From: Allolobophora icterica
Lineage: Eukaryota > Annelida > Clitellata > Crassiclitellata > Lumbricidae
Assembly: GCA_963556255.1 (NCBI GenBank)
Contig: OY744613.1
Coordinates: 51,389,949 to 51,453,948, forward strand
Length of the DNA stretch: 64,000 nt
Direction of reading: 5' to 3'
Positions 1 to 64,000 of the stretch are shown here, in pieces. A program made the position numbers and the translations under genes. The notes under the pieces are model-generated. The model worked only from the letters and a program-made list of their open reading frames with translations. It was not told the DNA's origin and did not search any database. Each line of letters begins with the position of its first letter. Positions within the stretch are counted from its first letter, which is position 1.

Positions 1-660
1 AAATCAGACGACGAATTGTAGTTGCGTTCTGTATATTATACGGACTTATACGATTCCTGGTTGATACATCTGATATTAGTTAAAGTTTACAAGATAGTTC
101 AGCTTGGTATTATAATTTCTTTGTCATATTCAATCTGACAAATCAATAATACAATTAGGCCTAAAACCACAGACTAACAAAGCATAGAATACCGACACAA
201 TTTCAGTTTTGGCAGTCGAACGACTTATGGTAGTCTTGTTTCTTAGCGCTCTTTTGAGGAAGGGTGTCGATGAAGCAAACTTCAGCCGGAATTGTAATTG
301 CATGCAGTCCATCGGAAGTCCCTGGCGGCTGTAAAACGTTTGAGAGCTTTTCTGTTGAGGAATTGGGAAGGATGTGGCACAGAACTTGGAAGATGCCTCT
401 GTGGAATAAATGGGCATACAAGTTACATGTACTTATGGGCAATCTTAAAATATTTCATACCACCCTTTCTGTACTTTACGAATCTAAGTCTTTCCCTGCT
501 AACATTTCCATGGAGCCAATTGACGGGGCTACATGGGCACCAAATGGGTCCTATATGGGTCCCATTGTGGGGTATGGAGGCAGGGAGATGTTCAATTCTT
601 TCAATCCTTTCTATAACTCATGTAATGTAAGTTTGAGTAATTTCTCAGAGCCGTAAAAGC
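1..660. other. Non-coding, nothing recognised
   Basis: No domain, RNA gene or transposon end was recognised here. A 130-codon reading frame at 264-656 has no motif I know, and its composition looks like translated intergenic DNA, so I do not call it a gene. Confidence 0.5.
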
Positions 661-684
661 CGCGTCAGGGAGACCATCTTATTG

Positions 685-735
685 GCCGGTGTGGTATTAG
701 ATTCTGTCCGGCGTTAATATGTGTCCGAAAAATAA
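685..735 (+). repeat. Left inverted end of a possible 10.5-kb element
   Basis: The sequence starting GCCGGTGTGGTATTAGAT reappears as the reverse complement ending at 11179, with the following CTGTCC and TTAATATGTGTCCG blocks also shared. A second shared block, TTGTCCGTGAAAGA, lies further in (about 840 here and about 11040 on the other side). The order of blocks is conserved, as for terminal inverted repeats or duplicated promoters. No convincing target duplication was found outside the ends. Confidence 0.55.
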
Positions 736-770
736 TATCTTCAGTATTTGGTGTCTTTCCCGCACGTTGT

Positions 771-797
771 CATTGGTTCACGTGACCAATGACGTCA
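771..797. promoter_or_regulatory. CCAAT / E-box / CRE-like cluster
   Basis: In 27 bases there is an inverted CCAAT box (772-776), an E-box CACGTG (779-784), a forward CCAAT box (786-790) and an overlapping CRE, TGACGTCA (790-797). The first three form a near-perfect palindrome. This is a typical vertebrate/invertebrate proximal-promoter combination, but no gene start downstream was recognised. It lies just inside the inverted end at 685, so it may be a transposon promoter. Confidence 0.4.
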
Positions 798-889
798 GAT
801 AGCAACTGTCAAGCTAACCTAATAATAGAACGAAAATTTTGTCCGTGAAAGACACCAAATACGAAAGATAATTAGTTCCACTGATGTGT

Positions 890-1301
890 AATCTAAGAAT
901 AGGTAGTGAATATTTACACAAACAAAGACTTTAAAAATACCAAAGATCAATAAACCATACAATGCAGGTCTACGCACAGGTACGGAATGAATTGTAAGTA
1001 TGTATATAGCACTCAATCAGTATTCGTTTATTGCGGAAATTCCTATCGACACAAACGCGAACAAGATTAATTAATCAATCAATCAATCAATCAAATTCGT
1101 TTATTCATACATTAATCTAAGAATAGGTAGTGAATATTTACGTAAAAAAGACTTTAAAAATACCAAAGATCAATAAACCATACAATGCAGGTCTGCGCAC
1201 ATGTACGGAATTAATCGTAAGTATGTATATAGCACTCAATCAGTATTCGTTTACTGCGGAAATTCCTATCGACACAAACGCGAACAAGATTAATCAATCA
1301 G

Positions 1302-1337
<36 letters not shown>

Positions 1338-1350
1338 ATTCGTTTATTCA
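890..1350. repeat. Two-copy tandem duplication, period about 221 bp
   Basis: A unit starting AATCTAAGAATAGGTAGTG at about 891 is repeated at about 1112 with few differences. Each unit ends in an AATC-type simple tract followed by AAATTCGTTTATTCATA. A LINE or SINE tail that was tandemly duplicated would look like this; no coding content is recognisable. Confidence 0.75.
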
Positions 1351-1540
1351 TATATTAAGTTGACACAGACGCAACTTTGACAAACTAGATTATGGAAGAC
1401 AGTTATAGGGCCGCGTACAGGATTTTATACATGAAGTTGTCAGTAAGCATTCTTATAAAGGATGCGTGCAATGTAGTGCATATAGGACAGATACAGGCAT
1501 TTGAGAGATAGAGACAGAGAGACAGAGTGAAGGGGAGCTA

Positions 1541-1599
1541 GTCAGACAGACAGACAAACAGACAGTCGGAGAGATGGAGAGTCATACAGATATATATAT

Positions 1600-1630
<31 letters not shown>

Positions 1631-1632
1631 CA
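1541..1632. repeat. GACA-type microsatellite
   Basis: Imperfect runs of CAGA/GACA repeats, the purest at about 1601-1630, in a purine-rich stretch that starts near 1503. Simple sequence; no coding role inferred. Confidence 0.85.
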
Positions 1633-2003
1633 GTGATGGGAAGACAGACAGGCAGAGAGGAATGACAGAGGCAGAGAGCTGTGCTATGCGTAGGCGTAGT
1701 AGGAATGCACTAGTGTCTAGACCAGACAGGGGAATGGCATCTGTGGTCAAGCCACATAGGGTGCTGGTATTCGTGCTTGTGTAAAATAATTATGTAAACC
1801 AAGCGACCCCGACCGGAAGGGGATTTGAGAGCAGTGTTAAGACTGTAAAGTCGCTCAGTCTGGGGATCGTGCTCTGTCGGTCGGAGTCGCTGGTCGAATG
1901 TCGTGAATAAACTACTCGTCAACACAGTATACACCCGAGACTTCTTCATCTTCTTCCGTTGGTCGGTTACTCCGAATCTCTGGCGACCAACGCAGACACT
2001 ACA

Positions 2004-2446
<443 letters not shown>

Positions 2447-2931
2447 AGATATCAATCAATCAATCAATCAAAATGCGTTTTTGTTCACCAAAAACACATA
2501 GGCATGAAAATAAAAAGTACATGTTATAGTTGATGCGTTGCGAGATGGGAAGCCAGTGTAGTGTCAGGCTTTTATGGGCTGAGATAGGGGCACGTTTAGG
2601 AAGGTGACCAATGAGACGCGCAGAAGATCGACAAACTGTATACGAAGTAGGCTAGTTTCAGTATATAGGCCTATATAATTATGTAGCAGTAGTGGACGCG
2701 TAGTCGGACGTCGTTTCATGCCAAATATAAAAATAATAGGGGCCTAATGCATATGTAGGCCTACAATGTCAGCGTATTTTAATTATGAAGCCTCCGAGAA
2801 TTGGTAGTTAGGCCTACCCTGAACTTGGCTTAGGAGTGGAACATTAAAAGTTTATTAAAGTTTACAAGTACCTTAGAGTTAGACTAATCATTACATATTA
2901 ACTTGCAGGGGTTCTAACACAGATTAGTCGT
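2447..2931. other. Intergenic, nothing recognised
   Basis: AT-rich sequence with several AGGCCTA-type words. No reading frame, RNA gene or repeat end was recognised. Confidence 0.5.
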
Positions 2932-2974
2932 CTCATCGATATCTATATTTAGTCTAAATATAGATATCGATGAG
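2932..2974. repeat. Perfect hairpin, 20-bp arms
   Basis: Two perfectly complementary 20-base arms (2932-2951 and 2955-2974) are separated by only three bases. The left arm starts CTCATCGATATCTATATTTA. The outer flanks also repeat TCGTCT on both sides in direct orientation. Such a perfect short palindrome can extrude as a cruciform or mark a recent snap-back event. Confidence 0.9.
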
Positions 2975-3285
2975 TCGTCTGAACCACTTACAACCCTTGT
3001 TATGTCATGAATCATGGCTCCAATTAAAAGCGCTACAAAACGACTCCTTTATGTAAAACTCGCGCTGTGATTAGTTGAATTTTGTGGGCGACATTTTAAT
3101 TTCAGAAGTTATCGCTTGCGCGATGTAATGAACCTGTGAGAGGAATTTGTGTTTACTTATTGTAATTAAAATGACTTTCTTTACTTACGGTAATTAAAAT
3201 TTATGGTACATTCATAAATTAGCTTTATTTCTGAGATGATATGCAGGCGCTAAAATTAGCAAATGATGTTACTTAGTAGTTGTAG

Positions 3286-3490
3286 CTGGGGGGATAGAGT
3301 AGTGGTAACACTCATGGCCAGGAGAGCATAAGGTTCGCGAATCGACTCCCGTAACCCCCCTCCTCTAGAGCGGCGCCTTGCATGGCTGCCAAATCGTGTG
3401 TTTAAGTAAGATATTGATTGTACTTTTATGTTTCAATGTAATCTTACTGCGTCTGTCGGTTTGAAATAATAAAGAATATAATTATTATGA
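3286..3490 (+). mobile_element. tRNA-derived SINE
   Basis: The head resembles a tRNA gene: an A-box-like GATAGAGTAGTGGTAAC at about 3294 and a B-box-like GGTTCGCGAATCGACTCC at about 3332. An unrelated body follows, then an AT-rich tail with AATAATAAAG and ATTATTATTA near 3466-3504. The head is too diverged to fold as a functional tRNA, so a SINE is the better reading. Confidence 0.65.
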
Positions 3491-4047
3491 TTATTATTAT
3501 TAGTATTTAACAAGTATCGAAGCTTGGGGTCTACACGAATCCCGAAAACTGATTCCAAAAAGTTATGAAAATGCAAAATAGACCCAACGAAATAAAGTCT
3601 TACTCTAGTGTTTTGTCTTGGTAATTGGTCTTTACAAGGCTTCGACGAAATTCGTTAGGCGAGTGAATAAATGGAGGCATAAAATGAGGCATGAACATTT
3701 CTTTATAACCTATCATCTTAGCTCCCAAACTTGTTCCACAATTATAAACTGTCTTCCTAAATGCAAATAGACGTACCTTTACGGAGCAGGTGTACCGGTA
3801 ATGCGTTAAAAATGACAACAAGGGAACTAACAGTTCCAGAGAGCTCTTTAACTTCTTATTTATTCATTTTCTTGTATTGATGTATTTATGTTTTATACTT
3901 ATTTTATAAACTTATATTCTGGTCTGTGCGAACTATGCATGTTAATTACTCTAATCGGCGAATAATTTTGGATGCTAAAATGATACACACTTCCGCTGCC
4001 AAATCTGTACACATTTCTTTACGTTGTATTGTAGACAGGTGAAAACA

Positions 4048-4640
4048 ATGGTTGGTTGTACTGCACCAACTTGCCGCAACAGATCTGAGTAAGCAAGGCC
4101 GTAGCTAGTGGGGTGTTTTTGGTGTTTAAACACCCCCCGAAATGTAAAAATGAAATGTAAAAATGAAATAATCCATTTACTAACTACAAACCCCTTGGTC
4201 GGTTGACTCGGTTGCACGTCGGCTTGCTCAAGGATGCGAAAACACCCCCCGAAACAGAAAACACCCCCCGAAACAAAATCCTGGCTACGGCCCTGTGAGA
4301 AAGGCATGACATTTTGCTTTTTTCTAGCAGAAAAAGACCGTAGAAAAATATAGTTGATAAACTGCCGACGGGATATATGGGCTCCGACTTTGACAAGTTG
4401 TCTTCGTGAAGAACATTTTGATGCTAGCCAGTTTGAGAGCTGGATGAAACAGAAATCATCTGCCATACCCACGATATTTTCTGTTCCCAATCCACCACAT
4501 GTACTGCAATGAAAACGAAGAGTTTTGAAGCATCGCTTCATAGATGATGAAGATAACACCTCCGTGAAGGCCCAACGCACTGCTGAAGAACACAGCTATG
4601 CCAAAGTTCACATGAAAGAGGGAAATTCAGGTATGCGCAC
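4048..4640 (+). pseudogene. THAP-domain gene fragment (pseudogene)
   Basis: A start at 4048 gives MVGCTAPTCRNRS, the C2 part of a THAP zinc finger. After an intron-like gap from the GTAAG at 4089 to a pyrimidine-AG near 4327, frame continues with the rest of a THAP domain: WAPT, HFDASQFE and the closing AIPTIF motif (about 4375-4480). THAP domains are C2CH DNA-binding modules found in host factors and in P-element and Kolobok transposases. Two in-frame stops, TAG at 4351 (where THAP has its conserved Trp) and TGA at 4510, break the frame, and the exon phases do not join cleanly. A short MITE sits in the gap. I call it a dead transposase or host-gene fragment. Confidence 0.6.
4096..4294. mobile_element. 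Short MITE, GGCCGTAGC ends
   Basis: Terminal inverted repeats AGGCCGTAGCTAG (left) and CTGGCTACGGCCCT (right) enclose about 200 bases rich in ACACCCCCCGAAA blocks. It lies in the gap of the THAP pseudogene. The target duplication could not be made out. Confidence 0.5.
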
Positions 4641-4649
4641 CAATGTTAC

Positions 4650-6047
4650 TAAGTTTCTTTCAGATTCTAATCTAATGTAATATGACTTCATTAATACCAT
4701 TAATACAAAGCATAAGGCATCAAATGATCGTCTCTTGAATGAAACCAGATTCAAAATCTTAATCCATTGGAGAAGCTTTTGTCAAAATTCACTATATCAG
4801 TGTTGCGTGATACTCTTGCAGTGGCGTCGCCAGAGTTACGGGGTTGGGGGAAGGGCAGAGGATCTGAGGGACTTCCAACAGAGTAAAGCAAGAGTACACT
4901 TTGTTCCCAGAAACTGGAGAGTTTTTTATTTGTAACTAAATATTACATCTATGAAGAAAATGTCAACATATTTCCGATTGGTGAATAGCCCGACATAATT
5001 TTATATGCATGTAGTTATTGATATATCAGTTTGTTGTGATGGATATTGATTTAGCTGTTTGCTTTTCTTATATAGCATTGTGTCAAGGAGACAGCATGAG
5101 CAACGGCTGGCCGAATACATTTTGGCATCATCTGAAGTAAAAGTGAGAGACTGATGAATGTTGTTAATGTTGTACTTCAAGCTTTTGATAATTATGCTGG
5201 AAGAGACAGAAGCCTGTAGGCCTATTCCAGGAATGAAGCAGCTACTGCACTACATGAGTGTTTTTACTACAGAACATAACGATGACGAATTCTTTGCCCG
5301 TATAAGTAGGCCCCTACTACTAATTTGTAACATCATAGGTGCCACAATCACAGCTTGTCCTCATACTAGATGAGAAAGCAATATCCTTAAGCACAGACAT
5401 GACAAGTAATCAGACAAACTTTCCTTACACACCAAAAAATTATTATCCTATTTTTGTGAGCCAAATAAAGAATTGTCTTTTAACAATGCCATTTTGAAGT
5501 TCCCTTTTGTACAGCAGTTTCAAAGTGAGGGTCCATTTATTGAGAGGGTTTCGTCACAATAGATATTTTGTGTAAACGTGTTGTAACAGGAACATTTGGC
5601 GGCAGTCGTGTTGGAAAAGAAGCACTCGTCATTCCACACGACTCACAAGAAGTCACACAAGACCGGGCGTGAACACAGTGCACTTCGTTTCCCGGGCTTT
5701 GGACCAATGGAAACGGATGATCTTGTACGTGAACTACGTATAAAGCTACCCTCATGTATAGTAAGCTACTTATAGGATGCTTTAAACTCAGCTGTCAGTG
5801 AAAGTGCTGAGAGTTGGACAGTAGTACTTAACTGTTTTACTTAAACACTGTATTGTACTTTTGGCCTGCTTAATAGGTGTATGAAGACTTAGAGGCATGG
5901 GACCAGGGAACCGAAAGGTCTAATAGACAATTTTAGTCTTGCTTGCTGGAACAGGTACATCAGTGGCCTTCGATGTTAGTCTGAAATGTTCCCTCTGCTT
6001 CATTACTGTGTCTTGCTTTACTGACCAGTTGGCACTTACATTTGCAG
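4650..6047. other. Mostly unassigned sequence
   Basis: No complete reading frame was recognised. A fragment at about 4816-4860 begins CAGTGGCGTCGCCAGAG, like the CAGTGGCG ends of the MITEs at 11548 and 13776, and may be one end of a decayed copy. Several splice-like sites occur, so exons of the THAP-type element or of the candidate gene at 6048-7256 could lie here, but I cannot support any. Confidence 0.35.
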
Positions 6048-7256
6048 GTTTTAGATACGGCAGTGGCCCTAGGAGGGTATCTGTGTAAAGTACTGCAGCG
6101 ACCAAAACAACACGATGACATGAGCTACCTAGCTGATGTCTGGATTCCGGAGGTATGTCAACGATAGTGTAGCAATGTGAATAATAAAGAAAATAGTAGC
6201 AACTTTTAAGGCTGTAATAAAAGTGCAGAATGAATTTTGGGCAGAATACTGACCATGAAATGAGTTGGTGACATTGGCGTAAAGAACAGAATATTTTTTG
6301 GTTAGGAATCTAGCTGAGATGACTAGAAGAGTCACCAGCGGCAGGCTCACATACACTGAACGAATCAACAGCTTCCAAATTGGCATTGATATATGAGTGC
6401 AAGTTAAGAGTTTGTGAAGCATGTGGAATATGGAATGAATTTAGTGGTCTGGGTAAGCTTGCAGTGTTGGGTATGAGTTAACTCATATGAGTTTAAACTC
6501 ACGAGTTAACTCACTTGCCGTGATTTATGAGTTTGAGTTAACTCATCTTAAAGAGTGTGAGTTATGAGTTTGAGTTAACTCATATTTTCTGTGAGTTTGA
6601 GTTTTAACTGTCAATTATTTTAAACTCAACTCACTCTTCGGCACTCGGCACATATTATGTTGAAACAAGCCTTTTTTATATCGTCAGCTTTCCATACTGG
6701 TGAGTGGTGACGGCAGGAAGGGTCGTAAACACTGCTAGCGGACAGCATTTAAGCACTGCATATTTTGTATATTGTGAACAGTTAAGAACAACATGGCTGA
6801 AGTACCATGTATTCTTGATGGAAAATATTTTTCTGTTACAAGTAGGCGTGATGGAAAAATTGCTGCTCGATTAGAACGTGCTAGTATGAAACGTGTGAGT
6901 TTATGAGTTAACTCATTTAACAACTGAGTTTGAGTTAACTCATTTCACTTAGGATGAGTTGAGTTTGAGTTTAAACTCATTTTGAGGTGCGTGAGTTGAG
7001 TTTTGATTTAACTCATTTCTTGTGTGAGTTTACCCAACACTGTAAGCTTGTGCTGTGTACTTTTGTATAACTCCAGGTTTTGGGTGCATGACAATATCCT
7101 ATGTTGTTGTTTTAGGCTATGATTTGTGCAATGCAACAGATGGATGCTGTTACGCGTGAGGAAGCGGAACGACTTTTTTCCAAGGAGTTCCTTACACTGC
7201 AGAAGAATGTCAGGGCACGCGGTAGCAAACTCTGTATACAGAAAGTGGTGTCATAA
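6048..7256 (+). CDS. Candidate two-exon reading frame, unknown product
   Basis: Two stop-free exon candidates fit together. The first (6048-6152, 35 codons) follows TTTGCAG and ends at GGAG/GTATGT. The second (7116-7256, 46 codons plus TAA) follows TTGTTTTAG. Both are phase 0 at the junction. The product would end in a charged segment with EEAERLFSKEF and a basic tail. I do not recognise the family. The 963-base intron contains a complete hAT MITE (6462-7042), which would be harmless there. Upstream exons were not found. It may be a real host gene end, an exon of the surrounding element, or chance. Confidence 0.3.
6462..7042 (+). mobile_element. hAT-type MITE, CAGTGTTGGGTA ends (copy 1)
   Basis: The element starts CAGTGTTGGGTA and ends with TACCCAACACTG. 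It is flanked on both sides by the perfect 8-bp target duplication TAAGCTTG (6454-6461 and 7043-7050), the hAT hallmark. The interior is packed with GAGTTTGAGTTAACTCAT-type subterminal repeats in both orientations. A short reading frame at 6794 begins MAEVPCILDGKYFSVTSRR, which looks like the first exon of the parent hAT transposase. A near-identical copy lies in the opposite orientation at 55228-55809. Confidence 0.93.
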
Positions 7257-9591
7257 CTTAAAGTGTTGTTATAACTTAAATATCGCATTCAACTTTCCGT
7301 TTCCTCTGCTTTTCGATATTACTGGGATATGGCTCTAGTTTACAAATGACTGTGTCTGTCACTGTTTTACAATAAGGCTCAGAAAAATTACAAGAAGAAT
7401 GCCATAGTTTTAAGACCGTTAATGTCTATCAGATTAATGACATGGACACCAACACTCCATATATTCGTAAGTCTTGTGACAATAAAATCAGTCCATGTGA
7501 AATCTACGAGAGCCTGTAAGTAACCTGTCTCAGATTTTGTTGTAATTTTGATATTTAGTAGCTTGATATGCTTGTATATCATAGTGACATTTCCAGAAAC
7601 CTATCGCCATGTATCTTTATTGTATGGCTGACGGGAGTGGATGGGGTGTTCGAACTTGGTGACATGTTCGAAATTTTGGAAGCCTATGTGCACCTGTTTA
7701 CGAGATACTGGCCAAATCTGAGATTGGTCACTTACAAGGCATATCTCATATTTGATGATTTAACATGGATGTACCCAATATAAACAATGCACCGACTACT
7801 GTTCAGTGCAACGGAACAATACAGTGTGCGTGTACTAGCATCTGCTTCATCACAAGGTAAATTAATTTACCATTTAGAAATTAACTGTCCAAGAACTCCT
7901 GTGCAATCGAGCATATGGCGATGCACTATATTCCAGAATAAGGAACAGAAATAGAATCATATAGACATAATACATTATATCTTGTAATACAATAGCTGAT
8001 AGACTGATACTGCTAAAAGTTTGCACACTTGAGTTTTCAGAAATGCAATATGGAAGAGACGAGGCCACAAAGATCCAAACTGACGGCTTCTACACGTTGC
8101 AAACAGCATGAAACAACAAAGCCAAGATCCAAGTAGACAGCTGAAGTGGGAGGAAGAGTAAACTTCCAGAAGCTGGTCTTGAGCACAGGAAAAATCCTAC
8201 CTCCCTCATCCTGGAAGGACAGGGACTAGGGTTGGGTAGCCGGCTCGCACTACCCAAACTCGGCTCTAAGACCCGTAGAAAAACTTTTGTATATGTGTTT
8301 TAGAGAAACATTTGCTCTTTGTTTCTTGCCTCACTTGAGAGTTGCATATAGACTGACGTGAGCATTGATTATGGTAAACTCACGGGAGTGTTGAACAGGT
8401 AAAGACTTACTTTTTCTTTTTTTATTGATTTGTGGACTGTTCTTAAACAGTGACTTCGCTATGAAACATGTGCATGTTTTTGTTTTGTCTAGAGACTGAG
8501 TTTAGCGTTGCATGTAGACTTGTAGATGCACTTTGGTGTTAATTATTTAGACTGATTAGAGTGTGAAATGTATCTGTCTTGAGGGCATTTTATTTATTTT
8601 CCATTTATTTAGTATTGAAAGGGTTTGGGCTGCTATGTACTTGCAACCTCTCCATGCTTTTTGCTAATTGAGACTTGCTTGTTTCTCCACGTCTGTTTCC
8701 TTGATTTACTTGTTCAGAATTCAGGGGCCTTTTTGCACAGCTGTCTGATTCTGCCTTCTCTTCATTTCTCTCCCTCAGTTTCATCTTTCTTACCATATGG
8801 GCTTCTTTCTCTCTATCTTGTTATGTGTCTTTGTTTCTGCCTGAAGCCTTCAGATCCACTCTAAACTACTTATTCGAGAAGGCATACTAATGACTCGTGT
8901 TCAGAATACTGTGCACACAAAAGTGGGCTGGTTCATCACCATCATCATGTTCTTTTGATGGTTTGCCTTGTTGCTGGTGCAGAAATCCAATATTGCCATT
9001 TATCTCTCTCCACAGTCTAGTCTTTCGCACGGCCCAATCTTCTATCTAATAACTACTGTCACTTTAGCTGTTTGTCTAGTGTACTCGCGGTAAGTTAAAA
9101 ATTCTCGTTTTATGAAATTGGGAATTTCGAGTGCTTGATTGTGCCGAAATTAGTAGCTTCAAGGCTTGCAATGAATGAACTATGGAGACCGTTGCAACCC
9201 CTCCTCGTGGTGGTCTCTGGGCATGCGGTTGGCAGTTAGCTAGCTGCATGGCGTGGATTGGCAGTACATATTCCAAAATGTAATAAATGAAATTTTATGC
9301 GTATCCGCTCTTAATCTTTTTCTAACCCACGTTAAGCATGATATATTTTTAACCTGCTGGTCCATTTCCTAATTGTGTGAAGTTTTGGGTTGTAGAAATT
9401 TGTGCAATGTGCCTGCTTTAGCCTTTAAATGAACAATAATACAGAGTTTTGCAAAGCATGTCCCAGTCACATTCAGTCATAATGACTACACAGGACCAAT
9501 ACACTGCCAGTGGGAAGATCAGGGCAAGAACTGTCCATTGGTGTCCAACCATCCTCATATGCCTAGACTTAGGAAAAAGAATTTGATAACA
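7257..9591. other. Unassigned sequence
   Basis: No gene, RNA or element ends recognised. Several 60-80 codon open frames (for example near 8625 and 9076) have no motif and look like noise. One CGGTTGCAACC-like patch near 9190 is GC-richer than its surroundings but gives nothing further. Confidence 0.4.
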
Positions 9592-9599
9592 CTTCATAC

Positions 9600-9875
9600 C
9601 AGGGCCGATTTAAGGTCGTTGTAGGCCCTAGGCACTCTTGCATTCGAGACCACAATTCGGCTCCAACTCCGCAAAGTTCGCATGATGTAGGGTAGCATAG
9701 CTTAACTTACTTAAACTGTTTCAGTACAAAAGTTATTAAATTTGAATTTGCTGTTATTTAAAATTTTCCTTCCATTTTCCCGATAAATCATTCAGTATCT
9801 CGTTTTCAGAACTTTCGTAGGCCCTGAAAGTTTCGTAGGCCCTAGGCACTGTGCCTAGTGGATAAAACAGCCCTG
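9600..9875. mobile_element. Short hAT-type MITE, CAGGGC ends
   Basis: The element starts CAGGGCCGATTTAAGG and ends TAAAACAGCCCTG. Flanks are 8-bp near-duplicates, CTTCATAC (9592-9599) and CTCCATAC (9876-9883), one mismatch. The phrase GTAGGCCCTAGGCAC occurs near both ends in the same orientation. Length and TSD fit a non-autonomous hAT element. Confidence 0.75.
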
Positions 9876-9883
9876 CTCCATAC

Positions 9884-11119
9884 CCATAGCTGCTTCTAAA
9901 GACTAGCTCAGAGGACTGTTCTCCCTCTCTCAACACACTACCCATTGATCTGCTAATACTCGATATTTCAGCCAATGAATTCAACGGATTATCAATATGT
10001 ATACAGTGTGCAATAACTGGTACATAACCAAACATGGATGGGCAATGTTAAAGGAGATGTAACAACCTAACAGAATTACTAACAGAACTGCAGTTTACAC
10101 AAATCACAGACAAAACAACATGGTCATTACAAACTCAACATTTCTAATGCACCACTCAAAAGCAAAGTGCAGAGTACAAGCCTACTGCTAGATTAAGTCA
10201 GAGGTTTTTCCAGAGGGTTAAAAGGAGGTCTAAGTAAATACTATTATTAAAGAACATTTATATAGTGCCACCTCGAGGTAATCTTCCCCACCACAACAAA
10301 AGAGCAGGTTTTAAATTAATAAGACATTATAAAAATAAATTGGTATCTAATGGAAAATCTGTAATAACGGCATTGAAACACATCCTGACATCATTACAGT
10401 GTTCAAATTCGTAAATCTTAATCGTCTTTTAAAACTAAATTGTTACTGTCCCCAAAAAATACTCAGTTTCGTCCCGACTTCCTAGTTTAGAAAGGTGGCA
10501 ACCCTAGACGACAACTTTTCCATACCAGCATTTCCATGGACTTTAGATGTGATAAATAAATATGGGGTCCATACAGGTGCCGTATGGTAAAATAGACTTT
10601 TTATTCTCGTGGGGTCACAATGCACGGCCACAATGAGCACAATCATCTAAATTGCAATGACCGCTATCCTATATATACACGGCCACGATTAAAATTAAAC
10701 GATAAGCCTAAATTTCGTTCGTTTCCAGTTGTAGGCGTGTGCAACTCTTAGCCTGGCTAATGATAACTTGTAACATTCGACCCATCTTTCCAGCACGGGA
10801 ATTTTTTTCTAAAAATAAAGCGTCATAGATGCCGTATTTACCAACATTGTGAGTTAAAAAATAATGATTCAACCACTGTACTGACACAGTTTTCTGTTTT
10901 ACTCGTATCCTCTGCACTAAAATGTAGCCTAGTTTCGCGTGTCATTTTGATATTACATTAAAACGATACTTTAAAGGTTCGCACAAAACAATTCAGACAT
11001 CGTCTACTTTTAATGTTAGCCTATCGTCCGGACATTATCTTTCACGGACAACATCTAACGACTATCGTATTAAATACTGTCTTGACAACGCAAGTGGGCG
11101 GAGTCTTACACATCTCATG
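9884..11119. other. Unassigned sequence
   Basis: No gene or repeat end recognised until the inverted end at 11120-11179. Two GC-box-like GTGGGCGGAG motifs at about 11093 and 11127 are promoter-like. Confidence 0.4.
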
Positions 11120-11179
11120 CCAGCAGTGGGCGGAGCCGGACACATATTAAAGCGGGACAGTATCTAATACCACACCGGC
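11120..11179 (-). repeat. Right inverted end of a possible 10.5-kb element
   Basis: Reverse complement of the block at 685-735, ending CCACACCGGC at 11179, with the matching CGGACACATATTAA block. Together they would bound 10,495 bases containing the THAP pseudogene and the candidate exons. Missing target duplication keeps confidence moderate. Confidence 0.55.
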
Positions 11180-11400
11180 GCTATAATGAAACAATCCCGC
11201 AAGAGGGACTTTTTTTGGCCCGTTTCAGTGGCAGGGCAGAATGCGGGCGTCTCTCCTAAAACGACCCTTAAATTTAAAGCAAAGGCACACACAAACACAC
11301 AGCTGGCGCCAACAGATATATTGGACCCATACAAATATACAGTCAGCAGGCTGCAACTCAGTTTTTACAGCTAGCCCATATATTTGTCCACAAAACTTTA

Positions 11401-11430
11401 CACACGCGCGCGCGCCCACACTCACACACA

Positions 11431-11479
<49 letters not shown>

Positions 11480-11513
11480 ACACGCATGCACGCACACACA
11501 CACACACACAACC
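11401..11513. repeat. CA microsatellite
   Basis: Interrupted (CA)n run with a CGCG-rich start at 11406 and one GCATGCACGC interruption. The open frames across it in both strands encode only HT or VC repeats and are not genes. Confidence 0.95.
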
Positions 11514-11547
11514 GCAGCCATCAATTACTATTATAATGAAATGCGGA

Positions 11548-11876
11548 CAGTGGCGGCGCCAGCTATGCAATTTCAGCTGACGCGTGAGAGCCATCGGAGT
11601 TATTCAGCAGGTCGAACCGTCGAAGAAATTAATGTTTGAGTTTGACGCATCAAGCAGCATAACATAAGCGTTTAGATCTAATATTATTGCACTAGTGATG
11701 TTCTGGGACAGATGCTTATGTTTTAATTGTTAAAAAGATATTAAAAATTCCAGAGAATTTTACACAACAATAGGCATAAGGCAGGTCAAGAGTAAAATAA
11801 GCAGATCATAAGGCAGGTCAAGAGTAAAATAGGCAGGTCTAATGACCCACCGCGACCCATGATAGCGCCGCCACTT
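11548..11876. mobile_element. hAT-type MITE, CAGTGGCGGCG ends
   Basis: The element starts CAGTGGCGGCGCCAGC and ends GATAGCGCCGCCACTT. The perfect 8-bp target duplication AATGCGGA flanks it (11540-11547 and 11877-11884). Inside, a segment of about 26 bases around AAGGCAGGTCAAGAGTAAAATA is tandemly repeated. It shares terminal sequence with the MITE at 13555. Confidence 0.9.
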
Positions 11877-11884
11877 AATGCGGA

Positions 11885-12185
11885 TGACCGAACTAATTGC
11901 TACAAATACGTTAACCGCTACCAGGTATCTCAATCCATCGCTAAATACTTTGCTGCTTGTCTCCGTCTTCTTCGTTCCTCTGACCGTCTGGACCTTCTGG
12001 TTCCCCGAGTCAGGACTTCACTGACTCAACTGGCCCTCCTCTTTAAAGTGAGCGCCCTCTTCTATTCATTCTGGTAATGTTTCTTCTTCCTTTGACTTTC
12101 TTAAAATTTTGTTTCTTCTGCCCGGGTCTCCCGCAATGGAAGCACTTTATAAATTTATATGCGAATGCGATACAATCAATACTAA
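11885..12185 (+). pseudogene. L2-like LINE 3' end, decayed
   Basis: The segment reads like the last codons and tail of an L2-type reverse transcriptase. Short matches to the C-terminal 'LLVPRVRTS' and 'F.VSALFYSFW' pattern are split over frames, followed by CTTTATAAAT and a simple ATACAATCAATAC tail. The same CGC-TTTATAAAT tail signature recurs at 21320, 39325 and 61290. It is a 5'-truncated copy. Confidence 0.55.
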
Positions 12186-12189
12186 TAAT

Positions 12190-13240
12190 ATCCGTTGTAC
12201 GTCTGTCTGTCTGTCCGTCCCGTAACAAGCACTATTGTGACGTCACTATACTGCCGCCTTGGCGACGGCTGTCTTGACGACGACGGGCATGACGACGGCG
12301 TTTAGAGCATTTTAACCAACGACGGCTATAGGCCTATAAAATGACGTCATAATATAACGGGGAAGTAAGCTTAATTGTTTTATATACCGTGATCTTTCAC
12401 GGGTAACAGCTAGTATGATATAATATCTGAATTATAACAGCTATCGACGCGTGATACTGCAGTTTGAACATCGATAGGGACTGAATTATGAAGAATGATA
12501 GATATTACTAAGGACGAGTCAATATAAAAAATTAAATAATATGTACATGTTCGTGCAAACAGAATTTAAAGAGAGGTATTGAGTTTTCTTTATTTATTTT
12601 GGAAACATTTTCTTATTCGAACTCACGGCACTATAGGCCTACTTGGCAATTTGTAATGCATTTAAAAAAATAATTCTCAAACGAGATTGACAAACGCGAA
12701 AAAGGGATGAACGAGAGGTCCAATGCATTGTCACTTTCTGTTGAAGTCGTTAATGAATGAAGTTTAAGAATGACCTTTAGGTTCAGCATTAACAAACTGG
12801 CTGAATAAACAGCAACATTGAAAAAAAAATTATTACATGTAATGCTTTTCTTCACCGTGACTGTCTCCTCTCTTTGTTAGGTCAATTAACTATGAATAAT
12901 AGCATATTGCAAATGTAATTAATTCCCGAGTTTATAAAAGTTTCAATCATATTTTTCGACTGTCTAAGTTTTAACTTTTAAATGCATCCCACTTCGTAAC
13001 TGATCAATGCAATAAAGGAATGGCAACTGACTGAGTAATTTGGTTAAACATCAAAGGTGCAGACTACTCAGATTGAAGTAGGCCTAAAAGAAGAAAACTC
13101 CGAATTTCACTAGGTAAATCAGAATCGACTGTGTTAGAGTCAAATCAAGAACCGACGTATGGAGGCATTGTGCAAAGTTGCATTCACTTAATATCTGAAT
13201 TTGTGTCATAAGAAGCATGCTATAAAGAGCTAGGGTTTGG
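12190..13240. other. Intergenic, nothing recognised
   Basis: AT-rich, no supported reading frame. A CTGTCTGTCTGTCCGTCC-type simple stretch is at about 12200, and GACGACGGC-like repeats occur at about 12265-12330. Confidence 0.45.
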
Positions 13241-13511
13241 CATATCGAGGGTCAACTTCACAAACCTCGTATGTGCAAAAACTAAAACTTTTCAGGAGAA
13301 GGAAAAAACGTTTTTACAAAAAACCTTTTACTGCTTCATAAAAAGTGAGATAGCCAGAATGTTTATTTTGATTCAACAAACGACACTGTAACTGTATTTC
13401 GAGAAACAGATTACTGCAAGAAATTAAAAAGATAACTAAAAGTCATATAATGCATCTGTGCAGTAGGCTATTTTGAAGGTCAACCACACAAACCTCGTAT
13501 ATGCAAAAACA
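13241..13511 (+). repeat. Left outer inverted end with iterated motif
   Basis: CATATCGAGGGTCAAC starts a block that runs on as TTCACAAACCTCGTATGTGC. The reverse complement occurs at 54068-54104. A second, diverged copy of GGTCAACC-ACACAAACCTCGTAT lies at 13488-13511 in direct orientation. On the right side there are also further copies (about 53900-53935 and 53980-54010). Iterated subterminal motifs near inverted ends are typical transposase binding sites; this function is inferred. Confidence 0.65.
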
Positions 13512-13554
13512 AGAACATTTCAGAAGGTAGAAAGAGATTTGTAACAAACATGTG

Positions 13555-13776
13555 CATGGGCGGCGATCCCGGGGGGTCGAGGGGGACAAGACCCCCACCT
13601 TTAAGAGTGGGGGGCACGCCATACTTCGGACCCCCCCCCAAATTTTGAAGAAACCCCAAAAAAGGTCATCAAAAAACGTTTTTGACCTTTTTTTGACCAG
13701 ATCAGTTCAAAACTCTTTTTTGACCAGATCAGTTCAAGAATGTCCCCCCACCTGTCAAACAAGATCGCCGCCACTG
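13555..13776. mobile_element. hAT-type MITE, GGCGGCGATC ends
   Basis: Ends are CATGGGCGGCGATCCC (left) and CAAGATCGCCGCCACTG (right). Flanks are AACATGTG (13547-13554) and AACATGTT (13777-13784), 7 of 8 matching. The interior has G and C homopolymer runs and a tandem TTTTTTGACCAGATCAGTTC unit. Related ends occur in the element at 11548. Confidence 0.75.
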
Positions 13777-14042
13777 AACATGTTACTTGTACTGAAAGAG
13801 GTGCTTGTTTAATTCAGAGAGATAATATGATACGCTGATCCTGTTTCACAAAAAGTTATTGTAGGCTGATTTCTAACTGAAATTATCATGCATTCAAGCA
13901 TTAAGCTATCAACTCTAGCCCATACCCTTCGACTGGAAGATTTTAAACAAAATTTTGCAGAAATGTTCAAAATGTTTTTTGTCAGTCGTGCTAGAAGCAA
14001 CACGTGGCAGCAAATATGCTTCAGCCTCTTGTGGTCTACTGT

Positions 14043-16636
14043 CTAAGTAAGGTTTTCATAAAATCCTTTATGTTCTTTAGGAACTATGGAACGGCAAAGT
14101 TCAAGCAGATCTGCAAGCTTGGCACGATTGATTGGTATGGAACACTGATACTTTTGTTTTGGAGTACTTCTGTCAGTCGAAATTCGAGTAACAAGTGGTT
14201 GCAGTTCTGTTCCGTGAGTCAGCGTGTACTGCATCCCATCCTTAGAGTATTTGAAATGTTTCACATCAGTCACCATAGCATCTCCGGAATTTCTTCCTGG
14301 GCGGATAGATTTGAGAAGCACAGGAAAGTTTCTCCAGAATGAATGATCCAGAGAATGTACATTGTATGGTTTCGTATGTCTAGCAGTTTTAATAATAGTC
14401 TCCCATTCTATTGGTGTGTAAACTTCAACATGTCGATCTTTCTGTTCTATGGTGGCATGAACACTGTCTACCTCCATTTGTGTGTGGCCTCGTACAAGAT
14501 ATTTCTGATGAATTTCTTTGAGGTTAGGTTTCATGTTACTGCGTAAGAAATAAAGCAGAGCTGAAGAAATTGTAGCATTCCTGTTCTGATAGGTGCATCC
14601 ATCAGACCATAGTATAACAGTCTCTATGGTTTCTGGCAAAGTACTTAGGTATTCGGTCAGAAGTGTAGCAAATTCTGATGCTTCCAGTCCACCTTCTCCC
14701 TCATGCCAAACGTAACAGTCGACATTGGATGTACCCAAATTGTACACAGTGAAATTGTGTACGGCTAATTTCCTTTTGTAGTACGTGGCAGATGAGAGGC
14801 TCTTAGGACAAAGAAGAACTTGCTGTAGATCCACTGCTGCTACTAGAACTGTCTGTGGGTTTGCTAAGGCAACCTTCTTATCAGCTTCTTTGCAGTTTCT
14901 GGCTAAATCCTTTTCACGTACATGATCCATCCAAATTGGTTCTTCTATTAAACCATTCTTGTGAGCTAAGCATCGATCACACTGATCTTTGAGTGGGGTG
15001 AAAAAGGAATAGTTCATTGAATGAAATATGGTAGAGAAAACTTTCACTGATACCGGTATCTTGGGTGGTGTGCACAGAGAGCACTCAGATCTATAAAGCT
15101 CAAACAGTTTTGCAATTGACAAGCCAGGCTCCAAATACAACTTACTGCTATTCTTCTGCAATAGTGAGATGGGACAACAGGCATTCTTTTTATGAAGTCT
15201 TTCGTAAAAGTCTCCTCAGCTTGTGGTGTCTTATTTGGTGCTGGCCTCCCTTTTCGACCATCAGGTGGTGCAGCAGCAGCATTATCTAATAAATTTGCAC
15301 GCTGAACTGTACCCCTTATGAATGCCTCGCCCAAAGCTGTTGTCTGTAAGAAAAACTTCTTGCAAACGCTGATATTGTTCGGATAGTCAGGTTTTGGAAA
15401 GTTATAATGTGTATGATTGCTGCCTTCTACTGGCATGTGACACAGTTCTTCTTCTTGCTGGCATCTGCTTTACATGTGATACAACGAAATCTCTTTTTCT
15501 TTCCCACGATACATTCCAAATTTGTTTGAAAATGTTTTCACGTTCTTCGGATGTAAACTTTACCAGACAGCATTTACAGGTTGCATTTCTCATCTGTTTG
15601 TTTTCTCCATGCATTCTCTTTAATTGGTTAATATTTTTTTCCAACTTGTAGGATCTGCACGACCTCTTTTGTTTCGTTTTCTGTTACGATTTACTAGATC
15701 ACTGAGAATATGGTTGTCTGACTGCACTGCATTGTTAGCCTCGACGACTGAATGCAGTGTGTTACTCTCTATGGCAACCAACTGAAGGGCAGCATTGTCT
15801 TCGATGACTGGCTGATCTGTGTTACTCTCTATGGCAACCAACTGAAGGGCAGCATTGTCTTCGATGACTGGCTGATCTGTGTTACTCTCTATGGCAACCA
15901 ACTGAAGGGCAGCATTGTCTTCGATGACTGGCTGATGTGTGTTACTCTCTATGGCAACCAACTGAAGGGCAGCATTGCCTTCTATGACTGGCTGATCTGT
16001 GTTACTCTCTATGGCAACCAACTGAAGGGCAGCATTGTCTTCGATGACTGGCTGATCTGTGTTACTCTCTATGGCAACCAATTGAAGGGCAGCATTGCCT
16101 TCGATGACTGGCTGATCTGTGTTACTCTCTATGGCAACCAACTGAAGGGCAGCATTGCCTTCGATGACTGGCTGATCTGTGTTACTCTCAATGGCAACCA
16201 ACTGAAGGGCAGCATTGCCTTCGATGACTGGCTGATCTGTGTTACTCTCTATGGCAACCAACTGAAGGGCAGCATTGCCTTCGATGACTGTCTGATCTGT
16301 GTTACTCTCTATGGCAACCAACTGAAGGGCAGCATTGTCTTCGATGACTGGCTGATCTGTGTTACTCTCTATGGCAACCAACTGAAGGGCAGCATTGTCC
16401 TCGACGAGTGACCCAACTATCATATTGTCGCCTTTGATTATTTCATTTGCAGTTTTGGCCACATGAATTCTTGTTACACTCAAGTTCTTTGATTTACGTT
16501 GTAACTTAGAGGTTCTATGCGTTTCACTGCTTATTCTTTTTGCCTGCTCTATTTCTAACTTTTCTCTCTTTCTCTTAAGTGATGTAGGCAGGTACTCTTC
16601 TGAATCATTACTATCATCAGTATCGTCCATAAGCAT
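14043..16636 (-). pseudogene. DUF7869-type transposon-like gene, frameshifted
   Basis: On the minus strand four blocks in different frames line up as one protein. From the start near 16636 come an acidic then basic N-terminus, eleven 20-residue repeats, and an RKRNKRGR-DPTSWKK motif (about 15650). Then come a cysteine-containing block with SEERENIFKQIW (15402-15600), a block with CKKFFLQTT and PVVPSHYCRR (15160-15436), and a long C-terminal block (14043-15161). The last holds KDQCDRC, the acidic motifs AVDLQQVL and LWSDGC, and MEVDSVHATIE. This architecture matches the widespread invertebrate DUF7869 proteins, thought to be transposase-related RNase H-fold proteins. Breaks lie at an A-run near 15635, near 15405 and near 15160. 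Some could be sequencing errors in homopolymers. It sits inside the left outer arm and may have been that element's own gene. Confidence 0.75.
15753..16412 (-). repeat. Coding minisatellite, 11 x 60 bp
   Basis: Eleven tandem 60-base units with exact length, each giving a 20-residue unit of the pattern E-D/G-NAALQLVAIESNTDQPV-I on the minus strand. Most differences between units are single bases (for example GTCT versus GCCT, making Asp/Gly). The low divergence means recent expansion by unequal exchange or slippage. The plus strand is also open through the array because 60 is divisible by three. Confidence 0.95.
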
Positions 16637-16749
16637 TTCTAAAAGAACATAATTATGGACTCGTATAAATTATAAAATAATTGCTAAGAAAACTTGGACA
16701 TAAATTTGGTACTCATAGCTGCTAACTCTGGTTTTAAATTTCTATAGTA

Positions 16750-16826
16750 AAACTGGTAATCCTGTAGTTTAGGTTGCTAAATTCAGACCATGCTGTCAAT
16801 CCCGTACTTTAGGTTGCTAAATTATT
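16750..16826 (+). repeat. Inner inverted block of outer arms (left)
   Basis: Two copies of GTTTAGGTTGCTAAATT-type sequence (about 16764 and 16808), the first preceded by GGTAATCCTGTA. The right arm at 53481-53548 has the same doublet in reverse complement, again with one member joined to TACAGGATTACC. A further single copy lies at about 56458. Confidence 0.75.
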
Positions 16827-17213
16827 AAACGTTTGAACCTATGTTTAAATCGTGAAAAAAATTTTTCCGGAAATGGAATGTGTATTCCTGAACATATTTC
16901 TTTGCGTGAATAAAATTTCGATCGATGAAAATAATTATTTTCGTCAACAGAAGTTCGATTCTGCAACATGATTTTTTGCGTGTATAATTATGTAATTCAC
17001 CGCTGTCACTTCGCTTATTATACGTGTTAAACATACCGTTTTGGCGTTACAAATTAAAAACAATAACGAGTCATTGTCCAATTAATGCACTAGTATACTT
17101 AGAATTGGTTACAATGAAGGAAACAAATTCAGAAGTTTTCTGAAATATGCAATATTTCTCGAAGCAAATTTGTAATGGCCGCTCCAAATCAGCCATGAAA
17201 GAAAGATGCAAAT

Positions 17214-17345
17214 GGGAGGCGCGTTTCCTTTTCCCACCGTTGTACAAGGATTTCATTAATATTCATAAACCTCTTTCACAAATTAACTTGAATATGCATA
17301 AAATTCAGCATGTCACAGCTGGGCATGCATATTCATTAACTTTGT
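17214..17345 (+). repeat. Inner inverted block of outer arms, AT/octamer part (left)
   Basis: Starts GGCGCGTTTCC and continues CCCACCGTTGTACAAGGAT, TCATTAATATTCATAAAC, TTGAATATGCATA and GCATATTCATTAA. The same blocks in the same order appear as reverse complement at 52990-53152. The repeated ATGCATATTCAT words resemble octamer elements, so a promoter function is possible. Confidence 0.7.
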
Positions 17346-17383
17346 GGGACATCAGCTCAGCATTGTGGGCAAGCTTAAAATAC

Positions 17384-17415
17384 GGGTGCTACGAAACGTC
17401 GGGGCGGGGCGGATC
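17384..17415 (+). repeat. MULE left terminal inverted repeat
   Basis: 32 bases, starting GGGTGCTACGAAACGTC and ending in the GC-rich GGGGCGGGGCGGATC. Identical in reverse complement to 32251-32282. The GC-rich inner half could also serve as GC boxes for the gene that starts 76 bases further in. Confidence 0.95.
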
Positions 17416-17430
17416 CTCGGGGTACAGTTT

Positions 17431-17461
17431 CATTGGTCAGCACGATCACGTGCGTGATCCG
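17431..17461 (+). promoter_or_regulatory. Proximal promoter motifs of the MULE gene
   Basis: Between the terminal repeat and the ATG at 17491 lie an inverted CCAAT box (17432-17436) and an E-box CACGTG (17447-17452). The E-box lies within the palindrome GATCACGTGCGTGATC (17445-17460). No TATA box is visible. The CCAAT plus E-box pair also occurs at 772-784, and an E-box GTCACGTGAC lies at about 53028 in the right outer arm. Confidence 0.45.
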
Positions 17462-17490
17462 AGGAATCGGAGACGTTCTCAATGTAAAAC

Positions 17491-20400
17491 ATGGCGTTGT
17501 TCAAGGCGGAAAGTTTAAGTGTTGAGAAAGTCGTAGAACTTTTACGGGGAGAGCGATCACACGCCGTTAATCGATTGTTCAAACCTAAAGGAGGTGAAGT
17601 GTTCCTTATAAACACACACGGCGGAAAAAACAGTAAGTTTGTGCACATAAGTATTATAATTCATTCAATATTCATGTCAACGGTGATTTGGTTGTTGGGA
17701 TTTGCTTCTTAAAATGCCGGTGACTGCTATAGTTATCGGATTAACACTGCCTTCGCTTATTATTACATGTGTAATCTGCAACACTGTAGCCTAATTAGTA
17801 GTCTCTGTTACGCCATTGCCCACCCCCAGCCCTGGGTGCTAAGTCAGTCTGTTTAAATGGGGCGGGTACGCGTCTTCGCAAGTCCATGGAAGGAAGAACC
17901 TGTATTTCAGTGGGGTGACCTGATTCTTGAGCATCAACGGGATCTGCTGGGATTCTACTCCAGCGGTTCCCTAGCTCGTTATAATTTAGCCTCGATTTCA
18001 TCTGCAAACGTTCACTCCTTCTGATCGAGGGTGGAGGGGCACATGTCTGCAAGGATATTTCTGTCAAATGCATTGGTTTCCAGTCGGCAAAATTACTGCA
18101 TCTCGCTTCTTACTGGTAGCAATAAGCCAAACATGCCGATGTTGCCAAATTCGTAACTCTTTGGCTAGCACCAAATACATACACATATAAGTAACATATT
18201 TATCCTCTGTGATAAATATTTGCATTGGCATCCTGTTCAGCAAGGAATTAGTTTACAAATTGGGGCTCATGGTTAATCAATTCTTATTTCCCAGACTTAT
18301 CATTATTTAATGAGGTCATCATTTTGGTGCAGGCATCTGATGCCTTGTGCGTTAGGTGCAATAGAAGTTACTAATTGCAATTACGATTTTATCAATGCTT
18401 CAAGTAATAAGTTACTAAAGATCACTGTCAACTTGTGTCAAGTATGCCTACACTAATGCAATGTACATGTACACACTCATGAGTTGCGATCAAAGTACAA
18501 AATTTTGATTTGTCCAAATTATTTTGAAAATCTATTTTGAGAAGTATTTTCAAAATATGTTTTCAAAGTATTTTCAAAATACTTTTGAAAAGTATTTCAT
18601 TTTGTATTTTATATGCTTCTCCATCTTTAGCAAGCACATGATATGTACAGGTAATAAGCCAATGATCATATTTCTTTTCCCTACACAGATTGCAAGAAGT
18701 GTAGCCTCACCTTATATCTGTTCTTTCGTTTTATTACAGAAGATTGGTTGGCCGATGGCTATCGATTCCGGCAGAATGGCTCAAGTTTGATTCCACGGAA
18801 CCAACCATTGATTAAGAAAGTTCATTATCAGATCTATCTGCCGGATGGAAAAAGAGGAATGTTCAAGAAATTTGTGTTTGAGCAATTGACTGAGCGTGAC
18901 TTATTGGTTGTACATTATGTCGGTGATGAGAAGGAGGCTGTTGATTTTCCTCATGGTAATAATAATTTTTTATTTGCAACAGTTTTACAACTAATGTACT
19001 ACTTGAGTGAAGTGCTTTCTATTAACAAGACATAGTCTCCAGAAGTATTGATGTGTAATGTATTAGTTTAGTTGTATGATGGTGATAAGTCAGTCGGAAG
19101 TCCAGGATTAAACTTTCAGTTGTCACTCCGTTTTTGACTTATCCAGCAATCTTATGACCATTTCTGGCAGCTAGTTTCCTAAGCTAGAATTTGTTGAAAC
19201 TCCCAAATTCACGGCTGACCAAAACTAATTTATGGCCGGCTACTTGGTTAAGCCGGATTTAAACGTGAACTGATATTTATGACTTATTGCAACAATTTTA
19301 ACTACTAATTAAATAATTTTATGAAGAAGGTATTATTTCAATGGCATTGTTGTTATTATAATGTAATTTTAGTTACTGAAATTAATACAGTTCATGTTGT
19401 AATTTATTTGTGAATTACGTAATTTAGTTATTCATGAAATAATAATATTAGTTCAATGAATATTTAACAATAATCAGTAATCTTTATTGCCATTTGACAA
19501 TTGTCTCCAAAATCAGGACTGGCTCTCCTGAAAAGTTATCAAGAGCTAGTGGATATTCCAATTGTGGATGGCGTTGAATGCACAATGCACATGTTTCAAG
19601 CAATATATATATACGTCCAATTCGTAACAATTAGATATCAACAGGTTATTGAGATGTGTTACTACAGTGACACTGCCAACTTTTGAGTTACCAGTTAGTT
19701 AATTTTAATAGCTATGTAGTAGATATATAATTGTTTCATATTTGTAACCAATGATATCAATATAGCACGCATATATTACCTGTTTTCAAAGCACTTTGAC
19801 AACTTTGAAAGTCGCTAAGTCGATTAACTGTAACCATAGTAGCCCTACCTTTATTATGCAACTGCAATAGTTTTATTATTTATAATCATTAAAAGTCGAA
19901 GTCTTTGTTATTTGCAGGTAATTCAACACGAGGCGTAAACTTTCTACAAAGCGCACCTTCTCTGATTACGAAGCTTAAAGTAGGTGATGATACATTCAAG
20001 AATGTTCTTATTGGCACAACAAGTGAGCCTATACAGTTTCAGCCGAGAGATGTAAATCAGGTGTCTTACTTTAAGACTTATGTAAACTCAGCCGCTAAAG
20101 TGTCAAAGGACAACTTCGTAGCACTGCATGAGTTGGCCTACATGCTGCAAGGTTTCGTGTGGTCGATCACAACTTATCCAGATTTGATTGTGACCTGCGG
20201 TATGCTCTTCTTTACTGAACTGATGCAGAAGGCATCATTGTATATGTTATCATACGATACTACATTTAATCTGGGAGATTTCTACTTGTCAGTATTGGTC
20301 GCTCAAGTTGAATGTTTCGCCGAACACCCCTGTTTTCCGGTGGCATACCTCATTCATGACAGAAAATTTGAAGAAACTCATCTGACATTCTTCAAGAAAC

Positions 20401-23400
20401 TCCAGAAGCACGTGACGTGTAGTTTCACGCCTATAATTGTCACCGATGGGGAATTGGCTGCCATTAATGCGATTAAGTCAACATTTCCGCATTGGAACAC
20501 AGTGTCTTGTTGGAACCACATTCTGACGGATGTAGAAGTGTGGCTTAAGAAGCACCATGTTGGTGCATCAGAGATCGCCATATACAAGAGCACCATTCGT
20601 GAACTTTTACAATGTCTAACTTTGGATGAATACAATACCAAACGTGAAACACTGAGTAGTACGTGGACTGAATTGTTCAAGGATTATTACACAAAGTTCT
20701 TATCAAGGAGAGTTTTAACTTCGTATGCTGGCTACCTGAAATCATTAAACATCTCCATGGAATCGGTGACAAACAATATATCTGAATCATTTAATGGGGT
20801 TCTTAAGCGTCATCAGGACTGGAATGAAGTATCTGTCGATTCGATGTTATTGGTCTTGTAGAAGCTACAGTTATTCTACAAATCTCAAATTGCGAAGAGC
20901 CTTCAAGGATTTGGACCATATACTCTTGATATCACAAAGACATGTGGTTAGTAGCATCTAGGAACATTTCTTCTCTGCACTCTTTCACCTTCTGCTTCTA
21001 CAGCACTTATCCATGCTTTTGTATTCTCTGTTCTGGACTACTGTTCTCTCTAAGTTGGGCTTCCTCACTTTCCTCGGTCTTCTTCTTCTGATGGTCGCTC
21101 TGCTCTTCTTCGCTCCTCAATGGGAGTGATTATTGTCTCCCTTTTCTCGCACTGCTATTATGCAGTGTTCAGCTTTTTCAGTTGTTAGCCCATCGTCATG
21201 GAATGATCTATGTTCCTTCCTTCGTCTTTCTCATCATACTATTTCCTCTTCTTTCTATGCTCTCATAAAGACTATCTTTGTGACCAGGCCTGGCTGTGGA
21301 GCGCCTTTGAATAGAGATCTTGAAGAGGCGCTATATAAATTTCCTGAATTGATTGACTGATGACCAATAATTACTGTTTGATGGCAACAGCTGAGAACAA
21401 TTGATATTTGCCTAGTTATAGGCATACCACGAGTTGCATTTATAAATAAACGCCTCTGAGTAGTTAGTGCTGATAACCAGCGCTTGAAAAATTTTGCGTG
21501 GGCCTATACAATACAAACAATACAAATTGACGGCACAGTCTTATGTGTGTAAAATGATGAAATGAAGTCATAGTGTATCTGTTTTCCTTGTAGGAATTGA
21601 TATGCTGGTGGATAAAGCTCAAGCTGCCCACATCAACACTGAAGACGACATTAACAGTATGATGGACAGACTAAGAGCATCTCTGTGTGGTGATACCAAA
21701 CAACCTATTCCTGCATCCATTAATGTGCTCGCCAGCAGCCTGACAGTATGCCACATTCCACAGCAGCAGGTGTTCTTAGTCTCGACAGATGGTGGCAATG
21801 CCCATGCAGTGCATTTGTTTCCAAAGGAGTCCTGCACGTGTCCGGTGTCAAAGAGGTGTTGTCATATCATTGCATCTATGCGAAGCATTGGGCTGGCTGT
21901 TGCTGAACGTAAAGTGCTGACACTGAGCACGTTGATGAAGAAGTCAAGGTATGTGATATGCTTTGTGTGTAAATAACCACAATGAATTTAGGCCAAATTT
22001 TGCATGTTGAATGACTGTTGAATGAATTATACAACAGGGGACTTCTTTATTGCACATACATCTCATCTCAGCATATGCTATTCTGATTTCGCATAGTTTG
22101 GCATACACGGACAGATGTTGGTTAAGAGATTAGCAGTTTCTTGGGGGATTTCGATTAAGAGATTAGCAGTTTTATCGAGTGCTTATTTGTTTTAAGTTAA
22201 TAGTATTTATCTAGTTCATTTATGTAGTATATAGGTACTGTACAGTTCCTATCCCTTTACAGGAAAAAGGGGGACAAAGTTTCAGGCCGGAAGAAACCTC
22301 GTCAAGGTGATATGACTTACATAGCTGCTATGGACAGTGAATGTACATTACAGTAAGTATATAGCCAGCATTTGTTTCTTACATGACTTATTTTCTGTCT
22401 AGAAATGATACTGCTCATAAACGTAGCATTATGTATATGCATAATATAAAAGCAACCAACAGAACATGTCATTGTAATATTGTATCACAATAGACACTGC
22501 CTTTACTGACGAAATTCTCTACCGTGACTACGATGTCATAATTAAAATGCTGTGTTAGTCATCAGTTTTCTTCAGAAGGTATCTGTCAATTTACTATGTC
22601 AAGTATCCTAAGGTAAACATTTTTCATAAGCACAATTTGATTAAATATATTATATTCCGTGATGGGCAAAAGTTAAATAAGAAGTTTCAAACTATGTTCG
22701 TTAACTATAATCTGTTTCATTGTTGGCTGTGTTAGTCTTGTATGCATTCCATGTGGTTATCAACTTTCAATAGGCTGTCCTATGTCGGAGCAATTTACTG
22801 TGGTATAGTTCATCTAGCAATAAATGTATATAGTAGACATTATTGTTATTCATATATTGGCTAGGATTTTACAATATATGTATGCTTTGTTGTCAGGACA
22901 CCAAAAAGAGTGAACTTCGTATCAACTACAATAACACCAATCAAGTGTACGACACGGTTAGTTATGTATGTAGAAATGCCTATTACAAATATCTGTTGTT
23001 ATTAGCTGCTGTTATTGTGCAACATAACTGAATAGCGTCACTCCATATGAGTATATGATGTTTCTGTGATTAGATGATCTAGGTTATGCAACGGAAAGTT
23101 AGACCCGATCAGCATATTTGCATTGGCAATGTTTGTAATCTTTTCCTGGCGAACGTGTGCTCACTGCGATAGTTGTGCAGCCTCTTGTTTATATCTAATT
23201 GCTCTTCATCTGGCGGCTGACTAACCACGCCTCAGATTCGCATTTCTGTGTGACCTTGCGCACGTTAAAAATGTTTTTAATAATTAATAATAATGATCTA
23301 ACATCGTGCAATATGACATTTCTGTTAATATGCAGCAATGAAGGACTAAATGGTGATGCATCTGTTACCCACTGTGTTCCGATAGTGACATCAACACCTA

Positions 23401-25713
23401 AGAAAATTAGAGAAACTGAAAGGTTAGGCGGAAGATTATACATTTATTTTTAGTCAGTATGTACTCATTGATACGAAATTAAAAATATCAAGATGGATCT
23501 TATCTAATATCTTGTAAGCTGTTCAGAACTATTTCATCTTCTGTTACATCGACCATTGAAAAAGAGTTCAGAGTCATTTTAACATAAATCGTCATGTTTC
23601 AGCCACTTTCGAGGCTATTAATGCGCGATTTCATGCATTTAACAACTATCTCATGAAAAAACCTGACCTGGACACCAAAAGCCTGTCAAACTTTAGACCC
23701 ATTTCCAACCTTAACAACATTTCTAAGATTCTCGAACGTCTCTTCCTCACACGGATCAAAAAGCACATTACTTCATCTCCTAATTTTAGTCCTTACCAAT
23801 CAGGTTACCGTGAAGGCTACTCTACTGAAACTGCCCTTGCCTTTACCCTGGACAACATCTTCTCATCTATTGATAAAGGAAACGCGTGCCTCACAGTTTG
23901 CCTCGACCTTAGTGCTGCTTTCGACACTGTCGACCACCAGCTTCTACTCTCTAGACTCAGCAAAAGCTTCGGTGTCTCTGGGACTGCTTTAAATTGGTTA
24001 GCTTCCTACCTCTGCAATCGGTCTCAACAAGTGGGTATCGGTACTGCTCGATCGGATCCTTCTCTGCACTGCTGGTGTCCCTCAGGGTGCTGTTCCACGG
24101 TCCCCTATTATTTACCATCTTCACATCACCAATTAGTCGCATAGCCAATCACTCAAAACTCATTACTTCTCACTGGCTTTCAAACATATTTATATCTAAT
24201 TGCTCTTCACCTGGCGGCTGACTAACCGCGCCTCAGATTCGCATTTCTATGTGACCTTGTGCACGTTAAAAATGTTTGTAATAATAAATAATAATAATGA
24301 TCTAACATCATGCAATATGACATTTCTGTTAATATGCAGCAATGAAGGACTAAATGGTGATGCATCTGTTACCCACTGTGTTCCGATAGTGACATCAACA
24401 CCCAAGAAAATTAGAGAAACTGAAAGGTTAGGCGGAAGATTATAAATTTATTCTTAGTCAGTATGTACTCAGTGATACGAAATTGAAAATATCAAGATGG
24501 ATCTTATCTCATTCATTAAGTTCACCTAATAAAGAATTGGTTAGTGATTCGTTAATGACGAACTAATATCTTGTAAGCTGTTCAGAACTATTTCATCTTC
24601 TGTTACATCGACCATTGAAAAAGAGTTCAGAGTCATTTTAACATAAATCGCCATATTTCAGCCACTTTCGAGGCTATTAATGCGCGATTTCATGCATTTA
24701 ACAACTATCTCATTGAACATACGACACCGGCATGAGCAATTGACTTTGCTCTTGATTTCAAGATCATTTCTGTAATTACCGTAATTTGCTTCCTGGCGAA
24801 CGCGTGCTCACTGCGATAGTTGTGCAGCCTCTTGTTTCATACTTTCAGGATTGTTGATGACACAATAAACTGCTCTAAGCTGCGCGCGGCAGCTGATGCT
24901 ACATTGGACGAAGAAGTGCTGCATGAAGCCTTGAATGCAGCTGATGACACAGAAGATCCACTCTGGATCCCTGAGCTATTCCTGCACCAGTCAGACAGGA
25001 ATATATTGGAAACAGAGAGAGAATGGTTAAACGACAGGATAATATATGCTGGTCAACTGTTGATCAAGCAAATATGTCCTGATGTTGGAGGCCTGTCGGA
25101 TCCGCTCTTCGCGGAGGCTCTGCGTCTCCATTGTAAAGGTAAAGTGTTTTGTCAGGTACTTTACAATGGAAGCCATCACTGGATAACGGCTTCATCAAAA
25201 AACTGCAGTGAAAATGTCGTACGTGTCTACGATGGAATGCATCAGGTACCGTCCGTCGCTATAAAGCAGCAGATAGCAGCACTTTGCCTCAGTTCCGAGC
25301 CAACAGTTCATATACAGGGCATGAACGTTGAACGGCAGAGAGGCGGCTTTGACTGTGGCTTATTGGCATTAGCATACGCGACAAGCATTTGTATGGATCA
25401 GGATCCGGTCAATATTGTGTATGAACAGACACGACTTAGAGCACATCTTCTTAACTGTATAGTGGCGCAGAAGATCACATTGTTTCCAGTTAGTTCATAC
25501 AGAAGTGTCCGAAAACCAATCTCATTCAGTTCTCGTGACAAAATTTATTGTTCATGCAGACAGCTGTATGTACCAGGTCAGGGCATGATCCAGTGCTCGT
25601 CATGTCACGAGTGGTACCATCCAACATGTTCTGCCTTATCTGACAGTGCGTTTGACAAGGCAGTGAAAGATAAACGCCAGTCTTACTTGTGTTTAGCGTG
25701 CCAGAGCATGTAA
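17491..25713 (+). CDS. MULE transposase with CG-1-like, SWIM, Ulp1 and PHD domains
   Basis: Exons: 17491-17632, 18740-18955, 19918-20946, 21594-21948, 22263-22352, 22897-22956, 23336-23422 (or 24340-24426), 24849-25713. All junctions are GT-AG and all phases agree, giving 948 codons. Residues 8-115 resemble a CG-1 DNA-binding domain (GGEVFLIN, DGYRF, LLVVHYVGDE). Residues 230-410 are a MULE DDE core: D233 in SYDTTF, D296 in VTDGE, C317-x2-H320, E409 in NISESFNG. A SWIM finger C543-x-C545-x5-C551-x-H553 follows. After a basic linker comes a C48 cysteine protease (WLND; H770, D788, Q823, C829), then a C4HC3 PHD finger (893-944). The only lesion is TAG at 20859 (codon 434), so the copy is either a very young pseudogene or uses readthrough. 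Exon 7 is duplicated. The protease may cut SUMO-like substrates; this is inference from family. Confidence 0.88.
17688..17812 (+). repeat. 125-bp direct repeat shared with 33649-33772
   Basis: In intron 1, a block starting TTGGTTGTTGGGATTTGC and ending near TAGTAGTCTCT is about 97 percent identical to 33649-33772, outside the MULE. The outside copy directly follows a LINE open frame, so this is probably the 3' part of a LINE, inserted here as a short truncated copy. Confidence 0.8.
17813..18110 (-). other. Possible retroelement ORF fragment, antisense
   Basis: On the minus strand a 92-codon frame (17795-18073) contains PPSIRRSERLQMKSRLNY, a basic motif of the kind found at the ends of retrotransposon pol proteins. 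It lies in intron 1 of the MULE gene. The family is not identified. Confidence 0.3.
20985..21362 (+). pseudogene. L2-like LINE 3' end in intron 3
   Basis: The translation gives the usual C-terminal LINE pattern around SAFSVVSPSSWNDL (about 21165-21210), followed by GAGGCGCTATATAAAT and a TTGATTGACTGATGA tail. It is 5'-truncated and lies between exons 3 and 4 of the MULE gene, where it does not disturb the splice sites. Confidence 0.65.
23143..24837 (+). repeat. Segmental duplication carrying exon 7, split by a LINE
   Basis: The block 23190-23652 is repeated at 24194-24716 with few differences; the second copy has 54 extra bases near 24495-24548. Both copies contain the same 87-base exon with intact splice sites. 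A 45-base block (TTCCTGGCGAACG...) at about 23145 is also repeated at about 24790, on the other side. An L2-like reverse transcriptase fragment lies exactly between the two long copies. Confidence 0.85.
23653..24190 (+). pseudogene. L2/CR1-like reverse transcriptase fragment
   Basis: The frame encodes the front half of a non-LTR reverse transcriptase: FRPISNLNNISKILERL, YQSGYREGYSTETAL, then the first catalytic motif LDLSAAFDTVDH, and LNWLASYLCNRSQQV. The frame shifts near 24055, before the YADD motif, and the element is cut at both ends. It lies between two copies of a duplicated MULE segment. Confidence 0.85.
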
Positions 25714-25839
25714 ACATAAGGTCTGAGCTTGCACGTTCGGCTAAGTAGTAGGTGACTGTTAAAGGTTATATGCGAAATTCTTGAGCTATTCCGTCTGAAA
25801 GCATACTTTACATACATATATATATATATATATATGTAT

Positions 25840-26460
25840 ATGAACATATATAGGGGAGAGTGCTCCAAGATGCCCAGGGCGAATAAGATGCCCACCCCCT
25901 CTAAAACGTGTAGAAAGATACAAATTCGTATTTTAGTTGTGTCTTTGCATGTAGCGACATCTTATGAACCTTACTTAGCAGCAGCATTTCAGTATTCGAG
26001 ATATTGGCGTGATTATTACATTTTTTCAATTTTGACTACTTTTGCGCAAGTACACATTTATGAAACTGCTTCATTTTCTCCGTAACCTTAGTTACTACCC
26101 AGGCGCGCATTTCAACGTTTATTTTGGGTCCATTTTTAGTTCTTTTGATGCCTTTTTCAAACTTGTAAACATTAACCTAGTGAAATAAAATGGCGTCAAT
26201 TGAGAGGGACTCGAAAATTACAAGAAGCCCATGGGCGTCTTGAATGTATAGGAAGCACAGAGGTTACAAGATGCCCATGGGCGTCTTTGATACCTTGAGA
26301 ATCTTAAAGTATCATCTTTGGATCATATGATCACTCCAACCAAGATATGGTACAGGCGGTCTTGCATCTGTGTCACACTCGTCTCAACCTGTCGATAAGT
26401 GATTCTGACATATCCTTTGCTCACTACATTCCACAAAAAGTGGAAACATATGCCGACCCA
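25840..26460. other. Unassigned repeats of GATGCCCA words
   Basis: After the MULE gene, AAGATGCCCAGGGC and GATGCCCATGGGCGTCTT-type words recur at about 25868, 25888, 26225 and 26270, partly palindromic. They look like remains of an older repeat and have no coding sense. A short AT microsatellite lies at 25817-25836. Confidence 0.4.
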
Positions 26461-26462
26461 TC

Positions 26463-26747
26463 TTGATCAAATTCACTTCTCGTAGAGTGCGCAACATGGT
26501 CTTTGCAGCTAAGAAGTTGCTTCGTCAGTCATCTGGGCAACCTCAACACAATAATGCACCGGTCTACATCAATGAAAACCTCACAAAACCCAATGCAACA
26601 GTTTTTGCACAGGCACGCAATCTGGTCCGCAACAAACGTATAGCCTCTGCCTGGACCGCAGGAGGCATCACCTGCGTCAAATTCAAGGATCTTCCTGATG
26701 AAAAGCCAACAAAAATCCTCTGCTTGAAGGACCTCCCACAAGGTTGA
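26463..26747 (+). pseudogene. LINE ORF1/gag-like fragment
   Basis: The 94-codon frame contains RRVRNMVFAAKKLLRQ, then YINENLTKPNATVFAQARNL and a short W-x-x-G-GITCVK segment. This pattern, in which a basic helix is followed by 'NENLT...F..AR.L...', is common to the ORF1 or N-terminal part of invertebrate LINEs. No start or continuing frame is visible, so it is a fragment. Three short GATCAACTTTTGTGA repeats follow at about 26784-26817. Confidence 0.5.
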
Positions 26748-26819
26748 ACTGTCTAATATGGAAACTTCTATCAACTTTTGTGAGATCAACTTTTGTGAGA
26801 TCAACTTTTGTGAGTTCAA

Positions 26820-28240
26820 TCACAATTTCCATTTCCAAAGCAGGAGTAGAAGGCAGAGTATCATATCAAACTATATGTCATTACCTGTCATTTTTCTTTA
26901 TTATTGAACTTGTCTTGATTCCATATATTGACCTCCATCATTGATCATCTTATGAGTTCAAAAGATCTCTATAGCCAAGTCACTAACAAGGGCAAAAGGC
27001 AAATTACGTAGTATACTATTCATCAATATCTGCATTGTTTATATTTCTTAGCTTATGGAACTTGATTTGATGATGATTATTGACATGCATTGTGAACATT
27101 TTGTCTATGCTAGATGAAGAGCATCTTTTGATTTATGAACTTGTTTTGATGTTGATTAGCGTTACTGACTATCCTGACCCTCATCATTGACCTTTCTGTA
27201 AGCCTACTAATGATTATTGTAATCTAGACAGGTCATCATCTGGGTTGGAAGGCATAAATACCTGCCTCTCTTTTTTTTACCTTTGGACTTGACATATTGT
27301 CTACTGGTTTATGTTGTTATCTGCTGGTTTACGTGTTATTTGCTGGTTTTTACTGTATGCATTTTGGAAACTCAACCTCTTTGGCCAGGTCTATATACAA
27401 GCAAGAGTAGGTAATCAACTATGCATAGTAATCATTTTGTCAGTACCTACATCTCTCATTGAGTGTTGAATACGACTTGATATTTATTACTCAATTTTCT
27501 TATGAGCACTTCTTGACTTACATAACATTAAAACGGCCTTATTATAATTTATGAACTTGATGTGGAGTTGTTTACTGGCTTGTCCTGACCCTCTTCATTG
27601 ACCTTTCGGTAAGCATTTTGTGTTTACTATGACGTTTCTTTTTTTACCAGGAAGTTGGTCAATACTGTGAGCATTTTCCGAGTATGTTCAACATATTTTG
27701 AAATGTCTTTGATATCACATTGAGTTGGATGTACAAGTTAACATCAATGCTATGTTATGAACAGTGATACTCCCATGTTCATTGCAACCTGTTATGGATT
27801 ATCTCACATTATCTCACATTACCTAAACAACACAATTCCAACTTACTACAAAAATTCCCACTATTAATCTTACGTAATTAACCTAACCAGTGCTTTCTCT
27901 AATTGGAAATTTGATATCACTAGATTGTCTTTCTGTAAGTACAGTGCAATAAACAGCAGATGGTCTGATTTAACTTAGTTGAACAGGCATGGTCAATGAT
28001 CATTATACCAGTTGCTGTTGTTTTCTTAATGCCACACACCATGTTTTAACTGCTCCTATCTAATTCGAATGATGGAGTATTATTCCAAATGCAGCTCAGT
28101 ATAATTTGCACTAATGAATTTTATTCAAACTCAAGCTCCCTTATTGCCTATGGGTTTAGTGTGTTGTTTTGTGGGATAACCCCACCCTTTATTTGAGACT
28201 TGTATGTCTCTTTTAGTGAAGAATTTGATAGTTAAGAATT
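26820..28240. other. AT-rich MULE interior, no gene
   Basis: No supported reading frame. A phrase TATTGACCTCCATCATTGA / CTGACCCTCATCATTGACC recurs at about 26925, 27175 and 27590 with TTTCTGTAAGC or TTTCGGTAAGC behind it, so this stretch contains an old dispersed tandem of roughly 250-400 bases. Confidence 0.45.
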
Positions 28241-31200
28241 GTTAGTTTCTGCCCCGAGCCTTTAAATAGACACCCCAACTCGTTAGTTTCTGCCCCGAGC
28301 CTTGAATTAGACGCCCTGACTCGTTAGTTTCTGCCCCGAGCCTTGAATTAGACGCACTGACTCGTTAGTTTCTGCCCCGAGCCTTGAAGTAGACGCCCCA
28401 ACTCGTTAGTTTCTGCCCCGAGCCTTGAATTAGATGCCCCGACTCGTTAGTTTCTGCCTCGAGCCTTGAAGTAGACGCCCTGACTCGTTAGTTTCTGCCC
28501 CGAGCTTTTAAATAGACGCCCCGACTCGTTAGTTTCTGCCCCGAGCCTTTTAATAGACGCCCCGACTCGTTAGTTTCTGCCCCGAGCTTTTAAATAGACG
28601 CCCCGACTCGTTAGTTTCTGCCCCGAGCCTTGAATTAGACGCCCTGACTCGTTAGTTTCTGCCCCGAGCCTTTAAATAGACGCCCCAACTCGTTAGTTTC
28701 TGCCCCGAGCCTTGAATTAGACGCCCCGACTCGTTAGTTTCTGCCTCGAGCCTTGAAGTAGACGCCCTGACTCGTTAGTTTCTGCCCCGAGCTTTTAAAT
28801 AGACGCCCCGACTCGTTAGTTTCTGCCCCGAGCCTTGAAGTAGACGCCCTGACTCGTTAGTTTCTGCCCCGAGCTTTTAAATAGACGCCCCGACTCGTTA
28901 GTTTCTGCCCCGAGCCTTGAATTAGACGCCCCGACTCGTTAGTTTCTGCCTCGAGCCTTGAAGTAGACGCCCTGACTCGTTAGTTTCTGCCCCGAGCTTT
29001 TAAATAGACGCCCCGACTCGTTAGTTTCTGCCCCGAGCCTTGAAGTAGACGCCCTGACTCGTTAGTTTCTGCCCCGAGCTTTTAAATAGACGCCCCGACT
29101 CGTAAGTTTCTGCCCCGAGCTTTTAAATAGACGCCCCGACTCGTTAGTTTCTGCCCCGAGCTTTTAAATAGACGCCCCGACTCGTTAGTTTCTGCCCCGA
29201 GCCTTGAATTAGACGCCCTGACTCGTTAGTTTCTGCCCCGAGCCTTTAAATAGACGCCCCAACTCGTTAGTTTCTGCCCCGAGCCTTGAATTAGACGCCC
29301 TGACTCGTTAGTTTCTGCCCCGAGCCTTTTAATAGACGCCCCGACTCGTTAGTTTCTGCCCCGAGCTTTTAAATAGACGCCCCGACTCGTTAGTTTCTGC
29401 CCCGAGCCTTGAATTAGACGCCCTGACTCGTTAGTTTCTGCCCCGAGCCTTTAAATAGACGCCCCAACTCGTTAGTTTCTGCCCCGAGCCTTGAATTAGA
29501 CGCCCTGACTCGTTAGTTTCTGCCCCGAGCCTTTTAATAGACGCCCCGACTCGTTAGTTTCTGCCCCGAGCTTTTAAATAGACGCCCCGACTCGTTAGTT
29601 TCTGCCCCGAGCCTTGAATTAGACGCCCTGACTCGTTAGTTTCTGCCCCGAGCCTTTAAATAGACGCCCCAACTCGTTAGTTTCTGCCCCGAGCCTTGAA
29701 TTAGACGCCCTGACTCGTTAGTTTCTGCCCCGAGCCTTTTAATAGACGCCCCGACTCGTTAGTTTCTGCCCCGAGCCTTGAATTAGATGCCCCGACTCGT
29801 TAGTTTCTGCCTCGAGCCTTGAAGTAGACGCCCTGACTCGTTAGTTTCTGCCCCGAGCTTTTAAATAGACGCCCCGACTCGTTAGTTTCTGCCCCGAGCC
29901 TTTTAATAGACGCCCCGACTCGTTAGTTTCTGCCCCGAGCTTTTAAATAGACGCCCCGACTCGTTAGTTTCTGCCCCGAGCCTTGAATTAGACGCCCTGA
30001 CTCGTTAGTTTCTGCCCCGAGCCTTTAAATAGACGCCCCAACTCGTTAGTTTCTGCCCCGAGCCTTGAATTAGACGCCCTGACTCGTTAGTTTCTGCCCC
30101 GAGCCTTTTAATAGACGCCCCGACTCGTTAGTTTCTGTCCCGAGCTTTTAAATAGACGCCCCGACTCGTTAGTTTCTGCCCCGAGCCTTGAATTAGACGC
30201 CCTGACTCGTTAGTTTCTGCCCCGAGCCTTGAATTAGACGCCCCGACTCGTTAGTTTCTGCCCCGAGCTTTTAAATAGACGCCCTGACTCGTTAGTTTCT
30301 GCCCCGAGCTTTTAAATAGACGCCCTGACTCGTTAGTTTCTGCCCCGAGCCTTTAAATAGACGCCCCGACTCGTTAGTTTCTGCCCCGAGCTTTTAAATA
30401 GACGCCCTGACTCGTTAGTTTCTGCCCCGAGCCTTGAATTAGACGCCCTGACTCGTTAGTTTCTGCCCCGAGCCTTGAATTAGACGCCCCGACTCGTTAG
30501 TTTCTGCCTCGAGCCTTGAAGTAGACGCCCTGACTCGTTAGTTTCTGCCCCGAGCTTTTAAATAGACGCCCCGACTCGTTAGTTTCTGCCCCGAGCCTTG
30601 AATTAGATGCCCCGACTCGTTAGTTTCTGCCCCGAGCCTTGAAGTAGACGCCCCGACTCGTTAGTTTCTGCCCCGAGCCTTGAATTAGACGCCCTGACTC
30701 GTTAGTTTCTGCCCCGAGCCTTGAAGTGGACGCCCCGACTCGTTAGTTTCTGCCCCGAGCCTTGAAGTAGACGCCCCGACTCGTTAGTTTCTGCCCCGAG
30801 CCTTGAATTAGATGCCCCGACTCGTTAGTTTCTGCCCCGAGCCTTGAATTAGACGCCCTGACTCGTTAGTTTCTGCCCCGAGCCTTTTAATAGACGCCCC
30901 GACTCGTTAGTTTCTGCCCCGAGCTTTTAAATAGACGCCCCGACTCGTTAGTTTCTGCCCCGAGCCTTGAATTAGACGCCCCGACTCGTTAGTTTCTGCC
31001 CCGAGCCTTGAAGTAGACGCCCCGACTCGTTAGTTTCTGCCCCGAGCCTTGAATTAGATGCCCCGACTCGTTAGTTTCTGCCCCGAGCCTTGAAGTAGAC
31101 GCCCCGACTCGTTAGTTTCTGCCCCGAGCCTTGAATTAGATGCCCCGACTCGTTAGTTTCTGCCCCGAGCCTTGAAGTAGACGCCCCGACTCGTTAGTTT

Positions 31201-32080
31201 CTGCCCCGAGCCTTGAATTAGATGCCCCGACTCGTTAGTTTCTGCCCCGAGCCTTGAAGTAGACGCCCCGACTCGTTAGTTTCTGCCCCGAGCCTTGAAT
31301 TAGACGCCCTGACTCGTTAGTTTCTGCCCCGAGCCTTGAATTAGACGCACTGACTCGTTAGTTTCTGCCCCGAGCCTTGAAGTAGACGCCCCGACTCGTT
31401 AGTTTCTGCCCCGAGCCTTGAAGTAGACGCCCCGACTCGTTAGTTTCTGCCCCGAGCCTTGAATTAGATGCCCCGACTCGTTAGTTTCTGCCTCGAGCCT
31501 TGAAGTAGACGCCCTGACTCGTTAGTTTCTGCCCCGAGCTTTTAAATAGACGCCCCGACTCGTTAGTTTCTGCCCCGAGCCTTTTAATAGACGCCCCGAC
31601 TCGTTAGTTTCTGCCCCGAGCTTTTAAATAGACGCCCCGACTCGTTAGTTTCTGCCCCGAGCCTTGAATTAGACGCCCTGACTCGTTAGTTTCTGCCCCG
31701 AGCCTTTAAATAGACGCCCCAACTCGTTAGTTTCTGCCCCGAGCCTTGAATTAGACGCCCTGACTCGTTAGTTTCTGCCCCGAGCCTTTTAATAGACGCC
31801 CCGACTCGTTAGTTTCTGCCCCGAGCTTTTAAATAGACGCCCCGACTCGTTAGTTTCTGCCCCGAGCCTTGAATTAGACGCCCTGACTCGTTAGTTTCTG
31901 CCCCGAGCCTTCAATTAGACGCCCCGACTGGTTAGTTTCTGCCCCGAGCCTTGAAATAGGCACTCTAATTTATTGCCCTGAGCCTTGAATTAAACGTCCC
32001 AATGCTGCCCCGAGCCTTGAAATAGGTGCCCCGTCATGTTAGTTAATTCTGCCCCGAGCGTTGGAAATGACGTCCGAATA
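28241..32080. repeat. 41-bp satellite, 90 in-phase units
   Basis: The unit starts GTTAGTTTCTGCCCCGAG, followed by a variable part and GACGCCCCGACTC. Units begin exactly every 41 bases from 28241 to 31931 (90 periods, checked at several places), followed by decayed units to about 32080. The middle part occurs in about five types (CCTTGAATTAG, CCTTGAAGTAG, CTTTTAAATAG, CCTTTAAATAG, CCTTTTAATAG). These are arranged in places in a 205-bp five-unit higher-order repeat (29323, 29528, 29733). The GCCCCGA core resembles the inner part of the adjacent terminal repeat. Confidence 0.97.
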
Positions 32081-32250
32081 TCGCCCAAGGTGTACTTTAA
32101 AGCTTTTTACGACCAATTTCATGGTTAAGCTTACATATTACAATTTCACTTATTCCCTCTGTTCAGTCAATGCCGAGTAGTGCCTGTGTATCTACTTACT
32201 TACTTACGTAATCCGCCCCGAGCTTTCGTAGTTATTTGCCCCGCCCCGTC

Positions 32251-32282
32251 GATCCGCCCCGCCCCGACGTTTCGTAGCACCC
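32251..32282 (-). repeat. MULE right terminal inverted repeat
   Basis: Identical to the left repeat in reverse complement, ending GTTTCGTAGCACCC. Just inside, a diverged second copy of its parts (AGCTTTCGTAG and GCCCCGCCCCG at 32221-32248) suggests the end was duplicated once. Confidence 0.95.
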
Positions 32283-32444
32283 TTAAAATACTTTCGAAAA
32301 ACATTGTCGCATCAAATCGAAAATACATTATTCTGATAGGGTTGCCGAAAATAAATTGTATTACAGAACTGTAGGTTCTGTAGTTTTTATTGCAACCTGT
32401 ACTGATACTTTTTTCCCAATAAATAAATAATAATACATGTGGAA

Positions 32445-32990
32445 ATAAATTGTTTTCGGTCCGTAGTGTTAGAATTGTTAAATCTTTGGTCGGAGAGTGG
32501 TGGATTAGAATTCAGCATAAGAATTGTGTGGCTTTTCACGTTTTCGGTCCGTAGTGTTATGTCTTCTTCTTGTCTTCTTGTGCTGTCGGCTCTAGGAGCC
32601 CTAGCGATCGTCATGACACACAGTCTCCTTTGCCGTCTTGCTACTTCCCCAGTAGGCTAGCCCTTGAGTCGCGCTCCGGCCTGGGAGTCCCACCATCAGC
32701 ACTCCGGCCTGGGAGTCCCACCATCAGCGACCATCGGCGTGGTTTGGTGTGTCTCATGACGATTTTCTTGGCATGTTAACAGGGGTGGTTTGCCATTGCC
32801 TTCCCCTGCCATTGCCTTCCCCTTTTGTTATGTAGAATTGTTAAATCTTTGGTCAGAGAGTGGGGGATTAGAATTCAGCATAAGAATTGTGTGGCTTTTC
32901 ATGTTTTCGGTCCGTAGTGTTAGAATTGTTAAATCTTTGGTCAGAGAGTGGTGGATTAGAATTCAGCGTGTGGCTTTGTAAAATTGTAAT
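32445..32990 (+). repeat. Tandem 90-bp-type repeat with an inserted RTE-type leader
   Basis: A unit TTTTCGGTCCGTAGTGTTAG...AATTCAGCATAAGAATTGTGTGGC occurs at about 32452, 32836 and 32907, and a diverged copy lies at about 34808. Between the first and second copies lies a 280-base segment (32556-32832). Its part around 32660-32815 is the reverse complement of 40080-40200, the leader of the RTE-like LINE. A 28-base GGAGTCCCACCATCAGC-type unit is duplicated inside. Confidence 0.7.
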
Positions 32991-33650
32991 GGATACTGTG
33001 GAAATTCCACAAGTAACCTCTGCCAAATTCTTGGGTGTTTACATAGACCAGTTTGTTACATGGGAGGACCATATAGAGAAAATAGCCTCCAAAATAGCAA
33101 AAAACATAGGTGTTATATCTCGTGTTACGGTGTTTCTTACTTAATACGTATAAAAGTTAGACAGACTTTATATTATACTTTGATTTACCCTTATCTTGCT
33201 TACTGCGCAATGATTTGGGGTTCTAACTATACTCATCGACTGCACAAAGTAATAACACTTTAAAAAAAAATTATGCGCATCATAGCAGGCTCCTCTTATT
33301 CTGCTCATACGGACCCTTTATTCACTCACTATCGAGTGTTAAAACGTGACCAGATTAAACAAAAGCAGATCAATGAGTTTATGCATCATTACATATTTAA
33401 AACATTACCCATAAAATATAATAACCTTTTTACTTTCACTGCTGATGTTCACTCCTACAACATCAGGAATCCATCCCTCATTAGAACTATTTTTGCACGC
33501 ACTAACTCCCGTAGATACTCGATTAGAATCACAGGTCCTTCAGCTTGGAATGCACTACCTGACGAGATCCGCATAGTCTCCAATTTGCACTCATTTGAAA
33601 GAAAAGTTCACTCCTGGTTGATAGCTCAAAATTCTGATCCAATTTGATTT
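32985..33650 (+). pseudogene. LINE reverse transcriptase C-terminal fragment
   Basis: Three frames together give the C-terminal third of a non-LTR reverse transcriptase. They are FLGVYIDQFVTWEDHIEKI with a stop at about 33142, the IYPYLAYCAMIWGSNY motif, and a last block with RITGPSAWNALPDEIR (33530-33570). Stops and frameshifts near 33142 and 33262 show it is dead. The 5' part is missing. The 3' flank continues with the 125-bp block also found in intron 1 of the MULE gene. Confidence 0.85.
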
Positions 33651-34800
33651 GGTTGTTGGGATTTGCTTCTTAAAATGCCGGTGACTGCTATAGTTATCGG
33701 ATTAACACTGCCCTCGCTTATTATTACATGTGTAATCTGCTACACTGTAGCCTAGTTAGTAGTCTCTCCTATAATGCAAAGGAGTATCTGATTCATAGTC
33801 ACTCTGTGAAACCTGCTCTGTTGAGGCATTGGTGTAACATGCACCATTGATGCATTGTTTATTTTTTAAATTTTGTATAGCTGGTTTAATGATTGTGTTG
33901 TCGCAACCTGTCCTAGGAATGCAATGGCGTAGCCTACTGTGAATGCATGGATATTACCTAATTTACTGATGCATTGATGTGAACTATTTTTCAATTACAA
34001 TGAAGTATTTTACTTCTCAATTGTATTAGATAATCTCTTAAGGGTTTCATTGGGTAACCTCTATCTTATTGCATATTAAATGCACTGTATAATACATCAT
34101 ACGTATGTACTGTCACGTCACATTTTATGAATTAATGATTTTTACAGAAGGGTTAATTTACTCCTCTGCAGATTGTGTAATCAATTTGGTATTTGAGTAT
34201 GTATGTATATGGGATGGTGTGTGGACATGTGCTAATCTGTATGTATCTATGTATGTATGTTTAAGTGTTTGTATGTGTGTTGCGTGTATGTATGTGAGAG
34301 TGTATGTATGTTGTTGACACGCATGCATATATGTAGGGCTGTGAAAAGGTATGAGTGCTTTCAGGTGTATAAGTAGGTTATATCGCTTGGGTGCAAGTGG
34401 GTATAAGTGTGCATATGTGCGTGTGGGCTAATTTGGCATGAAAGTATGTATGTAGGTGACTGCTCATGAATAAGCTGAGGTTTTCTCTAAAAGTTTAATC
34501 CACGGAATTATTATAAACGTACACATGATTGATCACAGGTTATGTTATCTTGGCGTTAGTTAAGTTCTTGTTGTGAACAGTGAAAACATTGTACAACGAT
34601 AATTATACTTACAGGCTTTAATTAAGTACTGAGTTAAGAATGATGGATGATTGGCTGCTTTCCACTTACTGTACTACTACCCAGGCGGCCCTTGTAGCGG
34701 GGTCATTTGATCCCTTTTGGGCCTCCTGTGTAGCCAAACTTTGGAATATAATAATAATGCATGTTTCTGCTTTAACTGTAAAATAAACAAGTGTCAAGGC
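33651..34800. other. LINE 3' flank and simple sequence
   Basis: The block 33649-33772 is repeated at 17688. A TATG/TGTG-rich simple stretch lies at about 34198-34320. Near 34680-34770 the CCCAGGCGGCCC...TAGCCAAACTTTGG sequence ending in ATAATAATAAT looks like a LINE 3' end. No gene. Confidence 0.45.
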
Positions 34801-35219
34801 TTTCATGTTTATGGTCCGTAGTGTTAGAATCGTTAAATTTTTGGCCAGAGAATTGGGGATTAGAATTGAGCAAGGGAATTATGCTGTTGTATCAGTAAGT
34901 CTTAAACACAATTGACTTTCTGGATATATGAAATTGGTCTGAGTTAATTTCCCTGCTGAAAGGGAACATAAATTATTGTGTTTAATCAAATTTTGGTCAT
35001 AGTATAATTTGCATAACATATATAACAAGTGTTTTAAGTGGTTCAGAAGACGTGTAGTCTGTGTTAGAACTACTGCAAATTAATCTGGAATGCTGAATAG
35101 CCCAATTTACCTAGCTGTGATATTGTCCACTGAGACAGTACTATCATCCACCATTCCACAGGTCTACAACTCTTGCACTGAAGAATATCTGCCATAATGT
35201 TCCTTTTGGCTTCTTAAGC

Positions 35220-36670
35220 AATTTATACCTGTGCCCCCAAGTTTCCTTGTTTGCCTTGTGCTAATTCAAAGAACCTCTCCCACTGCAGTGCTTCCTTTCC
35301 ATTGATAGTCATATATGCTTCGATTAGATCTCTGCTCCTCCTTCTCTCCAATGTTGTCAATCCACATCTTTTCACCCTTTCTTCATAGCTCAAATCCTTG
35401 TAGCTCATTTTTGTAGCTCTTCTTTGCACTTTCTCCAGTTTTCCATGTCCTGCTTCAGGTATGGATTCCATACCTGGATGCAGTATTCCAACTGTGGCCT
35501 AATCAGTGATTTGTGCGACCTCATTGTTGTATCCTTGTCTCTGGTGTTTATGTTGAGTTAGCCTTTTTTGATGCCTCAGCACATTGCCTTGAAAGTCTTG
35601 CACTCTTGTGCATAGTCACACCCAAGTCCCTTTCTTCATCATTCACTTTCAACACCTTACAACCGTTTCATATGAAACATGTTGTTTCTCTTCCACATAT
35701 ACATCACTGAGCACTTTTTCAAATTAAAGAGCATTTGCCAGTCTAATGACCATCTGAACATTCTTCTTAGATCTTCCTGCAGTATCTCCACTTGTTCTTC
35801 ACCATCCACTGTTGTACACAGTTTAGTATCATCTGAAAAACTTAGAATTGTTTTTCAATAAAATCCCATCATCTATGTCATTAATAAAAACTACGAACAA
35901 CAGTGGCATGGTATGGTATCTGTGAATTATAAAGCACCTCTCACATTTCGAACCATTCAGCGGCACTCTCAGCATTACAGAAAAGACTTTAAACTATGAA
36001 CAAGACAGAGAACCTAACAAGTAGAGTCCCACGCAGTACCAAGGGAAGGGAGTTCCATAGACCTCAAAGAAGTCCAACAGAATTGTCAAACACGAATGGC
36101 CTCTGGTAAATCCATGTTCACTGCCATTTATAATATCATGCGCATTCAAATGCTCCACTATATTATCCTCAACAATTCTTTCCATGACCTTGCACACCAC
36201 ACTGGTTAAACTGACTGGTCTGTAGTTACCTGTTTCACTTCTATTTCCCTTTTTAAACAACATTTGGCACTATGAGTGCATCCTTCCATGTCATGATTAA
36301 TTCCCATCTGACAACCTGATGATCACTAGTACTAAAATGCTCCCCCACACTCACATTCTCAACCATATTTTCATCAGCTGTTAGAACTAAGTCCAAAATG
36401 TTGTTTCCTGTGGTTGGCTCTATGACATGCTGCTGCATAAAGATGACACTAACAAAATCTATGAGAATCTTATGTTTTTCTCTCTCCACTTCCAAGTTTT
36501 CCCAATCAATATGATAGTTGAAGTCTCCCGTAATTAAGGACGTTTCCTTATTGGCCATGATTAGTAGTTTGCATAATCCTTGGTCAACTTCTTCAGTGGC
36601 ATCAGGTACCCTATAGCAACCTCCCATAAGCATCCTGCTATTTGTTGAATTGAATTTCACACCAGACACT
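35220..36670 (-). pseudogene. CR1-like LINE remnant, minus strand
   Basis: In transcription order there is an endonuclease end (36253-36669: LITGDFNYHIDW and DLVLT...STSDHQVV), then the reverse transcriptase start (35994-36263: GNRSETGNYRPVSLTSVVCK, followed by EHGFTRGHSCLT). A decayed catalytic part follows, then the C-terminal 'KLEKVQRRATKM' and 'ERRRSRDLIEAY' segment (35223-35471). Sequence between the blocks is shortened and full of stops. The end of the frame fits CR1 or jockey-group LINEs. Confidence 0.85.
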
Positions 36671-37183
36671 TTCTATTACTTTACAATTACATTATTCAAG
36701 TGTTAATTATAGCCACCTGTACATTTGTGAAAATGGCTTATGTCTAGTGCATTACCCAATGGCACTACAGAAATTTAAATTAATAAGAAATCTGGCTGAA
36801 TTACCACATGCCTTCCACAAGGACCTCCAGTAGACGTATTCATTTTAAGCACTCTGGCTTGTTAACGTTTCCCTGAGCAATCTGGTTTTCCCACTAGAGC
36901 TGATTCTTCTGGTACAGGGTTTAGTACATGTAGTACAACTTGGGACACAAAGTTCAAAAGCGTTTACCTTCGTTAACAGTATGTGTTAACATGCATCAGT
37001 ATCATTCACATCCCTCAGCTTCTTGTAAATCGCACTCAATTGTTTAAGTGATCTGCCTCCTTGTTTTCACAAACAAACCAAAATTAATGCTGGACTAGGC
37101 TACTTATTTTAACACTATCATAACATATTGCATTTAAAAATAATACATTCTGAGAGGTTTAATACAGTGTTATATAAATGCTC
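36671..37183. other. Intergenic, nothing recognised
   Basis: No supported reading frame or repeat end between the CR1-like remnant and the target duplication of the hAT-like element. Confidence 0.45.
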
Positions 37184-37191
37184 ATTCACAT

Positions 37192-38574
37192 TAGGGTGGT
37201 AGTGAAAAAAGCTTTTATTTAATAATGCCTGTGACATCCCCTAGTTCTGTTCGTATTGGTAGTAGGAACTCATGTGCAAAATCGTTGTAAAATATTCCAT
37301 TATTTAGGTGTGCCACATGACAACTTAAATTTTGCATTATGACATAATGCATCATTGAAGCCGTAAAATCAACTTTCCTATTTTTTTGGAGCTGGATGAA
37401 AGTTAAACACTTCTAGAACCTATTATTTCATTACTGTAATATTATGTGATGAGTGTGATGTACCATGGATAGTTGGATACCTTAGACTCTGATGATTTGT
37501 TTTATAAATAAATAATTAAATAACAAATATATAAATTAGAATCAACTGGAGCTGAGGAGTAAATAAATAATAGTAATCTTTTAAAGCAATTCTCTGGACT
37601 TTTGTAGTCTGTACATTTCAGGCTTTTCTAAAGCTTAATTATTTACTTACTTACTTACATTATCCCACTTTATTCATAATGCATTTCAAATGCATCTGCT
37701 TCGTTTATCTCAGATCCTGGTTCACAGCATCACACTCCATTCAATCGCAACAAATGATCTAGCATGTTTCCAATGCATCGTGAAATTCAGATTGACAAAT
37801 ATGAATTTGGCTAATGTGGCTGTAAAGGCACTTTCCCATCATACTTGGTACCTCAGTGAGGAATTGGCCAATTTCAAAGCCTTGGTGGTGCAGCCAATTA
37901 GAACCAGAGTAGGTGCTGGTATTCCATCAGACCACAAATTACTGTAGACACAGCTTCATGTAGGCCTACTCTTAATCAATGATTTTGTGACATCAAACAT
38001 GATGCACACTGCGCAACCCCACTGATTGGCTGGAGAAAGATCCAACTTTCTGGAAACAGGACATCATCTATTTGGGTTGTCATCAGACTGTAGAAAATGT
38101 TGAGTGTGGTGAATGATAGGGCAGAAGAGGGAGTGGCACTGGCCCAAGAATACAATCAAATACTGACCAAGGATGAAGGTCAAAAGCAGACCTTGCTCCT
38201 TATGGTGTCCGAGTATCGAAAGAAGTATCCGGAGCCCAAGAAGTCAATGGTAAAAAAATGGACCAATAAATTTTTTAATGTTTTAATCAAACTGACAGAG
38301 TTGAATAATGTTCACAAGTACTCTTTAAGTATTGGGCTTTTAAACCTAGCAACTTAAAATTTACTTTCTGTTACACAAAATACAAAAAATATTGATAATA
38401 TTATCACAATTGTGCTTACAATCCCTGTCTAAAATTTGGAAAACTTTTCACCTCGTGTGGCACCCCTAAATGATGGAATATCTTTATAATATTTTGCATA
38501 TTAACTTAGTTCATCAAAAGGAACATAACTAGTCCCATCTGTTTGCAAAAAAAAACATTTTGAGCACCACCCTA
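37192..38574 (+). mobile_element. hAT-like element, TAGGGTGGT ends
   Basis: Ends are TAGGGTGGTAG (left) and CACCACCCTA (right), flanked by the perfect 8-bp duplication ATTCACAT (37184-37191 and 38575-38582). The interior of 1383 bases carries one fragment of coding sequence (38097-38357). The start of the ends is shared with the element at 42278 (TAGGGTG), so both are probably from related families. Confidence 0.92.
38097..38357 (+). pseudogene. Transposase-derived C-terminal fragment
   Basis: The frame begins MLSVVNDRAEEGVALAQEY and goes on with ILTKDEGQKQTLLLMV and YRKKYPEPKKS. I recognise this as the C-terminal segment of a family of uncharacterised invertebrate transposon proteins (NDRAERGV...LTKDE.QKQ..L). 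The remaining N-terminal part is missing, so the element is non-autonomous. The frame then runs into noise. Confidence 0.5.
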
Positions 38575-38589
38575 ATTCACATGTTTACA

Positions 38590-39020
38590 TAGAAGTACTG
38601 GTCTACTGGAAACCTATTGAAATACAGCTTCCAATAAAAGATGCTTATGCTATAAAAGAGTTTTCCAACCTCCAGTTACCACAAACAAAACATCCCGTAT
38701 CTGGTTTTCATCATACAGTAACTGCACTGTCCTAGAGTAAACACAAGCTTGGATTAGTATGTAACCTTTTCCTTACTACTTCACTAATTAATAAGATGCA
38801 GGCATTAAAATTAACATTAGCAGAAGCACAGGTGTCCAACAGACAAACAGACACAAATTCTGAGCCAGCATCAACACAAGTCCACAAAATCAACTGTACT
38901 TTGCTGTGAAAACATTACACCAGGAAGTAATTGCATTTCGAAAAACCTCACATAACATTGTTGGCAAGTCATTATTTTAAAACCTGTCATTTCTGTTGTT
39001 TCATATATATCTACGGTATA
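38590..39020. other. Intergenic, nothing recognised
   Basis: AT-rich sequence with no supported reading frame or repeat. Confidence 0.45.
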
Positions 39021-39860
39021 TTGTTTCTATATGTAACTAGCTGATCTAAACCATATGTATGCCATATGGCTCAGTCCAGGTCCTTTGCCTGCATAGGTCC
39101 CCTCACTATGCTGATCTAAACCATATGTATGCCATATGGCTCAGTCCAGGTCCTTTGCCTGCATAGGTCCCTCACTTTGGAACCGACTTCCTCCTTCTGT
39201 CCGCACCACCATTCTCTCTGGTAGCGTTGCTTCTTCCTTTTCTCACCTTAAATCCTGCTTTTTCTCTCGGGGTCTCGCGCACTGGGAGCGCCTCTGAATG
39301 GTATATACCGCGAGAGGCGCTTTATAAATGCCCATATACAATACAATACAATACATATAGATACCAGATCTTTACCAATCTGCATTCTATATAGAATCTA
39401 TATTGTTTCTATATGTAACTAGCTGATGTACACCATATGTATACCATATAGATACCAGATGCTTTACCAATCTGTCAGGGATCTCTAGATTCATCTGGTT
39501 TGCACCCGACAGCCCATATTGAATGCATATGTGTAAACCATCTGGGCTTCACATGGTATGCATATGGTATCTATATGGCACCAGGTGATCCAAACCATAT
39601 GTATGCCATATAGAAACCAGATCTTTACCAATCTGCATTCTATACAGAATCAATATTGTTTCAATATGTAACTAGCTGATCTGTGCCATATGTATACCAT
39701 ATAGATACCAGATGCTTTACCAGTCTCCATTCTCTATAGCTCTATAAAGTTTCTATATGTAACTAGATGGTTTACACCATATGTATGCTATATAGATACC
39801 AGATGATGTACCAATCTGCATGCCATATGCAATATATATAGTTCCTATATGCAACTTTGC
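39021..39860. repeat. Irregular array of CCATATGTATGCCATAT palindromes
   Basis: A phrase TTTCTATATGTAACTAGCTGAT followed by ACCATATGTATGCCATAT and GATACCAGAT recurs at about 39025, 39403, 39655 and 39757, with short hairpin-forming parts. A 70-base piece with GGCTCAGTCCAGGTCC is tandemly doubled (39041 and 39112). An L2-like LINE tail is inserted in the first copy. Confidence 0.75.
39160..39356 (+). pseudogene. L2-like LINE 3' end
   Basis: Frame near 39170 reads SLWNRLPPSVRTT, the typical C-terminal motif, then HLKSCFFSRGL, followed by GAGGCGCTTTATAAATGCCC and an ATACAATACAATAC tail. It is 5'-truncated and sits inside the palindrome array. Confidence 0.75.
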
Positions 39861-39899
39861 GTTGTACCAGGAACTATATATATATACGCAAAGGTTCAT

Positions 39900-40576
39900 C
39901 AGTCACTCTGTTACAGAGTAAAGCAGGGAGGCGACCTGACCGACGTCTCTTAGGAGCGTAGACTTAGACCCGACCTGGGCTGGTGAACCAAAGTCCTCCG
40001 TGCCCACCTTCACGTGGTGCGGACCGTTAGTACCCTTCCATTGGAAGGGGAACGAACGGGCACGGCAGGCAAAACCAGGGGAAGGCAATGGCAAACCACC
40101 CCTGCTAACATGCCAAGAAAATCGTTCTGAGACACACCAAACCAAAAACGCCGATAGTCGCAGATGGTGGGACTCCCAGGCCGGAGCGCGACTCAAAAGC
40201 TAATGGGGAAGAGCAAGACGGTGAGTCAATGACCCTTCGGTCTAATGAAGCAACAGGACAAAAGCCGAAAGGACGTCTTGAGGTGGATCGTATTGGAGGG
40301 AAAAGACTCAACCTGAGCTGCAATCAAAAGATGAAATTGGGTACATGGAATGTACGTAGTATGCAAACCGGAAAGATGGATGTGATTCAAGGAGAGATGA
40401 AAACATTGGACTTAGCAATATTGGGATTAAGCGAGACAAGATGGAAAGGACAAGAATATTTCAGCTGTAATGGATACAAGATAATAATGTCAGGACAAAA
40501 AGAGAGAGGAAGAAATGGAGTTGCAATCATGTGTGATAAGACAAGTACAAATGCGATAATGGGTTATGATACGGTC
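39900..40576 (+). pseudogene. RTE-like LINE, 5' part (leader and endonuclease start)
   Basis: The leader contains GGGGAAGGCAATGGCAAACCACC, a phrase typical of RTE/BovB leaders. It is followed by an open frame (40229-40633) with an APE endonuclease start: KLGTWNVRSM, LDLAILGLSETRWKGQ and GVAIMCDK. At 40577 the frame is cut by insertion of a second LINE and resumes at 46139. The leader is found inverted at 32660-32815. Confidence 0.82.
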
Positions 40577-40766
40577 TTCTTTCTTCTTTATGTTCTCTGC
40601 TCACCGTGGTCATTAAGTGGTAGACACGTATGACCAAGGACGCCATCGTTCTCTGTCTTGTGCTCTTCTCTTCAGTCCACTGTATCCTTCTTCTTTTGTC
40701 ATCATCCAGTCTAGCAGCATTGCCCTCGGTCTTCCTCGCGTCTTTTTCCCCTCCATCCTTCTATAA

Positions 40767-41535
40767 CTAGGATTAGATTAGCAGTTTTATGATTAAGATA
40801 GAGTTTCTTGTATTGCACTGATATCTAATCTAGTCTAGCCTGGGGAATAACGAACTGAAGAACATTGTTACAAAAATATCATTTAATCAAACAGCATTAC
40901 TGAGCTCACTCGCATTACACGCTACAGTATTATTAGAATAAAAATGTTATGATTAAAGATAATGATAATAATAATTAATAAATTTACTTATCTCTATTTC
41001 ATTGTTCAAGCTGTCTTGTCAGTCGTTTCCTTCAGGCATCTTCTCGTTCCGTCCCTACGCTCGCTTGCTCTGGTCAGCGTCCTTCCGGCTTCTCGTCCAA
41101 GATCTGACTGACTTCCCTGCCTGTGGTTCTACCACTTAAACCTTCTCTGGCTCTCTAGCCAATCTCTTCCTTCAAATACCACTAACTCCTTAATCTGCCT
41201 ACAGACTAGCTCTCCTCTGGGTAACCAGCCTACCAGTATGTACCTGGTTCTAATTATAAATCTATCTCCAAAAATTACCTGGCCACTTCTATAACTATCA
41301 CTACTGCCAATGTCCAGACAGCCTAGCAACTGTAAGTGACTAAATGCATCCCAGCTATCTTCCGTCCAGTTGCAGTACCGTACCTCGTTGGCCAAGTCCC
41401 TAAGCTGTGCACAGATATCGGCTGCTCTCAAATTACCAGCCAGACAGAAACCTGTTTCCCTTCAGAGATATTTTTATATACACACTCTTGCAAACATGTA
41501 TTTCATATCTGTGCAACTACAACTGCAATGATCCC
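40767..41535. other. Unknown insertion inside the second LINE
   Basis: About 770 bases separate two adjoining parts of the minus-strand LINE frame (after MEGS at 41536 and before MEGKK at 40766). TATA flanks both sides, which could be a short target duplication. No ends or coding sequence of a known element were recognised; a CT-rich stretch with several CTCTGG words lies at about 41120-41230. Confidence 0.5.
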
Positions 41536-42277
41536 CAGCTCTGTTATACTTCCCTCCATGATGTCTCTTAACAGTGTCTCACTCCTTAGGATGTGCCCGA
41601 TCCATTTCCTTTGTCGTCCGCGTAGAGTACTTATGAGTGATCTTTGCTCTTCTACCATTTGCAGGATTTCCTCGTTCGTCCTCCGTTCCGCCCAGCTAAC
41701 TCTCTCCATTCTGCGCCACACCCACATCTCGAAGGCCTCCAATCTTTTTATGTCGTCCTTCCTCATTGTCCATGTCTCGGAGCCGTACAGAACAACACTC
41801 CACACCAGTGTCTTTACCATTCTCTTCTTTAGACTCTTTCTTAAACCTCCTCTCATTAGCTCTCCTCTTTTATAAAATGCATCTTTTCCCATGGATATTC
41901 TTTTTATTTCCTCGTGGCATCTTGCATCGTCTGTGATCACACTTCCTAGATAGCAAAACTTCTCCACCTGTTCTATTTCTTCTCCGTTTAGTGTGATCTT
42001 TATTGTTTGTGGTGTTATACCGCTTCTCTTGCTTATCTTCATTACCTTTGTCTTCTTTACGTTTATTTTCATTTCATATTCCAGCGATACCGTGTTTAGA
42101 CGATCCATCATCCTTTGTAAGCCCTCCTGGCTAGTTGCCAGCATCGCCTGGTCATCTGCAAATCTCAATGCCTTCACCCTTCTTCCTCCTACCTTTATCC
42201 CCTCCTCCATATCCTCTAGCGTTTCTCTTATGATCTCTTCTATATAGATGTTGAATAGGATTGGTGACAGTGGGCAT

Positions 42278-44573
42278 TAGGGTGCATCGAAAAAAAAAAT
42301 TTTTGAAAAGAATATTCTAATAGTTGCCGATAGGTGCCTTTTATACTACTTAGTTAGCATGCAAATTTTAGAATTTTTTGGATAAGTTCTTGAGGTGCCC
42401 CAACGACCCTAAAATGTTCATGATTTGAAGGCTTTCGAGCAATGCATTTAACGTAATTTGTTGTAGGGCAAATTAATTTATGTATAGCTTTAAGGAGTTA
42501 TGTTGATCTTTTAGTAGGTAGGTGGCAATCATTCGAGTTCCTAAAGATGAGCAGGAGTTTCTGACTGACCAGAGAACAGTAAGGTTGATGTGTATCAGTA
42601 ATGTCGACAAACTTACAGCAAATAATCTTGTTAACAAGCAGAAAAGAAAAGCTATGCAAGTTAGTCGAGTCGAAATATATTAAGTCATTGTGTGGTGAGA
42701 AGGTCGTGGATGTTAATGATGACTCAGTAGACAATTCTGAATCTAATTTCGATATTAGTAGGCCAAACACTTGTAATCAACCAGGTGATTAAGCTAAATT
42801 TTATATTGTTGAATTTAGTAATAGGCCTAATCAACTTGTGATGCATCAAACGCTATAGTCAAGAGACTTTTGTAGTAGGCCATAGACTACCAAAATTAGC
42901 TTAAGTCTGTGAGCGTTATGATGTTTCAGACAGAGCAGCTTCCGAGATAACACCAGTGTGCTGCAAGATTTTGATGTTATATGTGATGTTGATTTGTCAA
43001 ATGTTATTGACTAAAATAATGTTAGACGTGAATGATGAAATTACTGTAGCGAACTAGAAGACTTGAACAACGCAGGTGATTTACTCGGGTTATTTCTGAT
43101 GGTCGAAAAGATAAAACTCTATAGTACAGAATGTCAAGGAAGGAAATTAGTACTATAGACGAGTTGTTATCGAGGGACACTTATTATCGTTGGTGAAGGA
43201 ACCAGGTTCGACTTACATGTACGTCGGACATATAGGCCTATCACCCACGACTAGACCAGCCTTGCAAAATTGTTAACCACATCAGAGCATATACTTTCAC
43301 TACATACATCGCCAACATTTGAAGCTCTACTGATGGTTTGCAGCTGCCAATGTAGGCTACAATTGCAATATTTTATTCGCAGCTGTAAACCACCGCAAGT
43401 GATTCAGTGTTCCAGGGTCTTGCTTCAGATTAATTCAACGAGCATTGGCCTCTAACAACCGCGTTACTAATGTCCGACAAATACTGCCGGTCACTACTTA
43501 GGTCAGTTAGAGTTGCAGGTGGCAAATCCGATTCAGTTTTATCAAAGATCACTGATTGTATCTGTTTAAACGTTAATAAATCATTACCAATTGGTCCAGA
43601 GAAAGCATGATGCTCCATGTTAACGCATGACCATAAGAAAATTTGAACGCTGGAAATGCGTCAATCCTGAAAGCTAGGAAAACTGTACGGTCTGAAATTC
43701 GAAATTCGTTGTTCCTTTGCTAAAGTTTGATGCGTCTGATGAAACTGAACTCGTTGACTGGCAGATATGCGTAGCAGAACACCACTAACATTGAAGGGGT
43801 CTGATGAAGAAATGATGCAATTTGTAGTGACGCACCCACCACAAAAGTTCGACTTTCCTAGATTCCCATGCCAGTCAAAGGCATTGAGGCATTATGTTAA
43901 AGTAGTAAGTGAGGCTTCAGCAGTATGAGAATTGTAGAAAAAAGACTGGGGGGGTTAGACATTGATTTACGTGGAGTTTGGGTGTGCAATGAAGACTTTA
44001 CTGTGGAGTCCTAAGAAAGACTGGGGGGTTAAACCCCCCAACCCCCCGACAATTCTCACCCTGGGCTTCAGGTGCAGTCTGCGGCATCAAAGATAGGGAC
44101 GGTTTCATAAGAACAAGAATGGAATCCAGGCGAATAATGCCGACTTTTAACACTAAGAAAGAATTAATGTCGTATAGCCTGACCACTTAGGTCTACTTGC
44201 ACTGGTAGTATAAGACTACTACTGTAGTTTACCGCTACTGTAGTTTAGACTTTAGACTCATTGTTTCATAATTGGTGTAATGGACATAATGATGGAATAA
44301 TATACTTAATATGTTTTACCAGTATTGCATTCTACTTATCATGAGATTCATACTGTAGAAGCTTGTTTTTCTGGACATTACTCCTTGCATAACATGGGCA
44401 AATATTGTGCGTCTAATGTCAAAACTTCAAGGTCATTGGGGCACCTCAAGGTCGTGTGGTAAATTGGTGAAATTGCACCAGAATATTGCTGACATCAATT
44501 GGCAACTACTTTGCACTATTAGAAATAAAAATGAGAAAAAAATTTTTTCTCCCATTACAGTCGATGCACCCTA
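42278..44573. mobile_element. hAT-like element, TAGGGTGCATCGA ends
   Basis: Ends are TAGGGTGCATCGA (left) and TCGATGCACCCTA (right), a perfect 13-bp inverted pair. They are flanked by the perfect 8-bp duplication GTGGGCAT (42270-42277 and 44574-44581). Subterminal inverted blocks match too (GAGGTGCCCCAACGACC at about 42391 and its inverse near 44430). The 2.3-kb interior has only short open frames and carries another MITE. It interrupts the reverse transcriptase frame of the second LINE between GCPL and the following SPILFN-like part. Confidence 0.93.
43921..44063. mobile_element. 143-bp hAT-type MITE
   Basis: Ends CAGTATGAGAATTGT and ACAATTCTCACCCTG, flanked by the perfect 8-bp duplication GGCTTCAG (43913-43920 and 44064-44071). 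The interior holds the twice-occurring AAAGACTGGGGGGTTA phrase. It is the innermost member of the nest. Confidence 0.92.
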
Positions 44574-46138
44574 GTGGGCATCCTTGTCTTACACCTCTTC
44601 CTATTTTTCCTGGTTCCGAGTACTCTCCATCAACTCTTATTTTCACTCTTTGTCCCATGTATAGATTACCTATCAATCTTCTTTCTCTCCAATCCACCCC
44701 TTTTCTTCTCAGTATTCCCATTAGCTTTCTCCAGTCTACTCTGTCGAAAGCTTTTTCATAGTCGACGAAGCAGATATATATTACTTGGTCATGTTGGGTG
44801 CTTCTTTCTGCTATTACCCTCAATGCTGCCACCGCGTCTCTTGTCCCCTTTCCCTTTCTAAACCCATATTGGTCCTCTCCCAAGCAATTTTCTGCTTCCG
44901 CCTTTGTCTGCAGTCTCTTTGTTATAATTCTTAGCAGGATTTTTGATGCATGTGTCAGAAGGCTTATCGTGCGATGGTCTTCACAATTTGTTGCATTCTG
45001 CTTCTTCTGTATTGGTATAACAATTGTCTGCAGGAAGTCCTTTGGCCATTCTCCCGTGTTGTAGATGTCCTGGCATAGCTGCACCACCTCGTTCATTGCC
45101 TTCTCTCCAAGATTTCTGAGTATTTCTATTGGGATGTTGTCAATTCCTTCCGACTTCCCATTCTTCATGTCCTTGATTGCAGCCAAGACCTCCTCTCTCA
45201 TCACCTCCGGACCCATGCCGTCCTCCCCCTGTGTTTCTTCCTGCTTCCGTTCTTGTTTCCTCATTTCTTCCTCGATGCTTCCACTTCCTGTGTATAATTC
45301 CTCCACATATTCCTTCCATCTTTCCCTTATATCCTCTGCGTCCTCCAGTAGTCTGCCGTCCTTGCTCTTGATTGCACCCCCTCTTCCTGTATTTTGCTTC
45401 TTGCTTAGTGATTTTATTTTACCGTACACTAAATCACTTCGCCCCTGTTCCTGCAGGAGTTCCAGTTTCTCTGCACTGCTCCTCCCACCACATTTCTCTT
45501 GCTTTATCCGGTGTTCTTCTCAGCTGGTTGTTCAGTCTTCTATATTCCTGTCTAGCCTCCTCCGTACTCTGATGTTTCCATTTTCTTCTCTCCTCCATGT
45601 CTTTGGTCATCTCTGTTGTTATCCATGGTTTACGCGGTTCGTTTCCCTTTTGGAATCCTATCGTTTCAGTCGCCTCTTTCATCAGTGCTTCTTTTAGGTT
45701 CGTCCATCTCTCTTCTGTTTTTGTTCCCTCTTTTAGATTTTCTACTTTTTCCTCTAGGTTCTTCGATACTTCTCCCATCTTTGTTTTTATCATTTCTTTG
45801 TTCCACTTCATTTTCTTCACTCTTTTCTTTTTGATGAATTTGAGTTGTAGGCTCACTGTCACAGCCACCATGTTATGGTCTGTATCTGCATCTGCCCCGG
45901 GAAGGGCTCTCGCATTCTTCACACTATTTCTATACCTCTGCCTTACCATTATGTAATCCAGCTGGTATCTTTCCCTGTCTCCTGGTGATTTCCACGTGTA
46001 TCTTCGTCTTTTTTCCTGCTGGAACCATGTATTCGTTATTACCAATCTTTGCCTTTTGCAGAATTCCATTAATTTCTCTCCTCTCTCATTTCTCTTCCCC
46101 AATCCGAATTTCCCTATTATACCTTCCTGTTCTTTGTC

Positions 46139-47999
46139 GCGATAGAATCTTGAGTGTAAGATTTAGAGGAAAAAAGGTTAACACAACTATTATACAGATA
46201 TATGCTCCAACATCGATAGCAACAGAAGAAGAACACGATAGTTTCTATAATGATTTGCAGAGTACAATGGATAGAACTCCGAAGGGAGACGTACTGATAA
46301 CCATGAGGGACTTTAACGCGAAGGTGGGGCAATGCAAAGGAGATGATAGAGGAACAATAGGTGTTCATGGACTGGGTGAACAGAATGAAGCTGGGGAAAG
46401 ACTTGTTGAATTCTGCAAAGGGAATGACTTGAGAATCATGAATACATGTTTTTAACAGCCAAAGAGAAGACTGTACACATGGACGTCACCGAATGGGAAA
46501 TATAGGAATCAGATTGATTACATTTTGGTAAATAAAAGATGGAACAGCACGATAAGAGATGTGAGAACTAGACCAGGAGCGGATTGTGGTACCGACCATG
46601 AGCTACTGGTAGCAACACTGAAAACGAAATTAAAAAAGCTGAAGAAAGGAGATCGAATGACTAGATACGACTGCAAGGGCAGTCGTACACCGGAATACAG
46701 GATGGAAATAAAGAATCGATTTGAAGTACTTGAGAGAGATGAGATAGAGGCAGAAGATGATTCGAACAACATATGGGAGAGAATGAAGAAAACCATAGTT
46801 GAAGTTGCTGAGAAACATATCCCAAAGAAGAAGAAAATCACAACTACAACTTGGTTGTCGAGAGAAGCTGTGGGCATGGCAGCGGACAGGAAGGCTGCAA
46901 AGAAAGCAGGCGACAAAGTTAAGGTAAGGGCACTGAATAGTGCCTTCCAAAAACAAGCACGGGAAGATAAAGAAAAACATTTAAATGAAATGTGCAAAGA
47001 AATGGAAGATGAAGGAAGGAAAGGGAGAGCCAAAGAATTGTTTTCAAAAGTAAAGGAAATAACGGGAAAATTCACACATAGAATGGGCTCAATGAAGACA
47101 GGAGATGGAAACGTAATCTGCGATGAAGAGAAGATGAAGAAAAGATGGAAAGAATACATAGAAGAGTTATATAGTATAGATAAACGAGTCAAAAAAGAAC
47201 AAATTGATGTTACAGGCTATGAAAAGGAACCGGAGGTTATGGAAGCAGAGGTAGAATGGGAAATAAAACAACTCAAGGATAATAAGGCACCGGGTCATGA
47301 TGGAATACCTATAGAACTGATAAAAGCAGGGGACGATGCAATGATAAAAACAATAAAAAAATTATGCAATCAAATATGGCAACTGGAGAATGGCCGAATG
47401 ATTGGAAGAAGTCGATCCTCATACCGATATTCAAGAAAGGCGACGCGAGGGAATGCGAAAATTACAGGACGATAGCAATAATATCACACACTAGTAAAAT
47501 ATTACTGAAAATAATTCAGAAAAGAATGGAAAGCACAATAGAGAGGGAACTTCCGGTGAACCAGGCTGGTTTTAGGAAATCACGAGGAGCTAGAGACCAT
47601 ATTGCCAACTTAAGGTGGATAATGGAACGGCAAAGGGAGTATGGACAAGAGGTGCACATCTGCTTCATTGATTATAGTAAGGCATTCGACTGCATTAACC
47701 ACGATTTAATGTGGAAAACCCTACTTGAGATGGGATTTCCGAAACTCTTGATATGGCTATTAAGGGGACTATATGAAGATCAGATAGCGGTGATAAGAAC
47801 AGAATACGGAGTCACTGATGAATTCAACATCAAGAAAGGGGTGAGACAGGGATGCATTTTGTGTCCATTCCTGTTTAACTTATATGCTGAAAGAATAATG
47901 AGAATGGCGGAAATGGAAGGGGCAAAAGAGGGAGTAAAAATTGCGGGAAGGACATTGAATAATCTTAGATATGCAGATGATACAACACTAACGGCAACA
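46139..47999 (+). pseudogene. RTE-like LINE, 3' part (endonuclease end and reverse transcriptase)
   Basis: Continuation of the frame cut at 40576. First comes the end of the endonuclease (46140-46640: IQIYAPTS, FNAKVG, DYILVNKRW, GTDHELLVA), with a TAA at about 46453 and a small frame change. A basic linker follows, then the reverse transcriptase (47200-47999: NKAPGHDGIP, FRKSRGARDHI, catalytic FIDYSKAFDCIN, GVRQGC, and LRYADDTTL at about 47968-47994). A frame change lies near 47380. The frame ends abruptly at about 48000 against the gypsy-type fragment. Confidence 0.87.
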
Positions 48000-48000
48000 A

Positions 48001-51000
48001 GGCCGCCGGCCCTTCAATCGTCAGCCAGCAGCAGCAACGGTCTGAACAGAACCGACCGATGGAACCGAAGAAGTCGTCGCCAACCACACAGCACGGCCAA
48101 GGCTGCCAAACCGTGCGAGTAATAACGCCATCTACATACGAGGTATAGTCAACGGACGACCGCAGACATGCCTGATTGACACCGGATCAGAAGTAAGCCT
48201 GGTGCCATATTCTACTATTGAAGGGTTAAACTTACGTCCTTGCAATCGTTTTTTGATGGCTGCTAATGGGTCTGATATACGGGTCCTTGGAGAAGTAAAC
48301 ATACCGATTAAAATTCGATAGGGTTTTGAAATCAACACGGCCTTTCTGGTATCTGACCAGATGGTGGAACCCATGTTAGGTATGGATTGGTTAAGGGAAC
48401 ACCGATGTCGCTTAGGTTTTGGTGCTGGGGCCCTGTTTGTTGGCCGTCGGCGTGTTTCCCTTGTAAGAGGCAATGGGTCCATGTGGTGTCGGCGCGTGAT
48501 CGTTGCCGAAGAGGTTGTGGTATTCCCTAAGTGCCAACAGGATGTGTCAGTGAAGATGCAGTATGGGGATTTGGCTACTAAGGCGCCTGCATGGATGACT
48601 GAGGCCGCGGAGGTCCAGCCTGGCGTTCACTTGGCCCGAGTAGTGGTGGGAGAGTGTGCAGATACGACCCAGGTAAGGGTGGTGAATCTTAGTGAAGACC
48701 CGGTTAGGCTAAGTAAGGACCAAGTGCTAGGAGATTTACATCCAGTAGAGGTTGAACATAGCAGAGTTAGTAAGGAAGGTAGAGGTCAGGCTAAGGGTGA
48801 TTTTTCCCTTGACTCTCTGCTGGAAGATCTTCCGGAAGAGGTGAGGCCGGATGATCGCGTACTGCTGCGAAACTTTTTGATAGAATACAAGGATATATTT
48901 TCGGCAACAGAAAGAGATCTTGGTAGGACGACTGTGACTACACATAAGATAGACACCGGTGATGCAAGACCGGTACGACAGCCTTTAAGACGACAGCCAT
49001 TGCCGTATAGGGTTACTATAGACGAGCATTTAGATAGTATGTTGGCTGCTGGGACTATTGAACCTGCTGTTAGTGAATGGGCAGCCAATGTAGTGTTAGC
49101 ACGTAAGAAGGATGGTACTTTGAGATTCTGCATTGACTACAGGCAGTTGAACGATAGGACTAAGAAGGATTCGTATCCGCTTCCTCGGCTTGATGAATGT
49201 TTGGACGCACTTGCTGGTGGGGGGTGGTTTAGCACCCTGGATTTACGTAGCGGCTATCATCAGGTGGCTTTGGACCAGAAGATGCGGACAAGACTGCCTT
49301 CGTTACACGACGGGGTATCTTTCGATAGAACGTGATGCCGTTCGGGCTCTGTAATGCGCCGAGCACGTTTCAGAGGCTGATGGACATTGTCCTCTCTGGG
49401 TTAAACTTCGAGATCTGCCTAGTTTATCTGGATGATGTAATCATTTTCGGGAATACAATAGAACAGCACCTAGAGCGGCTGAAGCAAGTGTTCCAGCGGT
49501 TAAGGGAGGCTAATCTTAAGCTTAAGCCTAGCAAATGCTGTTTACTGCGCAAGGCAGTCAATTTCCTAGGCCACATTGTTACGCCGGAAGGGGTGTCGAT
49601 GGACCCGTCCAAGATACAGGATGTTGTTGAGTGGCCGGTCCCTCAAAGGTTGAAGGATGTACGAGCATTCGTAGGGTTATGCTCGTACTATCGACGCTTC
49701 ATTCGTGATTTTTCAATGATGGCGGCACCGCTGTTTGCCTTGACGAAGAAAGGTAGGGCTTTCATATGGGACTTGACCTGCCAGGAAGCGTTTGATCGGT
49801 TGAAAACCGTATTGACAACAGCACCTATTTTGGCATCGCCTCGGGACGAAGGAGTTTACGTGCTAGACTGTGACGCATGTGATTTAGGCATAGGAGCAGT
49901 TTTGTCTCAACGCATTGAAGGTGAGGAAAGGGTAATAGCTTACGGCAGTCGTCTTCTTTCCAACGCCGAGAAGAATTACTGTGTTACTCGTAAGGAGTTG
50001 CTAGCGATAGTATACTTTACGAAGTCGTATACACAGTATTTGTTGGGTCGCCCGTTTGTGTTAAGAACTGACCATGCTGCTTTGCAATGGCTTCAACGCA
50101 CGCCGGAACCTATTGGTCAACAGGGGCGTTGGTTGGAGAGGTTGGCTGAGTTTGAATTCCAGATAATGCACAGGCCCGGTCGACAACATGGAAATGCAGA
50201 TGCACTTTCCCGTAAGCCATGTCGACAATGCGGTTATGAAACTTGGGGTGAAGTAGCCGCGGTGACCGAAGTGGCGGGGCCTAGTGTAACAGATGGTGAG
50301 CCTGGACCACCGGATTCGTTAGAAAAGGCACAAGAGGAAGACCCGGACCTTGGTATGGTGAGGTCATGGCTGAAAGAAGGCGGGCAGGTGCCCGATCTTG
50401 TACAAATTTTGTATGAGAACGCAGCCATAAAGACGTATTGGCATCAACGAGAACAATTGTATTTGCTGGAAGGTGTGTTGTATCGTAAGACGACAGATAA
50501 CGTAGAGTAGCTAGTAGTGCCTAAGGCCTAACGGGAAGAGTTTTTGAGACTGGCTCATACGGGTATTACGGGAGGTCACTTAGTTGTCCGACGCACGAGA
50601 TGGCAAGTGCGACGTAGAGCGTACTGGGTAGGTTGGTCTAAAGAGACCAAACGCTTCTGTCAGCGTTGCTTTCAATGCGCCCAGTATCACCGCGACAACC
50701 TCCTCGGCAGGGCCCGCTGCAACCTCTTCCTTGTGGGGAACCCTTCGAGAGACTTAGCCTAGATATAACCGGTCCTCACCCAAGGAGCCGTCGGGGTCAT
50801 GTTAACATTTTAACGGTCATGGACAACTTCACTAAGTTTGTCGAGGCAATTCCCATGGATAACCAGGAAGCGATATCGGTGGCCAGAGCATTGGTTGAAA
50901 TGTTATTGTACGGTACGGGGCCCCGTTGCAAATACTTACCGATCAGGGGACAAATTTTGACGGGCATCTGTTTCGGGAGCTGTGTAGACTTTTGGGTATT

Positions 51001-51702
51001 GATACGGTCAGAACCTCTAGTTACCACCCAAGCGGGAATGGGATGATCGAGAGGTTTCATAAAACCTTGAACGCGATGTTGGGGAAGGTTATCTGCAGCC
51101 ATCAGAGGGATTGGGACGAAGTTTTGCCCCATATCCTTGCCGCCTACCGGGCGTCGCTGCATGAAACGACGGGTTTCAGTCCGAACTTTCTCATGTTCGG
51201 TCGCGAAACGAGAGTACCACTGGACCTTGTCTATGGACGACCTCCCGACGCCGGCCATACGGATGCCACCTACGTTGATTATGTGGAGAAACTGGCGGAA
51301 CGATTTGAAACGGCATATTGTTTTGTACGAGAACAGTTGAAAGTATCGGCGGAACGACGTCGTCACACTTACGACCTACGAGTTCGTCCCGCTCAGTTCA
51401 AGGCTGGCGACCGTGTATTCTACTTCAATCCGAGACGATATCGTGGCCGCACTCCGAAATGGACGCGTATGTATACGGGTCCTTTTGCTGTGGTGGAACA
51501 GCGAGGTGCAGTGAACTATGTCCTACGGAAAACGCCAAATTCTCGACCGTTCACAGCACATGTCGATAAGTTGAAGCGTTGTTTTGAAGAAGAAGAAGCT
51601 TATAAGGAAGAGAATACGACTAGCGAGCAACCGGCGAATACTGCGATTGACTGCGGTCGACCGCGACGTGAAACTCGCAGGCCGGTGCGGTACCGCTTGT
51701 AG
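48001..51702 (+). pseudogene. Ty3/gypsy-type pol, broken
   Basis: In order: an aspartic protease (LIDTGSEVSLVPYS at 48172), reverse transcriptase (49100-49500, with FSTLDLRSGYHQV and the catalytic YLDDVIIF at 49422), RNase H (starting about 49850) with HADALSR-like end, the HHCC integrase finger (about 50540-50690) and an integrase core. The core holds DITG (about 50760), TDQG (50935) and E in MIERFHK, plus a GPY/F-type end (YTGPFAVVEQ at 51475). Breaks: TAG at about 48320, a frameshift near 49325, a stop at 50508, further stops near 50530 and 50760, and a frameshift near 50925. The gag and the 5' LTR are missing, and it starts against a LINE. Confidence 0.88.
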
Positions 51703-51964
51703 TGACGGAAGTGATGTTAGAAGATGCTGGTTTCCGAAGTGACACGGATATAAAGTTTAACCAGTAAAAACAGAATGAATGAGTTTGGCATTTATTGCGA
51801 TCCTCGGAGTGCGAGGTATCTGAAGTGTTTTTGTTGTGTTACAAGACTAGTGGAGTAGGAAGTGCTGAGAATTGCGACTTTTTTGTTGTGACCACTTTTG
51901 TTCTTTTTGTGATGGAATTTTATTTCAAGGGTGAGGACACCCTTTTCGCCTGGAGGGAGGAAGA

Positions 51965-52856
51965 TGTAGCGGATTTTGGCGCTCCATAAATGATAACAAA
52001 CCTAATTGAACCTAATGGGTCCCAGGGAGGTCCACAGAGATCCTAGGTACCTCACGGAGGTCATGGGCGGAGCCTAAGAGGGCTCCCATGCTAGAGACAT
52101 AGGGACCCGAGGTATCTCCCTGAGGTCCACAGAGATCCTCGGTACCTCACGGAGGTCATGTGCGGAGCCTAAGAGTTGTGGCGCGAACAGAGGTACCTCA
52201 CAGAGGTCATGGGCGGAGCCAAAGGGTCTTGGCGCGAACCGAGGTATCCCACTGAGGTCCATGGGCGGGGCTTAAGGGTTCCATGTAAAGAGACATAGGG
52301 ATCCGAGGTGCCTCACTGAGGTCCGTGGGCGGAGCAACCCGAGAGGAGGAGTTGGAGTAGGGGTTGCGAAGGGGATTGTTGGCGCCACAAACCGATATAA
52401 AAGGGGGCTTGCGCAGGGCTCTGGGGAGTCAGTGGAGTCAGTCTTTTCTGTAGTGCGGTATTGCGCGTTCTGTTGGGGTTTTGTTCTCGGGTTTGGTAGT
52501 GCAGTTCTGTGAGTTGATTATTGCGTTGTCAGTAGTTTTATAGTTTTGTTCGTCCATTATCTGGATTATTGGTGTGCGTTGAGTGTGATCGTTATTGAGG
52601 CTGTTTTAAATCTTTTGAATCGATCTGGAATATATTTTGTCTGGCGAGAGCCTAAAGGAAATTCAGTTCATTTGGAATAAAAGAAAAGTGTTTCACAAAT
52701 TACTCGTCTGATCACATGTGTTCAAGAAGTCAGTCGGTCGGACTTGCTTAAGTCCTTCGACAAAAATCGGAGGCCTTATCCACGCGTAGTAGCAGTAGGA
52801 ATACCATCACCACTGCCGCGCCTGACAGAGAGACACAGAGAGCCATTTTCGCCACA
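51965..52856 (+). mobile_element. 3' LTR of the gypsy-type element
   Basis: A purine tract GGAGGGAGGAAGA (51952-51964) directly precedes TGTAGCGGATTTTGGC. The other end, GCCATTTTCGCCACA, is its imperfect inverse, so the 892-base LTR has TG...CA ends. The U3 part holds five copies of a GAGGTCATGGGCGGAGCC-type motif (about 52057, 52152, 52203, 52254, 52317). A TATA box is at 52396 and an AATAAA signal at 52676. The matching 5' LTR is not in the window. Confidence 0.75.
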
Positions 52857-52989
52857 TTTTTAACTATGAAATCAATACCGAGTTAAGCATACTTCATAAA
52901 TTTTTATCTCATGCTTGGATCGCTTTGCAAATCGATATCGCAAACTGCAAATATTCACGGACGCCACTTTGCTAGATAAGCTTAGTCGT

Positions 52990-53152
52990 ATGCATATTAA
53001 TGAGTACTGCGCCTGATATGGCTGGCGTCACGTGACCTGTTTTAATGGCCCTGATAGGCTGAATGTATGCATATTCAAGATCATTTGCGACTGAAGTTTA
53101 TGAATATTAATGACATCCTTGTACAACGGTGGGAATCGGAAACACGCGCGCC
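52990..53152 (-). repeat. Inner inverted block of outer arms, AT/octamer part (right)
   Basis: Reverse complement of 17214-17345: TATGCATATTAATGA, ATGCATATTCAAGATC, TTTATGAATATTAATGA and ATCCTTGTACAACGGTGGGA in the matching order. An E-box, GTCACGTGAC, lies at about 53028. Divergence is greater than in the short outer motifs. Confidence 0.7.
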
Positions 53153-53480
53153 GCCGAATGGTCGCTTGAGATTGCGTGGTCGTTGACTTGGTTTTTGTAT
53201 TTTGGTCTTAATTTAATTTCTCTTATTATATGACAATAGTTACAGCGTCAGAGATTGAACATCCAGGTAAGAGAAGTAATAAAATACGCTAAGATTCAAG
53301 GCTAGCTCCATCGTGGACGATATACGCTAAAATACACACTTAACCGGGATGCGCTAAAATACACACTTAACCGGGATTTATTAACATAATTGCTGAAATT
53401 GAAGCATGATTCATGAAAAAAAAGGTTTCTCATGAATCCAGCGTCCATTTCAAATGACCAAGTGCGTGTTTCCGAGATTA

Positions 53481-53548
53481 AAATAATTTAGCAACCTAAA
53501 CTTCTCTTAAGGAATTTAGCAACCTAAACTACAGGATTACCGTAAAAC
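53481..53548 (-). repeat. Inner inverted block of outer arms (right)
   Basis: Two copies of AATTTAGCAACCTAAACT (about 53486 and 53513), the second followed by ACAGGATTACC, the inverse of 16750-16826. Confidence 0.75.
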
Positions 53549-53894
53549 TTTGGGAATATAGGTAATAATTCACAAATTTTTAATTTCCGTCCCGTTTTAT
53601 TATCAGAATTCTATATCACCAACAATAATATGCCTATTATACCACATTATCGCCCACCGTACCTAATATTGTATTTTAAAACAAAATCAAATAAAAAAAA
53701 AACTTACGAGCAACTTCCTTACCGCTGAAACGATATTTTGTTCGTCGTTTTCCTTCCATTCCGACAGATTACAGTCGCTATTTATTGTAAATAATACTGC
53801 ATTTGTTACTTCTTATAATTATACGAAACGTGCTATAAACCGTAGATACGATGAATGTGCACAGATAACGTTTGCTTATGCGCGACGTAAAACT

Positions 53895-54104
53895 GGACAG
53901 ATCTCGTATGTACATACGAGGTCTGTGACAAGCTGTAAAAGATACGATATTCAGATTCTGAACGATAACTGACTGCTTATTCATCGTATGGACATGCGAG
54001 CTTTGTCAGGTTGTGTAAAATAAAAATACGCATCGAATAGCGTCAAAAAGTAAAATTCTGAAAAAATCGTAGATACGAGGTTTGTGAAGTTGACCCTCGA
54101 TATG
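53895..54104 (-). repeat. Right outer inverted end with iterated motif
   Basis: The terminal block TACGAGGTTTGTGAAGTTGA through CCCTCGATATG (54074-54104) is the inverse of the left end at 13241. Diverged repeats GTACATACGAGGTCTGTGACA (about 53911) and GGACATGCGAGCTTTGTCAGG (about 53990) precede it. The three copies have a similar spacing of about 80 bases. Confidence 0.65.
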
Positions 54105-54116
54105 TACATTGTACAC

Positions 54117-54720
54117 CTCCAACTGTGTACATACGCTTGATGCACCCTCCCCAAATCGTGCGTGATAGTCTATTAATAACAGTCAGAGTGGCATACAAGT
54201 GACATCTCTCCCACAGTCTTCCTACTTGTCTGAATGATAACTGAAACACTGAACCGTCTCTCTTTTGAAGGTCAATCCATTTAGCTTATTTTTTATTACT
54301 AATTAGAATATAGAAGAAGAGCAGCATGACGTGTTAGTGACTTTTCTTAGCCTCGGCATATAAGGGTGCGTGGCCAGTCCTCTCCCTCGTCATCTCATCT
54401 TCCCACTGACAGTGCGCGGTCACAGTACTCGTTATCGCTGATTTGGCTAGGGGGCGCAAGTGGTGCAGAAATTATATTTGGAAAATGGAACAATTTATTT
54501 TATTAAGAAATTGTACTCTGCATGTGAACACTTCAGTTATTAGTGATTCCTGTTTAGATTAATATTTTCATTTTATTTTTTTCATGTCGTATTTTGCTCA
54601 AATAGAAGACTATTAGAATTATTGAAATTTTCTTAAAGTGTATAATTAGTGATTTAATTTTGTTTGTCTGATTCATTAAAAAATTTCAAAGTCAAAAAAG
54701 AAACCTTAAGATATACTTAA
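54117..54720. repeat. Long direct repeat, copy 1
   Basis: Begins CCAACTGTGTACATACGC directly next to the right outer end. The same about 600 bases recur at 63483 to the window end. The part from about 54308 on, with AGCCTCGGCATATA and CATCTCATCTTCCCA, is also related to 54785-54960, so it includes SINE sequence. Confidence 0.85.
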
Positions 54721-54784
54721 GATAGAGTTTAACTGATTCTGTTGTAGTGTAACTTAGGTTTATTTTAGTACTTTAGAATTCTAG

Positions 54785-55050
54785 CATAGAAGAAGAGAAG
54801 CAGAGCAGTATGAAGTGCTAGCGACTTCATTTTCTTAGCCTCGGCATATAGGGGCGGGTGGCCAGCCATCTCCCTCGCCGTCTCATCTTCCCAGCGACAG
54901 TGGATGGCCAGTGTACTCATTATAGCTGAGTTGGCTAGAGGTACAGGTGGTGGAGAAATCTCGAACCAAATTTCTGCCCTGACTGGAAGTTGAACCCTTG
55001 ACCTTTCGGTTAACAGCCCAGAGTCCTAACCACTACACTATCTCGCACCT
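54785..55050 (-). mobile_element. tRNA-derived SINE, minus strand
   Basis: In minus orientation the head (about 55050-54970) contains an A-box-like TAGTGTAGTGGTTAGGAC and a B-box-like GGTTCAACTTCC. It is followed by a body shared with the direct repeats at 54308 and 63670. It cannot be a functional tRNA gene because the stems do not pair well and a non-tRNA body follows. Confidence 0.7.
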
Positions 55051-55227
55051 CTAATTATAGCATAGCAGAGCATAAATGAGTCATAACTCTGAGTCATAAA
55101 TTGACAGTACCAGCGCATCTTGATAAGCCCCCAGCTTTCTACAGACTGCCCATATTTCTACACATCATGCAGCTCCGGTATAAGAATAACTAAAAAAAAT
55201 AGTAATAATTACTAGTATTGTTATATA

Positions 55228-55809
55228 CAGTGTTGGGTAAACTCACACAAGAAATGAGTTAAATCAAACCTCAACTCACGCACCTCAAAATGAGTTTAAA
55301 CTCAAACTCAACTCATCCTAAGTGAAATGAGTTAACTCAAACTCACATGTTATATGAGTTAACTCATAAACTCACACGTTTCATACTAGCACGTTCTAAT
55401 CGAGCAACAATTTTTCCATCACGCCTACTTGTAACAGAAAAATATTTTCCATCAAGAATACACGGTACTTCAGCCATGTTGTTCTTAACTGTTCACAATA
55501 TACAAAATATGCAGTGCTTAAATACTGTCCGCTAGCAGAGTTTACGACCCTCTCTGCCGGCACCACTCACCAGTATGGAAAGCCGACGATATATAAAAAG
55601 GCTTGTTTCAACATAATATGTGCCGAGTGCCGAAGAGTGAGTTGAGTTTAAAATTATTGACAGTTACAACTCAAACTCACAAAAAATATGAATTAACTCA
55701 AACTCATAACTCACACTCTTTAAGGTGAGTTAACTCAAACTCATAAATCACAGCAAGTGAGTTAACTCGTGAGTTTAAACTCATATGAGTTAACTCATAC
55801 CCAACACTG
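55228..55809 (-). mobile_element. hAT-type MITE, CAGTGTTGGGTA ends (copy 2)
   Basis: Inverted relative to the copy at 6462 and almost the same length (582 bases). Ends CAGTGTTGGGTA and CCCAACACTG are flanked by the perfect 8-bp duplication GTTATATA (55220-55227 and 55810-55817). The short transposase first-exon frame is also kept on the minus strand (start near 55478). Confidence 0.93.
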
Positions 55810-55819
55810 GTTATATAGT

Positions 55820-58440
55820 AGTCAAAATAAGATAATTGTAATAATTACGAGAGCAAGAGTAATAATACTTGCAATGATGTTACAAGTGAAATAAGAAAAT
55901 AGGCCTGCGGTTAGCTTTGACCCATGAAATAACCAATTTCAAATAGGCCTATGTCTGATGGTGCCTAAGGAGCTTGAAAGCGACGACTCAATGCCTCTGT
56001 GAGATTTCCTAGATACATACGTACATTTATTTATGTACATGCATAACAAACTAGTCATCTATTAATCTTTGCTTCAATTATAGAAGTCGTCAGTAGCCTA
56101 TCCTTTCTAGTCATAGTCTTCTAGTTTGTCTATTAGATATAATTTAAGTTAAGATGTAGCGTAAAGGACAGCTAATAATTATAGTAAGCTGAGGTAACTA
56201 AAGTCGACTTTGATTGTCAACACTTGAAACCAATGAATAAAGTTAATGCGAGGTAATCGATTCCGCTTTCCGCAGCCTTTGCTCAGCACAAAGAAGTCTA
56301 TCAGAAGCATAACAGATAATCACATAACTTCTAATAATTGCCTTTACGATAATTATTAGGCCTATCGTAAAGGCATAATTCCATGTAATAGGGGCCTGTT
56401 TTCATCAATCATCCAACTTCTAGTTTGAGTTTTACTATGAAGAATGTTCCTACGCGGTAATTTAGCAACCTAAACTACAGTTTTACCTAAATTCTATTTT
56501 AGCTACTAAAAGGTGCGAACCAAGTGCCCTATATTAAGTACAGTAGACAGTAATATAAAATTATGGGCTGCTAGAGGAGATAAGACTTCAAGTCTCCAAT
56601 ATGCCTTCTGTGCAAAGGAGTATTCAACACCACGCGTGATCTTTCACTGTACAACTGCAAAGCAGTGCTTTTTCCTATAAACCAAAATCAGAAACTGAAC
56701 AATTATGGGAGGGCTACGTCGAGGGGTTTGCGGAGGGGTCTTGGTGAGACCCTCCACAAGAAAACTTTGGACGTCACATTTGCATTATGAAATGGTAGGC
56801 CTACAATTCCTCCATTAGAACTTAGATGGCAGATAGAGTTAGACACTAATCAATTTCTGTAAAATATATTAAAATAACTAAATTATTTTTAATTATAAAA
56901 AAGGTGCCGGATCGCCGTTCCGTAGCGTTCGAGCAGAAAAAAAGCACTGGCAACAAGTGACTCAAAGCCAGAATTTATTCTAGGCCTAACATATATAATA
57001 GCGTAGTAGGCCTACATTCATTCATGCATTCATTTTAGCGCCCCCTAAAGTTACCTACTCAGAAGAGCTCGCAACCCAACGATGGCAATATAGGCCTATG
57101 CACCGACACATTGCAGAATTTTGGATGGGCGATAAAAAATATAGCTCAAACTAGAAGCTGGATGATCGACTAAAATATTTCATGTAGCCAAAATATATAA
57201 ACTAGAGATTGAATGATTGTATATATTTGAATGCGAATATAATACATAGAAATAATTTACTAACCTGAAAATCATACACACAATTTACCAAAGTAAACTA
57301 CGGTTTTAACGAAAAGAAATGATTGCCCGACGTCGATTAGTTGTTCAAATTAAAAGAATAATTACTGATGCAAAGTCTGTAAAGATATACTGAACCAACA
57401 TATAGCCTATGTAACGGCGTGGATTTCAACTTCTCCAATAGACTGCAATTTTAATTTTCAGGTATACACAAAGTTCCCGTGACACGAAGCCTTTGATGAA
57501 ATGTTAATTTATGACGGTTCTATTTAGTATTTGTAATCGTAAATTTAGAATATCTTAAGTGCTACTCTATAGCTAAGCGCATGAATGGCGCTATAAAAAT
57601 CGACCAGATTAGTCGGTAGAGGACACGACAGATTTTTATGTTATCCAATTTTATTTCAAGCATTTTCTTTTCAATTTACGCCATTTTCAGAAAACTAAGA
57701 AGAAAATGGTATGTTACAAATTGCATTCTTTTGCGGGTAATGCTTTCGAAAGACCTTCATATTTCATATCCTTATTATACAGTTTTTTTAATAGATTTTA
57801 TAGTTGGAGTACATTATCTGCAAATTGCAGTTTTGTCCAGCTGAAATCCTGCTTGTAGGACATAATCCATCCGGATATAATTCCCAGATTTTGCGTAAGT
57901 TATAATCCCCCACTCCCGGACAAAATTCTCCTGTACAATTAACCTCTTTCTGCTTTGCTAATTGCGTCTGTGGGTTAATAGTGCCACATCAACCAACGCT
58001 AAATAGTCTTATTGTGGACCAATTATAGTCGTGGTCTGTTTACGGCGAACGTGTACAATCTTGGTGCCCAACCCTAGCCCTGAATTTTTAAATCCAGCTT
58101 CCATTCGGAGGTATAACTTTTGTACTCGCACAAATACACAGGCTACACTATCCCTAAGCCCTAACCGATGCAAAGACACACACCCAGTTAGTACATAGGC
58201 GGCACCAAGATTGTACATGTTTGCCCTGTCCACTTGGGACTACATACAAATCTACATAAAGTCATCTCAATAAATTAGTCATTCTCCAAAAAAGGATGTC
58301 AATACCCCCTATAGAGTACATACTGTGCAGTACTTCCGCGACCACGGTTTCTTTAAGAGTGATAAAATCTGGAGCATTGCAAACAGGGAGGTTCATGTAT
58401 CGCTATGATCATTGCCTTTTACCAATTATCTTCAACAACT
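55820..58440. other. Intergenic, little recognised
   Basis: AT-rich with frequent TAGGCCTA words. Contains the hairpin at 56340 and one AATTTAGCAACCTAAACTACAG block (about 56459) related to the outer arms. No supported gene. Confidence 0.45.
56340..56374. repeat. Hairpin with 12-bp arms
   Basis: GCCTTTACGATA and its perfect inverse TATCGTAAAGGC, separated by 11 bases that contain TTAGGCC. Could be a snap-back or the stem of a transcript; nothing further is supported. Confidence 0.75.
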
Positions 58441-58443
58441 TCT

Positions 58444-59881
58444 TTAGCCCTCAGGCTACCAAGGTTTTTTTGCGACATCGGCTACCAAGGGGGGGTGGTT
58501 ACCACCACCCCCGGAATTTCGTGTTTGGTTTAAAGTATCATATCGTGTAATACAGCATTTGATTCAGCATTCATTTCTGAAAAGAATGGTATATTTAGTT
58601 GTAAAATATATGAATGCATCTCGAAATTATATAGTTTTTAACAAAGGCACCGGTCCATTTAACGATATCTGATATTATCCCACACAATTTGTACTATTTG
58701 GAAAAAAATATAAATGATGTGGGTTTTGAAAATGAACTATGTATCCAAGAATATTCTAAATATAATGAGGCTTAATTTTCAACAATACAAACTATTCCAA
58801 AGTCTGTTTTAGTTACAGGCAAAACCTAAAGGCGTGCAGCTATATCAACATGAAACAAGAAATTATGTAATTTTTCCCGGCAGTCAAAAACGTCAGTGGT
58901 CCTTGCAGTTATTGCAAGTTACTTTCATTGTTTTGTGTGAATGCTTCCTGCAAACCGGCTTCTTGAACACTTCACAGCACTGCTTTACTCTGTTAGCATT
59001 GTGCTTCAACTGTTTATAGCCCTTCCCCATACCCAACCATATCGGTTTACGTTGTGATGTTGCATCAGTGATTTTCACACTGAAAAAGCGTATTATTATT
59101 TATTATGATCACTGCCGGTTATCAAAAGACAAATAACTAAGGTATGTATGTATGCATGAATGTATGTATGTATGTATGTAGGTATGTATGTATGTATGAA
59201 CGTATGTATGTATGTATGTATGTATGTATGTATGTATGTATGTATGTATGTATGTATGTATGTATGTATGATTGTATGAATGTATGTATGTATGTATGTA
59301 TGTATGTATGTATGTATGTATGTATGATTGTATGAATGCATGTATGTATGTATGTAGGTATGTATGTATGTATGTATGTATGATTGTATGAATGTATGAA
59401 TGTATGTATGTATGTATGATTGTATGAATGTATGTGTGTATGTATGTATGATTGTATGAATGTATGTATGTATGTATGTAGGTATGTATGTATGTATGTA
59501 TGTATGTATGTATGTATGTATGTATGTATGTATGTATGATTGTATGTATGTAAATATGTATGCAAATATAGCCCTACATTCCCTCTAAAGAATGGCATAG
59601 TTGTTTCTCTTCCAGAAAGAATAATGAATACCTTTATAGTCGACAACAGCTAACAGCTGACGAGAGAAAGTCCTGATTTCAATAGTGGTACCTAGGCTAT
59701 ATCGGGTATAACTTTTTTATGGCGTGGGCTATCATCACGACTTTTACCTCAAAATGTGTGCAAATGGACCCCCTACAGCTACCTAAACTGTCAAAATTAT
59801 ATTCCATGTGTTAAAAAAAAAATTCCAGAAAAACGTAGGGGGGGGTGGTAACCACCCCCCCCTTGGTAGCCCGAGGGTTAA
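58444..59881. mobile_element. Possible TTAA-flanked DNA element
   Basis: Left TTAGCCCTCAGGCTACCAAGG and right CCTTGGTAGCCCGAGGGTTAA are inverted with two mismatches. A second inverted pair, rich in GGGGGGTGGTTACCACC, lies just inside. TTAA (mutated to TTAG on the left) would be the target duplication, as in piggyBac and Kolobok elements. The interior has no coding sequence and includes a TATG microsatellite. Confidence 0.5.
59141..59561. repeat. TATG microsatellite
   Basis: About 420 bases of GTAT repeats with regular GATTGTATGAATG interruptions, which give it a longer-range period. The open frames in it encode only simple repeats. Confidence 0.97.
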
Positions 59882-60897
59882 CCCTGCTCTAGATCGCCAC
59901 CCATACCAAATTAGAAACCTCTTTCCTCAAATTCCTCCATACTCACATACCAACACAGTCTATTTCCTATTAGTCTGGTTGCAGAGTACTCCGATCCAGA
60001 AAAAATTGGCAACAAGCTGATTTTTGATTTTTCATAAATGGTTTTATATATAGCTTCATTTAAATCATCCCCAGCGAAAATGAAACCACGCAATTTTTTT
60101 AATGAACATCTTTATTACGCCCAGTAGGCAGTATAGTCTAGGCTTGGAATTACAAAAGGCTATAGAAATGACTGTTAGAAGCAAATCATGTAACAATTTG
60201 CAAATAGGTGTTTCTAGACTAATTTGACCCTGCTGAAAACGAAAATCGTGGTTAGCAAGCTGGATTTGTAGCGGTTGTATGAAAAAAACAAAATGGCGGC
60301 CTACCGGACCGCATTTATTGCATTACATTCCTTTACATATTCGTAGCCAACTAAATATCAATTGCCTCAAAAGTCATCTCCATCTGTTTCTAAAAGGCAC
60401 ACATACAGACCTTACTTGATTTTTTTATACAACTTCTTGTCAGGTGTGGTATTGGAGCCTTTGGAGCGTTTAGCTAAGGTTCTTGTAGTTAAGACTATTT
60501 TTCTTGTCATTTTCTCGTCTGTATAATTATGTAATCTATGAGTGGAATCCATGCTGTTAAGCCGTCTGTATGATTGTAATTTTCACATGGGGGTCCTGGC
60601 AAGCGGGTTTTTTAACCCCTTTGTGTTTCCCTCTGTAGCCAGGTATACTAAGTTTTTCTTCTATTTCATGTCAGTTGGTTTCTTTGAAAATGTGTTTGCC
60701 AAATAAAAGTTGAATTGGAATGAACTGAATATAGCATATGGAAACTATGCTTCGATATTCATTAATTGATGTAATGCAATTGGAACGCATTGGAGTATTT
60801 GATTAATCGAATGAATTTAATCGTGCATGAATACAATCATGGGCCATCGCTATATTTATTATTCACTCATGTGAATACACTGAGTTACTATTTACTA

Positions 60898-60900
<3 letters not shown>
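59882..60900. other. LINE tail and intergenic sequence
   Basis: At about 60590-60730 the sequence GGGGGTCCTGGCAAGCGGGTTTTT... CCTCTGTAGCCAGG ending in AATAAAAGTTGAATTGGAAT resembles a LINE 3' end of the CR1/L2 group. The rest gives no feature. Confidence 0.4.

Positions 60901-60906
<6 letters not shown>

Positions 60907-60985
<79 letters not shown>
60907..60985. repeat. TTA microsatellite
   Basis: About 26 uninterrupted TTA/ATT units. The 77-codon frame over it is poly-tyrosine noise. Confidence 0.97.
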
Positions 60986-60986
<1 letters not shown>

Positions 60987-61024
60987 CATAAAATCATGTG
61001 AATACAATTCAGTTAAGCCGTAGG

Positions 61025-61345
61025 GGGATTATGTCTGGGAGATTATGTCTGCCTACCCTCGAGAGCTTTCCTGCTCCGTTTCAGGTGCCAAATGCCCACG
61101 TTCCCTCCGCTCAGCGAGAAAATGGGTACTTTTAGTCCCCCTTCTCTCATTCCACGACTATGCAAAGTTGAGCTTTTTCAGCGATGGGCCCAGTGGTCTG
61201 GAATAGACTTCCCTTAGAGCTCCGATTGTGCCCTAAGGTCCCCCTGGCCTCTTTCTTACAGAGCGCCTCTGAGTAGTTCCCTTGAAGGGGCGCTATACAA
61301 ATCCTGGAACGAATGAATGAATGAATGAATGAATGAATGTTATTA
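61025..61345 (+). pseudogene. L2-like LINE 3' end
   Basis: Reading frame pieces show the usual C-terminal pattern ending in SAMGPVVWNRLPLELR (about 61175-61220). GGGGCGCTATACAAATCC and a GAATGAATGAATG tail follow. It is 5'-truncated; its tail makes a short AATG microsatellite. Confidence 0.75.
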
Positions 61346-61955
61346 CCATAATGATATGCAAAAACAAACTGTGATTAGTTTAACAGATTCACACACAGTT
61401 TAAATCGTTTTATAAAAAATCGCTCGGTTGTAATAGAAATGGTGATAGAATTAATATCTTTGAGAGTAACGTATATTTTACATTTATTGCTCAGAAAACT
61501 TGTAAATATGTTAAGTTCTTTGGCGCGAGGTGTGAGGTGTTTGGAAGTCACGTAGTTTGAATGTTTTTGTAACGTTTTCACTTCAGATAAATGATCTTTC
61601 AACCTGAGTCGACATTTCTATAGTTGAAGGAGCTACCTTTAAATTAATTTAAAATGGATGATTGGTTATGAAGTACTATCACAATAATATTTAATTTACA
61701 AATTTAAAAGCCTCCAGTTGTTAAAAATTGGAAACATTATGCACAACTCCAGTAATGTATATAGACGTAGCATGGCTGTGGATACATATGTTAAAATTAT
61801 GAAACCGTGTCTGTTCTTTACAGAGCAACTGCTCTCAACTACAGCTGTGAAAGCCTAAATTCTAGAAACGTTTGACGGAGAGTTTGAGTGAATACAGCCT
61901 GAGAAATTCACCATGCAAAGAAATTCATTCAAATTTCGGATAGTATTGCTTCACA
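61346..61955. other. Intergenic, nothing recognised
   Basis: No supported feature between the LINE tail and the zinc-finger pseudogene. Confidence 0.45.
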
Positions 61956-62785
61956 GTGGACTTAGCCAAAACCCAAAAAATTTCCATTACAGAAGATAAA
62001 GAGCTTGTTCAGAAAACGTATGTGAAACTGAACCCACACTGGAGAAAGACCATACCAATGTGCATTGTGTGGAAAAGCATTTGCAAGAGCTGGTGTACTA
62101 AAGTATCACACAAAAACTCACACTGGAGAGAAATCGCACAAATACGAGTTATGTGACAAAGCATATAAAACGTCTTCTGGACTAAGTACACATAAACAAA
62201 GCCACACAGGAGAAAAGCCATACATATGCCAATTCTGTGAAAAAGCATAACCTGGAGATTTGAAGGAGCACATGAAATCCCACATCGGAGAAAACCGACA
62301 CAACTGTCAAATTTGTGACAAAGGTTTTAAGCATATTAGATCATTGAATCGTCACGTTAGTTATCACATTGTTGACAAACCTTACAAATGCGAGATATGA
62401 GGACAGAATTTTGCAAGAACTAATAAACTAAAATTTTATGCATTAAACTACACTGCCAAAAATCTTTACAACTGAAAACTCTCTGGAAAAGCTTTTTTAG
62501 AACCCATACAAATGTCAAGTATATCAGAAATCATTTTCGTGTAGTAGTAACTTGAATTGTCATCAGAGGATCCACACTGGTAAAAAACTATACAAGTGTC
62601 AGATATGTAGCAAGTTATTTATAAGTCGAAAATGCAGTAGTCATTTGTGGTGCCATATGAGAACACACACCAGAAACAAGCCATGTAAGTTTGAAACATG
62701 TCACAGAGAGTTTCCACAAGAGGTTGAAACCTTTAAAAGTCCAGAATATAGAAAAAAAAACATACAGAGACATATTGGGTGACAA
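61956..62785 (+). pseudogene. C2H2 zinc-finger pseudogene
   Basis: Several Kruppel-type fingers follow each other with HTGEKP linkers: CALCGKAFARAGVLKYH (about 62054), a finger with its first Cys changed to Tyr (YELCDKAYKTSSGLSTH), CQFCEKA followed by a stop (62248), CQICDKGFKHIRSLNRH, and a decayed part. After a frame change, CQICSKLFISRK... and a last finger (62552-62782) end with FETCHREF. Stops at about 62248, 62398 and 62475 and a frameshift break it. No introns are visible inside, so it may be a retrocopy or the last exon of a dead gene. Confidence 0.88.
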
Positions 62786-62789
62786 CAAT

Positions 62790-63480
62790 TTTAAGAGGAT
62801 TGATGCTTCTTCACGTGATGAAATTAAACCTTATAAAGCCTTTCTGAACTGAAGCATATGCGTGTGTAATACGTACTGAAATGTACCAACGAGAAAAGGA
62901 GTTTACGAAGCAGGGTTTCCAGTTGTATTTTTCTCAATTCGAAATTGACTTTGCTGAGCTGTTTTAAGATTATCAACTGAATTACAACACTTCATAAATC
63001 TACTTTTAAGTTGAAAATACAATGTTTATCCTAAAAAAAACTTACTTCCTGTCCTGGAAGATTTTTCCGGACCCGGAAAAATCTTCCTACTGGTATTTGC
63101 ATGATTCTATCCTGGATTTTGCATGAATGGAACTACAATAGACAGTATTGTGAACAGTAGACCAGTAGGCCCTAGTGGCTTTTAGGTGTTGCTGTTTTAA
63201 TCAGGACTGTCATTTTCATAGTGTAGCTGTTAGTGCTGTTAACAAAAGGTCTACAGGAAACATTCATTCATGTTATTAAATACAAAATTATAAAAAAATG
63301 AACCCTCTGGTAACTCGCTTTATGTCGGAAAGTTCATAGCCGTTTGGACATAAGTGAACAAAAGCAACACATTCTGTAAGCACTCAACTATTTATGTCTA
63401 CAGAGGCCATCCATTTAGTAGGCCTGTGTATGCAGAAATCAGGAAAAATTGGCTCTGTACCCATATGTACCTTTTACAGA
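62790..63480. other. Intergenic, nothing recognised
   Basis: AT-rich. A short GC-containing hairpin GGAAGATTTTTCCGG...CCGGAAAAATCTTCC lies at about 63057-63088: its arms match over about 15 bases. Confidence 0.5.
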
Positions 63481-63482
63481 CC

Positions 63483-64000
63483 CAACTGTGTACATACGCT
63501 TGATGCACCACTCCCCAAATCGTGCGTGATAGTTTATTAGTAACAGTCAGAGGTATGGTGGCATACAAGTGACATCTCTCCCACAGTCTTCCTACTTGTC
63601 TGATAACTGAAACACTGAACTTTTTTGAAGGTCAATCCATCTGGGTTCTTTAATTACTAATTAGAATATAGAAGAAGAGCAGCATGACGTGTTAGTGTCT
63701 TCATTTTCTTAGCCTCGGCATATAATTAGTGGCCAGTCCTCTGCCTCGTCATCTCATCTTCCCACCGACAGTGCGCGGTCAGTGTACAGGTGGTGCAGAA
63801 ATTATATTTGGAAAATGGAACAATTTATTTATTAAGAAATTGTACTCTGCAAGATTGTTTTGAACACTTAAGTTATTAGTGATTCCTGTTTAGATTAATA
63901 TTTTCATTTGATTTTTTCATGTCGCATTTTGCTCAAATAGAAGACTATTAGAATTATTGAAATTTGCTTCAAGTGTATAATTAGTTATTTTATTTTGTTT
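63483..64000. repeat. Long direct repeat, copy 2 (runs off the window)
   Basis: Starts CCAACTGTGTACATACGC like copy 1 at 54117 and follows it with small insertions and deletions to the last base. The spacing is 9,366 bases. The repeats could be parts of one family that includes the SINE at 54785, or a long terminal repeat pair. No pol genes lie between them, which speaks against the second view. Confidence 0.85.

Follow-up and report, generated by a model that had tools for sequence, protein, structure and literature searches.

According to the accessible part of PMC2836005 (2010), Ulp1 is present in Mutator elements of hydra and lancelet. In the legend of Figure 1e of that paper, the transposases of Ginger1 and Mutator are named as bearing Ulp1 and PHD domains, and a Mutator row of the figure likely carries PHD. 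Rehavkus elements have a 9-bp target site duplication (TSD), a terminal inverted repeat (TIR) of 26-400 bp, a PHD finger and a minisatellite ahead of the 3' TIR (PMC6446971). Only a very small number of them is known, with descriptions in Repbase alone, and their tabulated hosts belong to Arthropoda and Annelida only (PMC6446971). The element studied here occupies positions 17384..32282 of the window, a 64,000-nucleotide stretch of Allolobophora icterica DNA, and the initial annotation regarded its fusion of transposase and further domains as unusual for an animal element. That judgement is not supported in view of the Ulp1 of the hydra and lancelet Mutators (PMC2836005, 2010) and the PHD finger and minisatellite of Rehavkus (PMC6446971). 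The element is known in kind, since Ulp1-bearing animal Mutators and the Rehavkus combination of 9-bp TSD, PHD and minisatellite have already been published. We read the locus as a Rehavkus-like Mutator (MULE) DNA transposon and, taken jointly with the DNA-binding, chromatin and SUMO mechanism proposed below, consider this reading quite probable.

Ends, related copies and the subterminal array

The 5' TIR (17384..17415, + strand) and the 3' TIR (32251..32282, - strand) are each 32 bp long and agree in 32/32 bases. They are flanked by the unstranded TSD TTAAAATAC, whose left copy (17375..17383) and right copy (32283..32291) match in 9/9 positions. The limits, the identical inverted ends and the perfect duplication first reported are all confirmed. 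So is the occurrence of further copies that have these ends and duplications of 9 bp, which the initial annotation had proposed to look for. In the host genome (1.12 Gb) the first 28 bases of the TIR have 40 matches with ≤3 mismatches, both ends taken together, and the reversed 28-bp end, used as a control, has 0 at the same threshold. Pairing of end matches ≤15 kb apart gave 13 inverted pairs, with a perfect 9-bp TSD in 9/13 and an 8/9 match in two more; among the remaining pairs, one has an 8-bp duplication by eye and one is without any TSD. Fourteen ends were unpaired, and 9/14 of these were inspected. The remaining long copies that were examined derive by deletion or replacement and retain ~130 bp on the 5' side together with the 3' end. 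Exon 3 and exon 8 were each found as a single complete copy in the host genome, as might be expected if the gene were domesticated for a host function and not a transposon gene. However, the gene is enclosed by intact TIRs and a perfect TSD, both ends are common to other copies, and it carries a stop codon; domestication is therefore hardly credible.

Near the 3' end of the transposon is a 41-bp minisatellite of 90.7 copies (28241..31959, + strand), missed in the initial annotation, whose unit consensus has a 9-mer in common with the TIR. This shared stretch, CGCCCCGAC, is equalled in 14/2000 shuffles, where the numerous copies of the 9-mer within the array count as one event and not as independent ones. 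TRF detects the array near the 3' TIR in 8/10 other long copies, and one of the 10 is without it. This distribution bears on the possibility that the element is an ordinary Mutator of the hydra and lancelet "MuDR with Ulp1" type, in which the minisatellite is an incidental expansion and the likeness to Rehavkus a convergence. The closest named relatives are indeed Hydra proteins (41% identity), and Ulp1 is known in hydra and lancelet Mutators from the accessible part of PMC2836005. Yet the array is retained in most of the long copies, its unit has the TIR core and, with the PHD finger and the 9-bp TSD, the array fits the published description of Rehavkus; this alternative is rather unlikely. 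We keep the Rehavkus-like assignment, and the labels Rehavkus and hydra-type MuDR may denote overlapping lineages.

Gene structure and the premature stop

The element was initially called complete, with an eight-exon gene of 948 codons. The exon sum (2844 nt, equal to 948 codons) and the splice phases stand, and all seven introns are GT-AG; the frame, however, is interrupted by an in-frame TAG at codon 434 (20859..20861, + strand) that had been overlooked, and at the protein level the element is not complete. All exons lie on the + strand. Exon 1 (17491..17632) contains the start codon and the first part of a CG-1-like domain, and exon 2 (18740..18955) the rest of this domain with the DW..DGYRF..HYVGDE..PHG signature. 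The intron directly 5' of the conserved DW motif coincides with the point where the predicted ORFs of many relatives start. Exon 3 (19918..20946) encodes the MULE DDE domain, the codons of D233, D296 and E409 starting at 20256, 20445 and 20784, respectively, and exon 4 (21594..21948) encodes a SWIM-type CxCx5CxH motif at 21833-21865. Exon 5 (22263..22352) was placed by splice sites and phase and has a basic GRKxPR motif also found in relatives. The basis for exon 6 (22897..22956) and exon 7 (23336..23422) is splice sites and phase only. Exon 8 (24849..25713) encodes an Ulp1/SENP-type protease and a PHD finger and ends in the stop codon.

Codon 434 is the only premature stop, and the aligned relatives have an ordinary residue there in 8/8. 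The nearest paralogue in the host genome, an internally deleted copy (C20) with 95% identity across 562/1029 bases of exon 3, also has a sense codon at this position. Splicing around the TAG was rejected as a way out, as the donors at 20852 and 20857 are by reckoning out of phase with the acceptor at 21594. Because of the TAG, the full protein can not be obtained from this copy by ordinary translation; the copy is a fossil with respect to the full protein, mobile in trans at best. An otherwise intact copy with an error of sequencing or assembly would agree with the intact DDE residues and downstream frame, the undamaged TIRs and TSD, and the TAG being the sole premature stop. The surroundings of exon 7 argue otherwise. 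A second copy of this exon (24340..24426, + strand) has the same translation, without an amino-acid difference, and between the two copies lies a reverse-transcriptase fragment (23560..24141, + strand; PF00078, 2.2e-16), both missed before. These features suggest decay of this copy, and we regard an error as improbable and the stop as probably genuine.

Domains of the encoded protein

The MULE DDE domain matches PF10551 at 3.9e-8 (34.1 bits versus a cut-off of 27.6), and D233, D296 and E409 are invariant across 9 aligned sequences. With a MULE DDE domain, TIRs and a TSD of ~9 bp all present, the element belongs to the Mutator/MULE superfamily. In many Mutator/MULE members a SWIM zinc finger follows downstream of the DDE core. 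Here the CxCx5CxH motif of exon 4 reaches 13.8 bits against PF04434, below the cut-off of 19.6, and SWIM is matched at E≤1 by 13/32 scanned relatives. The Pfam comparison proposed in the initial annotation had a mixed outcome, with PF10551 and PF00628 passing their cut-offs, PF04434 falling below, and PF02902 (C48) without a match at E≤10 for exon 8 alone.

The N-terminal consensus of the transposase family matches CG-1 (PF03859) at 9.7e-8 (32.2 bits, cut-off 23.5) over model positions 8-114 of 116, and CG-1 was absent from 3 shuffles and a reversal of this consensus. The element's own N-terminus has no PF03859 match at E≤10, its only hit being DUF4174 (18.5 bits, below the cut-off), and the relative P0074 is likewise without a CG-1 match. 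Individual relatives were scanned as a set of 32/123 proteins chosen by a D...W...G motif near the N-terminus, from which a few other motif-bearing proteins judged off were excluded by eye; CG-1 was found at E≤1 in 9/32, and 3/32 also matched WRKY. A fold model of the relative P0002, made for the whole protein and not for the CG-1-like domain alone, has one helix and five strands. Fold matches include WRKY domains, with AtWRKY18 at E 2.4e-3 in a search in which the domain was not queried alone. In one search at least 1/5 of the rows shown cover model residues 193-467 only, so that the CG-1-like part was barely tested in it. CG-1 is assigned to the WRKY/GCM1 clan in PMC9252788, where, in the accessible text, transposons are named only in a cited title, and the "Cg-1" in the accessible text of PMC3169594 is a gene name. 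A CG-1 domain paired with a MULE transposase was not found in the literature searched, and an earlier notice is possible in Babu et al. 2006. Judged by its consensus sequence, the transposase family has a CG-1-like domain at the N-terminus, a putative link between the family and the CAMTA transcription factors. Viral contigs gave 39 pattern matches, none of them confirmed as a relative.

The protease domain (C48 type; 25018..25488, + strand, limits approximate) was delimited by alignment profile and fold model. A single-sequence PDB search with exon 8 returned PHD and no SENP. An alignment profile of the exon 8 module retrieves SENP1 at 2.9e-11, a match that may be driven by the P0005 row with its strong C48, and the fold model of exon 8 (mean pLDDT 75.8) resembles SENP5, Ulp1, SENP1 and SENP2 with E from 4.5e-6 (SENP5) to 5e-4. 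The catalytic H-D-Q-C residues are present, encoded on the + strand at 25177-25179 (H), 25231-25233 (D), 25336-25338 (Q) and 25354-25356 (C); the Asp is replaced by Cys in the relatives P0001, P0009, P0011 and P0056. Profile and model identify an Ulp1/SENP-fold (C48) protease with H-D-Q-C, predicted to be of SUMO type.

The PHD finger (25549..25701, + strand) matches PF00628 at 8.2e-6 (26.2 bits versus a cut-off of 24). EBS, DIDO1, PHF8, PHF2 and BPTF are among the closest to it, and EBS is its best PDB sequence match, in an entry titled as an H3K27me3 complex. Exon 8 residues Y233, Y240, M246 and W255 align with the Y, Y, M and W of EBS, and we take these cage positions to be those used by PHF2/PHF8 and EBS for H3K4me3. 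The second cage Tyr is missing in the relatives P0001, P0011 and P0056. By alignment, the PHD finger of the element retains an H3K4me3-type cage and is a predicted reader.

The long introns, the duplicated exon 7 and the retroelement fragment that precede exon 8 might suggest that protease and PHD form a separate gene, of the host or of another element, adjoining the transposase. The relatives argue against it. P0001 (910 aa), which is 36% identical across 92% of the query, has the same one-chain order, P0005 carries MULE, C48 and PHD each above the Pfam cut-offs in one protein, and in P0027 and P0048 the protease and PHD module also follows the transposase in the same chain, in P0048 with a macro domain between. 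As relatives carry transposase, SWIM, protease and PHD in this order in one protein, exon 8 is part of the same gene. The one-chain order initially described is upheld, and the adjoining-gene explanation is very improbable. Some relatives add a macro domain. Named relatives include Hydra and Mytilus; P0007 and P0008 are not among the 120 of 205 relatives listed.

Proposed mechanism and relation to known systems

We propose that the CG-1-like domain, together with SWIM, would bind the TIRs as well as the array, whose TIR-core sites would act as subterminal binding sites, and that the DDE core would cut and paste. The PHD finger, with its H3K4me3-type cage, would steer the transposase to H3K4me3-marked promoters; the chromatin targeting suggested in the initial annotation is now narrowed, as a prediction, to this type of cage. 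The protease may act on the transposase or on local chromatin or repair factors, stripping them of SUMO or a different ubiquitin-like tag. A broader view is that of an animal MULE lineage in which a true homologue of the CAMTA CG-1 binds the ends, the lineage's own sites have been amplified as a subterminal minisatellite, and swappable C-terminal modules (macro, SUMO protease, H3K4me3-reading PHD) read or edit the marks of target chromatin. We put this forward tentatively, at somewhat less than an even chance. If true, CG-1 would join FLYWCH and FAR1 among the DNA-binding domains that occur in host transcription factors as well as in transposases. A connection of CAMTA with transposases can be tested through the CG-1-like domain and would add to the story of the WRKY/GCM1 clan. 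With an H3K4me3-type PHD and a SUMO-type protease in one transposase, the choice and preparation of targets by a cut-and-paste element become testable with isolated domains. The locus also supplies the anatomy of a Rehavkus-like element along with a group of its copies in a single genome, the subterminal array with the TIR core being retained in most derivatives examined.

Ginger1 elements (e.g. Ginger1-9_HM) resemble the element in their C-terminal Ulp1 and PHD, but have a Gypsy-like integrase core and a 4-bp TSD according to the accessible part of PMC2836005; the MULE core and 9-bp TSD found here rule out membership. A module 31% identical to exon 8 occurs in P0010, which by reading is integrase-like at its start. 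Plant MULEs with ULP1, cited in the same accessible text and likened here by description, also combine MULE and Ulp1 protease, in plant hosts. Tm1 Mutator/Foldback elements share a mostly 9-bp TSD and tandem repeats in the termini, whereas their repeats of 13-15 bp lie inside both TIRs, their hosts are nematodes and PHD is unmentioned in the accessible part of PMC3169594. The hydra and lancelet Mutators likewise join an animal MULE transposase to Ulp1 and probably PHD, but the accessible part of PMC2836005 does not mention a minisatellite or a CG-1-like domain, both of which the element has. With Rehavkus it shares the 9-bp TSD, a 32-bp TIR (within 26-400), one gene, a PHD finger and a minisatellite that precedes the 3' TIR, a likeness to the published description and not to a sequence, no Rehavkus-named sequence being among the relatives listed. 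The tabulated Rehavkus hosts are Arthropoda and Annelida only, whereas named relatives of the present transposase include Hydra and Mytilus. The Rehavkus table lists the PHD finger and the minisatellite only, and to these the element described here adds SWIM-type, protease and CG-1-like parts.

Ends, gene model and copies in the host genome

The TIRs of the element (17384-17415 and 32251-32282) are identical in 32 of 32 bases, and an inverted-repeat search gave 42-nt arms at the element ends with a complementarity of 93%. The TSD, TTAAAATAC, agrees at 9 of 9 positions between its two copies, and the ends and 9-bp duplication described in the initial annotation are confirmed. Eight exons chosen from splice sites, with GT-AG introns, total 2844 nt, or 948 codons. 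The same annotation had this codon count right but overlooked an in-frame premature TAG at 20859-20861 (codon 434), which lies 25 codons downstream of Glu409, a putative catalytic residue; all eight aligned relatives carry an ordinary residue at this position. Within 23143-24837, exon 7 and the adjoining intron are duplicated at 95-99% identity, with a reverse-transcriptase fragment between the copies.

Relatives of the transposase in Hydra and Mytilus suggest that the host is an animal. Searching the host assembly (1.118 Gb, 328 contigs) with the outermost 28 TIR bases, allowing as many as three mismatches, gave 40 matches (21 forward, 19 reverse), and the reversed 28-base control gave none in the same search. 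End matches within 15 kb formed 13 inverted pairs including that of the window, and 14 ends were unpaired. A perfect 9-bp TSD flanks nine of the 13 pairs; the MULE recognized initially has further copies with the same ends. Two other pairs have TSDs matching at 8 of 9 positions, one shows a duplication of 8 bp on visual inspection, and one, of 11.8 kb, has no TSD. Two of the nine perfect cases are 59-bp palindromes made only of two abutting TIRs (C2:54652196-54652254 and C4:86655156-86655214 of host genome G000; 1501-1559 in both fetched loci, L009 and L014). Their identical flanks suggest that they are perhaps one insertion, duplicated later. That the element is a member of a transposon family is virtually certain.

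Ten other long copies have about 125-140 bp of the 5' end and the 3' end in common with the window copy. The window coding exons found no match in these ten at the threshold used; one of them, L046, contains 5000 N. Among the best candidates scored, exon 3 as DNA matched only the window and one copy on contig C20 (95% over query 468-1029), which is internally deleted, with 17630 joined to 20385. The C20 copy is the only other one covering codon 434 and has a sense codon there, so the stop is not common to both. A third copy, L053, retains the 5' end and 18042-18883. Exon 8 as protein gave 24 matches among the best candidates scored: the only full-length one at 100% is the window's own, one is a 46-aa fragment at 80%, and 22 are at 26-34%. 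Neither the exon 3 DNA search nor the exon 8 protein search found a complete open copy among the best candidates scored.

MULE domains are abundant in the host genome (402 first-look candidates, of which the best 150 were scored), and the scored rows include runs that share both their score and their ORF length, a pattern like that of multicopy families. Elsewhere in the window, a 349-aa ORF at 15620-16669 (-) contains a 60-bp repeat (10.8 copies, 97%) encoding a 20-aa repeat, with a Pfam Vault repeat that is perhaps a chance match. A 390-aa ORF at 14046-15215 (-) matches DUF7869 at 3e-6, and Ty3-like retroelement ORFs lie at 48322-51702 (+), with RT and RNase H identified by Pfam at 49329-50507 and the remainder by eye.

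The minisatellite beside the 3' TIR

The minisatellite at 28241-31959 comprises 90.7 copies of a 41-bp unit, and 90 units have a mean identity of 95% to the consensus. The unit and the TIR have the 9-mer CGCCCCGAC in common; as an independent test, base-shuffled units shared a 9-mer with the TIR in 14 of 2000 trials. The same 9-mer occurs 45 times on both strands of the 64-kb window against 0.05 expected, all within the element, with one in the 5' TIR and the other 44 lying toward its 3' end, a count that is descriptive because repeated units represent one event. TRF detected the array in eight of the ten other long copies, where it numbers between 2.6 and 21.7 units; L040 is without it and L041 holds a remnant. 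The array is therefore a family feature adjoining the 3' TIR, and the transposase may bind it.

A second, distinct 48-bp minisatellite is present in L047 (element 2013-7644, 117 units) and in a contig C5 copy (L043 and L044; 4121-10376, 130 units), with a match of 99-100% among the units. In the C5 copy the 4-bp unit AGTG is also repeated about 600 times.

Domains of the transposase and its relatives

The domains assigned initially fared differently in Pfam. MULE (PF10551, 34.1 bits versus a cut-off of 27.6) and PHD (PF00628, 26.2 versus 24) passed, whereas SWIM scored 13.8 bits, under its cut-off of 19.6, with the CxCx5CxH motif present, and the window protease alone had no C48 match. An alignment profile of the protease nevertheless found SENP1 at 2.9e-11 and Ulp1 (1EUV) at 8.8e-7, matches that may be driven by the row of P0005, a relative with a strong C48 domain of its own. 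A fold model of the window exon 8 (24849-25713, +; mean pLDDT 75.8) matches SENP5, SENP3, Ulp1, SENP2 and SENP1 (best E 4.5e-6), and His110, Asp128, Gln163 and Cys169 are all in place. Exon 8 almost certainly contains an Ulp1/SENP-type protease fold. The N-terminal domain of the transposase family is probably a CG-1 homologue.

The PHD finger is closest to those of EBS, DIDO1, PHF8, PHF2 and BPTF. The matched PDB entries of DIDO1, PHF2 and BPTF are H3K4me3 complexes and that of EBS is an H3K27me3 complex, in which the mark is read by the BAH of EBS and not by its PHD. Tyr233, Tyr240, Met246 and Trp255 of exon 8 align to Y, Y, M and W of EBS, positions that presumably form the cage. The PHD finger is somewhat more likely than not to read H3K4me3.

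The one-chain fusion of the initial annotation recurs, with protease and PHD in the transposase chain of four relatives. P0001 (910 aa) aligns across 92% of the gene model, with the protease-PHD exon at 34%; P0005 has MULE, C48 and PHD each over cut-off; Mytilus P0027 (984 aa) has PHD over cut-off and MULE, C48 and CG-1 under theirs. P0048 joins Macro, C48 (at cut-off) and PHD after a transposase core that has no Pfam MULE call yet scores 565 bits by family profile. Precomputed Pfam assignments for the best 120 of 205 relatives, many of them short, include PHD in seven, C48 in three and Macro in three; Macro was seen in P0048, P0022 and P0040. The protease Asp is Cys in P0001, P0009, P0011 and P0056, so activity may be lost in those relatives, with His kept, and Gln and Cys kept where covered. 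The second cage Tyr is absent in P0001, P0011 and P0056, and P0048 keeps all four cage residues.

Reading function from the anatomy, folds and mobility established here, we infer that the CG-1-like domain and SWIM would likely bind the ends and the array, and that the DDE domain would likely carry out the cutting step. The PHD finger would likely direct the complex to H3K4me3 chromatin, and the protease would likely remove SUMO.

Comparison with known transposons

Ulp1 is reported in Mutators of hydra and lancelet, and the Figure 1e legend names Ulp1 and PHD domains for Ginger1 and Mutator transposases (PMC2836005). Rehavkus is described as MULE-like, but with a PHD finger and a minisatellite preceding the 3' TIR, and is tabulated with a 9-bp TSD and TIRs of 26-400 bp (PMC6446971); Rehavkus-1_TC has satellite repeat at its termini (PMC10218199). 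On these accounts, a transposase-protease-PHD fusion is not new in kind, and the initial view of it as unusual is not upheld (PMC2836005, PMC6446971). As in Ginger1 (PMC2836005), a related module, 31% identical to that of the window element, also occurs in P0010, a protein that reads as integrase-like at its start. No description combining Rehavkus anatomy with C48 and a CG-1-like domain was found in the literature searched, and this combination is a variant. The element itself is probably Rehavkus-like.
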